Shown here: one piece after another, positions 1 to 64,000 of the stretch
Numbering within the stretch: position 1 is the first letter of the stretch
Layout of the letters: every line of letters starts with the position of its first letter
Source: Boletus sp. NGJ
Taxonomy: Eukaryota > Basidiomycota > Agaricomycetes > Boletales > Boletaceae
Direction: 5' to 3'
Assembly: GCA_019096195.1 (NCBI GenBank)
Contig: JAGTXK010000073.1
Location: 1,364,001 to 1,428,000 of the forward strand
Length of the DNA: 64,000 nt
Program-made: the position numbers and the translations under genes
Notes under the pieces: generated by a model
Database searches by the model: none
Told to the model about the DNA's origin: nothing
Seen by the model: only the letters and a program-made list of their open reading frames with translations

Positions 1-707
1 GCTTCTTGTCGGTCTGTTCTTTTTTTATTATTCCTCGTTATATGTGGCTTCAAGGTGATGTTTTTTCAGAGTCAAGCCCTGCATTGCGGTTGGCGGGAGT
101 ATTACTGTAATATTATACCTCAACGTTTCCATGTGTCACGCGTCACGCCCACATTAATGTCTTAGACTCTACTCGCACTACAATCACCGACCTTGTTATT
201 TTGCACGGGAGATACAATAAGATGTCATTTGGACCTGAGGCCTGAGAGTGGGAGCCCAACTGCTCGAGGATGATGGGGAAACTATTCACACCCGCATTGA
301 CGCCAAATCAGCGGGATTCCGTCTCGCATCATATGAACGCGCCGTATACAGTATTATTAACAAGTCATTCGGATCAGCAGACACGGAATATTAAATCAGG
401 GGGATGAACACGGTAGCTAGCTAAATGTGAGTGATATCGTTCAAAGATGGGTCCCGAGTCCTCCCGAGGTTATATTTCAGCATGTAGTCCCACCGTCCAT
501 GCTAGATCCACCTGGCATGGAGAATGCAAAGGGTGTGGTGATAAGTGGAGTCGCCTGTCTAACTGGCAGTATTTCATTCGCATCTAATGAGGAGATCACA
601 GCACGCTGAAGATAGTCAGTACTTGGTTGGATCGTCATGCGTAACAAGGTGGCATTGTCGTACACACCTACCACAAATCGCACCCTGATTGGAAAATTGC
701 TCGATCC
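1..707. other. Gene-free left edge
   Basis: No convincing coding region. Two short overlapping open frames (about 427-683) lie antisense to each other and resemble nothing I know. The part nearest 707 should hold the 3' untranslated region of the phosphatase gene, which stops at 708. Confidence 0.5.
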
Positions 708-3700
708 CTACCTCGCGCCGCCAGATGTGAGACCTCCCTTTTCCGGAACTGCTAATCGTCCTGGTGTGGATCGAGTCGCATTTACACCTACAGCCATGTC
801 CCTTGACCCGCCCCCATTTTCACCTGCATCCGGGGAGGACTTGCTCGATTCGAACGAGAACTGATCACCTTCGTTGCTCATTTCGCGATGGATGCTGGGC
901 CGTTTATTCGATGACAAGGCGCCAGACTTGTCTTCCCTGAGAAGTTCGGTGGGGCTGGGACCGCGTTTCCCCTTTGGCGGCGATGATACGCCCGATGAGG
1001 ACGATGTAGGGGCCAATGAGACCTGACCGCCTCCAGTATTGCCTTCCGAGGTCCGGTGGCTTGGAGGTTGCGCGATGGTATGCAACGGACGGGTCCTGTG
1101 TGGGGTATCCGCCACCTTAGCCTCATTCGCAACCCCAAACCACGTCTTCGCATCACTGTGTCCAGACCGTTGCCCACCTTTCCTGAGACTCGCTCCGGGT
1201 TCGCCCTCAGCAGAACTGGCGTCATCGCTTGACCCGCTGTACCCCCAGAGTTCGCGTTCCTCGTCTACTATCCTCAAGGCGCCTTCGATTATAGCTGCAT
1301 GAACGAAGACGTATTGTCGTAGGCTCTGGCACAAACTCATCCGTTGTTCCCGCATGTCTTGGATGACAATGCAAACGGGCGCTGCAAACGATGAGATAAG
1401 AGGGGGCGACGAGTCGTTGTGGAGCTCCCGCGGTAGCTTGTAATCGATGATCGGATGATCCGCAGCGCGCTGGTCTTGCTCAGACGTACCAAGAACCCCA
1501 GTAGCAGCTGGAAACTGCTGCAGCGTTGAATCGTCCGAAACGTGGAGCATAACCTCTTCTCTGCCTTGGGTTTCTCTAGTCGGGAGAGGTGGATTCATAG
1601 CAGAGCTGCTGCTATACAATGTCTCTGGTCCGTTCAGGTAACTTAGCTCGGTGTTAAGCCGTAGGTTGCTTCCCAACTTTGTAGGAACCGCGAGTTCTTC
1701 TGATTCATCGGACAGCACCTGATTGTCCCTCCCGCTCCCTTCTGCGTCAGCACTTTCTCCACTGCCAAACTCCTGAGGGGGGCTCGGCGACTCACCCGAG
1801 CCTGGACCCGAATTTGGCCGCGACGGGGAGCCTTCAGCTGCGTCACCACCCGAGAAGGGCTTACTCCTCTTGGCTGCTGCAGGCGGGAGGATGGGACTCG
1901 AGAAACTTGCAACAGGTGACGACCCAAGCATCGCTTTGTGATGGCGTGAGTGAACCGTGCGTTGAAGGCTCGCCGTACTCGAACAAGCAGGTTGAAGCGG
2001 AACAGAGACGGGACGTGGGGGAGAGTCGATTTCCATATCGGAGATTGAATTAGTATGAATTACTGAGGGACGATGAAACGGGGCATTCGACTTGAGCTTG
2101 TGCTCAGGGGAACTTGAATCCGTGGATCCAGCAGAAATCGAGGTGACTGAACTATTCAGCAAACGGGCGCGTAGCAAACTTGAACCAAATCGAGAACTTG
2201 TACCAGTCCCGGAACCCGAGTTTGAAAGCGATATTGACCCAGATCCTGGTTTCGACACTGAGGACGGCGGAGGACCCCCATTCCCACTTCCAGTCCCGCT
2301 TCCACTTGCCCTACCCGTATCCCTCTTCCGCTCCACTTTATTTCCACTGCCACTGCCACTAGCGCTTCCGCTAGCATTCGCGCTGGCACTCCCGTTCATG
2401 GAGTCATCCATAGATAGGCCGCTGCTGTTTGAAGTACTTCCTGGGGACCTCCCCCTGCTCGAAGGTGGGAACGAAAGTGACGGCGGACCCTCTTCTGCGT
2501 GGGCATGAGCCTGGTCAGATACCCGTTCCACCCACTCACGTGTAGAAGAGGACCGCCAGCCAGCCTCCTTGGGATCACCGAGGTCGATGCCGGTAACATT
2601 GGTACCCTCTGGCACGTCGTCGGTTCCCGCATAAGGGACATGTACCACGAGCGATTCCGAACTGGAACACTGTTTCTCACCAGAGGGGTCCCTGGGAAGA
2701 TAGTGACGTCTGCGGCCTTTCGTGCGGTCCCCAGCAGAAACGCGGATGGGGACTGTGTTGATCATATGAAGCGGGTCCAGGGTCCTCTCTGCCTTGTCGA
2801 TGGTGGGTTCGTCGACATCCATGCGTCCACTTTCATCAGAGATACTGTCCTCGCCACAACTGTCCGCAGTGTTAATCCCCGTCTCCGTGCTTTCGACACT
2901 GAACCTTCCGCTTGCTTCCACGTCATTTACGCCAACTTTTCCCTCCGTACTGACCTTTGACGCCTTCCTTCGTTCCTCTCGCCGTTTTCGCACTTCTCTC
3001 CTTATGCCATCCAACACGGCATCGACGGCAATGAACCCTCCCGTCCTCCCTACTCCAGCCGAACAATGCAGCAACACAGGGCTTGCCTTGCCGAGTGCAA
3101 ACGCCGCAATACCAGTCTGCGAATCCAATTCGGGGTGCCTCCATTCATTTCCACGCCTTCTCCCTCCCCCTGGCACGACACCAGCACTAGTCGGGGACAA
3201 CGATGACGTGTCATACCCCATCTGGTCAGACCCAGCATCTGGCGACTGACTGCCGCTCGCGCTTCCGGGGCTCAGGCTTCCACTCGGACTAGGACCTGGC
3301 GTGCTCTCTGCGACAGCCTGCTCGACCTTGTTGATGAGGTCAAGCACGCCCCGCGGGTCATCTGGGACATTCATGTCTGACCAATCGAGGTACTGTAAAT
3401 GCGTAATTCTCCGCGGTGGAACTCTCGGATAGGACGTGTGGCTAAAAGCAAACGTGCGTGTAATCAATGTAGGCTGGTCTCTGGACGCTTCGTTCGCCTT
3501 CCCCTGGGGTTCACGGATGGCGAAGAATCCCTGCGTGGAGATGTCCATAGACGACGGGTTGGCGCTGGAGGACATGGGTGGAGAAGTGGATAGGAGTTCG
3601 AGCCTCAGTGGGCCGTATTCGGTGTCCGTCCAGTATGACCCACATTTCACCATGGCATTTTCGACTTCGCGAGTGAGCATGACGATGACGTGGACATTTT

Positions 3701-6275
3701 GTTCCCAAACAAGACTAGGGAAAAGAAGCGGTCAGCGTTGATCATCCGCTAACTGATTTGTAAAGACGCACGTCCAGAAATCGACAAATGTCGAAGGTAG
3801 CGGTCCTTGGGTTGCAATGTACCGCTTGCGGGTACACAGCGGTTGGACGTATGAGGCATTCACGTAGTCGTCCACTGGGGACGGTTCTGTCCGCAGATCA
3901 TGCTTCGTTCCTATGTCATTTGCGGCCTGTTCAACAGTCTCCGCTCTACTCGGGAAAACACCAAAAGGAGCGGAAGATGAGGATACCCATTCCAATGTCC
4001 GTTCCTGCTCTCCAATACTTGGCAATAAACTTCCCGGGCGATTCGGTAGGCGCAGTGGGAACGATGGAAGCGGTGCGAGAGGAGACAAGCTTGACGCCGG
4101 CAGAGCAAGCAGTGTCCCTCCCAACCTTGCGCCTGGACTCACACTGATACCGGAAGGGAGGGATAGCAGTTGAGGTGGGCGTGCACGCACGGGGGTCTCC
4201 ATCGGCGTATAAAAAGGAGGTGTCGCAAGCGGAAGTACCGTAGCTGGCGTAGATGATCCCGACATCCTGGAGTCTTGCTCCGTGACGTCATACTCGATCT
4301 GCACTCGGGGAACACTAGGACTTGGGTTCGAAGTTAGATGGGCCCGTCCGGCTTCGAACACCACACTAGTCCCTGCGACCGACGACTGCGCATCGGAATA
4401 GAAGGAATGTCTCAAAGAGGCACTGACCACCTCTGTCACCTCTTGATCCGGATTTTTACCGAACGCAGGACTCGACCGGCTCCGACGTTGCTTGTCTTGT
4501 GCTTCCTCCTCCCTTCCTTTGCCTTTGCCTCCCTCCTGATCCTTCGTACTCCGACCGCGGCCCTTGTCTCGCTTGCCTGGATGTGAACCTTGATGACGAC
4601 CGTCATGCAGGCGGACGCGCGCATGCTCAAAAGGCCAGATATGGGTATATCTGCAAGTCAAGAATTGGTGAGCAGGTCATTCGAATGAATACTCTATGAA
4701 AAGGTAGAGAATCCTCCTATATAGGCTCCACAAAGAGCCCTTGCCAAGGTAGGATGATCGACGATCGCTATGGTAAACCCGATCTGGATATTACGATCAT
4801 GAAGGACCTTCGCGGGTCCCGCAATGTCGGCGCGATGACACTCGTTGCAAACAGAAGCGCGGAAAACCAAAGGACAGAGACCACGTCCAAGCGAAAACCC
4901 ACCTGTTCTTGGTGCCCTTTTCTACACCAGCAGTGATGGAAAATGGAAAGGTGAGGCGATGAGGCGAGCCAGGTACTGACTTTGCGCCGGTTTGCACGCT
5001 CACACCGCCTTGCCCACGAGCGCCAACTGTTGCGTCACCCTTGCCATTTCTACATGACTTTGTGGAAGAAGCAAACGCAGTGACTTGACTTTCCCTGGTA
5101 TGATGCTCCATGACTGAGCGCAGTCGTCGCTGTTCGGCGAGTTCGATGCGATAGAACTGCATTGCGAGTGCTTCGGTACCCTCCTCCACGTTTGGATCAT
5201 TCTCGTCAGGATCGGATGTATGAGGATCGTCGCTCGACTCGGAACCAGATTCAAGACTATCCAGACCTGGATGACGGGTAGCGGATGAATGTCTGAGGGC
5301 AGAACGACGAGCGACGTCCTGCAGCCATCGAAAGGGCAGATCGTTAATTCGTCTCCTGACACGTCTGGGAAGCCGCAAGGGGATACGCTCAGTGATACCG
5401 TGGGAAAGTTCGACGTTCTGACGAATGGCGTCAAAGAAGGGGTTAGCAGCACGAGAAGCTGATGGGGCAGGGGTGTTTGGGAGGGTATGGGAGCCGGGGA
5501 TGGGATCAAGTTGCGGGGGAGCAGCTGTGGTGGAGAAGAGGGAAAAGGCAGCTTTTGGGAGATGGGTTGTTCTGAGGGCACCGGATGAGGATGCGGGATC
5601 GGTGTCGTCTTCATCTGGAGTGGGGGGTTCTGTGGTAGCGAATTGGCGAGCGTCCCTCCAAACAGCCTGAAAACCGCCAGAGACCCAACCTAGTTCGCCT
5701 ATAAAGCCCTCTGCACGGAATTTGCGCAAGAGACCGGCGATGATACTGTTATCAGGAGAGGAGGCGGAGTCGGTATCGTATACCAAGATACACGATGCAG
5801 AAGACCAGTCTGCAAAGCGGGCGCGGGAAGAGGGTGAGGGGAGCATCTGGGAGAGTTTTGAGAGGGAGAAAAGGGGACGCTTGAGGAGGGTTGTTGGGAC
5901 GGAGAGGGAAAGAGCATGGTTTATGCGGGCAGCGGCGTGGGCAGCGTGGGGACGGATGTCGAGGATGAGGGTGCAAGGGTCAGCAAGGTAGCGAGGAAGG
6001 GCGGAGGGAGGGACGGAGGAGAAGGGCTGTGGGGGAGAGGGGGAGGGAGGAGGGGGAGGGAGAGGGAGAGGGGAGGGCAGCGGGGGGTGAGAAGGGGGGT
6101 GAGGTTGGTTGGGGGTGAGCTCGCCGGGGAGGAGACGGGCAGTGCGGAGGTCGGCGTGGCCGAAGCGGAGGGAGATGGCGTGTGCAAAGTCGTCGTGGGT
6201 GGTGTCGAAGGCGGCGTCGGGGGAGCGGGCGGGGCGTCGGACGGAGACATTGGAGAAGAAATCGTCGGACTCCAT
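708..6275 (-). CDS. Rhodanese-domain protein tyrosine phosphatase (Pyp/Ptp2-Ptp3 type)
   Basis: Predicted cytoplasmic or nuclear tyrosine phosphatase of the fungal class that dephosphorylates MAP kinases (family knowledge). Three exons: 6275-4903, 4650-3772 and 3714-708, with introns of 252 and 57 bp. They join in frame to about 1752 residues. The first ATG in frame is at 6275. Residues about 95-215 form a rhodanese fold (LILDIRP), preceded by a proline-rich stretch. A spliced core follows (FSITAGVEKG..., IWPFEHARVRLH, YINA-like VNASYV, ATQGPLPSTF, WTLVWEQNVHVIVMLTREVE). The catalytic loop HCSAGVGRTGG has its Cys codon at 3065-3063. The Q-loop segment (MREQRMSLCQSLRQY, FVHAAIIEG) is encoded at about 1357-1285, so roughly 570 Ser/Gly-rich residues interrupt the domain. 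The WPD loop reads WSD (3383-3375). The 252 bp intron is long for this genome. Family call firm; in vivo substrate unknown. Confidence 0.9.
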
Positions 6276-6631
6276 CAAGGCGGCAAGGACAGCACGGGTG
6301 TCCTTCTCAACACAACGTCTCCCTTCATTCCGTACAATCACGTGCTATGATGTCACGGGTCTAGACCACCACGATGTCATCTCACGTGATCATCACACTG
6401 TTGATAACCGTGAGAACAAATTGCCACCTTTTCCTCTCTTCGTCGGAATGCAACGGTATGACGACTCAGCCCACCGCCAGAGCAAGCTGTACCGTATCAT
6501 GTCCAAGGCTCTCTTCTCTCACAAGAAGGAGGACTCAACCATGATCCTCTCAGACCGTCAGTTCACTCCTCTCTCCCTCTCGTCTTCGCGTCGTTCTACC
6601 TTTGTATTACAATACAGTCGCGCCCGTCATC
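6276..6631. promoter_or_regulatory. Divergent promoter region, phosphatase / MDV1-like
   Basis: 356 bp between two divergent start codons. A CT-rich tract (about 6510-6600) lies just upstream of the + strand gene, as is common before fungal start sites. Individual factor sites cannot be assigned by eye. Confidence 0.5.
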
Positions 6632-8980
6632 ATGACCCCGAGGATGATCACAGCTGCCGCCACCGTCTCCTCTCGCTCCCGCGCGTCAATTGCCAGCACC
6701 AAGAGTGGCACCAGGATGGACTTTGCAACCCTCGGACGCGCCCCACTGCGCCTCACCCTCGGAAACCGCCGCGTCACGTCTCGCGACCTTCAAGTGGCAG
6801 AAGCCACCCAAGAGCTACTCGGTGCCAATCTTCCGGAACCCGATGGCGTAGCCTCCGACGTGAGTCTCTTGCGCGGATTTAATGCAACAATCCCGAGCTC
6901 CGAGAAGAACCGGACGAGGAGGCGACAGCTGCGAAACGTCGATCTCCCCAACGTCGGCCTACGAAAATTGGGCTTGCAGGCAAGAGGCATGTTGGAGGAC
7001 GAGGCCGAGGACGGGCAGAGTGTCGCCAGCGAAGACGATGTAGCTGTTGACCAAAGGAGACGGAAAGGAAAAACAAGGGCCAGGGAGAGTCTCAGCACCA
7101 CCAAGATCCTAGGCAAGCACGAGCTCACGCGACAAGCACAGGAAATCGTGGGCGACAAGCAGAATTTGCATGTACGGCGGGTACGTCCATGTTTCCTCAT
7201 ACCTCCCTCTTTGCTCCATGTGATGCTGTACAGAGTCTGGTCCAGAGCGAGATCTCCGAGGTCGAACACAAGATCAAGGCATTAGATCTCATTCGCGAAC
7301 AATTAGAACGAGACCTGCTCAAAATTCAGGAGGATGAATTAGAGTTGGATGCCGAGCGTGTGTCGACTCTTGCTTGCTTCGTCTCAGCCAGCTCACCACA
7401 TCAGTACAAGGCATTCAGGAACGCTTAGAATTCGAACAAGCAACCTTCAAACATCACAAAGTTGCTACCCCTCAAACTCACCATGTCCCTCCTTCGCGCC
7501 GGAGAAAAGGTATACATTACCACCGCTGACACTTGCTCACATCTCACCATGTTTTAGGACCCGTCTTTCTACCCTCAGAGCACGACGACCTTCCTCCCGC
7601 TGTAGCATTCATGGTATCTCACATTATTTCATATTCTGTCTGTCTCATCACTCATTTATCATCCAAGACCTTGGAAAGCCATTCCACCCCGATAACCGCC
7701 CTTGATTTCTCAGAACCATATGGAACATTGGTCAGCTCGTCACAGGATGACCCTCAACCACGGGTTTGGGACTTGATGACAGGATCCGAGATTGGCCGTT
7801 TATGTGGTCACCGTGGTGGAGTCAAGTGCATCCAGGCAGAGGACAGCTTGTGCCTGACCGGCAGTGAAGATGGTTCTGTTCGATTATGGGATCTTCGTCT
7901 CGTGGATGACAACTGGGAAAAGGACGCACTGAGCGCCGTTGTAGAAGAAGACTCAAGCTCGTACCATGACAGAGAGCTGATCGAGAAACCAGACTACAGG
8001 TCTGGCACAGTGAGCGAAGCTGGTACAGACTCCGAGGGACCTTGCGTGCGGACGTTTGACGGTCACAGCAAGGCAGTCACAGCTCTTTATTTCGAAGACG
8101 AATGTTTGGTGAATGTCGTCCGTGACGTTGTGCGCGACTATGTTGACTCTTGATAGGTCACGGGTGCATCAGACAAGACGCTCCGTCAATGGGATCTCAC
8201 TACTGGTCAATGTGTGCTCACGATGGACATCCTTTGGGCGATCTCCCACTCCCAAGTCACCCCGCCTGGTAGTCTGTTACCGTTTTCTGGGGCCGCCGCC
8301 GCCACAGGCACATTCGCCGTGCCAACGCCACCATATGCGGATGGGAGTTGGGATATGTATCAAGACTTTGTAGGGAGCGTCCAGTTCTGGGGTTACGGGC
8401 TCGTGAGTGGGAGTGGCGATGGCGCGGTCAGGATGTGGGATAGTGAGTACCTTGCTCGATCGTGTTTTCATCAAAGGAATAATGATTCGTAGTGCGTACT
8501 GGCCAGGCTCATCGCACCCTGCTCGGACATACAGGACCCATAACATGCCTACAGTTTGACGAGATCCATATTGTCAGTGGCAGTCTGGACAAGTCAATTC
8601 GAGTGAGTATAGACATCGCCTTGATGTTGGATACATCAATCATGTTTGTTCTTTTTGAGGTATGGGACGTGCGTTCTGGCGGGGTGTTTGAAACCCTCAA
8701 GTACGACCATGGATTGACTGCGCTGCAGTTCGACACCCGCAAAATCGTCGCAGCCACGGGGGAGAACGGTGTCAAGGTATACTGCGCACGTCACATTCAC
8801 GCTTTCCACGTTCTCAGCGCAATTCTATCTTTTGCACTCCAGATTTACAACCGCACCACCATGCAACACTCCACGCTGTGGACAAACGGACACACCCGAC
8901 CGGTCGCTTGCCTCCGGTATATGGACCGCTATCTCGCTTCAGGCGGACGTGATTCAACCGTGAAGATCTGGACACTTTGA
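6632..8980 (+). CDS. MDV1: Mdv1/Caf4-like mitochondrial division WD40 protein
   Basis: Adaptor that in yeast links the outer-membrane protein Fis1 to the dynamin Dnm1 during mitochondrial and peroxisomal fission. The order is an N-terminal extension (about residues 1-175), a coiled coil ([18 protein letters not shown]..., then [18 protein letters not shown]), then WD40 repeats to the C-terminus with repeat ends [26 protein letters not shown] and VKIWTL. Introns read from the sequence: 7181-7233, 7358-7404 (47 bp, restores the coiled-coil frame) and 7510-7557. A 54 nt in-frame segment at about 7612-7665 looks like an intron because its translation is hydrophobic and breaks the conserved order. 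Further introns follow before the last repeats. The ATG at 6632 has A at -3; the next in-frame ATG is at 6644. TGA at 8980. MDV1 versus CAF4 paralogue cannot be told apart here. Confidence 0.85.
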
Positions 8981-10556
8981 ATCTAGGTCGCGTGGGAGCT
9001 TCGCAGATACCTCGACCTGACTGACGATTCGGACTTAAACCAGCATCAGTAAACCCCGCAAGCAGATGTAGCATACATACATATACAAACCGCCTTATTC
9101 CACATCATCTAGACTATTCCCCAATTTGTTTGGGTGATCCGATTCTCCGTCGCACAATGAACAAACAATGCTCCCGACTTGAGCTTATCGTGGTAGGTAC
9201 CATGTTGTCGGTATTTCCTCGCGTAGCCGCAGACACCTTGCTAGACCACCGCAATCAACGGGCTGTGCTCTGGCGTGGACGAACAGATAAGGTGAGCAAT
9301 CAAACTTCAAAGAGACTGTTTCGATTCGCTTCAAATGGCGTCAGTGCGCGAGATGAACAGACTATACCGTGCCGTAGACCTCCTTCCATTGATCTTTGTG
9401 GATCGTTCTTGTTATTATTCGTCCGAACCATATGCACCAAACGTGGTGGAAAAAGCAAAGGTCGTGGCTCGAATTCCATACCCATCGACGCTATATTTCA
9501 AGGCCGCCAGGGTGATCGTGTCTATATTACTCCTTCTGGCACTTGCTATTCATCAAGATACCCGGTGGCCATCTGGGCTGCGCAGTAGGAGGGACTCTAC
9601 ATCGTTATTCCAAGCCCAGGAATAACTCAAACGTTCCATTCTGTGCCGAACATGCGGTGATATGTCTATGGCGTACTTCTCGCATTGCTTTCAGTACTTG
9701 GCCTCGACTTCGGAAGCGGTCGGCTGCTAGTAACTCGACATGCGGATTTTTTCCTTTGTGCCTCTGGAGTGATCCCATGTCAGGCCATTCCTTGCTCTTG
9801 GCACAGAGCAGAGTATCCATTTGCAATGTGAGACTTGCTCCCAGCTGCCCCCCAGGGAACCTCATCTAGAGCAGACGGCATCCTTTTTTCAAAGGCTTTT
9901 CGTGAGTCCAGCGTTGTCGTGCACGAGATATGGCTTTATTGACGCCGTTGGCGAGCATCAGATGTTACGCTGGTGTTTTTAGTTTTCAAGTTGGTCTAGG
10001 TGCTTTTAAACCTTGCAAGTCCATTCGCGTTGGAATGATATCTCGGGTATGGGTGGGCCGGCCCTCGAGTATTTATCGATCGTCGATCATCGCTCATTGG
10101 CCTAGGTACCTGGAAACCCAAGGTAAAGGAACGACCACTCGACCGATAGTAAGGATCAGACTCCTTTTCCTCGGTCTGATCATGTATTCCATCTCATACC
10201 GGCGGTCCACACGCAAGCGCTAGTTTCGGACCTCGCATTCAAGCGCGCATTGTGGATCCAGTTCCAGGGCGGCGGGAGCAACGATGTATCTTCAGACGGT
10301 AACAACTCAAGCACTCAAGCAGATCTTTTCGGTACCGTAAACAACCATGTCACGACGGACTGGACGAATGTATCCGCGACCAAGGATCACCTTCCGATCG
10401 GTATGCCCCCAGCGATTTTGCTTGCAGATATGAGAAGCTGAGTCGACCGAGCGGTCGGCGTCCCCGTGCAGATCATATCATGCATTGCCTTTACCCATAG
10501 AATTCTGGGCTGGAGGCGAGTTGAAGGCAGGGTTCCCTCACTGAGGCGTCGTGGTC
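8981..10556. other. Poorly coding region after MDV1
   Basis: About 1.6 kb with only short broken frames. One + frame (about 9335-9625) has a hydrophobic segment and another (about 10250-10441) is Asn/Thr-rich, but neither has recognisable homology or a convincing splice chain. It may contain exons of the uncertain gene at 10557 or a decayed gene. No repeat or RNA gene seen. Confidence 0.4.
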
Positions 10557-11168
10557 ATGATAACCCACTTTCCGGTCTCGGTGTACATTGGTAACCCGTT
10601 CCAAAGTGAACGTCCTCCGGATGATGACATTCAGGTACTCTATCTCCCATTCTCTGGTTTACCCCATCTGAAAGTCGTCGTAGACGGCTTGAACGTATTG
10701 CGAGCTACATGGACATACAGCAAGAGGTTGAGCCAATCGGCAGGGCAAGTCCACCCGCATACTGGCCGACTTCGGGTGACTTGCGAGTGGAAACCCTCCC
10801 AGCTCGATACGCGAGTGTATGCAGCTCTCTTTTCCCGCGAAAGTTATAGCCTGATACCGTTCTTCCAGAATGGCCCTAACTTCTCCACGACCTGGGATTC
10901 CACGTCCGCCCCGGAGAACGAGTCAGGATTGGTGCGTAGCCCTTGCGCTCTGGTGATCATGGAATATGTAAAGTACCTTGGCAGTTGGTCGCACTGGGAG
11001 CGGAAGGTAACTTCCACCTTTCCCAAGACATTTTGCCGACTAGATTCGTCATATAACACAGACCTGTATTATGATGGCATCCTCACATTCCCCATCGAGC
11101 CCACGGTTCTGCGTCATCATTCCGCAAACAAGGAAGCCCCACTGGCCATGGTGCATCATTCAGTATAA
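10557..11168 (+). CDS. Uncharacterised ORF
   Basis: Open frame of about 203 codons from the ATG at 10557 (the two codons before it are open but begin with GTG). It contains NPHTG-like text (QVHPHTGRLRVTCEWKPS) and several aromatic, beta-strand-like stretches (VYAALFSRESYSLIPFFQNG; LDSSYNTDLYYDGILTFP). The length without a stop, together with an apparent globular pattern, makes it more than noise. It has no obvious signal peptide and could be the last exon of a longer gene starting near 10235. I do not recognise the family. Its 3' end lies 170 bp from the convergent RRM gene. Confidence 0.35.
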   Translation: MITHFPVSVYIGNPFQSERPPDDDIQVLYLPFSGLPHLKVVVDGLNVLRATWTYSKRLSQSAGQVHPHTGRLRVTCEWKPSQLDTRVYAALFSRESYSLIPFFQNGPNFSTTWDSTSAPENESGLVRSPCALVIMEYVKYLGSWSHWERKVTSTFPKTFCRLDSSYNTDLYYDGILTFPIEPTVLRHHSANKEAPLAMVHHSV

Positions 11169-11337
11169 GACGATTGTCTTCTACGAGCACACAATTCGAG
11201 TACTTTATATGAAACAACTACCCAAGCATTTACAGCCTGAAGATAGGAACGGAAACCAAACAGCACAACAACAAAGAAAAGAAAAGAAAAACAAGGCAAA
11301 TAGAACAGATCTACACTTTTGAAATCACTTTGTCGGA

Positions 11338-12729
11338 TCAGGAGCGCCTGTGGCCAGAGTCTTCGGCTCGACTGCTACGATGGTAGTCCCTGACGCGTAC
11401 CCCTTCCCGCGGAGGGCCAGTGTACCTATCGCCGTTCGAATGACTTGGTCCCGCGTATCTCGAATCATATCGCGGAGGTGGACTGAATGAGCGACGTCTG
11501 GATGAAGCGTTGTATAAATTTACAGAGTAATGTGAGAAGGTATAGTCTTACCGAGATCGAGACCCATTCGCGCTGCTGCCAGGGTAAGGAGGCGGTGGCG
11601 TCAACTGACGTCTACGTGTTTCATGCGGTTGATAATGGCCCCTGGAGAAGGCGGTCATCGATATTTGAACTTCAGCGTAGAGTGTGCTTACCGAAGCACT
11701 TTGTCATGATCATCCCTCCCAATTGGCGGGGGACCAGGAGGAGTTCGAGGCCTTCCGCTGTGCGCTGGGTATGCTGCACTTCTGTCTTCTGCATGAGGAA
11801 GGCGCCTATCATACCGATCGTAGGGTTCGCGATGAGGCGGTGCCCCACTCGAAGGGTAGTCCCTCTCAGAACCGTGATATCCAGTTCGGTCATAGCGAGA
11901 CGCCGGCGGTGGTGGTGGAGAGCTTCGCATGCGATAATCCTCCAACTCACGACGTGGAGGTGGATTGTCACGACGGTCACGTGGCGGGCTTAAGACCCGC
12001 TGCTGATCTCGCGCTGGAGCGGGTGGGGCCGGAGTGTCGTAAGAGCGACCATCCCTCGAGCTAGTGTGTCTTGAATATTCATCTCGATATGCATGAGCAT
12101 CTCTAGGTGGATGGTCATGGTAATCACGGGCGGGATAATTGCGATCGTGTGGGGGCGGGTCATACGTGGCACCACCGCGCCTAATGTGATATATTCAGCT
12201 CGTACGGACGATGAACGTCGGAGATCAACACTTACGATTGAGGGGTGGTCGGACGAGGACACTCCCTGTGGTGGATTCTAAGTTTTGTATCGAATGCCTA
12301 GATCACAGCGCACTCACCTCGCCCAGTGACCGTTTTCGCCACATCTGAAGCATGCACCGGGTTCTTCGGACCGTTTGAACGTCCGCCCACGGCTATGAGA
12401 AAGCTCGACCCGTATTTTGTTCCCCATGAAAAAGCCTTCGTGATACCTGGCAACGCTTTCCTCTGCAGCCTCCCTGCTTTCAAACTCCTAAAACAGATTC
12501 CCAACATCTCAGTGACGAGATCAAGGCAGAAAGGTGGAAGAATCTTACCACGAAGCCATACCCAAGTCTAGAAAACGAGAAAGTGGTGTTAGCGAGAGCC
12601 TTTTTTGACGAATTAAAAAAAAATCCACTTGAGTTCGATGGTGACGATGTTGCCTATTTTGCCAAAGCAATTTCGCAGATCCTCCGAGCGAGTGTTATCG
12701 GGGAGACCACCAATGTAAATTTTGTTCGG
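11338..12729 (-). CDS. RRM plus CCHC zinc-knuckle RNA-binding protein (SR-like)
   Basis: Predicted nuclear RNA-binding protein, of the kind that acts in splicing or mRNA export. From 12729 the spliced product begins PNKIYIGGLPDNTRSEDL (RNP2), then KLGYGFVEFESREAA (RNP1 region), then a zinc knuckle CFRCGENGHWAREC (C-X2-C-X4-H-X4-C). A long low-complexity tail rich in Arg, Asp, Tyr, Pro and Ser follows, ending SGHRRS. Several 50-70 bp introns are visible, for example donor GTAAGATT after GYGFV and donor GTAAGC at about 11687. The stop TGA is at 11340-11338. The acceptor before PNK needs a phase-0 exon upstream, so the start codon is not in this stretch. The best candidate is the exon at 13270-13067, listed separately. 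RRM and knuckle assignment is firm; exact function is not. Confidence 0.8.
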
Positions 12730-13066
12730 CTAAGTGGCGCAGAGTTCAATACCGGGGCCAGATAAAGGAGGGAAGCGACAACGGGAAGAAAGCGAGGACC
12801 AATGAGCGAAAGGAGCGCGAAGCGGAACACAGTCTAGACAAGCAAGTAGACAAGGAACCCAATTGCCGCGCCCCTGGATCTCGAAAGGTGGAGCAGATCG
12901 AAGTCCAAATGCCAGTTACCAGTGTAGCCCCCAGAGCACGACATAAGCTGCGAGCGGGCTGCCTAGGGTGTGGAACATCGACACGAACAGGGCACGAGGA
13001 CAGGAGACGACAGGAGCAGCAGAGCAGGAATGAAACAGCAAAAACAAGAGGATAAGACCTAAGCAC

Positions 13067-13270
13067 CTTGACCTGTCTGTCCCGAGTAGATTCCATCTTG
13101 GTACCGCGCGTTTCTTCGAAAGCCTTGCCAGTAGCCATTTTGGCAGCCCGCCCATCGTCGTCGAGTTGGACGTCGCCGTTCTCGATTTCGTGGGTGGTGG
13201 TGGGACCCATTGCTGTGTCAAAATCGTCGTCAGCCAGACTCCACTCAGTGGTGCGTGTACCAGGGCCCAT
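13067..13270 (-). CDS. Candidate first exon of the RRM protein gene
   Basis: ATG at 13270 opens 68 acidic, hydrophilic codons ending MESTRDRQVK in phase 0 with a donor GTGCTT at 13066. The phase fits the acceptor at 12731-12730, which would make a 337 bp intron, unusually long for this window. The alternative is that this is a separate small gene: the same frame stays open to 12746 and a neighbouring frame encodes a short hydrophobic peptide. RNA evidence is needed to decide. No family recognised. Confidence 0.4.
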
Positions 13271-13479
13271 TGCGGTAAGAGATGCAGGTGATGTTGCTCT
13301 GAGTTCTTCTTTATTTTTTATTCTCAATTTATTTTATTATTTTATATATTTATTCATGTATTACGTGGCTTGACTATGGTTCGTTTAAGTAAAGTTACAA
13401 GAAAACTACCCACAAGCCCTATGATAAACAAGACGAACAAGCAAAAAGTCCATTGTCCTTGACAACCAGTCCAGCACTC

Positions 13480-15412
13480 TCAAGCGAGAGTCCACAGTCC
13501 GCTAGCAACACCAATCACGACGAGCATAAGAACACTGCCGAACACTGTCCCATCAAGGGCAGCTGCGCCATTAGTATGAGGAGTGGAGGTGCTTGATCCC
13601 CCGCTAGAACTGCCAGTGGAGCCGGCAGGGAGCGTGGGGACAGAGGTGCCAGTGGCGCTAGCCAAGCAAGATGAAGCCGCCGCATTGACTGCACTGGTAC
13701 CCGATGGTGCGTGAGTGTTGACAGTGCCATTCCCACCAAAGCTGCAAGCTTGAGCATTGCTGCCGTTGTCGAGATACCACCGGGTCAGTACCCAAGAGAG
13801 CATAACCGCTACCGAAAATCATCTTAGTGATCCGACTCAAGACAAATGAAAAAATGACACGTACTTGGATCACACGCGGACACGGCGCCATACACGCCAG
13901 TGGTGCCGTTGGCCGCAATGGGATTGCAACTACTGCCTGCCTGCCCAAGCATACTGCAACCGTAATTAAGCAACGAACCGACAATTGCACTGTAGTTCGA
14001 GGTCGTTGGAGTGAACTGACAGCTCAAGTTGTTCTCCAAGCATGTGCAGGCGGCAAGATCGGGAGTAGGTGGCAAAGTGGTGGAAGCAAGCATAGTTGAG
14101 TTCTGCTGAGGGCAAGCCGGGTAACTCGTCGATCCAGCTGCGCTCTTGGAGGGTGAGTTAGGAGGTGAAGCCTGAGTGTACTGTGTCTTGAGGTTGTCGA
14201 AATTCTGGTTGACCGTAACTGTGCTACCATCAGCGGAAATCGAAACTATACCATAGCTGCCTTGCGCGCTCGCAGCGGGGAAGTAGGAGAAGGCAACACC
14301 ACCCGACCAGACAGGGGACATATCAGAGCTGAGAAGAGCTCCGACCTCACTCCAGTCAGTTGGTGGATTCGTGGGGCAACCGTACTCGCTAAAGTAGGCG
14401 GGGACATTGTAGGCTGAGTAAAGAGCCTCCGTTCCAGCATAAGATGCCTGGAAGGTCGAATTTCCGCACCATTGACTGCATGGATGTCAGACATCTCGGA
14501 CTGAGAGTAGAATTTGGTTGTGGTACGCACTAGTTGTTAAGCCCGTAAAGATCGATCGCAGTGGCACCAGAGTTAGTACTCGAGGGATCACAGGAGAGAT
14601 ATTCAGCAAGGGGAAGGATCCATGACGAATCGCCGTCGATGGCAGCATATCCAACAAGGGCAGACGACTTGATGGAGTTGCTGCAACAAAAATAGTTCGG
14701 TGAACTCCGGAACAACCTTGGCGCAATACTCACAGGTATGACTTGATGTCGCGGGCAGCTGCTTTCACAAACGTAGCTGCAGCTGTTCCGTTGGCTGCGA
14801 TGACGACTTCGTTTCCTACATTGTAGGCCAAAACGTTGTCATACTTTGAAAAGGCCTGGATAGTCTCGATGTATTGGTCTTGGAGGGCTGTTGTCCACGC
14901 TGGAGCAGCACGATCGATGGAGCCATTCACAGGCAAGGACAAGTCGATTCTACGACACGGTCAGGACTCTCCGCACGTGCGTGAGATTCCGACACCCGTT
15001 GCTTACATGGTATAAATTCCAGCATTGCTGAATAATCCCATACAAGTGTCGTGGTTCAGCGCTGGGTTGACACTGTAGGCACGAATAGTGTTGATGCCGA
15101 GTTGCTGGAGATAGGGCAAGTCACGCTGACAAGTAGTGCCATTGGACAAGGGGTCGATGTAGGTAGAGGGCTCAAGGAAAGGGTTGTTCGGGTCAGCAAC
15201 GACCTGACCTAGAGAGAGATATGAGGCGATATGCAATAGGCGAGGCACGGGATACGCGCACCTTGTTCCTGGTATGCGACACCTTTGATGTAGAATCTGT
15301 TACCATCGGCGGTATAGAGGTATCTACCCGCCCGAGTGACGGTCTGAATGGCTTGCACGCCGGAGAGAATGGCACCGGTAAAAATGAGGGAAGCTGCGAT
15401 GCGTGGACGCAT
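13480..15412 (-). CDS. GPI-anchored 1,3-beta-glucanosyltransferase, GH72 with X8 domain
   Basis: Cell-wall enzyme of the Gas1/Gel family that cuts and rejoins beta-1,3-glucan chains at the outer face of the plasma membrane. Six exons: 15412-15262, 15208-15007, 14949-14734, 14680-14531, 14475-13865 and 13808-13480, with 53-57 bp introns. A signal peptide (SLIFTGAILSGVQA) precedes the GH72 domain. The catalytic pair is visible as VGNEVV (acid/base Glu) and FSEYGC (nucleophile Glu). A Cys-rich X8/CBM43 module follows (ACTCLENNLSCQ; LLNYGCSMLG; QACSFGGNGT). The C-terminus is a Ser/Gly/Thr linker and a hydrophobic GPI signal (VLMLVVIGVASGLWTLA). X8 places it with the Gas1/Gas2-type branch. All splice phases fit; no lesion seen. 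Confidence 0.95.
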
Positions 15413-16459
15413 AGCTGATGGAAAAAAAAGAAAGAAAGAGTGGTAGAGAGCGACGGAATCAGCTGTCGAGCCTTTTTAATACGACGAGCGGTGTGGGGCA
15501 AACCTTGATCCGTTTTATAAGTACCACCCTGGGACTTGCCGGGCCTGAACAAATTCACTGGCGTAGAGAAAATAATTCACATGGGCAACAATGAATCTTC
15601 ACAACCCAAGGCTGTACTGATTGATATCCAATCGCGCTTCAGGCTGTAACAAACCTCTGAAAGTGCAGCCGCGTCTGCGGCGAGTGCATACCGCCCACCT
15701 AAATCGTCTCCTGTGCCCATGTCCACGGCCCTCTTGCCAACCGGGCCCCAGCTGCGCTTTACTTATCGAAGTGGTACTGGGCAAGGCGTTTCCCATGTAC
15801 AGTACATCACAAGCGCCGAACCATGTCTGTCTCGACAATACCCTCGGTACATACATCCGTTAATATTTGTACGTCGGTTCAGACGCGAAATTACAGTTCA
15901 CGAGCACAGTAACTTACGCGTACTGCGACGGGACCTCGAAGACGCACGTGAAAGAGTTGTTGACATTGTGGGAGAAAATTGAGAGGTATCTATTTCCGCA
16001 CATCAGCATCAGCAACAGCCAGGTAGCAATGATCCAGAAAGCAACGACGCATAGATTGCACAATAAGTACACAAGGTAGTGCTGCGGCATGGTTCGCCAT
16101 TAAACAGACATTGCTTTAGATGAGTGGCAGATTAAGGCTGTACAAATGCGGCAGATAGAGGCGTGTAAAAAAAGGGCAAGAAAGTGGAAACGTTCAGAAA
16201 GCAAGACCAAGTAATAGCTATGGGAATTCAATTGTGTATGCCGGACCAAAGTACAAGTGTGCGAGGTGATATGATCGAAGCCGGCCGATGCCCATAGGTC
16301 GAAAGGGGGTACTCCAGGAAGACGAGACAGACAAGCAACATTGGAGGTATCGGGCGTCGAATGCAAGGGAGATAGAATATACATAGAAATAGGGCATTAA
16401 CGAGCGGCTAGAAGGTTGAAGCTGGGTCGACAGTAACGCGGTGGTTACCACGGGACGTT
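15413..16459. other. Intergenic region, GAS / PUF4
   Basis: About 1 kb. It serves as upstream region of the glucanosyltransferase and as 3' region of the PUF gene. An A-rich tract lies just before 15413. Short frames at 15599-15863 and 15867-16079 show no family features and look spurious. Confidence 0.5.
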
Positions 16460-19400
16460 TTACATCCCGTAGCCGTAGCTCTGGTAGGGATCGCTCAATG
16501 ATCCAGCGAGGCCAACGTTCCCAAAGCTCACGTTAGCGTATGCCGACACACCAGAATAGCCAGCGGCGTGGGTATGCGGGGGTGTCAAGCTGGCATTATG
16601 AGGCGAGTTGTTTTGTAAAACATATCCATCGATGGAACGTGCTTGGAGACCATGCAGTTGAGGAGGCGCCAGATGTGAATGACCATAGGAGCCTTGCCCT
16701 TGCATTCCATAGAGGCTGGCCTGGGATCCATAGATCTCTGCAATTGGACCATTAGGGTGGACACTCTGTGGGAGGTGCCGCCCAGCAGTAGGGGGATGAG
16801 CTAAGCCAAGCGCCTGGTTCATGTTGATCATTTGATGACCGTGGTATCCGCTATTGTAGTTGTCCACTTGCTCACGTTGCAGCTTGTTTTGAATGCGTTT
16901 ACCATAGGGAGTGTTGCGGATGAGTGGGAGAACCGGACGGATACCCTCGACGAGGAGGGCACGTTGGGTAGGCTCTGCGTAATCAAGTGCAGTCTGAATG
17001 TCATCAGTAAGTAGTATTTCCAAAGAATATGATCACCAACTTGAACACAATAATTGCCATACGAGTCACGCAACAACTTCTCCAGACGCGAACGATTAAG
17101 CAATTCTTCGATGAGCATTTTTCTAGTGCTATGTTCGGCCACACGAACGCACTGTACGGCAGACTTGTCATGAGAAATCGTCGATGCACATGGTAACGGG
17201 ACTGACTTTTTCAATAACATTGGAGCTGAATTTCTGAACTGAAAGAGCGCATACATTGCCGGCGAATTGACGGATGACAGCATCGCTGAAGCGATTGTCG
17301 TTCAGGTCCAAGATATACTGTACGACCTAGCAACCAGAAAAAAAGTCGAACACCTGATGCCATGGTGATGTTTCGTGGTACTCACGTAATTGCCATAGGG
17401 GTCCTGGACCAACGTGAGAGCGTTGTAGGTGATCTCATTCACAAGTTGAATACGTTGGTGGTCGGAAGCGTGGTCAATGCATCGTTGTAAAACACAGCAT
17501 CCGTGGCGGTGAGTTGCGACTTCAACGCAATTAGCAGCGACAGCGTTGTAGATAAACTGCAGAGGATCAACGTAAGCGTAAAGATAACAGAATGACGCGA
17601 TGCAAGTACCTGGTTGTCCTCAGGGGCGAGCTTGTTGAGACATTTCTGAATGACATGGTTGCCGTTGAGGTCCTTGATAAGCACAACAACATGGAGGCTG
17701 AGCGCGACAATAATGGAATGAATCTGAACATTGTATCTCTGATCAGTCTAAACTCCTCCGTAAGTCTGGAAGAGAAGAGAAAAAGTGAATCAGACTTGCC
17801 TGTCGTCTAGTGGACAGGAAGTCAATCATTTTTTGTACAGCACGAGTACCATGCATGTTGAGTGATATATTGACCAAGTCTTGCGCAACCGATTCACAGA
17901 TAACATTCCGTTGTTCGTCGGTAGAATATTCCAAGAGCTTTTGGCACAAATAGTTACCAAAAGGATCTTCGCTTTGTCAGTATGACAGCTGATGTAAGAC
18001 ATGCTAACACCCACCTGTCATCAGATCCGCAAAGTGACCGAAGGTTTCGCGGAAGATCATGTCACGATGCTCTGGAACACCCTCCTCAAGCTTCTTTTGC
18101 AGGTACCGGCAGCCATGCTGATCCTTGCACAGTGCTGGAATTTCACCCTGCAAGTCTTCAAGACGGGTACCGGCAAACCGGTTGACTAGGAAAAAAAGAA
18201 ACATTGACGTGAGCTTTCCGGATTGGTCAAGATCCAAGTCAGGGACTTACGATCCATATCACCGCGTTTGTGCTTGGGACCGTGTAGACCGTTCATTTTG
18301 CCGTCGGGTCCGCCACCACGTCCAACACCAAGACCATAACGAGACCCATTATGATGGTAAAGCGCGGTCGACCCACTCGCACCGTTAGCCATAGGACTAC
18401 TCCGCGCGGTATTGTCGAAACCGTAGGCGCTGTAGCGAGAATTATCTAATTGACTGCTGAGGCCATACACCGAGTCAACACCATACTGCTGTATGAATGA
18501 TAAGAAACCTCAGAAATGGCAATGAATAATGAAATACCTCGAAGGGCAAGCCAGAATCGCTGAATTGACTGGACGGTAACCGAGATAACGACGGTTGAAT
18601 ATCGGCTTTCGCAGACTCGTCGAGGTGTTGGTTTCCTTGTGAGGATAAACGACCACTCAAATTTTGTCCATCCGGAGTAAGAGGTGTACCCGGAGTTTGT
18701 AATAGGTGGTTACTACTACCGTTAGCGATGGATAGAGGTGTGGCAGGAACGGATCGCGTCGCAGTGTTATGACCGTCAATAGCACCGGAAGGAGAACCCC
18801 GGCGAGACGACGGAGCGCCAGATGAACCAAGGTTCATCTGCGAGTGCTGTCCGACGTATGGTGTTGATGTCCCTGAGACCGCGGAAGTGAGATCTATCGA
18901 AGAAGAGGTCAACGTGAGCGTTGGGTTCGTCACTGTGCGACGGTCGGTTCTAGAGCTCAAGCCATCTGGGCCACGGGAATTGCCTACGAACTGTGGCCAT
19001 TCGGATGGCTTTTCACCGCGAGCCGCGAAGGAGTTCCGTGGGGAGAGCTGCGGGCGATGGGCGAGGTCCAGTGCGGCGGATGACGTTGAGATCTAACAAA
19101 AACCTGGTAAACAATACACCACGCTCGAATGCGAATCTTACCTTGTTAGCGTAAGATGTAAACTTGTCATCATCCGATGTCGGAAGATTCCTCATGGCAT
19201 CTTCGCGATATGAGGTTCAATTGACAAAAAAATGGTGCAACTCGGACTTACTATGCATCTCTTGATCCAACTGCTCATCAAGCATCATGCCAACGTTGTA
19301 TTGTTGGCCAGGACGCGCATGGTCATCCTCGTTATATCTGCCTCGAGCCATGATGGATTGCGTGGCTGCACCAGGGCTTGGTGTAGCCCGATTAGGTCTC

Positions 19401-20099
19401 TCCCCAGAGAGTGTGATCACACGAAAATGTTCTGCCAACTCTTCATCAAGGCTACTCGTGGAAGTACGACGACTCGCTGGCATGCTCTTAGCGCCGGCAC
19501 GATTGTACTGCCCGTTCATACCATGACCAGATCCAAGCTCAGGGGAGAGATCGACAGACGGGGCGTAAGCAACAGACTTGCGCTTATCGGCAACAGCGGA
19601 ACCAACGGCCCGAGAAAGAACATCCACGTCGACGGAAGAATGGGAAAGGGCCGACTTGATGAGGCTGTCGCTATGCAAAATTGCATTGACGCGTGGTGGG
19701 GTGGTCGGGGCGGAGACGGCTAAACCGACGGGGTCGTAGGGGATACTGAGCAGCTCCTGCGCTTGCTGCTGCTCCAAAACTCGCATCTGTTCCTCGAACA
19801 GCTTCCGCTGGATAGTACGCTGACGTTCGTGTTCCAAACGCTTCAGCTCGACGCGCTTTGATGAAAAAGTGTGGTGAGATAACAACAAGTGTAAAGCAAG
19901 TGAGACTCACAGCTGAAATGTCGGGCATATTAGTACCCAACCTCGCAGCCTGATACGGAGAATTCTAATTTAGAAATGGGCGCTTCAATGGAAAGAGACC
20001 TACCGAGTCTGCGAGGTCGAGGAAAGCAGGTGGGCTCTGCTTTCTGCCATCCGAGGCACGATCATCGGCGGAAGTATTAATGTTTTCAGGAATGTTCAT
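16460..20099 (-). CDS. PUF4: Pumilio/PUF RNA-binding protein, Puf4-like
   Basis: Cytoplasmic post-transcriptional regulator that binds UGUA-type elements in 3' UTRs. The long N-terminal half is low-complexity, with an early coiled-coil segment (VELKRLEHERQRTIQRKLFEEQ). Eight PUF repeats follow: GCRYLQ, GNYLCQ, GTRAVQ, GNHVIQ, GCCVLQ, GNYVVQ, SNVIEK and GNYCVQ. Under the known PUF code repeats 8-5 read U-G-U-A, and the remaining repeats select A/U positions. The text HRHGCCVLQRC matches yeast Puf4 as I remember it better than Puf3. After the last repeat (RNTPYGKRIQNKL) an unusual tail of over 100 residues, rich in Gly, Asn, Tyr and His, runs to YQSYGYGM. At least ten short introns; one at 17739-17799 is GC-AG. 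Start at 20099 opens the exon ending FLDLADS. Confidence 0.93.
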
Positions 20100-20917
20100 C
20101 TTGAATAGTAAAGCAGAGGACGACTTTTCTTCCAAAAGAAGATGAAGACAGAAAACAAATTGAACGAGGAAACGAGATTAGGAAACGGTAATGCTAGTTG
20201 CACAGTGGTAATCCTGTGACGGGGATGCAGGTGAGAAGAGATACGCGGGGTGCACTGTGGCACACCGACCTTGAAGCCAATTTTGAGCCGTTCTAGAATG
20301 GACTGGTGGTACAATGCGGCCAGGAGGGCTGATGGGTGAAACGCGCCGGGGAGATGTGAGGTGGCAAGAGGTGGACGAGGAGGAGGACATACCTTTTGAA
20401 GTGTCCGAGTTTTTTGCAGCGCAATGCAAGGGAAGACACTGGACGTTGTGTAGTTAAGACCACCGAATTTAAGGCACTTCGGTAACGTGGGGATCAAAAA
20501 AGGCTGGGCTTACCCTCATTTTTTTTTTCAAAGTCCGCTCTTGAGATATGTTTTTTCTTTCGTAAATCCCGATCCATGAAACAGAAAATTAATGGCCCAA
20601 GTCCAGAGCGCAGGAGACATATATCTCGCCGTAGAGACAGTACCTAACTTACTACCTCTCCTCTGTACCTCTTCCTACTACAATCCATCCCTTCGACAGC
20701 CGATTGGCCGTTGGTTAGTCGACCGCCCGGACCCGCAAGGGACGTCCGTTGCCAATTCACACCATCCCTTGGGCCCTTTGGTCATCCAACCCGCCGCGGG
20801 TTATTACCTTGAATCCTATCACGCCATGCCAACGTGAACTTAATATCGCCGTCAGCTTGGCTATTGTCGCGTATCTCGCGCGACGACGTCAACCCCGTTA
20901 ACATTGACAAGCATGTA
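20100..20917. other. Intergenic region between PUF4 and UVRAG-like genes
   Basis: About 0.8 kb: 5' leader and promoter of the PUF gene (AT-rich stretches near 20510-20590) and 3' region of the UVRAG-like gene. No gene, repeat or RNA recognised. Confidence 0.5.
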
Positions 20918-23900
20918 TTAGATAAATGAATCTATGGGAACGACAGTCGATAGCGACGTTGCACCACAAGTCTTTTCCTCTGCAGCGCAGGCACCGTTCG
21001 GTACATGTACATTCCCTCCTTGCTTCACCGCCGAGGTCACACTTTGTTCCGCACCGTCAATGATAACGCCCTTGATGGTGCGCCTGTCGTCATCGTCCTC
21101 TGGCTTCCCGCCACGACCAGACTCCGCAGCCTCCGAAGAGTCAGAGGGTACATCCACAAATGCACCGCCCTCCCGTGCTTCTTCTGCTGTGTCTGTCGTG
21201 GATTTCGCCGACGGTTGTGGAGTGGTGGGTGAGTTGCGTGAGCGAAAGAAGCCCGGAAGAGGCGGAAATCCGAGGGAAAGCTTCGAGTACCGCGAAAGCG
21301 TACTTGTACCTCCTTCACCCGGACCAGCTTTCGGCGTGGTCACGCCACTACTCGGAGAGGCGTTTGACTCTTGAGGCAGCTCAGCAGTAAGCAGACTTGG
21401 ACTCCGCCCCGCCCTCGGTGTTTCGGACGCTCGGTTGGTGGCAAGTGGGGATGCCGGTCGAGGGAGCGTGGCTAGACTCACTGTAGACGGCGAGCCCTGA
21501 CACCGCGGGTTGCTTGGACCACCTTCAGAACTGTCGAACGAAGACCACGGTATCCACTCACTGAACGCTTACACACTCCCCGTCAGTAAGTGTGAGTAGC
21601 AAATTTTTCAGATTAGGTAGAGTATGTCGCATATCAAGTGCTCGCAGGTCTCGGTCCGCCATAAGCTGGAACACCTGTGAAGAGTTGCCGCCAAGTTGGA
21701 TTGCAACATGCTTACCATTTCTATATCCTTGTTAAGCAGGAACACTGCATATTCAAATCGATACGTATCCACGCCTTTCGAGAAGAGGGGAAACCTACAA
21801 CTTGTCAGTCAACGAACCATATTAGGAAGAAAGGTGAGACACACATTCGAGGGCCAACCATTGCTGAGATGTTGTCTCTGACCAAGCTCCTGCTCCCAAT
21901 GTACGTGATTGGGTAGACGAGACCTTTCCCCATGTACACAGAGAGGAGGTGCACGAGATGGGCCGCGTACCCCAAAGCTGTTGCCACTGATTCTTCTGTA
22001 ACCTCTTTGTGAGATGAAAGCGACAAAGGCGGCGCGGGCTCATTAGAATGAAAGGGGATCGGTAAAGGAACAGCGAGAATTGTAAAAAGGAGTTCTGATG
22101 GGGATAAAAGTTCAATCGGGTATATTGTAGCGAGGGTCGATATGAGTGACGTTCGAATGGGTGGAAGGTGATTCCGGACGGCAATGAGATTGTTCCTAAT
22201 GGGACAGGTCAATGTGGACGAAGAAGTCTGGTCTGGCTAGACCTACCTCTCCTCGGTGACTCGAACCACCTGAACCGAGAGCATGGTCATCTCTTGGACT
22301 TGCAGCGCTTTCGCCTTTGTGAGACAGTCTCTCCGAATCCGGATCTGCATGCGGCGCGTGGCAAGGTCGTCACGTACTGAAGAAGGCGTGTTACGTGGCG
22401 AAATGAAGGAAGCACAATCTCGACATACAACGATTTGATCCTTCAATTATGGTCTGAATTTCGGCCCGCCGGTCATCAATGTGCGCTTGACGTTCGGAAG
22501 CTTCGCGTTTCTGTAAATACGGGTCAGGTCAGCGGTAATTACATAACAAAGAAACATTGCTTTTGTGTACGTACCAAAATTGGAGCATGGTCTTTGGCAA
22601 GGCAAAGATCAATTTCTCTAATGACATCATGGAGCGACTCTTCCGTGCCCTGTATACTCGTTTGTAGAGTCACTAATCTGAAGGAGGTGAGTGAAACGAT
22701 GCATATTCATCCATTTGGGTCTACTTACTGCAAAAGTTCCTCCAAACTGGCTGTCCTTGCTTCTAACTTACGGGATCTCCGGAAAACACCTAATATTGAT
22801 TGACTGCCTCGCATTATCGAAGGAATGACTTCTGTATTTTGAATAAGTTTGCGACCTTCCGATTCTGGGTCCGTATTGTAACCCGACGGTGACGGTGATC
22901 GCGATTGAGATCGCGAACGAGACCAGGCGGGAGGTGGCAAATGAAAACTTTGGCCGGTCGGTAGGAAGGACATTACGAGTGTGTTCGATGGTAACTGCGA
23001 CGGATGGTTCTCGAGCTTATGGAAGCAAATGTAGCGAGTGAGTCGATGAGTTCGCTAGATCGGTCTCTCATACCTACTTCGGCAGATAATGGCATCAGCT
23101 CCGACAAGGAAAAGTCCCATTCTTCCAGCACCTTCCACCGTGGGCCCCTAGATACGCCCCCGATGTCATCACTGTCCTTTTGTTTACCCTTGGCGTTTCC
23201 CAGATGCATGGCGTTGAGATCAACTTTTGCCCAAAGTTGAATTCTGAGCCGGTCTGCGCTCAGGTTCGTGTGTTCTGAGAAATCGGTCTGAGATGATGCA
23301 TCGAGGCTGTAAAGTGGATTTGTAGAAGGACGATGTATCGGTGAGATGTAATTGGGGACCTTGGGAAATACGTATGCTTCTGCAAAAGACAGAAGGGGTG
23401 ATTGGTGACTCGAAGACTTTTGCAATGGTGCAGAAGACGACACCCTATGTGTCTTTACTGCTTTAACAGCTGGTGAGGATGAAGATACTTGTCGTGCCAT
23501 GGGTTGTGACTTCCCCTTTGATATGGTTAAACGTGAAGTTGCATGCGAGACTGTAGGTATGGAGAGCATCTTTGCCACTCCTATGCTTGCAGACCGGGAT
23601 GCTTTTGCACCCCTGCGAGTAGCTTGCGCCGAAGCATTTGAAGGTGTCACCGATGTAGTGGGGGTTGGGGAAGGTCCACTGTCGGCGCGAGATCTCGAGT
23701 TTCCATTGACCGACGGTGGCGATGGTGAAAGAGGTGGTGGTTCAGGGACGGCTATTGTTACAAAAGTCTCCACGAGACGCGACCTGACGACCTTTTCCAA
23801 GGTCCGCTGAGAGTGATCGAAATAAAGTGTCGACAAAGGAACATTCGAGACCGAATTGGTGGGTGCTGCAGACGAAAGGCTTGCTGAGAGGCCATGCAAG

Positions 23901-24474
23901 GAAACGGTAGAGGTTGTCCGGATCCGAGTTTGTCTCGTAGTTGGAGCAGAAGGGTTGGTCACCAGTGAGCGAGGCAAGGTGTTCCCCGAGCTCGATGTTG
24001 GTCCTACGCTGCCCCCAGCTGAAAAACCCCACGCGTGACTGTGTCCTCCGCCGCCCCCTTCCCTCCCCGCCTCCCCTCATGTCATCCGAAACCCCGGCGA
24101 CACTATCCACAGGGACATTCTTCAGGGTGTTAACCGAGGTCGTGGATATTCGCCGAGATCGTCTACGCAGCAGAGTCACGTCGAGATCATCGGATAGGTT
24201 GCCTAGGGGGGTGAATTGAGAATGTGTCGCTGGTTGGGAGAGGGCTGAAGCAAAAGCGTCGCGGACAGGAAAGGGTGTGAGATTGCGTATCTGGACGGAC
24301 GTCAAGTGTCGAAGGCGGCGCTGGAACTTGTATCCCTGGCGCAGGACAGTCATTTGAGTATGCACGCGTGCTCAAATGTATAGTGGCACTCACCCCGCCG
24401 TGCAATGGCTTCGAGTCTGGGTCGCAGCTAGTCGAGCTGGGTGTTGGCAACGCATCCTGAGCACCACCCGACAT
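20918..24474 (-). CDS. UVRAG/Vps38-like subunit of the Vps34 PI3-kinase complex
   Basis: Probable component of class III PI3-kinase complex II (with Vps34, Vps15 and Atg6), acting in endosomal sorting and autophagy. The first exon (ATG at 24474) ends DSKPLHGG and splices to GYKFQRRLRHLTSVQIRNL. A Ser/Pro-rich region with a split C2-like segment follows (RSRLVETFVTIAVPEPPP; NLSADRLRIQLWAKVDL; VLEEWDFSLSEL). Next comes a coiled coil (SRKLEARTASLEELLQ; LHDVIREIDLCLAKDHAPIL; RRDCLTKAKALQVQEMTML). The conserved C-terminal region includes TSLISTLATIYPIELLSP, VATALGYAAHLVHLLSVYMG, YPITYIGSRSLVRD and DMRHTLPNLKNLLLTL. The last 180 residues are disordered. Splice sites were followed in outline only, so the internal exon ends are approximate. 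UVRAG versus Atg14 rests on the BARA-like C-terminal text. Confidence 0.85.
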
Positions 24475-24650
24475 GTCTGCGGGTCAAGATGCCAAAATGT
24501 TAGCGACGATATCGCTTTGCCGGTGAGCGTATACCTGTAAGCGGAGCAGGCTTTGCAGTGCCCGGTTGTGAACGTGGATGTAGCAAATAATAGTACTTTG
24601 ACTTTCTTTCCTTTCCCGGACCCGACATACAACTCTTTCTTAAGTGCGCT
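24475..24650. promoter_or_regulatory. Short divergent promoter, UVRAG-like / 24651 gene
   Basis: Only 176 bp separate two divergent start codons. A pyrimidine-rich stretch (about 24598-24625) precedes the + strand ATG. Co-regulation is possible but not shown by the sequence. Confidence 0.4.
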
Positions 24651-26180
24651 ATGCAGACTCAAACTCAAACTCCCAACAGCGATTCTACCGCCACGGGTGC
24701 TCTTGGACGGCCAGCGGGTCTGCCTGGTGTTATGCCACCGCCCCCTGCGCCAGCAGGTAAAACTGCCATGCTGGAACGTGAGGCCAACGCGTTGTCATCC
24801 AGCTTCAAGGCAAGTGCAAGTTCCGCCGTGTTTGAGCGATACACTTCATTTCGAATAGAACGCAGTCGTAAAGACAGGTCAGATCTATGCCTTCCATGCC
24901 GACGCACGCAGACTGTAAGTAAAGGAACTCAACCATAGTTCAGAGCGACAAAAGCATTGCCCTAACATTACCGCTCGTTCTATTAGAGGGATCCACAAGT
25001 ATGCACCATACCCACCACGTACACTAACAGCTTCCCTCGGTCGCGAACTTGAAAAATACGATCAGTTCTGTGATGCCATTGAATCGCAATTGGTGAGCGA
25101 CACTCTCCTATCACCTAGCCACCCTCTCAAGCATTGTCACATCAGTTGCGTGCTATTTCAGTCTTAAAGCGAGATTTGACTCGCGAGGAACGTCGTGCGC
25201 GAGAGGCTGAGCAGGCTGTTATCGCAGCACAAGCACCCAAAATCCCTCTACCATCAGTCGAGGCGGGTGACGTTATGATGCTACCCACGTCTACCCCGGG
25301 TCAAGGCTCGCCACAGGGACCTACTCCACACATACCCATGCGTCGTCAATCCGCCATCTCGTTGTCTTCTCTCAATCGGAACGCGCTTCTACCCAAGCTT
25401 GACCTCTCTTCGTCTTCCATGCGCATCTCTGCCGAAGAAGTTGCGTTGTTTCCAAAAGGCCTCGTCCCGTCTCCGGTATCACTCGCCCCGAAATCAGCTC
25501 GCCCGTCAGCGACAGCCGACATTGACCTCATGGCAGCATTCGCCTCGGCTGCAGCTGCCAATTCAGGCAGCCAACGTGTCGATATTGATCTTACTGTGTC
25601 AGACAGTCCGCCGACGATGGTGACTAGTATCGACACAGCTTTGGGTAGTTCTGCTGATAAGCCCATCGAACTCGATCTTGAAGGTATTGACATGGAGATG
25701 TCGGACATGACGAATCTGTTTGGGGACGCTGCAGAGTCCACATCCGGTGACCGGCAGACAACAGTGGATAGCCTTTTCTCTCCCACAACGGCCAATTCGG
25801 GTGCACCAGTGTCAGCGAACGAGGTTTCGCAGGCTCAAAAGGGCGGCGCAGCGGATGCTCATATCGATATGGACATCTTGGACGCTCTCCATGGTGAGCA
25901 TGGTGGCCAAGGCGAAAATTTGTTTGGTTCGGTGGCGAGCGGGTCTAGTGGTGGGATCCAGCAACCGCCTTCTGGGAGCATTATTGCCCCACCTCCGTCG
26001 TTGGTGACCGGTTTCACTCAGGCTGGTATGCAGAGCAGTGTTGGTGGATTCGATCTGTCAACGCTAGACCTATCGAACATCGACCCGGCTTGGCATAACA
26101 TGAGTTTGACGGACATGGAGGCACTTTTGAATATGCCTTCGTCGGGGAGCAACCAGGAGGGTCAGAAACCGGGACCGTAG
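24651..26180 (+). CDS. Uncharacterised protein with conserved N-terminal helical region
   Basis: Three exons, 24651-24877, 24987-25092 and 25146-26180, join in frame to 455 residues. Only the phase-2 donor at 24878 keeps the second exon open. The N-terminal third contains a charged helical block (VFERYTSFRIERSRKDRGI, ELEKYDQFCDAIESQLLRA, then SVLKRDLTREERRAREAEQ) that looks structured and conserved. The rest is acidic and low-complexity, with short hydrophobic/acidic motifs (VDIDLTVSD; IELDLEGIDMEMSDMTNLFG; LSLTDMEALLNM-like end) that resemble transcription-factor activation or coactivator-binding motifs. I considered a fungus-specific Mediator subunit but cannot support it. The protein has no signal peptide or membrane segment and is likely nuclear (inference). 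Confidence 0.75.
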
Positions 26181-26311
26181 GGTATCAAGGAGCTATACTA
26201 TTGCACCTTCCAGTTAGTACTCATTGACATTCACAATTGCCAGACAGCCCCAATATGATTACTGAACCAATCCCAAAGACGAGTCGAATGGAGCACTGAG
26301 GAGTCACCAAC

Positions 26312-27337
26312 TCAAGGGGTACCCGTAGTAAGAAATTTCTCCAACTTCTTTCGCAGAGGATGCCCGCTACGGACACCGACGGCACATAAAGTCGCCGAGA
26401 GATCCATTGCAAGATCGAGTCGATCCTCTCGACTTGACTCCTGCACTTCTAAGAACTCTCGCACAGCGCGTGCGAGCCGACTCTTTGGGAGGTGAGACTT
26501 GTCTCCAATAGGTGCAGCTCCTGGCCTCCGTTTCCTCTCCTTCATCTTAGGAGCAGCTAACAAAGGCTCGATAAACTCCGTTCTGAATCTCCTCAACGCC
26601 AAAGCTGCCAAAGGCACGACGCGATCCAATGTACTCGCAGCTTCTGCACGTTGTTCGGCCAGAGCAAGGGCCTCGGCCGAACCACCTTCCTCGTACCCCC
26701 ACTTCTTCAACTCCTCGACCCTCCTCTCCCTCAATTTCTTCGCAATATTTTCCCGTGTGTCCCCCTCCTCGATGGACTTGGCGACAGCATCGAAAATGTC
26801 GCTCAGCGTGAGCCAACCTCGATCCTCGTCTACGGCGCGCTTGACATAGTGTCTATTGACGTAGTTGAGGAGTCGGTTGACGGAATGTGCACCCACGCTA
26901 TAACGCTTGAAGCACGGGATGATATACTGGACGAGCGTAGTGTCGTCCTCGGGAGCACCAAGCAACAGCTCCCGGGCGAGGTCCATATAGAACTTGTCGA
27001 GGTGCTCGTAAAGATCCGTACCGCTCGCCTGCCTAACGGTGTCCCTATCCGCACCACACTCCGCCTCGTGTGGGAACCGCGTACTCGCAGCCTCGGACTG
27101 AGCGGTGAAGTAGTTGTACGTAGCGGTGTGGATGCCCATGTGGTATGAAATATCGATAGCAGGTGCTTTGTCGACATTGTTAATCGGGGAACGGACGATG
27201 TGGTTCAGCGCGGGTAGAATGTAACCCCAGAGGGAGGACAGCGAAGCGGAAGGATTGGCGCTTCCCGCAGAAGGATTCGGCATCGGAGGTAGCAATGCCG
27301 TGACCCCCTCCGTCTGCTTTCCCTTTCCCTTGGACAT
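26312..27337 (-). CDS. Stand-alone cullin N-terminal-domain protein
   Basis: Single exon, 341 residues, ATG at 27337 followed by a basic MSKGKGK start. Residues about 33-180 match the cullin-1/Cdc53 N-terminal repeat region: LWGYILPALNHIV, YHMGIHTATYNYFTA, DLYEHLDKFYMDLA, LVQYIIPCFKRYSVGAHSVN and LLNYVNRHYVKRAVDE. In SCF ligases this region binds Skp1/F-box adaptors. Ordinary cullins are about 750-900 residues and end in a cullin-homology and neddylation domain that binds the RING protein Rbx1. Here translation ends at 26312 after a helical region (DIFDAVAKSIEEG; RRFRTEFIEPLL; LRKKLEKFL), and no Rbx1-binding or neddylation motif is present. There is no frame break, so it looks like a shortened paralogue rather than a fresh pseudogene. 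An adaptor-titrating role is inference. Confidence 0.85.
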   Translation of the reverse strand: MSKGKGKQTEGVTALLPPMPNPSAGSANPSASLSSLWGYILPALNHIVRSPINNVDKAPAIDISYHMGIHTATYNYFTAQSEAASTRFPHEAECGADRDTVRQASGTDLYEHLDKFYMDLARELLLGAPEDDTTLVQYIIPCFKRYSVGAHSVNRLLNYVNRHYVKRAVDEDRGWLTLSDIFDAVAKSIEEGDTRENIAKKLRERRVEELKKWGYEEGGSAEALALAEQRAEAASTLDRVVPLAALALRRFRTEFIEPLLAAPKMKERKRRPGAAPIGDKSHLPKSRLARAVREFLEVQESSREDRLDLAMDLSATLCAVGVRSGHPLRKKLEKFLTTGTP

Positions 27338-28200
27338 CTATACAGGGACGGCGTGATGCACTGACTGATGCGCCTTCTGTTTTCTAAAATAAAAAGAAAG
27401 GCGTTTGAGCGCTATTATAGCGAGTGAGTGTTGAGGTTGGCGTTGGGAAGCTACAAAGCAGGCTGACAGTTCACCCATAAATATGTTAATAGCTGACACA
27501 ACCTTCACAGTGAGATTGGGATTAGGCCGTCACGGTCCTGTACGAGGCCCAGCTTCTCCGAGACCGACCGATAGCCTGAGGCTGGGAAACTTTGTCTTTA
27601 TGTCGTTACCAGTGGTTGCAAGGAATATGACGGTCGTCGATTCATCGCTAGCTATCCTCGTCATATCATACATGCAAGCGTAGGGGCGGTCTAGAAGTAG
27701 GATGTACTGATAAGAAATAGGACACCTCCCAGTAATCTGGCAGAGGTCTGGTTTATCTCGTGTTGAAGGCGCGATCGTATAGTAAATGCAGTCGTTGAAG
27801 ATTTAGAAAGTAGCTTAGTCTCACGACAGATGGTCCACTTTGGTGTATGGACGTCCACGCAGTCGGAAAGAGCGCGTAATGTCGTTGGCAAAGTACGCGG
27901 CTCCTGTCCACATTCGGGTACCAAGTAATTTACTAAGAGCGATCTCGCCTAGTGGGCAACATCATTTAACAGGTTTGGTTTCGTACACAGCATAGTTATA
28001 GTCTATTCTATCCGCCAACGAATTTGTCATAGTACTGAACCATACCCCGAGCCTTCGCTACCGCCGATACAGAGAAGCAAGCCAGACGAGAGCAGGAAAA
28101 CAGGCGTTAGCACAGATGGCTAGTTTTTTTTAACAAGAGAAGGTAATTTACATGATACACCTTGTGGGCTACTAGGCCATTTCGAGTCGAGAAGACCTCG
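27338..28200. other. Intergenic region, cullin-like / p23
   Basis: About 0.86 kb: promoter side of the cullin-like gene (A-rich tract near 27385-27405) and 3' side of the p23 gene. The open frame at 27483-27683 has no recognisable features. Nothing else seen. Confidence 0.5.
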
Positions 28201-28985
28201 TTACTCAAGAGGAGGTGGGCCGTCATCGTCAGAATCAGACTCGGCGACTTCGTTTGCCGCTTGTGCCGCTGCACCAAGTCCAAAATCACTCCCCTGCTGC
28301 ATCATCTGACATGATCAAGTAAATCAGCTCATGACGACATGTCAAGGACGAAGCGAATACCTTGGAAAAGTCCATGCCCCCCATGCCCCCCATGCCCCTC
28401 ATGCCGTCATCCATTCCCGGGATTCCGCCTACTCCAAAGTCCTCATCCATGTTGGGGATTCCGTCTTGCTCATCTTCGTCGACCCATTTGCTAAAATCGG
28501 TCTTGATAAAGGGTGTTTTGAGCTTTTCCTTTGTTAGTCGCGGCCAGAACTCGGACTGGGTTTCTTTTTTGCGTATGACGGCGGCGAAGGAACGCGATGT
28601 GAGGCGGCTGCTGGATATCTGGGTGACTGTGAGAATGCGCTTGAACGGATAGAGAAGGACATCAGACCTCTGGATCGACTTCTGCGAAAAAGTCGAGCTC
28701 AAACGCGTAATCGGCATGTTCACCACTGTGGGCAGTGATGAAGAACGGGTCAGGCGGGCAAGAGAGATCCGATTACCTGCCAGCGTTTGCCTTGAAGGAT
28801 AGGCTGGTGGATGTGAGCGTATACTCGAGGGTGGACTCGGTGATGTCAGGGAGGTTGATAGTCAAGAAGATGACGTTCTACACCAGATGATGAGAAAATG
28901 GACGGCGAGGATGAGGACAACAAACTTTTTCTGGCATGGAGGCACTGCTGCGCTGTGCCCAGAGGACTTCTGGATGTTTTGACAT
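28201..28985 (-). CDS. SBA1: Hsp90 co-chaperone p23/Sba1
   Basis: Binds ATP-bound closed Hsp90 and slows its ATPase, stabilising client complexes in cytosol and nucleus. ATG at 28985 (Kozak context CGCCATG) gives MSKHPEVLWAQRSS. The CS domain follows across several exons: NVIFLTINLPDI, YAFELDFFAEVDPE, SRSFAAVIRKKE, then the family signature SEFWPRLTKEK and FSKWVDEDEQDG. The C-terminal tail is Gly/Met-rich (GGIPGMDDGMRGMGGM) and then acidic (ESDSDDDGPPPLE). Introns read: 28878-28925, one after KANAGS, a 49 bp one after VDPE, and 28306-28360. Without the 49 bp splice the frame stops, and removing it restores the CS domain. Length about 200 residues, normal for the family. Confidence 0.95.
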
Positions 28986-29356
28986 GGCGGGGTGTTGCTT
29001 GGGGTGATGAGGGGCAGCAAAGGCGATTAAAAGGGAGCGTTGGAAATGTCGAGAACGATGGAGAACAGTCGTCCCGATATGGACATGCCCTGTATCTAAT
29101 CGTATTATGTAAGTTTTGACCCTCACGTGACGTGCAAGTGGGAGGCTCACACCGAACTGCGGGAGTGTACTAACATATTATACGACTACCTGTTGCGATG
29201 TGGTGCGTATGTTTTTATCGATACAACTCGGTCAGTCTCTCATTCCCTTGCCAGGTGTACCCGCTGGTTCTTGCCGTTGCTTCTCCTGCCCCTTCCCACT
29301 GCCCCACCGTACTTTTTGGTCCTCTTCTTGCTCACCTTAGCTCTCCACGCGAGACC
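28986..29356. promoter_or_regulatory. Divergent upstream region, p23 / membrane protein
   Basis: 371 bp between divergent starts. The strand towards 29357 has a pyrimidine-rich segment (about 29270-29310). No specific element identified. Confidence 0.35.
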
Positions 29357-30055
29357 ATGGTTAGTATCGATTCATACCACTACCTGGAAGCCCCGCACTC
29401 ACGAGACTGTAGTTTTTATTGCATAATACTTCTGGCTGCCTTATTTCTCAGCTCATGCTATTGGCAGTCATTCCCCTTGGACGCCCATCTCGCCATCCCT
29501 TGGGCTGACAACATCACCACCTTCTCAGAGGCGTTGAACGCGACGATACCCGCACATCTCAAGATACTCGACCCCACTCCTCCCATCGTACGTGTCGCGG
29601 ATAGGTGCTGGTGCGACTTTGCCTCGGGACTGTTCGAACCATACGATGTACAAAAGTGGGAGAGGGACAGCATTCAGAAGGCCATTACTCAGATCGAGAA
29701 GCAGAGGAAGCAGTTCCTCGAGCCAGATAGCGACATCAGCGCAAACGTCACCACCACCACGGAACCATCACAACTCGAATTCAAACAGACATCCATCACA
29801 CCGACCGTCTTAGGCATCCGAAATGAAACGTTATCCTCCATATTTCGTTCGCTTTTCAGCAGACGCTCATATAAACTCGGACCATCCCCAACATCCACTC
29901 CTACCGATGCAACTACACTACCTGAAGTACTGCCAAAATCGTCCGCTGTCGAGCCCTCTATACCAGCTGAGCCATTGCTAGTACCCGGCCAGCTTGATAT
30001 GCGCCCCTTTGGCTTCGAGCTCATCTTTGATTTTCGATGGTCTAAAAGGTTCTGA
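29357..30055 (+). CDS. Uncharacterised single-pass membrane protein
   Basis: About 232 residues from the ATG at 29357, whose ACCATGG context is near-ideal; the frame is also open upstream to 29198. One hydrophobic segment near residues 19-37 (CSFYCIILLAALFLSSCYW) suggests a signal anchor. It is followed by a likely exoplasmic region with N-glycosylation sequons (NIT, NAT) and a Cys/Trp motif (RCWCDFASGLFEPYDVQKW). A charged helix (IQKAITQIEKQRKQFLE), a Ser/Thr/Pro-rich stretch and a conserved-looking end (DMRPFGFELIFDFRWSKRF) complete it. I do not recognise the family; it may be lineage-specific. The intact 700 bp frame and strong start support a real gene. Confidence 0.6.
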   Translation: MVSIDSYHYLEAPHSRDCSFYCIILLAALFLSSCYWQSFPLDAHLAIPWADNITTFSEALNATIPAHLKILDPTPPIVRVADRCWCDFASGLFEPYDVQKWERDSIQKAITQIEKQRKQFLEPDSDISANVTTTTEPSQLEFKQTSITPTVLGIRNETLSSIFRSLFSRRSYKLGPSPTSTPTDATTLPEVLPKSSAVEPSIPAEPLLVPGQLDMRPFGFELIFDFRWSKRF

Positions 30056-31967
30056 TTTCGTTTTGCGTATAGTACCATATTGTATCCCTAGGTGGTCAAA
30101 AATAATCTGTATTCCGCCGCACTCCCATTTCACTCATCTCTAGGAACGGCTAAGAAAGTTTGCCCTTCCCGGCCCCGGAACCATTGCCATGAAATTTTGG
30201 AACTCGCAGCCTGGTCTCTTGCACGATCGTGTCGGGGTTCACTAACAGGTGGGTCATCACTCTCGTGCATGCCTGATTCACGCTGAGGAATGTTGCTTAA
30301 AACTTAGCCAGCCCCTGCACGTCCATTTCACGCCGTGAGAACCCTTGTTATGCGAGATATGAATCGCACTGGCTTGAGTATATCCTTTTCCATACCACCC
30401 TTCCGTGTTGTTTGGGCCCGGCCATACCCTCGGAAGTTATGGATCTCATGTCACGGAGTGTCGGTGGCGTTGTGCACGGTACCGTTGAGCTTCTATCTTT
30501 TCATAAGAATGAACCTCACAAGTTCGATTATTGGTGGGATTGCTGATGCTCTGCAGCTACGCGCATAACAACCTTGTAACGACTCCCTTCCACCCAATGC
30601 CTCTTCCGCAAAAACCACTGAGGAGTGACATCCCGCCAAACTGTGTCAGGTATAAAGTTCCATCGCTTTCTCGCTCGTGGTACGACCGAGCCCTGGTTCC
30701 ATTCTCTGCTGTTGTCGGCCATAACATTGGGATCCCGGTCGTGAAGGGGAATCTCCCGAGTACCTTTGAAATGGGGTGTGCAACTGACTTCTCTTGGCCT
30801 TGCTCGCCACTGATTCCCTGGTATTGGTATTTGTTCAGCCTCTCTTGACAAATGTCTCAGCACTCCCAATGGATGACCGAAGCCTCACTGCCGCCAGTCT
30901 GCACACTAACTCCGTTCCAGACCTCAACAGGGTCCCTCACGAGCACAACGTCGATGTAGTCGCGTCCCATCCGGTTGCAAATGCCGCGATAGCCACTGAG
31001 TCAAGTTACTTTGCCAAATGAACATGATCGCCAAGGTCTCACAAGAGCAAGGTCAAGTTTTCTAGTAAGCCAGTTCAATCCAGAATGTGTCAGACGGCAC
31101 AAACGTGGACTAAATTACTGGCAAGTCTATTGGCCCGCCGAGTCGTCGCACTTGTGTGGGTTATACTCGCGTTTTGCAGGCCGGTGCTCTGGATTTGCGT
31201 GCCACGGCTTATTCTCACGTGCGTCGAAAAGACCTATATCGTTGGCAAAGGGAGTACCACTGGCTCATTCCCTCTCGGCTGTCTGATGTCGAGCTTCGCA
31301 TCAAAGGACAACGTATGACTGTTGCTGGACTTAGAGCCATGTTCGAGCCTGTGTTCCACGTCGAGACAGTACCTGCCGAAGGCATATCAATGTTGCTGTG
31401 ATTCGGCAGCATTAACATGATGTATTCAAAAGGGATTTAGGAAGCACTAGATGCGACATTGTCTCCAGGAAAGACTCATCGGTAATTGACCATCCCAGAG
31501 GTGTTTGACCTTTGGGGTGTGTGGGAAAACACCTGGCTATACTTCATCGTGGACTGGCTGCCACCACCATCATCCTGACGTTCAGTGCGTACTTTCTCGG
31601 GAAGTAACTGTCGAGAAAGTGTGTTCTAACTTCTAGCAGCGTTCTTAATGGATAGTTACCATTCTTTCACCAACATTCACCTCCAGAGCTGGTGATCAAT
31701 AGATGTCTATGCAATTTTCCAGTGCGGCTAGTCCATACATACAATTGGTGTCAATAATGTATTGTTGCATACTTGTGTCGAGCCTATATCATTAGGTTTG
31801 AGAGGATCGTCGGCAGGTTGGCTGCGTGCGTTTGACAATCTGGGAGAGCCCCAGCGTCAAATCATGCACACCATGGCAAGACATGATGTGGCTATCAAAC
31901 AGACATGTACTTCGCCATTCTGTAGTAGATATCAGGGGCCTGTGTGTGGATATAGTATTCTGAGGGC
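30056..31967. other. 1.9 kb with no convincing gene
   Basis: Contains overlapping short frames on both strands (for example 30528-30869, 30531-30848 and 31011-31418), none with a recognisable domain or consistent splice chain. Base composition is near that of neighbours apart from the AT-richer part after 31430. It may be a decayed gene or long intergenic sequence. I found no long direct or inverted repeat in it. Confidence 0.45.
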
Positions 31968-32939
31968 CTACTTCGGTTCATTCTTTTTGTGGGCCAAGCG
32001 CTCCTCAAGCTTGGCGAATTCGTCCAACGCAACCGTCTCATCCTCATCTAATACCTAACGAAATAACAAGGTGAGGCAAGAAGCGTAGACGAGAATGAAA
32101 CCTCATACCTGCTCAACACCCTTCACTTCAGGAATATAATGCATCAACATCCTCTCAATGCCAGACTTGAGCGTGACAGTACTCGAGTCGCACCCTCTAC
32201 AACTGCCCTTCAGCTTAACCTTGACAAATCCTTCGTCGCTGAGCCCTCTGTATTCAATATCACCACCGTCCTCCATGATAGCTGGCCGCACTCGAGTTTC
32301 GAGCAGTTCTTTAATCATGGCTACGTGTTCAGAGTCCGTGTCGAGGATTTTAGTGTCCTGGGGACCTGCAGCATCCCGGTCCTCCTGAGAACGGAAGAGG
32401 GGAAGTCCGGCGGAAAAATGTTCCATTAGGATAGAGTATATCTCAGGTTTTATCACGGCCCATGGGTTTTCGCTATCCTTTGAAACTGTGACAAAATCCG
32501 GGCCGTAAAATATGGCCCTGACACCCTCTATACCCATGAGTCGGATGGCCAGCGGCGATGCAAGCGCGGAGCGCGTATCGAGAAATTCCGCTGTTCCTTC
32601 CTCCATCACGGGAACACCAGGAATGAATTTGAGAGAATCATCGTTTGGCGTGGTCTCGGTCTGAATGAACATGGATCGCGCTGCAAGGGATTGGATGAGA
32701 CTAGCGAGTGTGAATCATGACACTTACTTTGTGGAGGGTGAACAGTCGGGGCCGGAGCTGCCTTTGGTGCATATATGCGCGATGCCGTTGCCAGAGTCGG
32801 TCCGCAGTGTACAGCTTGTCGTGCGGTCGTGGAGGAGACGAACCTCACCCCCTGAGCGTAATGCAGAGTATAAATGTCGCCTGTGCTGCACGCTCGTCCG
32901 TACTGCTCTCAGCGAGCTCGACACAAGTCTCGGTGCCAT
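31968..32939 (-). CDS. NFU1: Mitochondrial Fe-S cluster carrier Nfu1
   Basis: Delivers [4Fe-4S] clusters to mitochondrial enzymes such as lipoyl synthase and respiratory complex subunits. Four exons: 32939-32904, 32851-32728, 32680-32109 and 32054-31968, joining exactly to 272 residues. The N-terminus is a mitochondrial-type presequence (MAPRLVSSSLRAGVRFVSS...). The Nfu N-domain follows (MFIQTETTPNDDSLKFIPG; SPLAIRLMGIEGVRAIFYG; DFVTVSKD). The C-terminal scaffold domain carries the cluster-binding motif GSCRGCDSSTVTLKSGIE (C-X2-C). The 52 bp first intron must be removed to bring presequence and domain into one frame. It is divergent from ALG1, with only 84 bp between the start codons. Confidence 0.95.
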
Positions 32940-33023
32940 CGTAGTTGTGAACGGAGAGCTGAGCAAGCAAGCGACAAAGTCATTCCGTGTGTTTACATAA
33001 TCACATCTTTTCCGCTCTCCGCA
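32940..33023. promoter_or_regulatory. 84 bp divergent promoter, NFU1 / ALG1
   Basis: The start codons of NFU1 (32939, -) and ALG1 (33024, +) are separated by 84 bp. Transcription start sites therefore probably overlap, or lie within the opposite gene's 5' region. Confidence 0.5.
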
Positions 33024-35015
33024 ATGCCGACGGAGGCACTCCTCAGACTCGTCGCCGTCTTCGTGTCGCTCCTGCTCATCCTCTTCACATTTTGGACGTA
33101 CCAGTATGTCAAACGACCTGCAAAGCTTCGCTCGGTCGCCATCATTGTCCTTGGCGACGTGGGGACGCAGTCCTCGTATGATGTATCATGCCGAGAGCTT
33201 TGCAAAGCTTGGGTTCAGCACATATCTCATCGGGTACCGAGGTGAGTGGCGAAGTCGTTCCTAGGACACGCAAACATACCGATGCCCCGTGCACTCCAAG
33301 AGTCTAAACCCGTTCCCTCCCTCACTTCTCTACCCCATGTCCGACTCTGTTACCTGTCTGAGCCACCCACTTTCCTCCACAACGTCCCCTTCATTATCGC
33401 TGCACCAGTAAAGATATTACATCAAGTGACATCCATTCTTTACACTCTTATGTTCACAATATCCTCTCCACCAGAGTTTATCATGGTCCAGGTATGACCT
33501 CTGGGTGGCGTGCAAGACAAGCTGCTAACTCATGTTCCAAGAACCCTCCAAGTATCCCTACCCTCGCTCTTGTCTCGCTAGTCGGACGCGTGAGAAGTAG
33601 TAGGATCATCATTGACTGGCATAATCTTGGACACAGCATACTAGCTCTGAAGCTGGGTACTTCCCATCCATTTGTGAAGATAGCAAAATGGTACAGACAT
33701 CAGAATCTATGTTTTTAACGTGCTGATGGAACTCAGGTTTGAAGCTACCTTTGGACGCTCTGCTTATGCACACTTATTCGTCACCAGAGCTATGCAGGAT
33801 CATCTGGTCTCTGACTGGGGATTGATGTGTGTCGTTTCCTGTTCGTCGCTCATAATTTAACATTTGAGTTAAGTGGCAAGAAAGCAGTCCTGCACGATCG
33901 CCCTCCGTCCCACTTCCATCGGTGTTCACCACCTGAAGTTCACGAGGTGCGGGACGTTCTAGCGTGACTGACATTCGTTCCTGACACCAAATCTCAGCTA
34001 TTCCTCCGCTTGGGACCTTCACTTACCAGTCCATTTTTAAAAGACTATCTGCCCTCCTCGAATACACCGTATACCACACAATTCACCACCACGACAGTCG
34101 CGTCGTCCCGGACCAGCCAATCGTCATCATATTCCGTCATGAACATGCCCGGATTGCGGGATGACAGAGTAGCTTTGCTAGTTAGCAGTACTTCATGGAC
34201 TCCTGATGAGGACTTTACGATCCTCTTGGATGCACTCAAGTTGTACGAGAAGCGGGCCTTGCAGGTCAACAAAGGTAGGTGCTTAGTGTGGTATTCTTTG
34301 AAATCTTGCCGACAAAAGTGCCAGAGAACCCCGGGAGATTGCCACGGATATGGATGGTGATTACTGGCAAAGGACCCCTCAAGGCTAAATACATGGCCGA
34401 TGTGAGCCGACTTCAAGGGGAGTGGTCGTATGTGCGGTGTTCTAGCTTGTGGCTTGAGGCAGAAGATTACCCTTTGTTGTTGGGTGAGGAGTCAGGTGTC
34501 TTTGATCTGTGTCAGCAAGTAGACCTGATGGTTGTCAGGATCCGCTGATTTGGGAATATGCTTACATTCAAGCTCTTCTGCGCTGGATTTACCGATGAAA
34601 GTGGTGGATATGTTTGGCTGCGGGCTCCCGGTCTGTGCGCTCGATTTTGCGTGGTAAGTGGCGCATGCCAAATCCTCAGATCTCGGTCATTTATTTATAT
34701 TTTCTCGGAAGTCTTCCGGAGCTTGTGAGAGACGGTGAGAACGGGCTGGTCTTCAAGAGCGCTGGGGAACTGGCAGGCCAAATAGAGGTTGGTAGCAAGC
34801 AATGATTTAGGAACTGCTGACCCACCGTTGAACAGATGCTACTCATGTCATTTCCAAACGGCGCTGCTTTAGGGAAATTGCGTTCCTCGCTCCAACTAGC
34901 ATCCCATCCGGTTCGGCACGGGGAAAGCGCTGATTGGGAATGGGGCACCTGGACGGAGAATTGGAATCGCGTTGTGAGACCTCTGGTGCTGACGGACGTT
35001 GAACGGTTCGAATAA
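33024..35015 (+). CDS. ALG1: Chitobiosyldiphosphodolichol beta-mannosyltransferase Alg1 (one apparent frameshift)
   Basis: Adds the first mannose to GlcNAc2-PP-dolichol on the cytosolic face of the ER, an essential step of N-glycosylation. An N-terminal membrane anchor ([19 protein letters not shown]) is followed by the GT33 domain: [10 protein letters not shown], then [99 protein letters not shown] and [14 protein letters not shown]. About nine short introns with matching phases; stop TAA at 35015. The conserved GDVG and RSPRM blocks are in different frames because of one extra G in the run GGGG at 33161-33164, and no intron can bridge them. Everything downstream is intact, so an assembly error or a very recent lesion is likely. 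Confidence 0.93.
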
Positions 35016-35284
35016 ACGAACTTGGTGATGATGATGACCCTTGTACCATGCACGTTTGCCGTGTCAGGCAGCACCGAAGGCCTCCGCTTAACCCACAGTT
35101 GTAAATTTAGAACTGACCTGATCCATGTGCTGTGTTTAATTTTTAACATCCTTGAGTCGAGGGTGTCACTTGACTTGTCCCCACGACTATTACGAACGTG
35201 CATGCGCTGACGCTTTTATGAGGCCCCATCCTCACCACGTCTGCCAGTGGCCCGCCCCGACCCAAGGCACGCCTTGCATCCCGA

Positions 35285-37437
35285 ATGCCACAATCGCGAA
35301 CTCCTCAAGAGGGCAGTTCCCTGAATCATGACGATTTCGACATCAAGGCAGAGTCAGAGGGCGTCACCCTCGACCAGCCCATGGCCGTGCCTATCACCAA
35401 AAGCGCACAAAGTAAGCGTTATCTGATAACCCTTCTTCCCCCGCAGTGATGTCCGTCTTCTCGTTGACAGACCGTCGGAAGCTTTACATCGTGGGCGGGG
35501 TCGTGGTCGGCGTCATCGCCGCCGTCGCTCTCGCGCTCGGGCTTGGACTAGGTTTGGGACTCAAAAAGAACAATACAAAATATGTCGCTACCAATTCGAC
35601 CTTCCTTCTTGACCCTACGTTCAATATCACGAGCACCCCCACCACTAGATATTACGAATGGGTCGTTGAAGAAATGACAGGTTCCCCCAACGGTTTCGAG
35701 CGAACGATGCTCGTCGTCAACGGTGAGTGTATATCCATGGAAATGGTGGGATATCTCTTTTGAAACGTTCATACAGGCCAGTTCCCAGGACCGTTGATCG
35801 AGGTCAACAGCGGTGACGAGCTCATCGTGAACGTCTTTAACAACCTGCCAAATGGCACTACTATTCATTGGCACGGCCAGCTCCAGAACGGAACTAATTA
35901 CATGGACGGCACCAGTGGCATCACTCAATGTCCCATTCCACCAGGCATGAACTTTAGTGAGCCCATTCCACCGTCCTTTGGCGTGTAAACAAGTGCTCAC
36001 GGCATTTTTCTCAGCTTACAACTTTACCATCAATCCTAACCAATACGGCACGTATTGGTGGCATGCACACGCCTCGACTCAGTATACGGACGGTATATAT
36101 GGTCCTCTCGTGATCCATTCTCCCAATGAGCCCATATACGGTTCGTACGACCATGACGCTCTCGTCATTCTGTCAGGTCGGTAGTTCGAGTGGCCATGTA
36201 TCACCCATAGAACTTACTGTGACGGATTATCAACTCCAGATTGGTATGACGTCATGTCAGCAGGATTGCTCACACAGTACCTCAGCAGTGCCGGGATCGA
36301 CGGATCCAACTACGGCGGTGTTAATCCAGGCGCGGAACCACCCCCAGACAGTGGTCTCATCAATGGCAGAATGACTGGCTCCACATTCAGTTTTGAGCCA
36401 AATTCTACTTATCGCCTCCGAATCATCAACATGGCTACGCTCACAGACTTCATGTTCAGCGTCGATGAACACGTTCTCGCAGTGGTAGAAGCCGACGGCA
36501 CAAGTCTCCAGCCCGCAAATGTCCACCGTGTTCCCATCTCCGTCGCGCAGCGATATTCCGCTATTCTCACTACAAACCAGACTTATGGTTCGTACAACGT
36601 TCGCGCAGAGATGCAGGAAATGTGCTACAAGCTCCCGAACCCCATCTTAAATACTATGGTACTTGGGACACTAACCTACGGAGCAACACCCACTACACCC
36701 AACTCTACGGACTGGTCCGATGCTTCCCCCGAAACCTGCTCAGACCTGAACACCACCATGATCGTACCTGTGATTCCGATGAATCCACCGAATAGCACGC
36801 AACCCGTCCTTGTCACGATGTCTTTCCAGCAAACCGTCCAATCAGGAGGAACGCAGACCCTTGCTTTTGTGAACAACACAAGTTGGCAGCCCCAGACCAC
36901 AGATCCGACTCTTCTTCAATTCTATCAGGCTGGTGCACAGACCAACTTCGACAACACGTCGCAGCTCGTGATCGTTAATGACGAGATTTCCGTCATCGAT
37001 CTGATCATCAACAATTATGATGACTCGAGTCACCCGTAGGTCACAGTCAGGTTTGGTTCTGCTAGCTGGTGTTGATGCCGTGACACAGGTTCCATCTTCA
37101 CGGTCATGTCTTTTGGGTCCTCGGGGAGGGTCAAGGGAATTATTTGGCGGGTTCCACCCCTCTCACTCTCACCAATCCCCCGCGCCGAGATACCCTTACT
37201 ATACCTGGTTTCGGTTATAGCGTCATCCGCTTTGTTGCTGACAACCCAGGCCTTTGGGCGTTCCATTGCCACATTGGATGGCACATGGCCGCCGGGCTTC
37301 TGATGCAATTCGCAAGCTTGCCGAGTAAAGTGCAGGAGTTCCAGATTCCCTCTTACTTGCAACAGCAATGCTCGGAACAGTCTGGTGGGGCAATACTGAA
37401 CAAGAGAAGCAGCAAGTGGTTGTCGTTGGACATGTAG
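35285..37437 (+). CDS. Laccase-like multicopper oxidase with N-terminal membrane anchor
   Basis: Predicted phenol-oxidising multicopper oxidase with three cupredoxin domains. The start exon 35285-35411 encodes an acidic cytosolic-type tail ([12 protein letters not shown]...). After intron 35412-35470 comes [20 protein letters not shown] plus a Leu/Gly stretch, a signal-anchor instead of a cleaved signal peptide. Copper motifs are all present: [25 protein letters not shown] and [17 protein letters not shown]. The residue after the last glycine is Leu, the axial position of the type-1 copper site. Each short intron (donors after VVNG, MNFT, LSD, SSHP) fits in phase. Many N-glycosylation sequons are present. 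The anchor suggests a cell-surface or vacuolar enzyme rather than a secreted lignin oxidase (inference). Its last 190 bp recur twice more in this window as gene fragments. Confidence 0.95.
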
Positions 37438-37786
37438 ATAGTTGGACTCGTAATACCCTCATGAGTATCTTAATCAGTATTCAGCATTCTATGGCGTGGA
37501 TCAACAGACCCAACTTGCTATAGTAGAATACATCGTGATTGAGATTGTATATAGATGGTTGAGCGTGATGGGAGGCGACGGTTGAACGCGCCTCGAGATC
37601 GAACTACAATGCCAGCACCTCTTTCACTGACCTCCACTTGTGTCCCTCCCAAGTCTTGTTGCTGCTGTCTGCCAGCCCGAGCTGCACCTTCCTTCTCGGA
37701 GTTTGCTCTGCAAGAACGTCTGCTTGACGAATCCCTCTGGAAGCCTTGTGACACGCACAACTGGCACGGGAGGATTGCGTGCTTCG
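37250..37786 (+). repeat. Copy A of the laccase/NmrA 3'-junction repeat
   Basis: About 540 bp nearly identical to 41299-41862 in direct orientation. It begins inside the laccase codons for [11 protein letters not shown] and ends after GTGCTTCG, where the two copies diverge sharply. Relative to copy B it keeps a 7 bp stretch (CAGCAAG) in the laccase end and lacks 32 bp in the NmrA part. Confidence 0.92.
37604..37786 (-). pseudogene. Truncated 3' end of an NmrA-like gene
   Basis: Antisense to the laccase tail. It reads EARNPPVPVV, LPEGFVKQTFLQSKLREG and then loses frame at a 32 bp deletion that removes the DNYIDKDVLENA-like segment seen at 41646-42727. The stop-codon position is conserved at 37606-37604. 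Nothing upstream of 37786 matches the NmrA gene, so only about 60 codons of the tail survive. Confidence 0.85.
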
Positions 37787-38055
37787 ATTACATGACTTTG
37801 AGTGTAAGATGCAGGATATATGTTCGAAGGGCGCGTTTCTATGAAACGGACACGTTTGTCTTCGCTCCAGATTTTTGAAACAGCCATGCCAGTGTAGTCC
37901 ATGTCCCTAATGTTATCTCAGCCCGACGTGGACATTTGCTCTTCAGAGCATCGCACCAAGCCAGCTGCTTGATCCATTTCACCTCGGGAGCTACTGTACT
38001 TCGTTTCTAATCCGACATACAGGTTTGGGCTCGTCGGACAAAACGTGGAGGGTAG

Positions 38056-38882
38056 GTTCCACCCATCACATTCGCGTGGTTAGCGCCCTCAGTAGTAACT
38101 AGCCTGACGGTCGTACGTCCAGCGGTACTCCGCAACCGTGCATAAAGAACTGATCACGTATTTGATGTCATACAGCAATGTCAGGTCGTCACTCCACTGC
38201 AGCTGTACTTTTCCTTCAGGTCCGCGTTCACAAACGCACAGGTCAGCCTTTTATCCCCTGTTCGAACTGGTAACAAGCTCGTGTAGATGGGTTGGGAAAC
38301 CGTGGCGGATGCTTACTACCTTCTTTCATTTTGGTCCACTCTCGCTAGATTTTATATTCCATCTTTTCTTCTTGTGAGTGTGTTCTGTATACTTTAGGTT
38401 GGGCTGGTCAACTGACGTGTTCACCGCCCAGTATGCGATATAGTCGTATGTTGGAGGAATCGTCGTTTGCGAATAGAAGGGCAGATTACCTCTGGTTGCT
38501 TTTGTTTTCATCGCTGATGCTTCTCGTGCGTCCGGACCTATGAGTCTTAGCATCATCAGCTAACCTAGTTCTTCAGGCACTGTCGCCATTAGTTAACCTT
38601 CCGTTTCTTTCGTCTTCTCTGGCCTTTGTTCCGATCTATATATGGTCCAGGCGACACCCATCCACGTCTATAGCCCTCTTTGGCATCTTCACGATATCTG
38701 CACCCTATCTGCCAATAGCACTCGTTGGGCTTTCGTGGATCATTACTGGCACGTGGAAGGCTGCCGCAGGTGACTTGATCGGATGTGCTGTGGGCCATAT
38801 CGGCTGGTTCTTGAGGGATGTGTGGGCCAGGGAGATGATCGGGGGGTATACTCCGCTCAGCGAAGCCCCAGAGATTCTGTGA
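38056..38882 (+). CDS. Derlin (Der1-like ER membrane protein), 5' end and two junctions unresolved
   Basis: Rhomboid-like pseudoprotease of ER-associated degradation. Exons with clear derlin text: 38056-38112 (PPITFAWLAPSVVTSLTV), 38176-38241 (QCQVVTPLQLYFSFRSAF...), 38287-38373 (WRMLTTFFHFGPLSLDFIF), 38432-38525 (MRYSRMLEESSFANRRADY) and 38577 onward (IYIWSRRHPSTSIALFGIF; APYLPIALVGLSW; GCAVGHIGWFLRDVW). Residues match human Derlin spacing over the first 30. I cannot find a start exon: the region just upstream is the ragged end of copy A. The splice from 38241 to 38287 changes phase. A family-like C-terminus RRLFGEV* sits at about 38929-38952, but one base out of phase with a donor at 38879. 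Either the assembly has small errors here or the gene is decaying. Confidence 0.82.
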
Positions 38883-40349
38883 GTCGTGTTTCTGATTGCT
38901 TTGTCGCGCTGGCGTGCTGACTTAAGCGTCTGTTCGGAGAGGTTTGACAACTGGCATCCGTGCATTGTACAACAGTACCGCAACACATCGATTCCTTTAC
39001 CAAAACAAGAGTCGTCATCGATTAAAATATTGGGAGCTACCTTGGTTGTCATCCCTCGTTATTGGGTTACAGTTTCGCCTGCTCGAACTACGCGCCAGCT
39101 ACTGGATCTCTCTTGCAAGTGTTAGAATGTCAAACTGATGCTAGCCTTGGAAGACTGCGTTCGGTCCCGTCATTATGAACGGTCACGAATGCCGTGCCGC
39201 ACTCTCGGTCTACACTTAATATCTCAGCCCCATCATTGTAGTTCGCTCCAAGTCAGCCGGTAAGTATGGCCTTGGTATATGTTCCCTACCCACCAACCAT
39301 GGCAACATGTTCTTCATGTCAATTTCGAGGCACCTCGTATGCTGTTCAAAGTTCGATATTACGACGACGACGAAATCTCGAGAACAACACTGCCGCACTC
39401 ATAACAACTCTACAGCTAATTAGTCAAGCTTATAGGTCTCTCTGGGTAGCCATCACCATCACCATCACGTTGCGAAAGGAGCAAAGGTCATCCGATAGAC
39501 GTCACATCAGTAAAATTACATGTGTCTTAATCTGGCTTATTTTAGCTAATTCTGCTTGTCAAATTGCAAAATATATTCAATACCATGATCATGTGTTCCA
39601 GAACATCAGAAACATCAACTACAATCAAATTATTTTACTTTTCAACAAAATGAAGCTTAGAATTTGTTTCTGTGTCAGATTTGGAAATGTTGTGCAAGTC
39701 AATAAGCTGAATAAGACAGATTAAGATGCATGTAATTTTACTGATGCAGACTTCATGAAGTTGACCCAGCCAGCTTACTTGACAAACCTTCCAAGACACA
39801 CTCCTGAGTCCTATGCTCTCTGTTAGTTCCACCTGAGCATCATTGGCAAGCCATCAACATGTTATTCATATCGACATGTCTGCACCTTCTTGATACAATC
39901 TCTGATCCATCTGTTCATTCTGTTTCCAAACTGAAATCACCTCAACTTTGTAATGGCGATGGTCTTGAGTCCTATACCATAGTTGTATTTTGTTTGTGCC
40001 ATTACCACTTTTTAGTGGTCTAGCTCCTGGTCTTGTATATGTACATCTTTGTGGAGTTGTAGTCCTGTTGTTCAATAGGCTTTACATGCCACCCTCATGA
40101 GCCTTACACCACTAGACTGATGGACATTAACAATGCTCTGTCATGTAGAAACTTGAATGTTAAAACCAATCACATGCTGGACAGCAACAGAGATAGTTGA
40201 GTTACAAGGTGATTCAGAGCTCAAAGAGACAACTTCTCCAATAAGGTTGTATAGTCTGGTGTCATATTCTTAGTGAAGCAGACAAAGGATGGAATGGGGC
40301 CATTCATACACTAAATTGCTTATGACAATGCTTGACTAAGTATAGTAAT
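38883..40349. other. AT-rich, repeat-bearing region
   Basis: Composition becomes clearly AT-richer from about 39400 to 40430 than the surrounding genes. It contains the MITE-like element at 39505-39746. Short frames (39266-39724, 39866-40075) give no domain, and the first runs through the element. Likely transposon-derived or heterochromatin-like sequence. Confidence 0.5.
39505..39746. mobile_element. MITE-like foldback element, 242 bp
   Basis: Terminal inverted repeats begin CATCAGTAAAATTACATG at 39505 and, on the other strand, at 39746. Over the first 37 bases the arms differ at only three positions, and weaker pairing continues inward. The loop is about 120-160 bp with no coding potential. 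The flanks share only CA on both sides, too short to prove a target duplication. No transposase in the window. Confidence 0.6.
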
Positions 40350-41235
40350 TTACTGGTGCAGCTCCTGATCCAAACCAACTTCCAAGTCATCTTTTGGTTG
40401 TCCTGAATGTCCATATGAGAGTTAATTAATTAATTGATGAAAATAAAACTTTGGGCTTACCAGGGAAGTCATTTACTGAACATTGAGATATCATTGCCTG
40501 TCTTGCCAAGTCTTGCACCCTCCTGGCACCAGCTGGAATGCACCATAGGAAGTGTGTTCCCCTTGTGAGACAATGAAGCTGTTGAGCTTCACCAAATCCA
40601 TTGAAAACAAGATTGGCAGCTTCCATGATCGCCAAGGTAAATACGTAGCACGATGCATTTACAGGGTTGTACCAAGGGATGAAGTCGGAGATCAACCTGA
40701 TTAGGTGTGATACACGTTGCAATGTGGGTGCCTGTTGAGGCTCCCATGCGAGGCGATGGAGGCGGTCCTGCTCGATTTGGATGGTGCCGAGATCGCCAAG
40801 GACCGTCAACGTGTCATTGGCTGTGCCCCGCAGGCCAAGTCTTGCAAGGAGTGTATTGCCAGTGATAGTGCGGGAAACCATGATGGCGACAGGGGTTTCA
40901 GTTGCAATCTGGCTTCGGCGGGGTCGAGTTACAAGCAGGACGAACTCGTGTTGAAAAGAAAATGCAGATCGCGCCTTGTAAAAGGATATCTCTGTGACAA
41001 CATAGTGTTGTCCAGGGTCCCCTTGTTGCACAGTGTGAAACCAGGCTCCTGGTGTCTGGGATGTGTGATTGGCAAGTACTGTTTGCATGGGAGATTCGGA
41101 AGTTTTCGCAGGCTTCTCGGTCTGAGAAACAAAGGAAAGCGGGTAGGGATATAAAAAAGAAAAACTGAATTCCATGATGATAATATTGTTGGAATACGTC
41201 GCAGGCAGTTTCGAAGCCCCTGCCGGAAATCCCAT
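40350..41235 (-). CDS. Orphan duplicated protein, copy 1 (possible papain-like fold)
   Basis: Exons 41235-40461 and 40402-40350 join in frame to 275 residues: donor GTAAGC, acceptor TTCAG, giving DFPGQPKDDLEVGLDQELHQ. The alternative start Met50 (MQTVLANHTSQ) may be the real one, since residues 1-49 look random. Recognisable text: GAWFHTVQQGDPGQHYVVTE, AFSFQHEFVLLVT, SRTITGNTLLARLGLRG and YNPVNASCYVFTLAIMEA. I recall similar orphan proteins in agaricomycetes. A conserved-looking His (96) in a beta-strand and a Cys (196) at the start of a helix recall permuted papain folds (LRAT/PPPDE-like), but that is inference. The second copy at 49298-50192 is also uninterrupted. Confidence 0.7.
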
Positions 41236-41298
41236 AGTGCTGCTGAGTCAGTTGCATTGCTGTTTTTGGTGGAATGCCCCTATCCCTCCAGAGCCCGG

Positions 41299-41862
41299 GC
41301 CTTTGGGCGTTCCATTGCCACATTGGATGGCACATGGCCGCCGGGCTTCTGATGCAATTCGCAAGCTTGCCGAGTAAAGTGCAGGAGTTCCAGATTCCCT
41401 CTTACTTGCAACAGCAATGTTCGGAACAGTCTGGTGGGGCAATACTGAACAAGAGAAGTGGTTGTCGTTGGACATGTAGATAGTTGGGCTCGTAATACCC
41501 TCATGAGTATCTTAATCAGTATTCAGCATTCTATGGCGTGGATCAACAGACCCAACTTGCTATAGTAGAATACATCGTGATTGAGATTGTATATAGATGG
41601 TTGAGCGTGATGGGAGGCGACGGTTGAACGCGCCTCGAGATCGAACTACAATGCCAGCACCTCTTTCACTGATCTCCACTTGTGTCCCTCCCAAGCCTTG
41701 TTGCCACTGTCTGCGTTTTCGAGAACATCCTTGTCGATGTAGTTGTCCCAGCCCGAGCTGCACCTTCCTTCTCGGAGTTTGCTCTGCAAGAACGTCTGCT
41801 TGACGAACCCCTCTGGAAGCTCTGTGACGTGCACAACCGGTACGGGAGGATTGCGTGCTTCG
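41299..41862 (+). repeat. Copy B of the laccase/NmrA 3'-junction repeat
   Basis: Direct repeat of 37250-37786. It starts abruptly within laccase coding sequence and runs into the complete NmrA-like gene. It lacks 7 bp of the laccase end (after AACAAGAGAAG) and has the 32 bp absent from copy A. Confidence 0.92.
41300..41479 (+). pseudogene. Laccase C-terminal fragment
   Basis: Encodes the type-1/3 copper segment [20 protein letters not shown] and the C-terminal [16 protein letters not shown] text, nearly identical to the intact laccase at 35285-37437. A 7 bp deletion shifts the last codons (ends RSGCRWTCR instead of SSKWLSLDM). Nothing 5' of 41299 is laccase, so it cannot be functional. Confidence 0.92.
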
Positions 41863-42727
41863 TAGAGAGCGCCGATGGAAGCGAGAGGTATTCGTTCGCC
41901 CTGGATGCGGAAGGTCACATTATGAAGGGATGAAGCAGGCAGTGTGGTGAGAACATGAGCGATAAATCCTGCAAAGGGCCGAGTTCGTGAGCGTGTTTCG
42001 TGGATGCAACGGGCACTTGCCTGAAACGTCATCCAAGGACGTGAAAGAAGAAGGGACGGCTTGTTCGCCCAGGAGATGGAACTTGCCCAGTTCGACGCCC
42101 GTCAACCACGGAATGAACTCCGCGAAAACACCGTTCTAATCCAGTACGGATGAGTCCCCCCAGTGCTTGAGGAATATGGATGACCGAGAACGCACGTAGA
42201 CACGCAGTACCGGGATTCCAAGGAACTTGACGTAGTCTGGTATGAATCAGGGTGTCATCCGATACTGAGACGTGAGTATTTCGCGGAGGCAAACTTACCG
42301 GCAAGCTGGGACTTGATCACAAGATGACCCTCCTTGCCGCCCTCGGTCGGCATCCCGTATTCCGAGGGTACAAACAACTTCACGCCCGCCTCCTTGGCTG
42401 CATCGGCGATGGGCCGTTGTGCTGGGATTGCACCATATGCCAGCGCAGAGATGACTACTTCCACATCGTGTTCCCGAAGGATGGACGTGAGCGTCTTCAC
42501 ATCAGCATAGTCCACCGTGGCTATTTTAACACCTTGGAGAAGGGGACTTTGAATTGAGCTGCTCCCAGGTTGCGCAAGCGCTACAACCGAGACTCCACGA
42601 TTTATCAGCGCCTGTTATAAACATTAAGTAACGTTTTTCTGTCACCGTATGAGATAGGACACCCCTGTACGATACGACCGCCGATGGTGGGACCTGCTCC
42701 AGCGACCGCGAACGAGGTGTAGGGCAT
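41646..42727 (-). CDS. NmrA-like / isoflavone-reductase-type NAD(P)-binding protein
   Basis: Atypical short-chain dehydrogenase of the NmrA group, either a redox-sensing regulator or a reductase of phenolic compounds. ATG at 42727 gives MPYTSFAVAGAGPTIGGRI, with the GXGXXIG dinucleotide-binding loop. A spliced ALINRGVSVVALAQPGSSS follows, then VVISALAYGAIPAQRPIADA, KLFVPSEYGMPTEGG, FAEFIPWLTGVELGKFHLLG, VPSSFTSLDDVSGFIAHVL and a C-terminus NYIDKDVLENADSGNK...KEVLAL. Introns restore frame at each step (for example donor GTACAG after GGRI and donor GTGCGT after LRVY). About 300 residues, normal. It is convergent with the laccase fragment; the same convergent pair, with opposite completeness, exists at 37 kb. 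Confidence 0.9.
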
Positions 42728-43275
42728 CGTGGATGGGAAGAGAGCGGTAGGGGGGTTACCTGCGTGCTGCTCACCCTTTGTAAGGTGGGAAGACGTTTAT
42801 TTCGCCCTCGGATAAAGTCGCGGTCTGGACCACTGGGTGGAAAAAGTTCGGATCGTTGGGCCCAAGGAGTTACACGGTGGAGGCGTGGCCGGGTCGACAC
42901 TGACATGACGGCCCAATACACCGCCCTAGAAACCTAGATCATATATACCTTGCCATGTGCGCGGTAGGGTGAATTCATGTTCCAATGACTATCTTTAGTG
43001 ACATTGCGGATGATGGACCGGTCGGAGGTATGGCGAAGAACAGGCTGTTGCTGCTGGCCAGTTTCCAGTGTGGCTTGTTATCACTTTACAACAGTATACC
43101 GAGATAAGTCCAGAACTTACGGTTACGGTGTTATTGTGAATTATCTCCATTGCACTAGCCTGATGGCCATCAAGTTCAATGGCTAGGCTATATGTCAGTG
43201 TGTGACCCAGGAGGGAAGCAAATTGTCTGAACTATAAAGTGTTGCCGAGAAGTTGATATCATACTGTACAACTTG
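42728..43275. promoter_or_regulatory. Divergent upstream region, NmrA-like / S28 peptidase
   Basis: 548 bp between divergent starts. A small open frame (42998-43186) has no features. No specific motif assigned. Confidence 0.35.
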
Positions 43276-45587
43276 ATGAGGCTCACCGTACCGTTCGCCT
43301 GCTTGTCCTCTCTCATCCTCGCTACACTTGCGAGTGCAATAATACCCACCAAGCGGGGGCCGACCAGTCCTCAGCATGTCAACTTTTGGAAACTAGAAGC
43401 TCGCGCGAGAGCATCGGAAGCTTCTCGTTCTGTCAAGGCCTCCCCTCTGGTTCTTCAGGACTCGACGACCGGATTCACGCTCGAACCGCCTGACACCCCA
43501 CAGCACGGACCTGACTACTCCAAATTCCCAGAACAATTCTTCGACCAGCCTGTTGACCATACTGACCTCTCGCAAGGAACATTCAAGCAACGTTATTGGA
43601 TTAACACCCGACACTATGTACCCGGTTCGGGTGGACCAGTCATCGTGTTGGATGGTGGTGAGACGAGTGGAGGGGATAGACTTCCGTTCTTGGATACGGG
43701 TATAGTGGAGATTTTGACAAATGCGACAGGCGGGGTCGGTGTTGTCCTCGAACATCGTTACTATGGTACGTACCATTCATGCTTGGTAGACGTCGTTTAA
43801 TGTATAACAGGAACGTCTATCCCCGTACCTGACTTCAGCACGGATAACTTGAGGTGAGGGTGCTCGACGAAACTATTCACGGCTTGACCAGATACACTGA
43901 CAACTACATGAATACACTAGATGGTTGAACAACGAACAGGCTGCCGCAGACTCTGCAAACTTTATGAGTCATGTCAAGTTTGAGGGCATAGACGAAGATT
44001 TGACATCACCCCAGACTCCTTGGATTTACTATGGTGTATGTAGCAATCTCATACAAATTTTGTCATGCCTGCAAAACTCAGGAATCGAATTCAAAAGGGT
44101 TCCTATGCCGGAGCTCGGGCGGCGCACATGAAAATCTTATACCCAGAGCTTGTCTTTGGAGCAATCGCCTCCAGCGGTAGGTGTTTATTGCACAGTGCTG
44201 TTCACACACTCAGCGTGATCCCAGGTGTAACCCATGCTACTCTTTCCAACTGGGAGTATTATGAAGTCATCCGCAAAGCTGCTGATCCTACGTGTTCTGC
44301 CCACATCGAGAACGCAATAACGACTATCGATTTTCTCCTCCAATTACCGTACCTTAAGGGTATCGTCAAGGCTTTGTTTGGACTCCAAGCGCTTGAGCAT
44401 GACGATGACTTTGCTTCTGTCCTCGAGGTTAGCTGACTCCCGACAGCCACGAATCGTCATGCTGACCGACGGAAAGGGACCGCTGGATGCGTGGCAATCT
44501 AAGGTCTGGGACCCGGCGGTGGGCAGCACACGTTTCGACGAGTTTTGTGAAACATTGGGCAAGCCAATTGGTGGTGCTACGCATGTTGCTGCCTTGCCAA
44601 TCGGACATGAAGACCGTCTCTTGACTTTATGGGACGATCAAAAGATCGATTTCTCTGTCTTGAATTACGCCGAGTGGATCAGGGAGGTGAGAGTAATTTC
44701 TATTCTCTTCCTTTGGGGGAATGAAATAACCCATTATATGATCAGAACCAAGTACAGCCCTGTCTTAAATATAACATGACAGTAGAGGAGGTCAGGACGA
44801 ACATGATCCTCTTTTCTTCATCGACTAAATGATTCAACTTGTGTGGTCGACTCCAGTGTTTCGGGACCTACAATGATACCAAGTATACCGACACATCCAT
44901 CTCTGAGGATTGGCGTTTATGGCAATTCCAAGTTTGCACCGAGTGGGGTTACTTCTCCGTACGTCTTTCGTTCCACGTTGCCGAGGAAGATGCTAAGATC
45001 ATGACAGACTGCTCCGCCTGACCCAGACTACCCTCGAATCGTATCCAAGCTTTTGACTATGGATTATGCCACGAAGATCTGCCGACAGGTAAGTCCTTGT
45101 GCTGTGGAGCATTGTTAGTTCTTGGCCGACCAACAATGTTCGTCGACTTTTCTAGGCGTATCCTGCTGGAAAATACTTCACAGTGCCAGAGCTACCGAAC
45201 ATTACTGCCGTGAACGTCCTGGGAGACTTTGCAATCGCCGCAGATAGGCTGGCTATCATAGATGGCGAAGGTACTGCACTACTTCCAATTCACTAACAGG
45301 TATCACTGACGTGTTGCAGTTGATCCTTGGAGACCCTGCACTCCACACAGCGAGTACGCAAACGATAGGGAAGACACTATACTCCAGCCATTCAAACTCA
45401 TCCCTGGTATGCATCCGTGTTCAGCCCTCTATTGACACGTGCTAAGACAGTAATGGTATCAGGCGCTGTTCATCACTACGACGAATATGGTCTTCGCAAC
45501 GTGAATGATGAGCCACCGGAAATACAACAGATTCACCGCGAGATGATCGAGTTTGTGCGCGAGTGGCTGAAGGATTTCAAGGCGTAG
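43276..45587 (+). CDS. Secreted serine peptidase, S28 family (prolyl/dipeptidyl-peptidase type)
   Basis: Secreted or vacuolar S28 serine carboxypeptidase-like enzyme that cleaves after proline or removes dipeptides. Start ATG at 43276 gives a clear signal peptide (MRLTVPFACLSSLILATLASA). Family text: YSKFPEQFFDQPVDH, GTFKQRYWINTRHYVPGSGG, VIVLDGGETSGGDRLPF, VGVVLEHRYYG, WLNNEQAAADSANF, then the nucleophile motif GGSYAGARAAH (Ser), joined by a phase-0 intron at about 44037-44097. The end carries the likely catalytic Asp in VDPWRPCTPHSE and His in PGAVHHYDEYGL, followed by EFVREWLKDFKA. At least nine short introns. TAG at 45587. No lesion noted, though the middle exons (44680-45060) were followed only in outline. 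Confidence 0.9.
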
Positions 45588-45778
45588 ACGGATTGTAGTT
45601 CATCCATTCGTACACACACCGTTCGTGACCAGAATGCTAGGCCGACTTGTTCCGTGAACACGACCGAATCCACTGCCATGGCTGTCGAGCCGTCAACTGA
45701 GCGTGAGTTTCTAACCGATCAGCTGGACTCGGAAACTGGCGTTCCCGAGATCCTCTCAGCTTCCGACGAGCATCTGCG

Positions 45779-46969
45779 ATGGCACAACGAACCTCATTTA
45801 CACTCGGATCCAGGCAATCCGAACTTGCAAAGATCCAAACCAACATCGTCATCCAAAAGCTCGCCGAAAAATTCCCCTCCTATGCGTTCGAAACGCGATT
45901 CCATGAAACTGAAGGGGACAAGAATCAATCCAAAGCGCTCTTTCTCCTCGGAGGTAAGGCATTGTGGACGAGGGGGCTCGAAGAGCTACTCGCCAACAAA
46001 CAGGTGGATATGCTCGTGCATAGTTTCAAGGACGTGCCGACGGAACTCCCGGGAGAATTTAAGATTGGAGCGATATTGGAGAGAGAGGAATGTGTGGATA
46101 GTTTGGTGGTGAAGGCCGGATCGCCTTACAAGATGCTCGAAGATTTGCCTGCTGGGAGCAGGATCGGCACAAGCAGCGTGCGGCGCGCAGCACAGGTCAA
46201 AAACTATCTCAGAAATCACCACAAGGAGCTGGACATGGTATTCAAAGATGTGGTAAGTAGGAACAGATGTTCGAGCGATATCACAAGACTGAATAGCGAG
46301 CGTGTACAGCGCGGAAACCTGTACGTTGCGTGGCTCGATCGCACTCTCGACACCGAGATTTATTACTGAGTTACAGTAACACCCGCCTAAAGAAACTGGA
46401 TGCGACTGGGGAGGGACGATGCGTTTGATGCGCTCATCCTTGCCAAGGCTGGACTTGTGCGTCTCGGCTGGTCTCATCGTGCCACAGAAGACTTGGTTCC
46501 TCCGGTCTTGTATCACGCTGTATCCCAGGGTGCGCTGGCAGTAGAGATTCGGACGGATGCGTCGAGCGAGCTGCTCGACTTGTGCGAGGCCCTGACGCAC
46601 CAACGAACCCAGTGGACATGTCTCGCCGAGCGTGCGATGTTGCGTACGTTGGAGGGTGGATGCAGCGTGCCTGTGGGTGTCAATACCAAGCTCACCCACG
46701 TGGTAGAGGGAGACGAAAGACTGAGGAGCGGGGAGCTGAAACTCGAGAGTGGTGTGCTGGAGATCACAGGTTGTGTCACGTCGCTCGACGGCGGGCGACA
46801 GTTTGTCAAGACGATTGGGGAGAGGGTTACGAGCACCGACGAGGCGGAAGCGCTGGGCAAGAGGCTTGGAGAGACGTTGCTGGACAGTGGTGCACGCGAG
46901 ATCTTGGAGGAGATCAAAGTCGACAGAACAACTCGGGCACGAGAAGCAGAAGAAAGCAAAACATCGTGA
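45779..46969 (+). CDS. HEM3: Hydroxymethylbilane synthase (porphobilinogen deaminase), one apparent frameshift
   Basis: Condenses four porphobilinogens to hydroxymethylbilane in heme synthesis. Exons: 45779-46252, an 11 nt microexon 46310-46320 (RGNL) and 46377-46969. Family text: FTLGSRQSELAKIQT, HSFKDVPTELP, IGTSSVRRAAQV, RGNLNTRLKKLD, DALILAKAGLVRLGW and GGCSVPVGV, whose Cys carries the dipyrromethane cofactor. The exon total is 1078 nt, one too many. KKLDATG and DDAFDALIL lie in different frames around GGGG at 46408-46411, and dropping one G gives a 358-residue product. An assembly error is the simplest reading. A 335-codon antisense frame here is a shadow. The true start at 45779 matches the usual N-terminus; a longer upstream frame does not. 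Confidence 0.94.
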
Positions 46970-47298
46970 TGATTTGTGCATAGCAAAGGACAATTAACAT
47001 CGAATTGAAAACTGTATTCCTGTAGTGTTCATTGTGCAGCATTTGGAGAATGAATGCACGACGTGAATGAATCACAAGAAAGTCGATCTGCCTCCCCACG
47101 AGCGCCTGATAATCCCTGGAAAACAATAACGAGCAACAGGTGACTCTAAGGCAGGGAGGAATTGACATTGAAGGTGTCCAACCGTACCCGACGGGGTTTA
47201 TGAGGGGCCGTGTAGTTTGTCCATGTTTGGCGCTGGAGGTCGATAAGCCCATATGCTCCCTGCTTTCTACTTGCAGCTTGCACAAGGCTAGTCGGGCC
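46970..47298. other. Intergenic region, HEM3 / E2
   Basis: 329 bp with no gene. Contains the 3' end of HEM3 and upstream sequence of the E2 gene. Confidence 0.5.
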
Positions 47299-48265
47299 AT
47301 GGCTTCAGTTTCGTCCCGGCGTCTGCGCAAGGAGCTCAGCGAGATCCACGTCGAAGGATGCCCTTGTGGTAACACTTTCTGCCTCAGTGTAGTTCATCTA
47401 TTCACTCCGCAGTCGCAGGCATCAAACTACTTAGCGCAGACGACTTTGAGACCTGGTTCTTCTCTATAGAAGTTCTGGGCGAAAGTTTATACCAGGCAAG
47501 TCCTCTCCATGCCCCATATTTATAACTCAGTTATTTCCCTTTAGGGGGAGGTCTTCAAGCTAATGTTCCGCTTTGACGCGAACTACCCCATATCCTCCCC
47601 AGCGGTCCAGTTTGTCGTGGACCAGAGCATCCAGGCGCCCATACACCCAGTACGTTGACCGTGTTCGGACCGTAATGGCGATGATATCTGACTCGATCTC
47701 AGCACGTGTACTCCAATGGGCATGTGAGTTTGGATCGCAAACCATCTCGTAGTTCTATTTTGACTCGTCGCAGATCTGCGCCTCTATCCTCGGGACAGAA
47801 TGGTCCCCAGTTTTGAGTGTATCCGCCGTTTGTGTCACAGTACAGAGCATGTTGGCGTCGTGCAAGGTAACCTCTACCACGACCAGTCACCGATTTGTTC
47901 TCATACACTCTCATAGGCAAAGGAACGGTAAGTCCTAACCCCCGGAGTAAACTCTTCATACCGAAAATCGCGTGTGTTTTCAAGGCCCGTAGACAACGAT
48001 CGATACGTTCGGACTGCGCCTGACAACCCGAAGAAGGTATGTCGCAATCCAAACCCAGGCCCTTGCTGCTGTTAACCTTGTTGTTGGCAGACACGCTTCC
48101 AATACCACGGTAAGGCCATTCGAAATTACCCGACTCGCGGACGTGTCAGCTGATTGCATTTGTCTCTTCCACGATCTGTTTATGCTAGATGACACGTACG
48201 TTCTCACCACATTTTACGACGACGAACGAGATGGTTTGACTCATGGTTTACATTACAGGGTATAA
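47299..48265 (+). CDS. UBE2W-like ubiquitin-conjugating enzyme
   Basis: E2 of the UBE2W/UBC16 type, which in animals ubiquitinates protein N-termini. ATG at 47299 in GGGCCATGG context gives MASVSSRRLRKELSEIHVEG. Spliced order: DDFETWFFSIEVLGESLYQ, GEVFKLMFRFDANYPISSP, IQAPIHP, HVYSNGH, ICASILGTEWSPVLSVSAV (catalytic Cys in HICASIL), MLASCKAKERPVDNDRYVRT and FQYHDDTV. UBE2W hallmarks are the HPHVYSNGH block and the HDDT end. Structure is unusual: intron 47496-47544 is GC-AG, HVYSNGH is a 21 nt microexon (47703-47723) and the last exon is 7 nt (48259-48265). Length about 150 residues, as expected. Confidence 0.94.
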
Positions 48266-48775
48266 ATTACGGATCCTTTAGCCATTGAACGTTTTTGCAT
48301 GTACGAACACAGGTGTCTGTATCATTACCCCAGGTAGCAAGATGACAGGAAAGTATAATATTGAACAACATGCATGCGATGTAAGTTACGCCGCTTGGTG
48401 GACATGCATAAATATGGAGCTCGCTGTTATCGGCGACCGCATGTCTCCCGGAAGATCCATCGTGACCACGTGTGGACAAGCGAGAACCTTGGATCCTGAA
48501 GTGAAGATGAGAATGGAATAAATAGACCCAGAGTGGAACGTGCGACATGTCGGCCATATCTCCCGAGGACGCGTCAATATTCGATGCTCTTCTTGTGATC
48601 ATATCCCTACCCCATTCGCGTAACTGAGGCAAATATCGGGTGAGCCATCACTGACAGGAAGCAAACGTTCGGTACGAATCGCTTGAGTCGTTAGTTTTCC
48701 TCGAGCTATTCGGGGAATTGAACGGACGGGAAAGGTTTACTCGGAGGCTACGACCGTGCTACAGCTAGCTTCGGC
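48266..48775. other. Intergenic region before copy C
   Basis: 510 bp with no supported gene. Antisense frames (48267-48632, 48386-48577) show no family features. The right edge is the breakpoint of the inverted repeat at 48776. Confidence 0.45.
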
Positions 48776-48879
48776 GGGACAACTACATCGACAAGGATGT
48801 TCTCGAAAACGCAGACAGCGACAACAAGGCTTGGGAGGGACACAGGTGGAGATCAGTGAAAGAGGTGCTGGCATTGTAG
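48776..48879 (+). pseudogene. NmrA-like C-terminal fragment
   Basis: Encodes only the last about 34 codons (DNYIDKDVLENADSDNKAWE ... KEVLAL) with the stop codon at 48877-48879. Sequence left of 48776 is unrelated. Confidence 0.85.
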
Positions 48880-49045
48880 TTCGATCTCGAGGCGCGTTCA
48901 ACCGTCGCCTCCCATCACGCTCAGCCATCTATATACGATCTCAATCACGATGTATTCTACTATAGCAAGTTGGGTCTGTTGATCCACGCCATAGAATGCT
49001 GAATACTGATTAAGATACTCATGAGGGTATTACGAGTCCAACTAT

Positions 49046-49234
49046 CTACATGTCCAACGACAACCACTTGCTGCTTCTCAGTATTGCCCCACCGGACTGT
49101 TCCGAACATTGCTGTTGCAAGTAAGAGGGAATCTGGAACTCCTGCACTTTACTCGGCAATGCTTGCGAATTGTCAGAAAATCAGAAGCCCGGCGGCCATG
49201 TGCCATCCAATGTGGCAATGGAACGCCCAAAGGC
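49046..49234 (-). pseudogene. Laccase C-terminal fragment, copy C
   Basis: Antisense-strand copy of the laccase tail. It is interrupted by a short insertion just after the [13 protein letters not shown] codons (near 49175-49195) and lacks 6 bp before the end. It keeps the CAGCAAG stretch missing from copy B. Not functional. Confidence 0.88.
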
Positions 49235-49297
49235 CCGGGCTCTGGAGGGATAGGGGCATTCCACCAAAAACAGCAATGCAACTGACTCAGCAGCACT

Positions 49298-50192
49298 ATG
49301 GGATTTCCGGCAGGGGCTTCGAAACTGCCTGCGACGTATTCCAACAATATTATCATCATGGAATTCAGTTTTTCTTTTTTATATCCCTACCCGCTTTCCT
49401 TTGTTTCTCAGACCGAGAAGCCTGCGAAAACTTCCGAATCTCGCATGCAAACAGTACTCGCCAATCACACATCCCAGACACCAGGAGCCTGGTTTCACAC
49501 TGTGCAACAAGGGGACCCTGGACAACACTATGTTGTCACAGAGATATCCTTTTACAAGGCGCGATCTGCATTTTCTTTTCAACACGAGTTCGTCCTGCTT
49601 GTAACTCGACCCCGCCGAAGCCAGATTGCAACTGAAACCCCTGTCGCCATCATGGTTTCCCGCACCATCACTGGCAATACACTCCTTGCAAGACTTGGCC
49701 TGCGGGGCACAGCCAATGACACGTTGACGGTCCTTGGCGATCTCGGCACCATCCAAATCGAGCAGGACCGCCTCCATCGCCTCGCATGGGAGCCTCAACA
49801 GGCACCCACATTGCAACGTGTATCACACCTAATCAGGTTGATCTCCGACTTCATCCCTTGGTACAACCCTGTAAATGCATCGTGCTACGTATTTACCTTG
49901 GCGATCATGGAAGCTGCCAATCTTGTTTTCAATGGATTTGGTGAAGCTCAACAGCTCCATTGTCTCACAAGGGGAACACACTTCCTGTGGTGCATTCCAG
50001 CTGGTGCCAGGAGGGCACAAGACTTGGCAAGACAGGCAATGTTGTTTCAACGTTCAGTAAGTGACTTCCCTGGTAAGCCCAAAGTTTTATTTCCATCAAT
50101 TAATTAATTAACTCTCATATGGACATTCAGGACAACCAGAAGATGACTTGGAAGTTGGTTTGGATCAGGAGCCACACAGCCCACACCAGTAA
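49298..50192 (+). CDS. Orphan duplicated protein, copy 2 (possible papain-like fold)
   Basis: Exons 49298-50072 and 50131-50192 join to 278 residues with the same intron position and phase as the copy at 40350-41235. Differences are few: R for P at residue 49, RAQ for RVQ, LFQRSVSD for ISQCSVND, and three extra residues near the end (QEPHSPHQ). Both copies keep an open frame, the His (FQHEFVLL) and the Cys (NASCYVFT). Upstream sequence is the laccase fragment in antisense, so the promoter must lie in or beyond that junction. Function unknown; see the first copy for the fold hypothesis. Confidence 0.7.
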
Positions 50193-50487
50193 ATTATACT
50201 TAAACTAGGATGTCTAGAAGTTATAAGTGTAAAGTATGCAGGCCCTTTTCTACAGATGTCATACCTAGGCCTGGCATCATCACAAGTTGTCCCCTCTCTT
50301 CCTGTTTACTATTATGCATTGCATCCACAATTCACTCTTGTTACACATGGTATCCTGCAGGCCCCTGATACAAAATAATCCATGACTATAAGTATTCCAA
50401 GGCAGACTCTAGTAATCAGGTAATGTTGTGTAATGCATTCCAGCTGCCCGTCCCTCGAATGACACCAACACGACGGATAAAGTTCGA
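50193..50487. other. Right flank of copy C
   Basis: 295 bp with no gene, moderately AT-rich; forms the 3' side of GET3. No match to the left flank of copy B beyond 50197. Confidence 0.45.
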
Positions 50488-51881
50488 TCAGTCAAGGTTT
50501 GGAACATACGGTTCCACGAGCATCTTGCTAAACTCTTTGAGCTTCTGCGGACCACGGACTTCCTCGGTGAGCAAGGGGAGCTGGATGATGTGGAAAAACT
50601 CGTCGTAGAGTTCATGTGCTTCGGCGAGATACTTTTGTTGCATCTTTTGACGCACTTTGCAGTGCTCGCAGTTGGACGCTGCATCCGCGTTGTCGTTGTC
50701 GTGAGCATTGGTGGTGTGAAGGCGGAGAGAAGGACGTACAATTCTTGGGGAAGAGCAATTGGTTGACGACAATGTTGTGTGTGTCGATTTCGTACGCCGT
50801 CAGCTCTTGCACGAGACGTTCCGTCTCATATAGGGACAAGAACTCAGATATGCAGACGCAGACGAACGTGGTCTTTTCCTGCGGAGCAGCATCCGACGTC
50901 GTCAGTGACCGGCGACGATTTCACACGAGCGATAACACACGTACTGGATCCTTGAATTGTGTGTTCACTTCGTTGATGACGGCACGCATCGATTCCAGTT
51001 TGGCAAACATGTCCTCCTGAGTATCTTGCTGCCCGCCCATCATGGACGACATCTGCCGAATCATGGGCCCGAATTGACCGCTGAGGGTGCTCAGCTTGCC
51101 CAGCGCCTTTTCGAGGACTGTGGGGAAGGAGAGGAAACGGAGCGTATGACCGGTCGGTGCGGTATCGAAGACGATGACAGAGTATTCCATGGATTTGACG
51201 TGCCTGGAGCATGCATCAGGAGGGAACAGGCGAAAGAGAATGGAGGAACATTACTTCATGATCTCGGCGAAACTCATGGCTTCGTCGACACCGGGGATGG
51301 CAAAAGCCAGATCTTGCATCATCGAGCCCATCATTCCGTTCTGGTCGGCTGACGAGAGGACGAAGGTGTGAGCACGACGACGACATGAAACGAACAGGAA
51401 CTCGGAATACATTGCTCGACCATCTCCTGGATGGCGCTCGTAGGGTCTATCTCCATCGCAAAGAGGTTGTCGAACCCACTGACTTTCGTCGCATCTTTGG
51501 AGAACTTTTGGCCAAAGGCATCAGATAGGTTGTGTGCTGGGTCCGTAGACTGTGACACGACCGTCCGATGGTGAGTCGAGGTGAAGGTTTGGAAGGGAGG
51601 ACTTACGATGAGAAGGACGGACTCGCGACATTGTGCGAGTTGGATGGCCAGCGAACAGGACGTGGTCGTCTTGCCTGTTCACCGACTCGATAATTATACC
51701 TCACGTCGATCCTAAGTCTCGGAGACTCACCGACACCTCCCTTGCCGCCTGTACAGAGTTTGGACGTGAGTGATCGTGTCTCGTCGTACGAATCTGGTGC
51801 GTCCAACGTACCACAGAATATCCATTTCAGCGATTTCTGGTCCAAGATGTTTTCGAGCGTGGGTGGTAACGTCTCGGCCAT
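50488..51881 (-). CDS. GET3: Get3 ATPase of tail-anchored protein insertion
   Basis: Cytosolic homodimeric ATPase that receives tail-anchored proteins and delivers them to the Get1/Get2 receptor of the ER. ATG at 51881 gives [20 protein letters not shown]. The P-loop is split by an intron but reads GKGGVGKTT. Switch and other motifs: [29 protein letters not shown], Met-rich hydrophobic groove segment [21 protein letters not shown], zinc-binding CEHC (C-X2-C) in [15 protein letters not shown], and a conserved end ([21 protein letters not shown]). Introns are short and phases fit. About 330 residues, standard. It is divergent from SRP68, another ER-targeting gene, across 210 bp. Confidence 0.97.
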
Positions 51882-52091
51882 TGCAGGTAGTCGTCAGCAG
51901 ATGTGATCCTCGAGAAAAAGAAGAAAAAAAAGTGTTGGTGGTAAATGAGATGGGCGCGTGTTCTAAAGTACGCTAGGCTATGATCGCGGTGGCAGTCGCG
52001 GAACCGGGTGCACTCTATCGGAGTCTAGTAGTTTCTACTACATCCTATCGCCACAGCTACGACGATCGTCCACTTACAACATCAACATACT
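51882..52091. promoter_or_regulatory. Divergent promoter, GET3 / SRP68
   Basis: 210 bp between the start codons of two ER-targeting genes. A-rich near GET3. Shared regulation is plausible but not proven by sequence. Confidence 0.45.
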
Positions 52092-54154
52092 ATGAGCGAC
52101 GGCAAATTGTCCTTCCAAGGTATGACTTATATGCGTCGCAAAATAACATCCAGATCACATCACGATGGACAGCTCTCCAGCTCGCCAACGAGCAGCGTAG
52201 TGCATATGGTCTTCGATATAGCGACTTTGCGCGCTACAGAAAACACTGCGGAAACAGGACGCATCGCCTGAGATCTACCCTCAAGATGACTCATGGCAAA
52301 GGCAAAGATTTCAAGAAACTGCCGCCCTTGACGACGGATATCGTCAAGGAGGGACAGTGAGTGTGCGCATTCTATTCAGAAGAACCACATTGACATTGCG
52401 TTTGGAGCCTTCAGCTCTTGTTATTCGAGGCCGAACGGGCATGGGGGCACTCTCAGGAACTCGTCGCTCAATCCTTACTTCCAGCAAACGAGGGACATGC
52501 TGGTAGCCTCCGCCACAGCGCGACGGGACGTTTCAGACGTGCGGTCCATTGGTCCGCGCAACTACTCTCACATTGTCAATCGCTTTACGCATCGTCCCGT
52601 CTCAATGCGTCTTCCCTCATCCAGGCCACTGTTTATACGCTCATCATGAACGGCCGATTCCTCCGGTACCGCGACGATTTGGAAGTTGCGCTGATCCAGC
52701 TGAGCATCGCGAAAAGTTTACTGGACGCGCTGGCGGAGAGGGCGGAGAGGAGCAGGGACCAGGCTCTCGCGACGCTCTTTGCGGACGAAATTGGTCCGGA
52801 GATTAGATATTGCGCCCATGAGCTTGGGAGAGAAAAGGCGTACGATGTCGATGCAATCGTGAAGGAGCTTGCGGGCCCGAATCAGGGAGATTTCGTAGAG
52901 GGATACGATGGGTTGATCAAGACCTTTAGAGAGGAGTGGGCGGGGGCTGGGAGTGCTCACGACCAAAAGATGCTGGAGACGCTGATATGGGAGGGGCAAC
53001 CGGTGCCAGTGAGGAATCCTGAACTGGTGGACGTGTTGTTAAAAATCCAGGAGGCGGAGCGGAAACTTGCTGTTCCTCGAGACACGGGGGATGCTGGTGC
53101 GACAGACGACAAAGGGAAGAAGAATGGGAAAGGTCTTGGGTCGAAGAAAGGAGTCGCTGCGTATGATGCTGTTCTGCTTGCATTGAGTGACGCCGAAGAC
53201 GTGGCAAGAAAGCTATTAGAAGCACAGCAGGTCTGTTGGATTACGTTTCCTCCTTCCTTGTGCTGACTGTGTTACAGAATGCTGGTACTTCGTCTGCTGC
53301 TGCAGGGGGTACGCGAGACATTCAGTTCGTGCACTCTTATATTGTCTATCAGTTGCTGTCGCGACGCATTCAGCGAGATCTGGTTCTCGTGAGCACGCTG
53401 CTCGGCTCGGATACGGCTCGCACACGGGGCACGTCAAAGACGCAGGAACAGGTAGATGCGAGACTGTACCCTGCTGTTGTCAAGTTGCTCGAGACGGTAG
53501 CTCAAAGTCTGACACAGATGCGGAATCTGAGCATCGTCGATGAGAGTCCAGACCTAGCGGCGGCGATTGAAGCGAGGCTGACATATACAAGAGCACGCCG
53601 GTACGTGTGACGAGCGTGGTGGGATCATGTCGATTGATAAACCGGACAGGTGTTTCTTCCTTGCGCAGTGCTATGTCGCTGTGAAAAGGTACGCCGAAGC
53701 GCTGACGCTGATCCAACATGCAACGTTGCATGTGCGGGAGACGCGGTCCGTGCTGGCTGCCCTCACCGGGACGTCCACACCTGCGGACACGTCGTACCCG
53801 CTTGCCCTCGCGTCCGTGGATGTGCTGGATTCCACACTGTCGACTGCTGGGGTCGATACGAAAAACGAATGGTTCACGTACAACGGGGGCACGCTGGATG
53901 GTGATCCAAAGACGTACAAGAAGCCGCTGTTCTTTGACATCGGGCTCAACTATGTGCAGCTGGACATGGAGCGACTGTTAGCACGGGCAGGCAACGCCAC
54001 GCCGGCGACGACCAAGGAAGAGCGGGAGGTTGTTTCCGCGCCGCCTGGCAGGTCGCGGCTGGAGGCGGTGGTGCGACCGGAGACGCCTGAGCCAGCTGGA
54101 CCTGCCCGGGGTGGACTAGGGGGCTTGCTCGGTGGCTGGTGGGGCCGGAAGTAG
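52092..54154 (+). CDS. SRP68: Signal recognition particle subunit SRP68
   Basis: With SRP72 it binds 7SL RNA in the particle that targets ribosomes to the ER. ATG at 52092 gives MSDGKLSFQ, spliced (53 bp intron, phase 1) to ALQLANEQRSAYGLRY. Family text follows: YRKHCGNRTHRLRSTLKMTH, GKGKDFKKLPPL, HLQLLLFEAERAWGHSQEL (joined by an intron with acceptor GGAG), FLRYRDDLEVALIQLSIAKS, FADEIGPEIRYCAHELG, VQFVHSYIVYQLLSRRIQRD-like RDIQFVHSYIVYQLLSRRI, CYVAVKRYAEALTLIQHA and the conserved C-terminal FFDIGLNYVQLDMERL. It ends in a Gly/Trp-rich tail (GGLLGGWWGRK), TAG at 54154. Length about 600 residues, normal. Confidence 0.95.
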
Positions 54155-54278
54155 ACACGTGACTTAATGTGAAGCGATTACGCAATGTGTACTCACGCCA
54201 CCTTTAGTGTTGTTTGGGTTTTTCAGTTGATTGAGGGAGACGACGAGATCGAGCGTCGGGAAAGGCTGAGTGAGGCTC

Positions 54279-57200
54279 ATGGCAGGCCAACAAATCCCCG
54301 TCCAATTCAGCCAACAACATCCGCATCAACAACAACTTCACCCCCAACACCTCCAACAGTACGTCCACCAGCTCCGTCAGTCACCAAAAGACAAGCTCCA
54401 GCTCATCCTCCTCGTGCGTACATCCGCTCCCAAACTCTCCCCCGCTCACCACCTCTCCACAGCGTGTCCGCGACCTCAAGCAGGCCGGTCACACCCCAGA
54501 GTCTTCCCAGGAGCTTCGCAATCTTCTCACTTACCTTGCTGCCCTCCAGAGCCAGCAACAGCAAGCACAGCAGCAGCAGCAGCACCTCCAGCTCAGTGCG
54601 TCTTTCCTCTCTCTTCTCTCTTTGTCCCCTCATCCCCCCCCCCCAGACAGCGCGCATCCCCAGACACAGCCGCCTTTTCCGAATGGCCATGTCCCGCATC
54701 CTCAGCCCGACCCACCCTTCAATGGCACCCAGCCCCCCGTCCCCACCGGGCCACCATCCTCCGCGCCTCAGAATCCATCCCCCTCAGTCACCTCCGGTCC
54801 GGTGCCCTCCGCACCTCTCCCGCCTTCTACCCCTGTCTCATTCACCCCAGACCAAATCAATGCTCTCCGTGCCCAAATCATGGCCTTCAAACTCATCTCC
54901 CGTGGTGCTCCCCTCCCAGAGAATTTACAACAGTCTATTAAACCATACAATTCCGTCGCAGCCGATCTCGACAAGGCCTTAGCTCCCCCTGACGTTGCCA
55001 CAAGGATTGTCGATGCCGCTGTAAAGATGCAAAAGGGCGTCGTTCCTCCCGCCTTCCCTGTAGCCCAGCCTGTCCCGCCCACCCAGGCTCCCACCACCGA
55101 ACCGCCAGTCCAGGACGAAGAGTTTCCCGCAGGTCCCCTTCCCAACATTCCCCCCGCTGACTTGCCAAAGGGTCCCTTTTTGGAAGACAACACAAACTCT
55201 GGCGTTTACCCTTATAATGCGTTCCGTCTCCCTTTCACCCACCTCACCCGTCCCGCCGATGTCGATCCAACCATGTTCGCCACTCGCCTTCAACGTCTCC
55301 TTATCCCCTCCTTCATGCCACTCGGTCTCGATGTCCACCAGATCGTCAATGAAAGGGATCGCTTCATTGAAGCGCGCATTGCACAGCGGATTCGTGAACT
55401 CGAAGGCATGGACTCCATGATGGGTGATGGCGGCTTCGATAGTCTTGCGGACGACATTCTTGGACTTCCGACAGACAAGCAGCCCGTCGACGCCTTTAAT
55501 GCTACTGACGACGCTCAGAGTGCCCTCGTCCACACCCATCCTGCTCCTAATGCACACGGAAAGCTCCGTGCCATGATCGAGCTCAAGTCCCTACACGTTC
55601 TCGAGAAGCAGCGTTCCATGCGCGCTCTCGTCGCTGAGCGTCTTATCCAAGGTACTCTCCTGCCACTCAATCGCGCCGACTTCCGGCGCGTACGAAAGCC
55701 CACCCTTCGCGATGCACGCATGACAGAGCAAGCCGAGCGTCGGCAACGCGTCGACCGCGAGAGGCGAGCAAAGCACAAACATGTCGAGCAGCTCGGCGTC
55801 ATCTGTGCTCATGGTAGGGAGGTCATCTCAATATGCCGACAGGCTCAGGATCGTGTCACGCGTCTCGGAAGAGCTGTTGTCAACTTCCACACATACACCG
55901 AAAAGGAGGAGCAGAAGCGTATCGAACGTATTTCTAAGGAGCGTTTGAAGGCGCTCAAAGCCGATGATGAAGAGGCGTATATGAAGCTCATCGATACCGC
56001 CAAGGATACTCGCATTACCCATCTCATTCGACAAACGGACACATATCTCGATTCCCTCGCGCAGGCTGTCATGGCACAACAGAATGAGCACGGCGGCTTA
56101 GAGTTTGAAACGGAAGATGGCCCGACGAACGAGGCTACCTTTGGTGCACAGGTACTGGAAGACCCCGTAGAAGACAAATCTAGGGTGGATTACTACGCCG
56201 TCGCCCACCGGATATCCGAGAGGGTCCCCAAACAACCTTCCCTCCTTGTTGGTGGTACACTCAAAGATTATCAGCTCAAGGGGTTGCAGTGGATGGTGAG
56301 CTTGTACAATAACAAACTCAATGGAATCCTGGCGGACGAAATGGCAAGCTTTGTGCTGTATATGATGCCTATATGCGTGCTCACCTACCATCTTAGGGTC
56401 TTGGAAAGACGATCCAGACGATCTCCCTCGTCACGTTCCTCATCGAGGTAAAGAAGCAGCGTGGGCCTTTCCTTGTCATCGTTCCGCTCAGTACCATGAC
56501 AAACTGGTCCGGTGAATTCGCCAAGTGGGCTCCGACGGTGAAAACAATCTCCTACAAAGGCAATCCTACGCAGCGTCGGAATCTACAAGCAGAGTTGCGC
56601 ATGGGTCAGTTCCAAGTCCTGCTGACGACCTACGAGTATATCATCAAGGACCGTCCCATCCTCTGCAAGATCAAATGGATTCACATGATCATTGGTGAGT
56701 ATACCTTGGTAATTGTTGGGCTGTGCGGTTGGTAACACTGCACCTAGACGAGGGCCACCGCATGAAGAACACGCAGAGTAAACTAGCTCAAACGCTCACC
56801 CAATATTATCACTCCCGCTTCCGTCTCATTCTTACCGGTACCCCTCTTCAAAACAACCTTCCTGAATTATGGTCCCTGCTCAACTTCGTTCTCCCGAAGA
56901 TCTTCAACTCGGTCAAGTCGTTCGATGAATGGTTCAACACTCCATTCGCCAACTCTGGCACCGGGGACAAGATCGAGCTGAACGAAGAAGAGGCGCTTCT
57001 GATTATTCGTCGCCTGCATAAGGTTCTTCGTCCGTTCCTATTGAGAAGGTTGAAGAAGGATGTCGAGAGCGAGTTGCCTGACAAGGTCGAGAAGGTCATC
57101 AAAGTACGAATGAGCGCTTTGCAGTCGCAGCTGTACAGGCAGATGAAGAAGTACAAAATGATCGCCAATGGAAAGGACTCGAAAGGGTACATATTTCCAT

Positions 57201-59421
57201 TTATCTTGGATTCAGTCGAGGCTCTCATGCTCACCTCGCTGGCAATGACAGGAAATCTGGAGGTGTCAAAGGATTGAGCAATGAACTTATGCAACTCCGT
57301 AAAATCTGTCAGCACCCTTTCTTGTTCGAGAGCGTCGAGGACAAGGTCAACCCAAGCGGTCTCATCGACGACAAACTCATTCGCTCCTCTGGGAAACTTG
57401 AGCTACTTTCTCGCATTCTCCCAAAGTTTTTTGCCACAGGCCACAGAGTAAATTCTCTTGCCTAGTTCCAGAAAATCTACCGATGATGTATGAATCCACA
57501 GGTACTTATCTTCTTCCAAATGACTAAAGTCATGGACATTATGGAGGACTTCCTCAAGATGTCGGGTTGGAAATACCTTCGGCTCGACGGTGGTACGAAG
57601 ACGGAGGAACGTGCGGGGCATGTGGCATTGTTCAACGCCAAAGGCTCGGAGTACAAGGTGTTCATCCTGTCGACGCGTGCTGGTGGGTTGGGGTTGAACT
57701 TGCAGAGTGCCGATACGGTCATCATGTGGGTAACTTGTTTCTATCTGCAATGCACCGTGCTCACTATACTTGGGGGTGTAGTTTTGACTCTGATTGGTGA
57801 GTTTCATAAATGTGTTTGACTGAGCGTTTGGGCTAATGAATCGTCTACCTTAGGAATCCTCACGCCGACTTGCAAGCTCAAGATCGTGCCCACCGTATCG
57901 GTCAGACAAAAGCTGTTCGTATCCTGCGTTTCATCACCGAGAAGAGTGTGGAGGAGGCAATGTACGCTCGTGCGCGATACAAGCTCGATATCGACGACAA
58001 AGTCATTCAAGCTGGTCGCTTCGATAACAAGTCGACGGTGGAGGAACAGGAAGAGTTCTTGGTAAGTATTCCAGTGATAGCCATACGTCATCATTCCTAT
58101 ATGCTGGGTTTGCTTTTCCTTGCCAGCGATCCATCCTCGAGGCGGACCAAGAGGAAGAAAACGAAGAGCAGGGTGACATGAATGACGACGAGTTGAATGA
58201 AATGCTTACTCGTAGCGACGACGAAGCCGTAATTTTCCGCGCCATGGATCTCGCTCGCGAACGAGAAACACTCGAAAACTGGCGCGCTGCCGGGAACCGC
58301 AGCAGGCCTCCCCTACCCCTCATGCAACTTGAAGAACTTCCCGAATGTTATCAAACCGACGAACCCTTTGAAGCCAAGGAACTGGATGAGGTCTTGGAGG
58401 GTCGGGGTCAACGGCGGAGGAACGTGGTGAATTACAATGATGGCTTGAGTGACGAACAATGGGCGATGGCTGTCGAAGATGGCGAGGATCTGCAGGAGTT
58501 GGTGGATAAGGCGAGAGAGAAGAAGGAGCGGCGGGCGACGAACAAGCTGATCAAAGAAAGTGAGACGCCAGGCAGAAGTACGCCTGCTAGCGAGACGGAT
58601 GTTCGTGGCAGGAAAGTAAGGAAGGGCAAGACGAAGATGGGCGACTACGAACCCCCGGCTGCTGCTGGCAAGCGGAAACGCGGGATGAAGTCTATGTCTG
58701 TGACACCTTCGAATAACGAAGAAGACGAGGAAGATAGGGACTCGGTATGTGGCCCCTTGCACGCTTTTGTGTGTGTTGGTATTGATATTTCCCGTCATTA
58801 GAAACGGCGCAAGACAAAGGCACAAGATATGACTCCCGCCGTGAAGGAGAGGATGAAAAAAGCCTTTAATGAGGTCCACAAAGCGGTTCTCGCCTGCGAG
58901 GATACAGATGGACGGAAACGATGTGAATTATTCCGTGAGCTTCCGGATAGAAGGGTATGTGTGGACCCCATTGCACACAGGCTGAGGTACTCATTCGACT
59001 CTATCAGGACTATCCTGACTATTACCAACTCATCACGCAACCTATCGCCCTCTCCACCATCCGCAAACGTGTTACCGGTGGATATTACAAGAGCATCACA
59101 CAATACAGGGAAGACTGGAAACTCATGTTCGACAATGCCCGGACGTATAACCAAGAAGGGTCATGGGTCTATATCGATGCCGAGGAGATGGAGAAAGTCT
59201 TCCGTGCCACGCTCGCCAAAGTCACGGACGGAACCGATCTTCCAGGTGCCGCACCACTTCCAAGCAAAGCCGCCCCATCGGCGTCTGGGTCATATGACTC
59301 TGCATTGACGCCGATGGACGACGACGAACATCCACAACGAGGAAGGGCGCGGAGCGCGGGGCGCAAGCAAGTGTTGAGCGATGACGACGAGTATCTGACG
59401 AACCCGAGCGACGAGGATTGA
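54279..59421 (+). CDS. SWI/SNF-RSC catalytic ATPase (Snf2/Sth1/BRM type)
   Basis: Nucleosome-remodelling ATPase. Start ATG at 54279 ([13 protein letters not shown]). Domains in order: Gln-rich N-terminus with [23 protein letters not shown] ([20 protein letters not shown]); HSA ([20 protein letters not shown]); SNF2 ATPase with GLGKT after an intron, DEGHRMKN (DEGH box) and LTGTPLQNN; helicase C domain with [33 protein letters not shown] and [12 protein letters not shown]; SnAC-like region ([15 protein letters not shown]...[16 protein letters not shown]); bromodomain ([33 protein letters not shown]). Motif FDSDWN is supplied by a 15 nt microexon at 57782-57796. One early intron contains a 12-C run before its acceptor. 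TGA at 59421. Whether it serves SWI/SNF or RSC cannot be told from sequence. Confidence 0.96.
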
Positions 59422-59788
59422 AGGTAATGCACGAACGTGTCGGTCTGCGCAGTTTACCTTTGGAGTCGTGATCATTTTTGTTGTTTTGTGTATCGTGTGT
59501 ATTATTTTTTTACTCTAGTGTTATTTTTTTTTTCCTGTCTCGCTGAGCGATCCTGCAATCCGACGTCTTTGGGAGAGAACTTGTTTTCAAGTCTAGTCGG
59601 GACGACTCTTCAAAGGAGGCAGAGACCCCCCGAGCAAAGTGGACCAAGGCAAACAACAGCCAACGGAAGTCGTCCCGGTGAAGGAGAAACCGTAAATATT
59701 AGTCTATTGAATCTATACAAGCGTCCAAGCAAGATCCCAGCACTCCAAAACGACCTCTCAAGATAACGAACACTATTGAAATCTAGAG
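59422..59788. other. Convergent 3' region, SNF2 gene / transporter
   Basis: 367 bp between two convergent stop codons. T-rich runs (59501-59535) suit a polyadenylation region for the + strand gene. No gene. Confidence 0.5.
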
Positions 59789-62463
59789 TCACGATTCGCC
59801 AACGATACCACCACCGTCATCGTCGCCATCGCCATCGCCTTCCCGTCCTATCGACACCCGACCGGTGAGATCCGTGGAATCGACTGCGTTCTGACTGTCT
59901 CCGAGATGCCAATCCGACATGCCGAGCGCACAAAAGACAGGTACGACGCTGAACCCGATGGCACATAAAATCATCACCTTCATCGTGTCATCGTAAGCTA
60001 GTGGGGGAACCTGTCAATCTACTGAAACGCTTTGACGAGGAGCACGACTCGAAGAGGGACAGGCAGACAGAATATCGCACACACCTTGAATCACACCTTC
60101 TCGCACGGGGTCGCCCCGCGGGGAGGCAGTGACGGACGTAATGCTGCCGTACAACTCGGCGCGTTGCGCGTCCGTCAACCACGGCAAGTACTTTTCTAGA
60201 TTGCCAGGCATCGTGTTCGACCAGATCGCACCGGCTGTCGATGGGGCTTGTATCAGATACACACAAACGGTGAAACGTATCTCTCCAAATACGATGGGCG
60301 CTCTTACCGCATGCACTGCCTACAGCACCTCCGATTTCCGTGAACAGCAAGACGAGCGCGGTGATGATCGCTACGTCGGCATGTGGCACCGCGGCTTGAG
60401 CGCCGACCTGGGAGGAGATCGCTGCAAGCCCGCCGCCAAAGCCTTGTAAGATTTGCGTAAACACAAGTTCGACATCCGATCCGTTGGCGCCTCGGGAATG
60501 GATCATCATTGCGACGCCCCTGTACGTGGATATTAGCATCACGCGATGGAGAGATGTCACGGTGAACAAACGCGAGGCGTACGACGAGACCAAACACCAA
60601 GACATACTATAGGTGTATGGAAGGTGAGCACTGCCAGGAGACTGCAGGGAATCGACGCACTTTGTACCGGTGCATTAGGTGCATGCTGACTCCAGCCAGA
60701 ATGCCAAAGAGTGTCAGAGCTATAGTTTGCGTTTGCATGAAATATGTTGCATTGATGAGTGACCTATGATTCAATTGAGTCACATTGAAACCATCATAAG
60801 CGAAACACTCGCCATGTTTTCACAACCAACACGAAAGAATACAGATATGTGAACGTGAGATAAAAGGACATCTGGAGTGGTTTGTGAGGGGCGGATTATG
60901 ATCACCGGAAGTGACCTATGACCTACGAAATCGAAGAAACCAATCAATGCCGCAAATATCACACTCCTGTTTTTCAAAAAGCGCGGAGCGATAACTGGCC
61001 TCGTCGCGACACGAAAATCCCAATAAGCGAATACGAAAAGAAACACAATTCCGATAGTGAGCATTGAAACTACTGAAACTGAGTTGTTTTAGACCAGCGG
61101 CCCACACTAAGAAGGCTGAACTTACCATTTTTCCATTGACCATTCACAGTCTGGCTTAGGGTGAGCGGGAGGAGGATCAACGATATCGCTGTACCAAGGA
61201 GTATGAGACCGACAACGTCGAGTTGTACAGCCGTCCGTCGTAAACGTCGTAATATTGTGTCATCAGAAGAGATTTCTCCATTGAGTACATCCTGATAATC
61301 GTTTGAAATGGGTTCGATAGGTTTTACGAGCCCAAGTTTCTTCGTCTGGTACTCGGCCCATAAAAGTGTGATGATGAGCGGAGAAAGTGACACGGGAACT
61401 AGTATAGCAAACATCCCATCTGAAACGAGAATGAACACTCCGTCAACGGGGATAACGAGCGTGCTTACAACCCCATCGCCAACCTAGGTGTTCGATGACG
61501 GCGGTCGAAATATTAGAGCCAATGAAAGCATTGACCAGGAAAGGAGAGGAAACAAGAGCCACTACGAGCCCTCGCCATTTGAGCGTTGTTATGTCGGCGA
61601 TCATGATTTGAGTCAGAATTTGTAGCCCGCTACCGATGTAGGTTAGTTTTCGAACCACAAAGGCGAGCTAATCGCATACGTGTAGCCGCTGCAAAAGTAA
61701 GAAGTCAGTAATGTATATTTCAATAGAAGGAGCACAATGTACACTGCATAGAGAATGATACCGCCCGCCATTGTGCCTACGTTCGGCGCAGAAGCGATTA
61801 CGGTATATCCTACACGAAACCTCGATCTTTTGTCCATTAGCAATAGTGATTGACATCACCCACCGAGAACATAGAAGAATACTGCGTGACGCCATTAGGA
61901 GCAACTGTGGAACTTGGCGATAGGCACTCACGGACGCCGACATATGCCCTACCCCGTGAAGAGACATCGGCGACTTTGGCTATAACTGGTTTGCCTACAG
62001 CCACTATGCTCGCATAGCGTCGTTCGTCAATGAAAAACCTATTATCCGGCGAGGAACCCACCGATGAGCGACTGTGCAACCGCTATGGAGCTTAAGAGGC
62101 TGTGCTCTCCGAAGCTAGATGTCGCGAAGGTGAGGTATGCGTATGTGGTCGACGCGTCGAGAGAATAAATGTACGATGCAAGCGCGAGACTGGATGGTGT
62201 GAAGTTACAAGTCAGACGAACACGCACGCTATGTCAGCGAGAGAGAGAAGGGATGTCTCCACGATGACGAAAGAGTAGGCGTACCCTATGAAGAGACCCC
62301 AGCGAGAGTAACGGCCATAGATGCGCAAAGCAGCCTGAACCTTTTCGACGCCGGTGTGGGCATCTTGTTCCCTGGTCACGGCATTGCCTGGGTCCTCGTC
62401 GGTGTGGTAACCGGCGCGTCGGGGTGAGCGGTCACAGCTCTCCTCTGTTTTTTGAGAGGTCAT
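59789..62463 (-). CDS. MFS siderophore/iron transporter (SIT family)
   Basis: Fourteen-helix major facilitator of the fungal siderophore-iron transporter group, moving ferric siderophores or related ligands across plasma or vesicle membranes. ATG at 62463 starts a hydrophilic N-terminus (MTSQKTEESCDRSPRRAGYH). Family-like text: KVQAALRIYGRYSRWGLFIG, YIYSLDASTTYAYLTFATSS, PVIAKVADVSSRGRAY, LQILTQIMIADITTLKWRGL, PFLVNAFIGSNISTAVIEHL, WRWGCGMFAILVPVSLSPLI, DVVGLILLGTAISLILLPLT, PVIAPRFLKNRSVIFAALIG, GFGGGLAAISSQVGAQAAVP and IWSNTMPGNLEKYLPWLTD. The tail is acidic (GDGDGDDDGGG). Many short introns; followed in outline. Substrate unknown; no siderophore-synthesis gene lies nearby. Confidence 0.88.
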
Positions 62464-62941
62464 TAGTGGATACCAGGCGCGAAAACGTGGACTTTATACC
62501 TGGTGGATCTGTCGGAATGGGGATGTAGCCTGGCATCTGCCAAGCGGGAGAAGCGCTGAAAAGGCAGGTGACCAATTCGCATGCTTGTTATCTGATAACA
62601 ACCGACATCGCCACTTCGCTCTTATCTGCCGTCGGCCGAACGAAAGCCGACTAGCCGATGAGTCGTAGAGATCAATGTCGCGCGCACTAAACTAAGTCAA
62701 GCATCACCACCATCGGGCTCGCCAACTGCAGAGTATTTTCATGTCGTGACCAGACATTCAGGTATACCTTACTCTAATAAGATTTATTCATCATACTCAG
62801 CAAAAGGTTCCAGCAGTTCCCTAGGCTAACCGTTTCACTGATGAAAAGAGTTTACTGATTGCGAGGAAGAATCCAGTGAATAAGAGGAAGGATCTGGAAG
62901 GACACCGCCCCCCCCACGACGATCCACGACCATGCTGGTGG
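62464..62941. other. Upstream region of the iron transporter
   Basis: 478 bp with no gene. It should hold the transporter promoter. Iron-regulated fungal promoters often carry GATA-type sites, and GATA/TATC sequences occur here (for example CTGATAACA and CTTATCTG near 62590-62625), but such short motifs prove nothing. Confidence 0.4.
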
Positions 62942-64000
62942 CTACGAGGCTGCCTCCTCGTCACTCCAGACCAAGTCATCTTCGTCCGAGGGCAACCCAC
63001 AATTGCCATCCCCAGAAGTGGACGCTTCAGCAATGATGTGTCGACTGAGGAACCGTGATTATGGCACCCGGCATATAAGTCATACGATTTACCTTGAAAG
63101 CAGTTCTTCGACACCAGCCCTCCCAGCTTCCCAATCGACACGTACCCAGTTGTACACGAGCTCGCCGTCACGGTATACCAACAGCGTGGGCAGCATGTCC
63201 GTGTCCACATCTTCCTCGTCATACCCTTCTTCATCGTAGTACGGTGTCTTTTCTTCTTCGCTGTCGTCGTAGGGATCCTCCTCGTCTGCGAATCTACCCG
63301 GTATGCTTGGTTGTCGCGATGCATACTGTTTCGACGACGAGCGTTTGGAAGTGAACCCGAGGGCAGCAGCGCGAGCCCTAAGAAACTTGACGTGAGGATA
63401 CAAGCGCGCAAGCCTGGACAAGGTATCGTCCAGAGTGTAGCATCTTTCCAACGACTTTCAACAATCCCCGATCAGCCTCCAAGCATGAAACCCATACAAA
63501 AAAAACACCTCACCGATTCATAGAAATGAATGACCACCCACACCCCACGCTCCTCGCGCTCGACAGCAGCGACGAAACCCGCCTTGCCCACCTCCCTCAA
63601 ATGCCCAAACGGACCCTCTTTTGGACGTCCCAGGACGTCCCTCCGGACACGTCGCGCGAGCCGGTCCTCGACATCGCCCTCCGCCAAACCTTCCAGTGCC
63701 CGCCTCTCTTGCTCCTCCTCTAAAAATGTTTTCCCGCCCAGATTTCCACGCTCCATGCGCTTCCTCAACGCCTCGATCTCTTTTTCTCTCTTGGCGGCCT
63801 GGATCGTCTGCGCTTCGTGCTGGTCCCGAATGACACCTTTTACACCTGTCCTACCGGGACCCATGCCTATCGATTCGTACATGGCGCCGGAATCTGTACC
63901 GTTGTGTCCGTGTTTTTCATCGCCAAGGCCGAGCGCATCCGCGGATTCGAACGAGGGAGAGAGCGAAGGGGTGCGTTTGGGTGAAGAGGACCCTGCATCT
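62942..64000 (-). CDS. Phosducin-like protein, 5' end beyond window
   Basis: Thioredoxin-fold co-chaperone of the phosducin family (yeast Plp1/Plp2 type), which with the CCT chaperonin assists folding of G-beta, tubulin or actin. Open from the right edge: SPKRTPSLSPSFESADA, MYESIGMGPGRTGVKGVIRD (the family GPKGVI-like motif), a charged helix (AKREKEIEALRKRMERGN), GKAGFVAAVEREERGVWVVI, then after an intron LERCYTLDDTLSRLARLYP, VKFLRARAAALGF, and after an unusual acidic insert (about 45 residues, Asp/Glu/Tyr-rich) DTDMLPTLLVYRDGELVYNW. A last exon ends WSDEEAAS, stop at 62944-62942. Start codon lies beyond 64000. The insert inside the thioredoxin fold is not usual for the family. Confidence 0.85.

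What the first reader, a model, noticed from the sequence alone, without database searches (positions are those of the whole stretch)
35285..42727. Laccase/NmrA convergent pair duplicated, then split: one locus kept the laccase, the other kept NmrA
Copy A (37250-37786) and copy B (41299-41862) are near-identical direct repeats of the 3'-to-3' junction of a laccase and an NmrA-like gene. At A the laccase is whole and NmrA is a tail; at B the NmrA gene is whole and the laccase is a tail. The copies carry different small deletions (7 bp in B, 32 bp in A), so both have decayed separately. A derlin gene, a MITE and an orphan gene now lie between them. This looks like segmental duplication with reciprocal loss, or an insertion that duplicated about 550 bp of target.
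Basis: partly seen in the sequence, partly recalled or inferred. Interest (0 to 1): 0.72.

Follow-up and report, generated by a model that had tools for sequence, protein, structure and literature searches.

The report
Gene junction copied three times locally
In this fungal chromosome the spot where two neighbouring genes end was copied by faulty DNA repair, leaving two same-facing copies around a 3.5 kb block and a third, flipped copy 7 kb away; this looks like a tidy example of a known kind of genome scar, not a new system.

Summary
The repeat is real but under-described. Copies A (37245-37786) and B (41294-41862) of the laccase/NmrA 3'-3' junction are direct repeats (13 differences in 530 aligned bases). 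The laccase beside A and the NmrA gene beside B are whole; the other gene at each is a tail. C carries the O|laccase junction, so it comes from a B-like state; both outer sides of B look ancestral, which speaks against a simple staggered-break inversion. The 'derlin gene' between A and B is disabled (start lost, 10 bp deletion, last splice acceptor deleted); an intact-looking relative lies on C50/C35. O is a small unnamed gene family, 3 open and 2 decayed copies, dN 0.25 and dS 0.76 between paralogues. Best reading: break repair put a 3.5 kb cassette into the junction, duplicating about 540-570 bp of target, and an inverted O-tail copy was made 7 kb downstream. Tandem duplication plus deletions is the main rival. 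No relatives or reads were available.

The parts
35285..37437 (+). Whole laccase-type multicopper oxidase, 621 aa, 6 exons, N-terminal hydrophobic stretch; stop TAG 37435-37437
   Evidence: spliced reading (the automatic model had a spurious last intron); Pfam Cu-oxidase_3, Cu-oxidase, Cu-oxidase_2; solved laccases, best E 5.7e-79
37245..37786 (+). Copy A of the junction: last 188 nt of the laccase, intergenic stretch, NmrA 3' end (34 bp deleted, cut off at 37786)
37787..41293 (+). Cassette between A and B (3507 bp): 127 bp without a match elsewhere, derlin pseudogene, rearranged block, MITE, O gene
   Evidence: own-genome DNA search, comparison with L033/L034
37914..39101 (+). Derlin-like copy, disabled: ATG to GTG, 10 bp deletion in exon 1, last splice acceptor deleted; 90% identical to the C50/C35 copy
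39505..39746 (.). MITE-like element, 242 bp, terminal inverted repeats of about 37-47 bp
40350..41175 (-). O gene, B copy (main exon 41175-40461, second exon 40402-40350; start codon chosen by likeness to the C81:1.58 Mb copy)
41294..41862 (+). Copy B of the junction: laccase tail (7 bp deleted), intergenic stretch, running on into the whole NmrA gene
41646..42727 (-). Whole NmrA-like gene, 282 aa, 5 exons
   Evidence: spliced reading, Pfam NmrA E 1.3e-11
48767..49239 (-). Copy C of the junction, inverted: laccase tail, intergenic stretch and only about 100 bp of the NmrA 3' end
48767..50172 (-). Whole inverted unit shared with B (40361-41759): O gene plus junction
   Evidence: 1408 aligned, 24 mismatches, 11 gap positions; with another aligner (28 of 1398 differ)
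49358..50192 (+). O gene, C copy, open frame (main exon 49358-50072, second exon 50131-50192)

Best explanation
This is a local scar of DNA break repair in a fungal chromosome. A laccase and an NmrA-like gene once ended tail to tail. A break with long overhangs (or an equivalent replication restart) at that junction was repaired by joining in a 3.5 kb cassette (derlin copy, rearranged block, O gene; the MITE may have come before or after), with both ends filled in, so that about 540-570 bp of target now flank the cassette as direct repeats. The laccase stayed whole on the left and the NmrA gene on the right, so neither gene was lost. Later, or in the same repair, the O gene with the adjoining laccase/NmrA tail was copied again, inverted, into the space between an E2 gene and a GET3-like gene 7 kb downstream. 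Shown: the three copies, their order and orientation, the two junctions peculiar to A and B, and that C carries the O|laccase junction. Inferred: that one laccase-NmrA junction was ancestral, that the cassette was inserted, that C came from B, and that overhang fill-in or template switching did it.
For: Laccase-to-tail continuity at A and tail-to-NmrA continuity at B each belong to a whole gene, so both are taken as ancestral and only A|37787 and 41293|B as new. A search with copy A finds 3 of 3 places here, and no second laccase-NmrA pair was found; the next NmrA match is 39-42% identical on C10. The cassette's parts (derlin, block, O) also lie together, rearranged, on C50/C35, so they do not belong to the laccase-NmrA pair. 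C holds O plus tail with the O|laccase junction. Beyond the O stop codon B's flank matches the flank of the C50 O copy (64% over 135 columns, E 8e-8) while C's flank matches neither C50 nor the C81:1.58 Mb copy. Searching the rest of the window with cassette and tail gave 8 matches, best E 0.76.
Against: No outgroup: insertion cannot be told from tandem duplication plus deletions by parsimony alone. No close donor of the cassette is in the assembly (derlin 90%, block 68-80%, O 68-74%), so it moved without leaving a copy, or the donor is not assembled. C is not a plain copy of today's B: at the end of the O coding sequence C is about 9 bp longer than B and the C50 copy and there resembles the C81:1.58 Mb copy in length, so B lost or C gained bases since. 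The flank match that marks B as template is weak (64%, 29 gap positions). Junctions show at most about 3 bp of possible microhomology, read by eye. Whether one or two events occurred is open.
Confidence: 0.5

Rival explanations
1. Tandem duplication of a segment running from the cassette through the laccase into NmrA, followed by deletion of the upstream cassette and of the 5' part of the second laccase.
For: Gives the same A|cassette and O|tail junctions; tandem duplications over 1 kb are reported in rice (passages of PMC7971508).
Against: Needs a duplication plus two deletions. No remnant of the cassette or tail was found elsewhere in the window, and none of the laccase's 5' part (self-comparison); clean deletions would leave none.
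Confidence: 0.25
2. Staggered-break inversion of the 7 kb segment between B and C, which leaves inverted duplicates at its ends.
For: B and C are 1.4 kb inverted repeats flanking 41760-48766; such duplicates are the mark of that mechanism in Drosophila (passages of PMC4965816).
Against: B's junctions on both sides look ancestral (whole NmrA on one side; O flank shared with C50 on the other), so the segment need not have flipped. It also does not explain A.
Confidence: 0.07
3. Insertion of a transposable element that captured laccase and NmrA tails (for example a Helitron-like gene-capturing element).
For: O-plus-tail occurs twice; a multiplied MITE lies in the cassette.
Against: Copy A finds only these 3 places, while 3 further O loci (5 listed places, two of them C50/C35 pairs) are not among them. 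In 34000-44000 the only inverted repeat of 25 nt or more is the MITE's, and no shared 7-12 base word lies close to both ends of C. A and B lie outside the cassette. Helitron end signals were not searched for.
Confidence: 0.05
4. Assembly artefact (haplotype mis-join).
For: The assembly does hold redundant sequence: C50 and C35 are identical over 9702 bases compared.
Against: The copies differ pairwise by 2.5-4.0% with distinct indels, the tails are cut off inside genes, and copy A finds no further contig with this locus.
Confidence: 0.08

Closest known systems
Insertions and duplications from repair of adjacent nicks or staggered breaks (Vaughn and Bennetzen 2014, not held; known here from passages and the reference list of PMC7971508)
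   Same: Direct repeats of up to kilobases made by repair without a transposon
   Different: Here 3.5 kb of other DNA lies between the repeats, and an inverted third copy exists
Staggered-break inversions of Drosophila (PMC4965816, passages incl. parts of the abstract)
   Same: Duplicates of a few hundred bases to 8 kb with partial genes at breakpoints, a functional copy remaining
   Different: The segment between B and C shows no sign of inversion; two of the three copies are direct
Templated insertions by template switching, MMBIR (PMC8421209 and PMC11724301, starts of abstracts in a search listing only)
   Same: Copies of nearby DNA, also inverted, joined at little homology (those of PMC11724301 mostly 5-34 bp)
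   Different: Here kilobase-sized; no experiment or population data; possible junction homology about 3 bp at most

Membership tests
Insertion with target duplication by break repair | One target segment present in direct orientation on both sides of inserted DNA | tested here: met
   A and B flank 37787-41293
Insertion with target duplication by break repair | Empty site (laccase-NmrA without cassette) in a relative | not testable with these tools
   no relatives held
Insertion with target duplication by break repair | Inserted DNA foreign to the target | tested here: inconclusive
   diverged relatives of the cassette on C50/C35 (68-90%), no close donor
Staggered-break inversion | Inverted duplicates flanking a segment | tested here: met
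   B/C
Staggered-break inversion | One junction of each duplicate is new, as a flipped segment requires | tested here: not met
   both sides of B look ancestral; the O-side evidence is a 64% match, E 8e-8
Transposable element insertion | Further copies of the whole unit in the genome | tested here: not met
   copy A finds only A, B and C
Transposable element insertion | Terminal repeats and short target duplication | tested here: inconclusive
   none seen for the cassette (inverted repeats of 25 nt or more) or around C (words of 7-12 bases); element-specific end signals not searched
Segmental duplication with reciprocal loss | Traces of the lost parts of either copy | tested here: not met
   no remnants in the window

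The most novel reading that the evidence does not exclude
A single replication-based repair event in a fungus made all three copies at once (cassette insertion with target duplication, then an inverted re-copy of its own product), and the outcome was kept because it doubled the O gene, an unnamed family under constraint, while a redundant derlin copy was lost.
Probability: 0.2. Interest if true: 0.45.

Novelty: new member of a known kind. Interest (0 to 1): 0.25.

Why it matters
It shows base by base how a rearrangement can cut through two genes and yet leave one whole copy of each, with the debris (truncated tails, an inverted 1.4 kb repeat) still in place. The inverted B/C pair flanks NmrA, an S28 peptidase, porphobilinogen deaminase and an E2 gene, and the A/B pair flanks the cassette; both pairs could serve further inversion or excision, which makes simple predictions for other strains. 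It also draws attention to an unnamed, constrained gene family (O).

Tried and rejected
Staggered inversion of the B-C segment: rejected as a full account because both sides of B look ancestral. Transposon capture: judged unlikely, tails occur only here. Remnants of a larger duplication in the window: 8 short matches at E<=10, best E 0.76. A target duplication at the ends of C: a script looked for shared words of 7-12 bases between 67 bases left and 88 bases right of C and printed none. Structure of O from a 3-row alignment: mean pLDDT 35.2, not usable, so no fold search was made. No Pfam match up to E 1 for two O proteins and no PDB match up to E 1 for the O alignment. The three-way pattern of the 19 gap-free variable columns (4 B=C, 2 A=C, 13 C alone, some of the 13 beside indels or at C's end) cannot test the order of events without an outgroup; the order rests on the shared O|laccase junction and on flanks. 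A paper search for laccase, nmra-like, basidiomycete, gene duplication, convergent gave 37 papers holding 4 of the 5 terms; the 8 listed hold no 'nmra-like'. The automatic gene finder gave a wrong laccase end and wrong NmrA versions; both genes were re-spliced at named splice sites. One search printed the L033/L034 match under the wrong heading, so that for a moment the window seemed to match C50; cleared this (window 8000-14000 has one place in the genome).

Full report
What is there. The window is G000:C81:1364001-1428000 of a 32.8 Mb, 141-contig genome for which no relatives are held. Self-comparison at E<=1e-5 gives five matches: the A/B direct repeat in two pieces (37245-37672 / 41294-41714; 37672-37786 / 41748-41862), A against an inverted copy C (49239-48811), B against C over a longer unit (40361-41759 / 50172-48767; 1408 aligned, 24 mismatches, 11 gap positions), and the terminal repeats of a MITE. 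A search of the assembly with copy A finds 3 places, all here.

The genes. The laccase (35285-37437, 6 exons, 621 aa) has all three multicopper-oxidase domains and matches solved laccases (best E 5.7e-79); its HCHIGWH motif lies inside the repeat. The NmrA gene (42727-41646, 282 aa) reads through five exons, one intron being GC-AG, and matches Pfam NmrA (E 1.3e-11). The repeat holds the last 188 nt of the laccase, the intergenic stretch and the 3' end of NmrA. No other laccase-NmrA pair was found: the nearest NmrA matches are 39-42% identical on C10, and the other laccase-like matches lie mostly on C74, with others on C129, C22, C101 and C102 (counts there are lower bounds).

The copies have changed separately: A lost 34 bp in the NmrA tail, B lost 7 bp in the laccase tail, C lost 6 bp at nearly the same spot and gained a few bases. 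Differences: A-B 13 of 530, A-C 17 of 427, B-C 15 of 459 over the junction and 28 of 1398 over the whole B/C unit; a few of those involving C sit beside indels or at its end and are alignment effects. C lacks B's 7 bp deletion, so on the reading that C came from B that deletion is younger than C.

The cassette, 37787-41293. Its first 127 bases match nothing else at the tool's sensitivity; 37914-39101 is a derlin copy 90% identical to C50:166182-167390 and C35:104311-105519. Against that relative, which reads open over 205 aa with a Der1 domain (E 6e-39), the window copy has lost its ATG, carries a 10 bp frameshifting deletion in exon 1 and lacks the last splice acceptor. Over 202 comparable codons differences fall 8, 5 and 22 on positions 1, 2 and 3, so constraint acted on at least one of the two branches; the comparison cannot say on which, and a recent loss in the window is an inference. 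A further Der1 match lies on C61. Parts of 39102-40230 match C50 in the opposite orientation to the derlin, so the block was rearranged between the two loci. The MITE (39505-39746) has 36 other listed places, four of them being two C50/C35 pairs.

The O gene. The 'orphan' belongs to a family: B and C copies (97% identical proteins), a third open copy at C81:1580340-1581068 (63%), and two decayed places on C50, each repeated on C35. Between C and the third copy dN is 0.25 and dS 0.76; between B and C dN 0.012 and dS 0.033, from 12 differences. It has no Pfam match up to E 1, no PDB match and no usable model.

Order of events. Laccase to tail at A and tail to NmrA at B are each part of a whole gene, so they are taken as ancestral; A|cassette and O|tail are new. 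C carries the O|tail junction and so comes from a B-like arrangement. Beyond the O stop codon B's flank matches that of the C50 O copy (64% of 135 columns, 29 gap positions, E 8e-8), whereas C's flank matches neither C50 nor the C81:1.58 Mb copy; B is therefore the likelier template. Against this, C's O coding end is about 9 bp longer than that of B and of C50 and there resembles the C81:1.58 Mb copy in length, so C is not a plain copy of today's B. On this order a simple staggered inversion, in which one junction of B would be new, does not fit. The simplest account is insertion of the cassette into the junction with duplication of about 540-570 bp of target, then (or together) an inverted copy of O plus tail 7 kb away between the E2 gene and the GET3-like gene (the E2 model is partial). 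A tandem duplication with two later deletions remains possible; it might leave remnants, and none were found in the window.

Comparison. Repair duplications of this size and inverted duplicates at breakpoints are known (passages read in PMC7971508, and PMC4965816). PMC7971508 reports that in rice tandem duplications fall to about 5% of events by 200 bp but occur up to 4.9 kb. Nothing here requires a new mechanism. The combination of a cassette, a long target duplication and an inverted re-copy is a well-preserved instance, hence new member of a known kind.

Limits.

Noticed in passing
window 40350-41175 (-), 49358-50192 (+); L035:4218-5069 (-): An unnamed gene family (O) with 3 open and 2 decayed copies, under constraint between paralogues (dN 0.25, dS 0.76), without a Pfam or PDB match up to E 1.
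   Followed up: partly
G000:C50 and C35 (L033, L034): C50 and C35 are identical over 9702 bases in opposite orientation, and matches between C50:150206 and 235919 keep the same offset to C35, which suggests a long unmerged overlap of contigs; a MITE at C35:207069 has no listed partner on C50 in that capped list, so the extent is unknown.
   Followed up: partly
window 39505-39746: A 242 bp MITE; 17 of its 36 other listed places are 96-99% identical, which suggests recent activity. In 15 loci and the window a script found both ends in 3 loci and the window, and 3 of these 4 have flanks that look like a 2 bp target duplication.
   Followed up: partly
window 37914-39101: A disabled derlin copy; an open relative lies on C50/C35 and a further Der1 match on C61.
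   Followed up: yes
L033:4609-5052 (-): Beside the C50 derlin an open frame begins like a histone H3 tail (MARIKQTTGLSTGG; likeness recalled, not searched) and then departs from it.
   Followed up: no
G000:C74:700-157658: 16 of the 32 exon-level laccase matches lie within about 160 kb on C74, apparently a laccase cluster.
   Followed up: no
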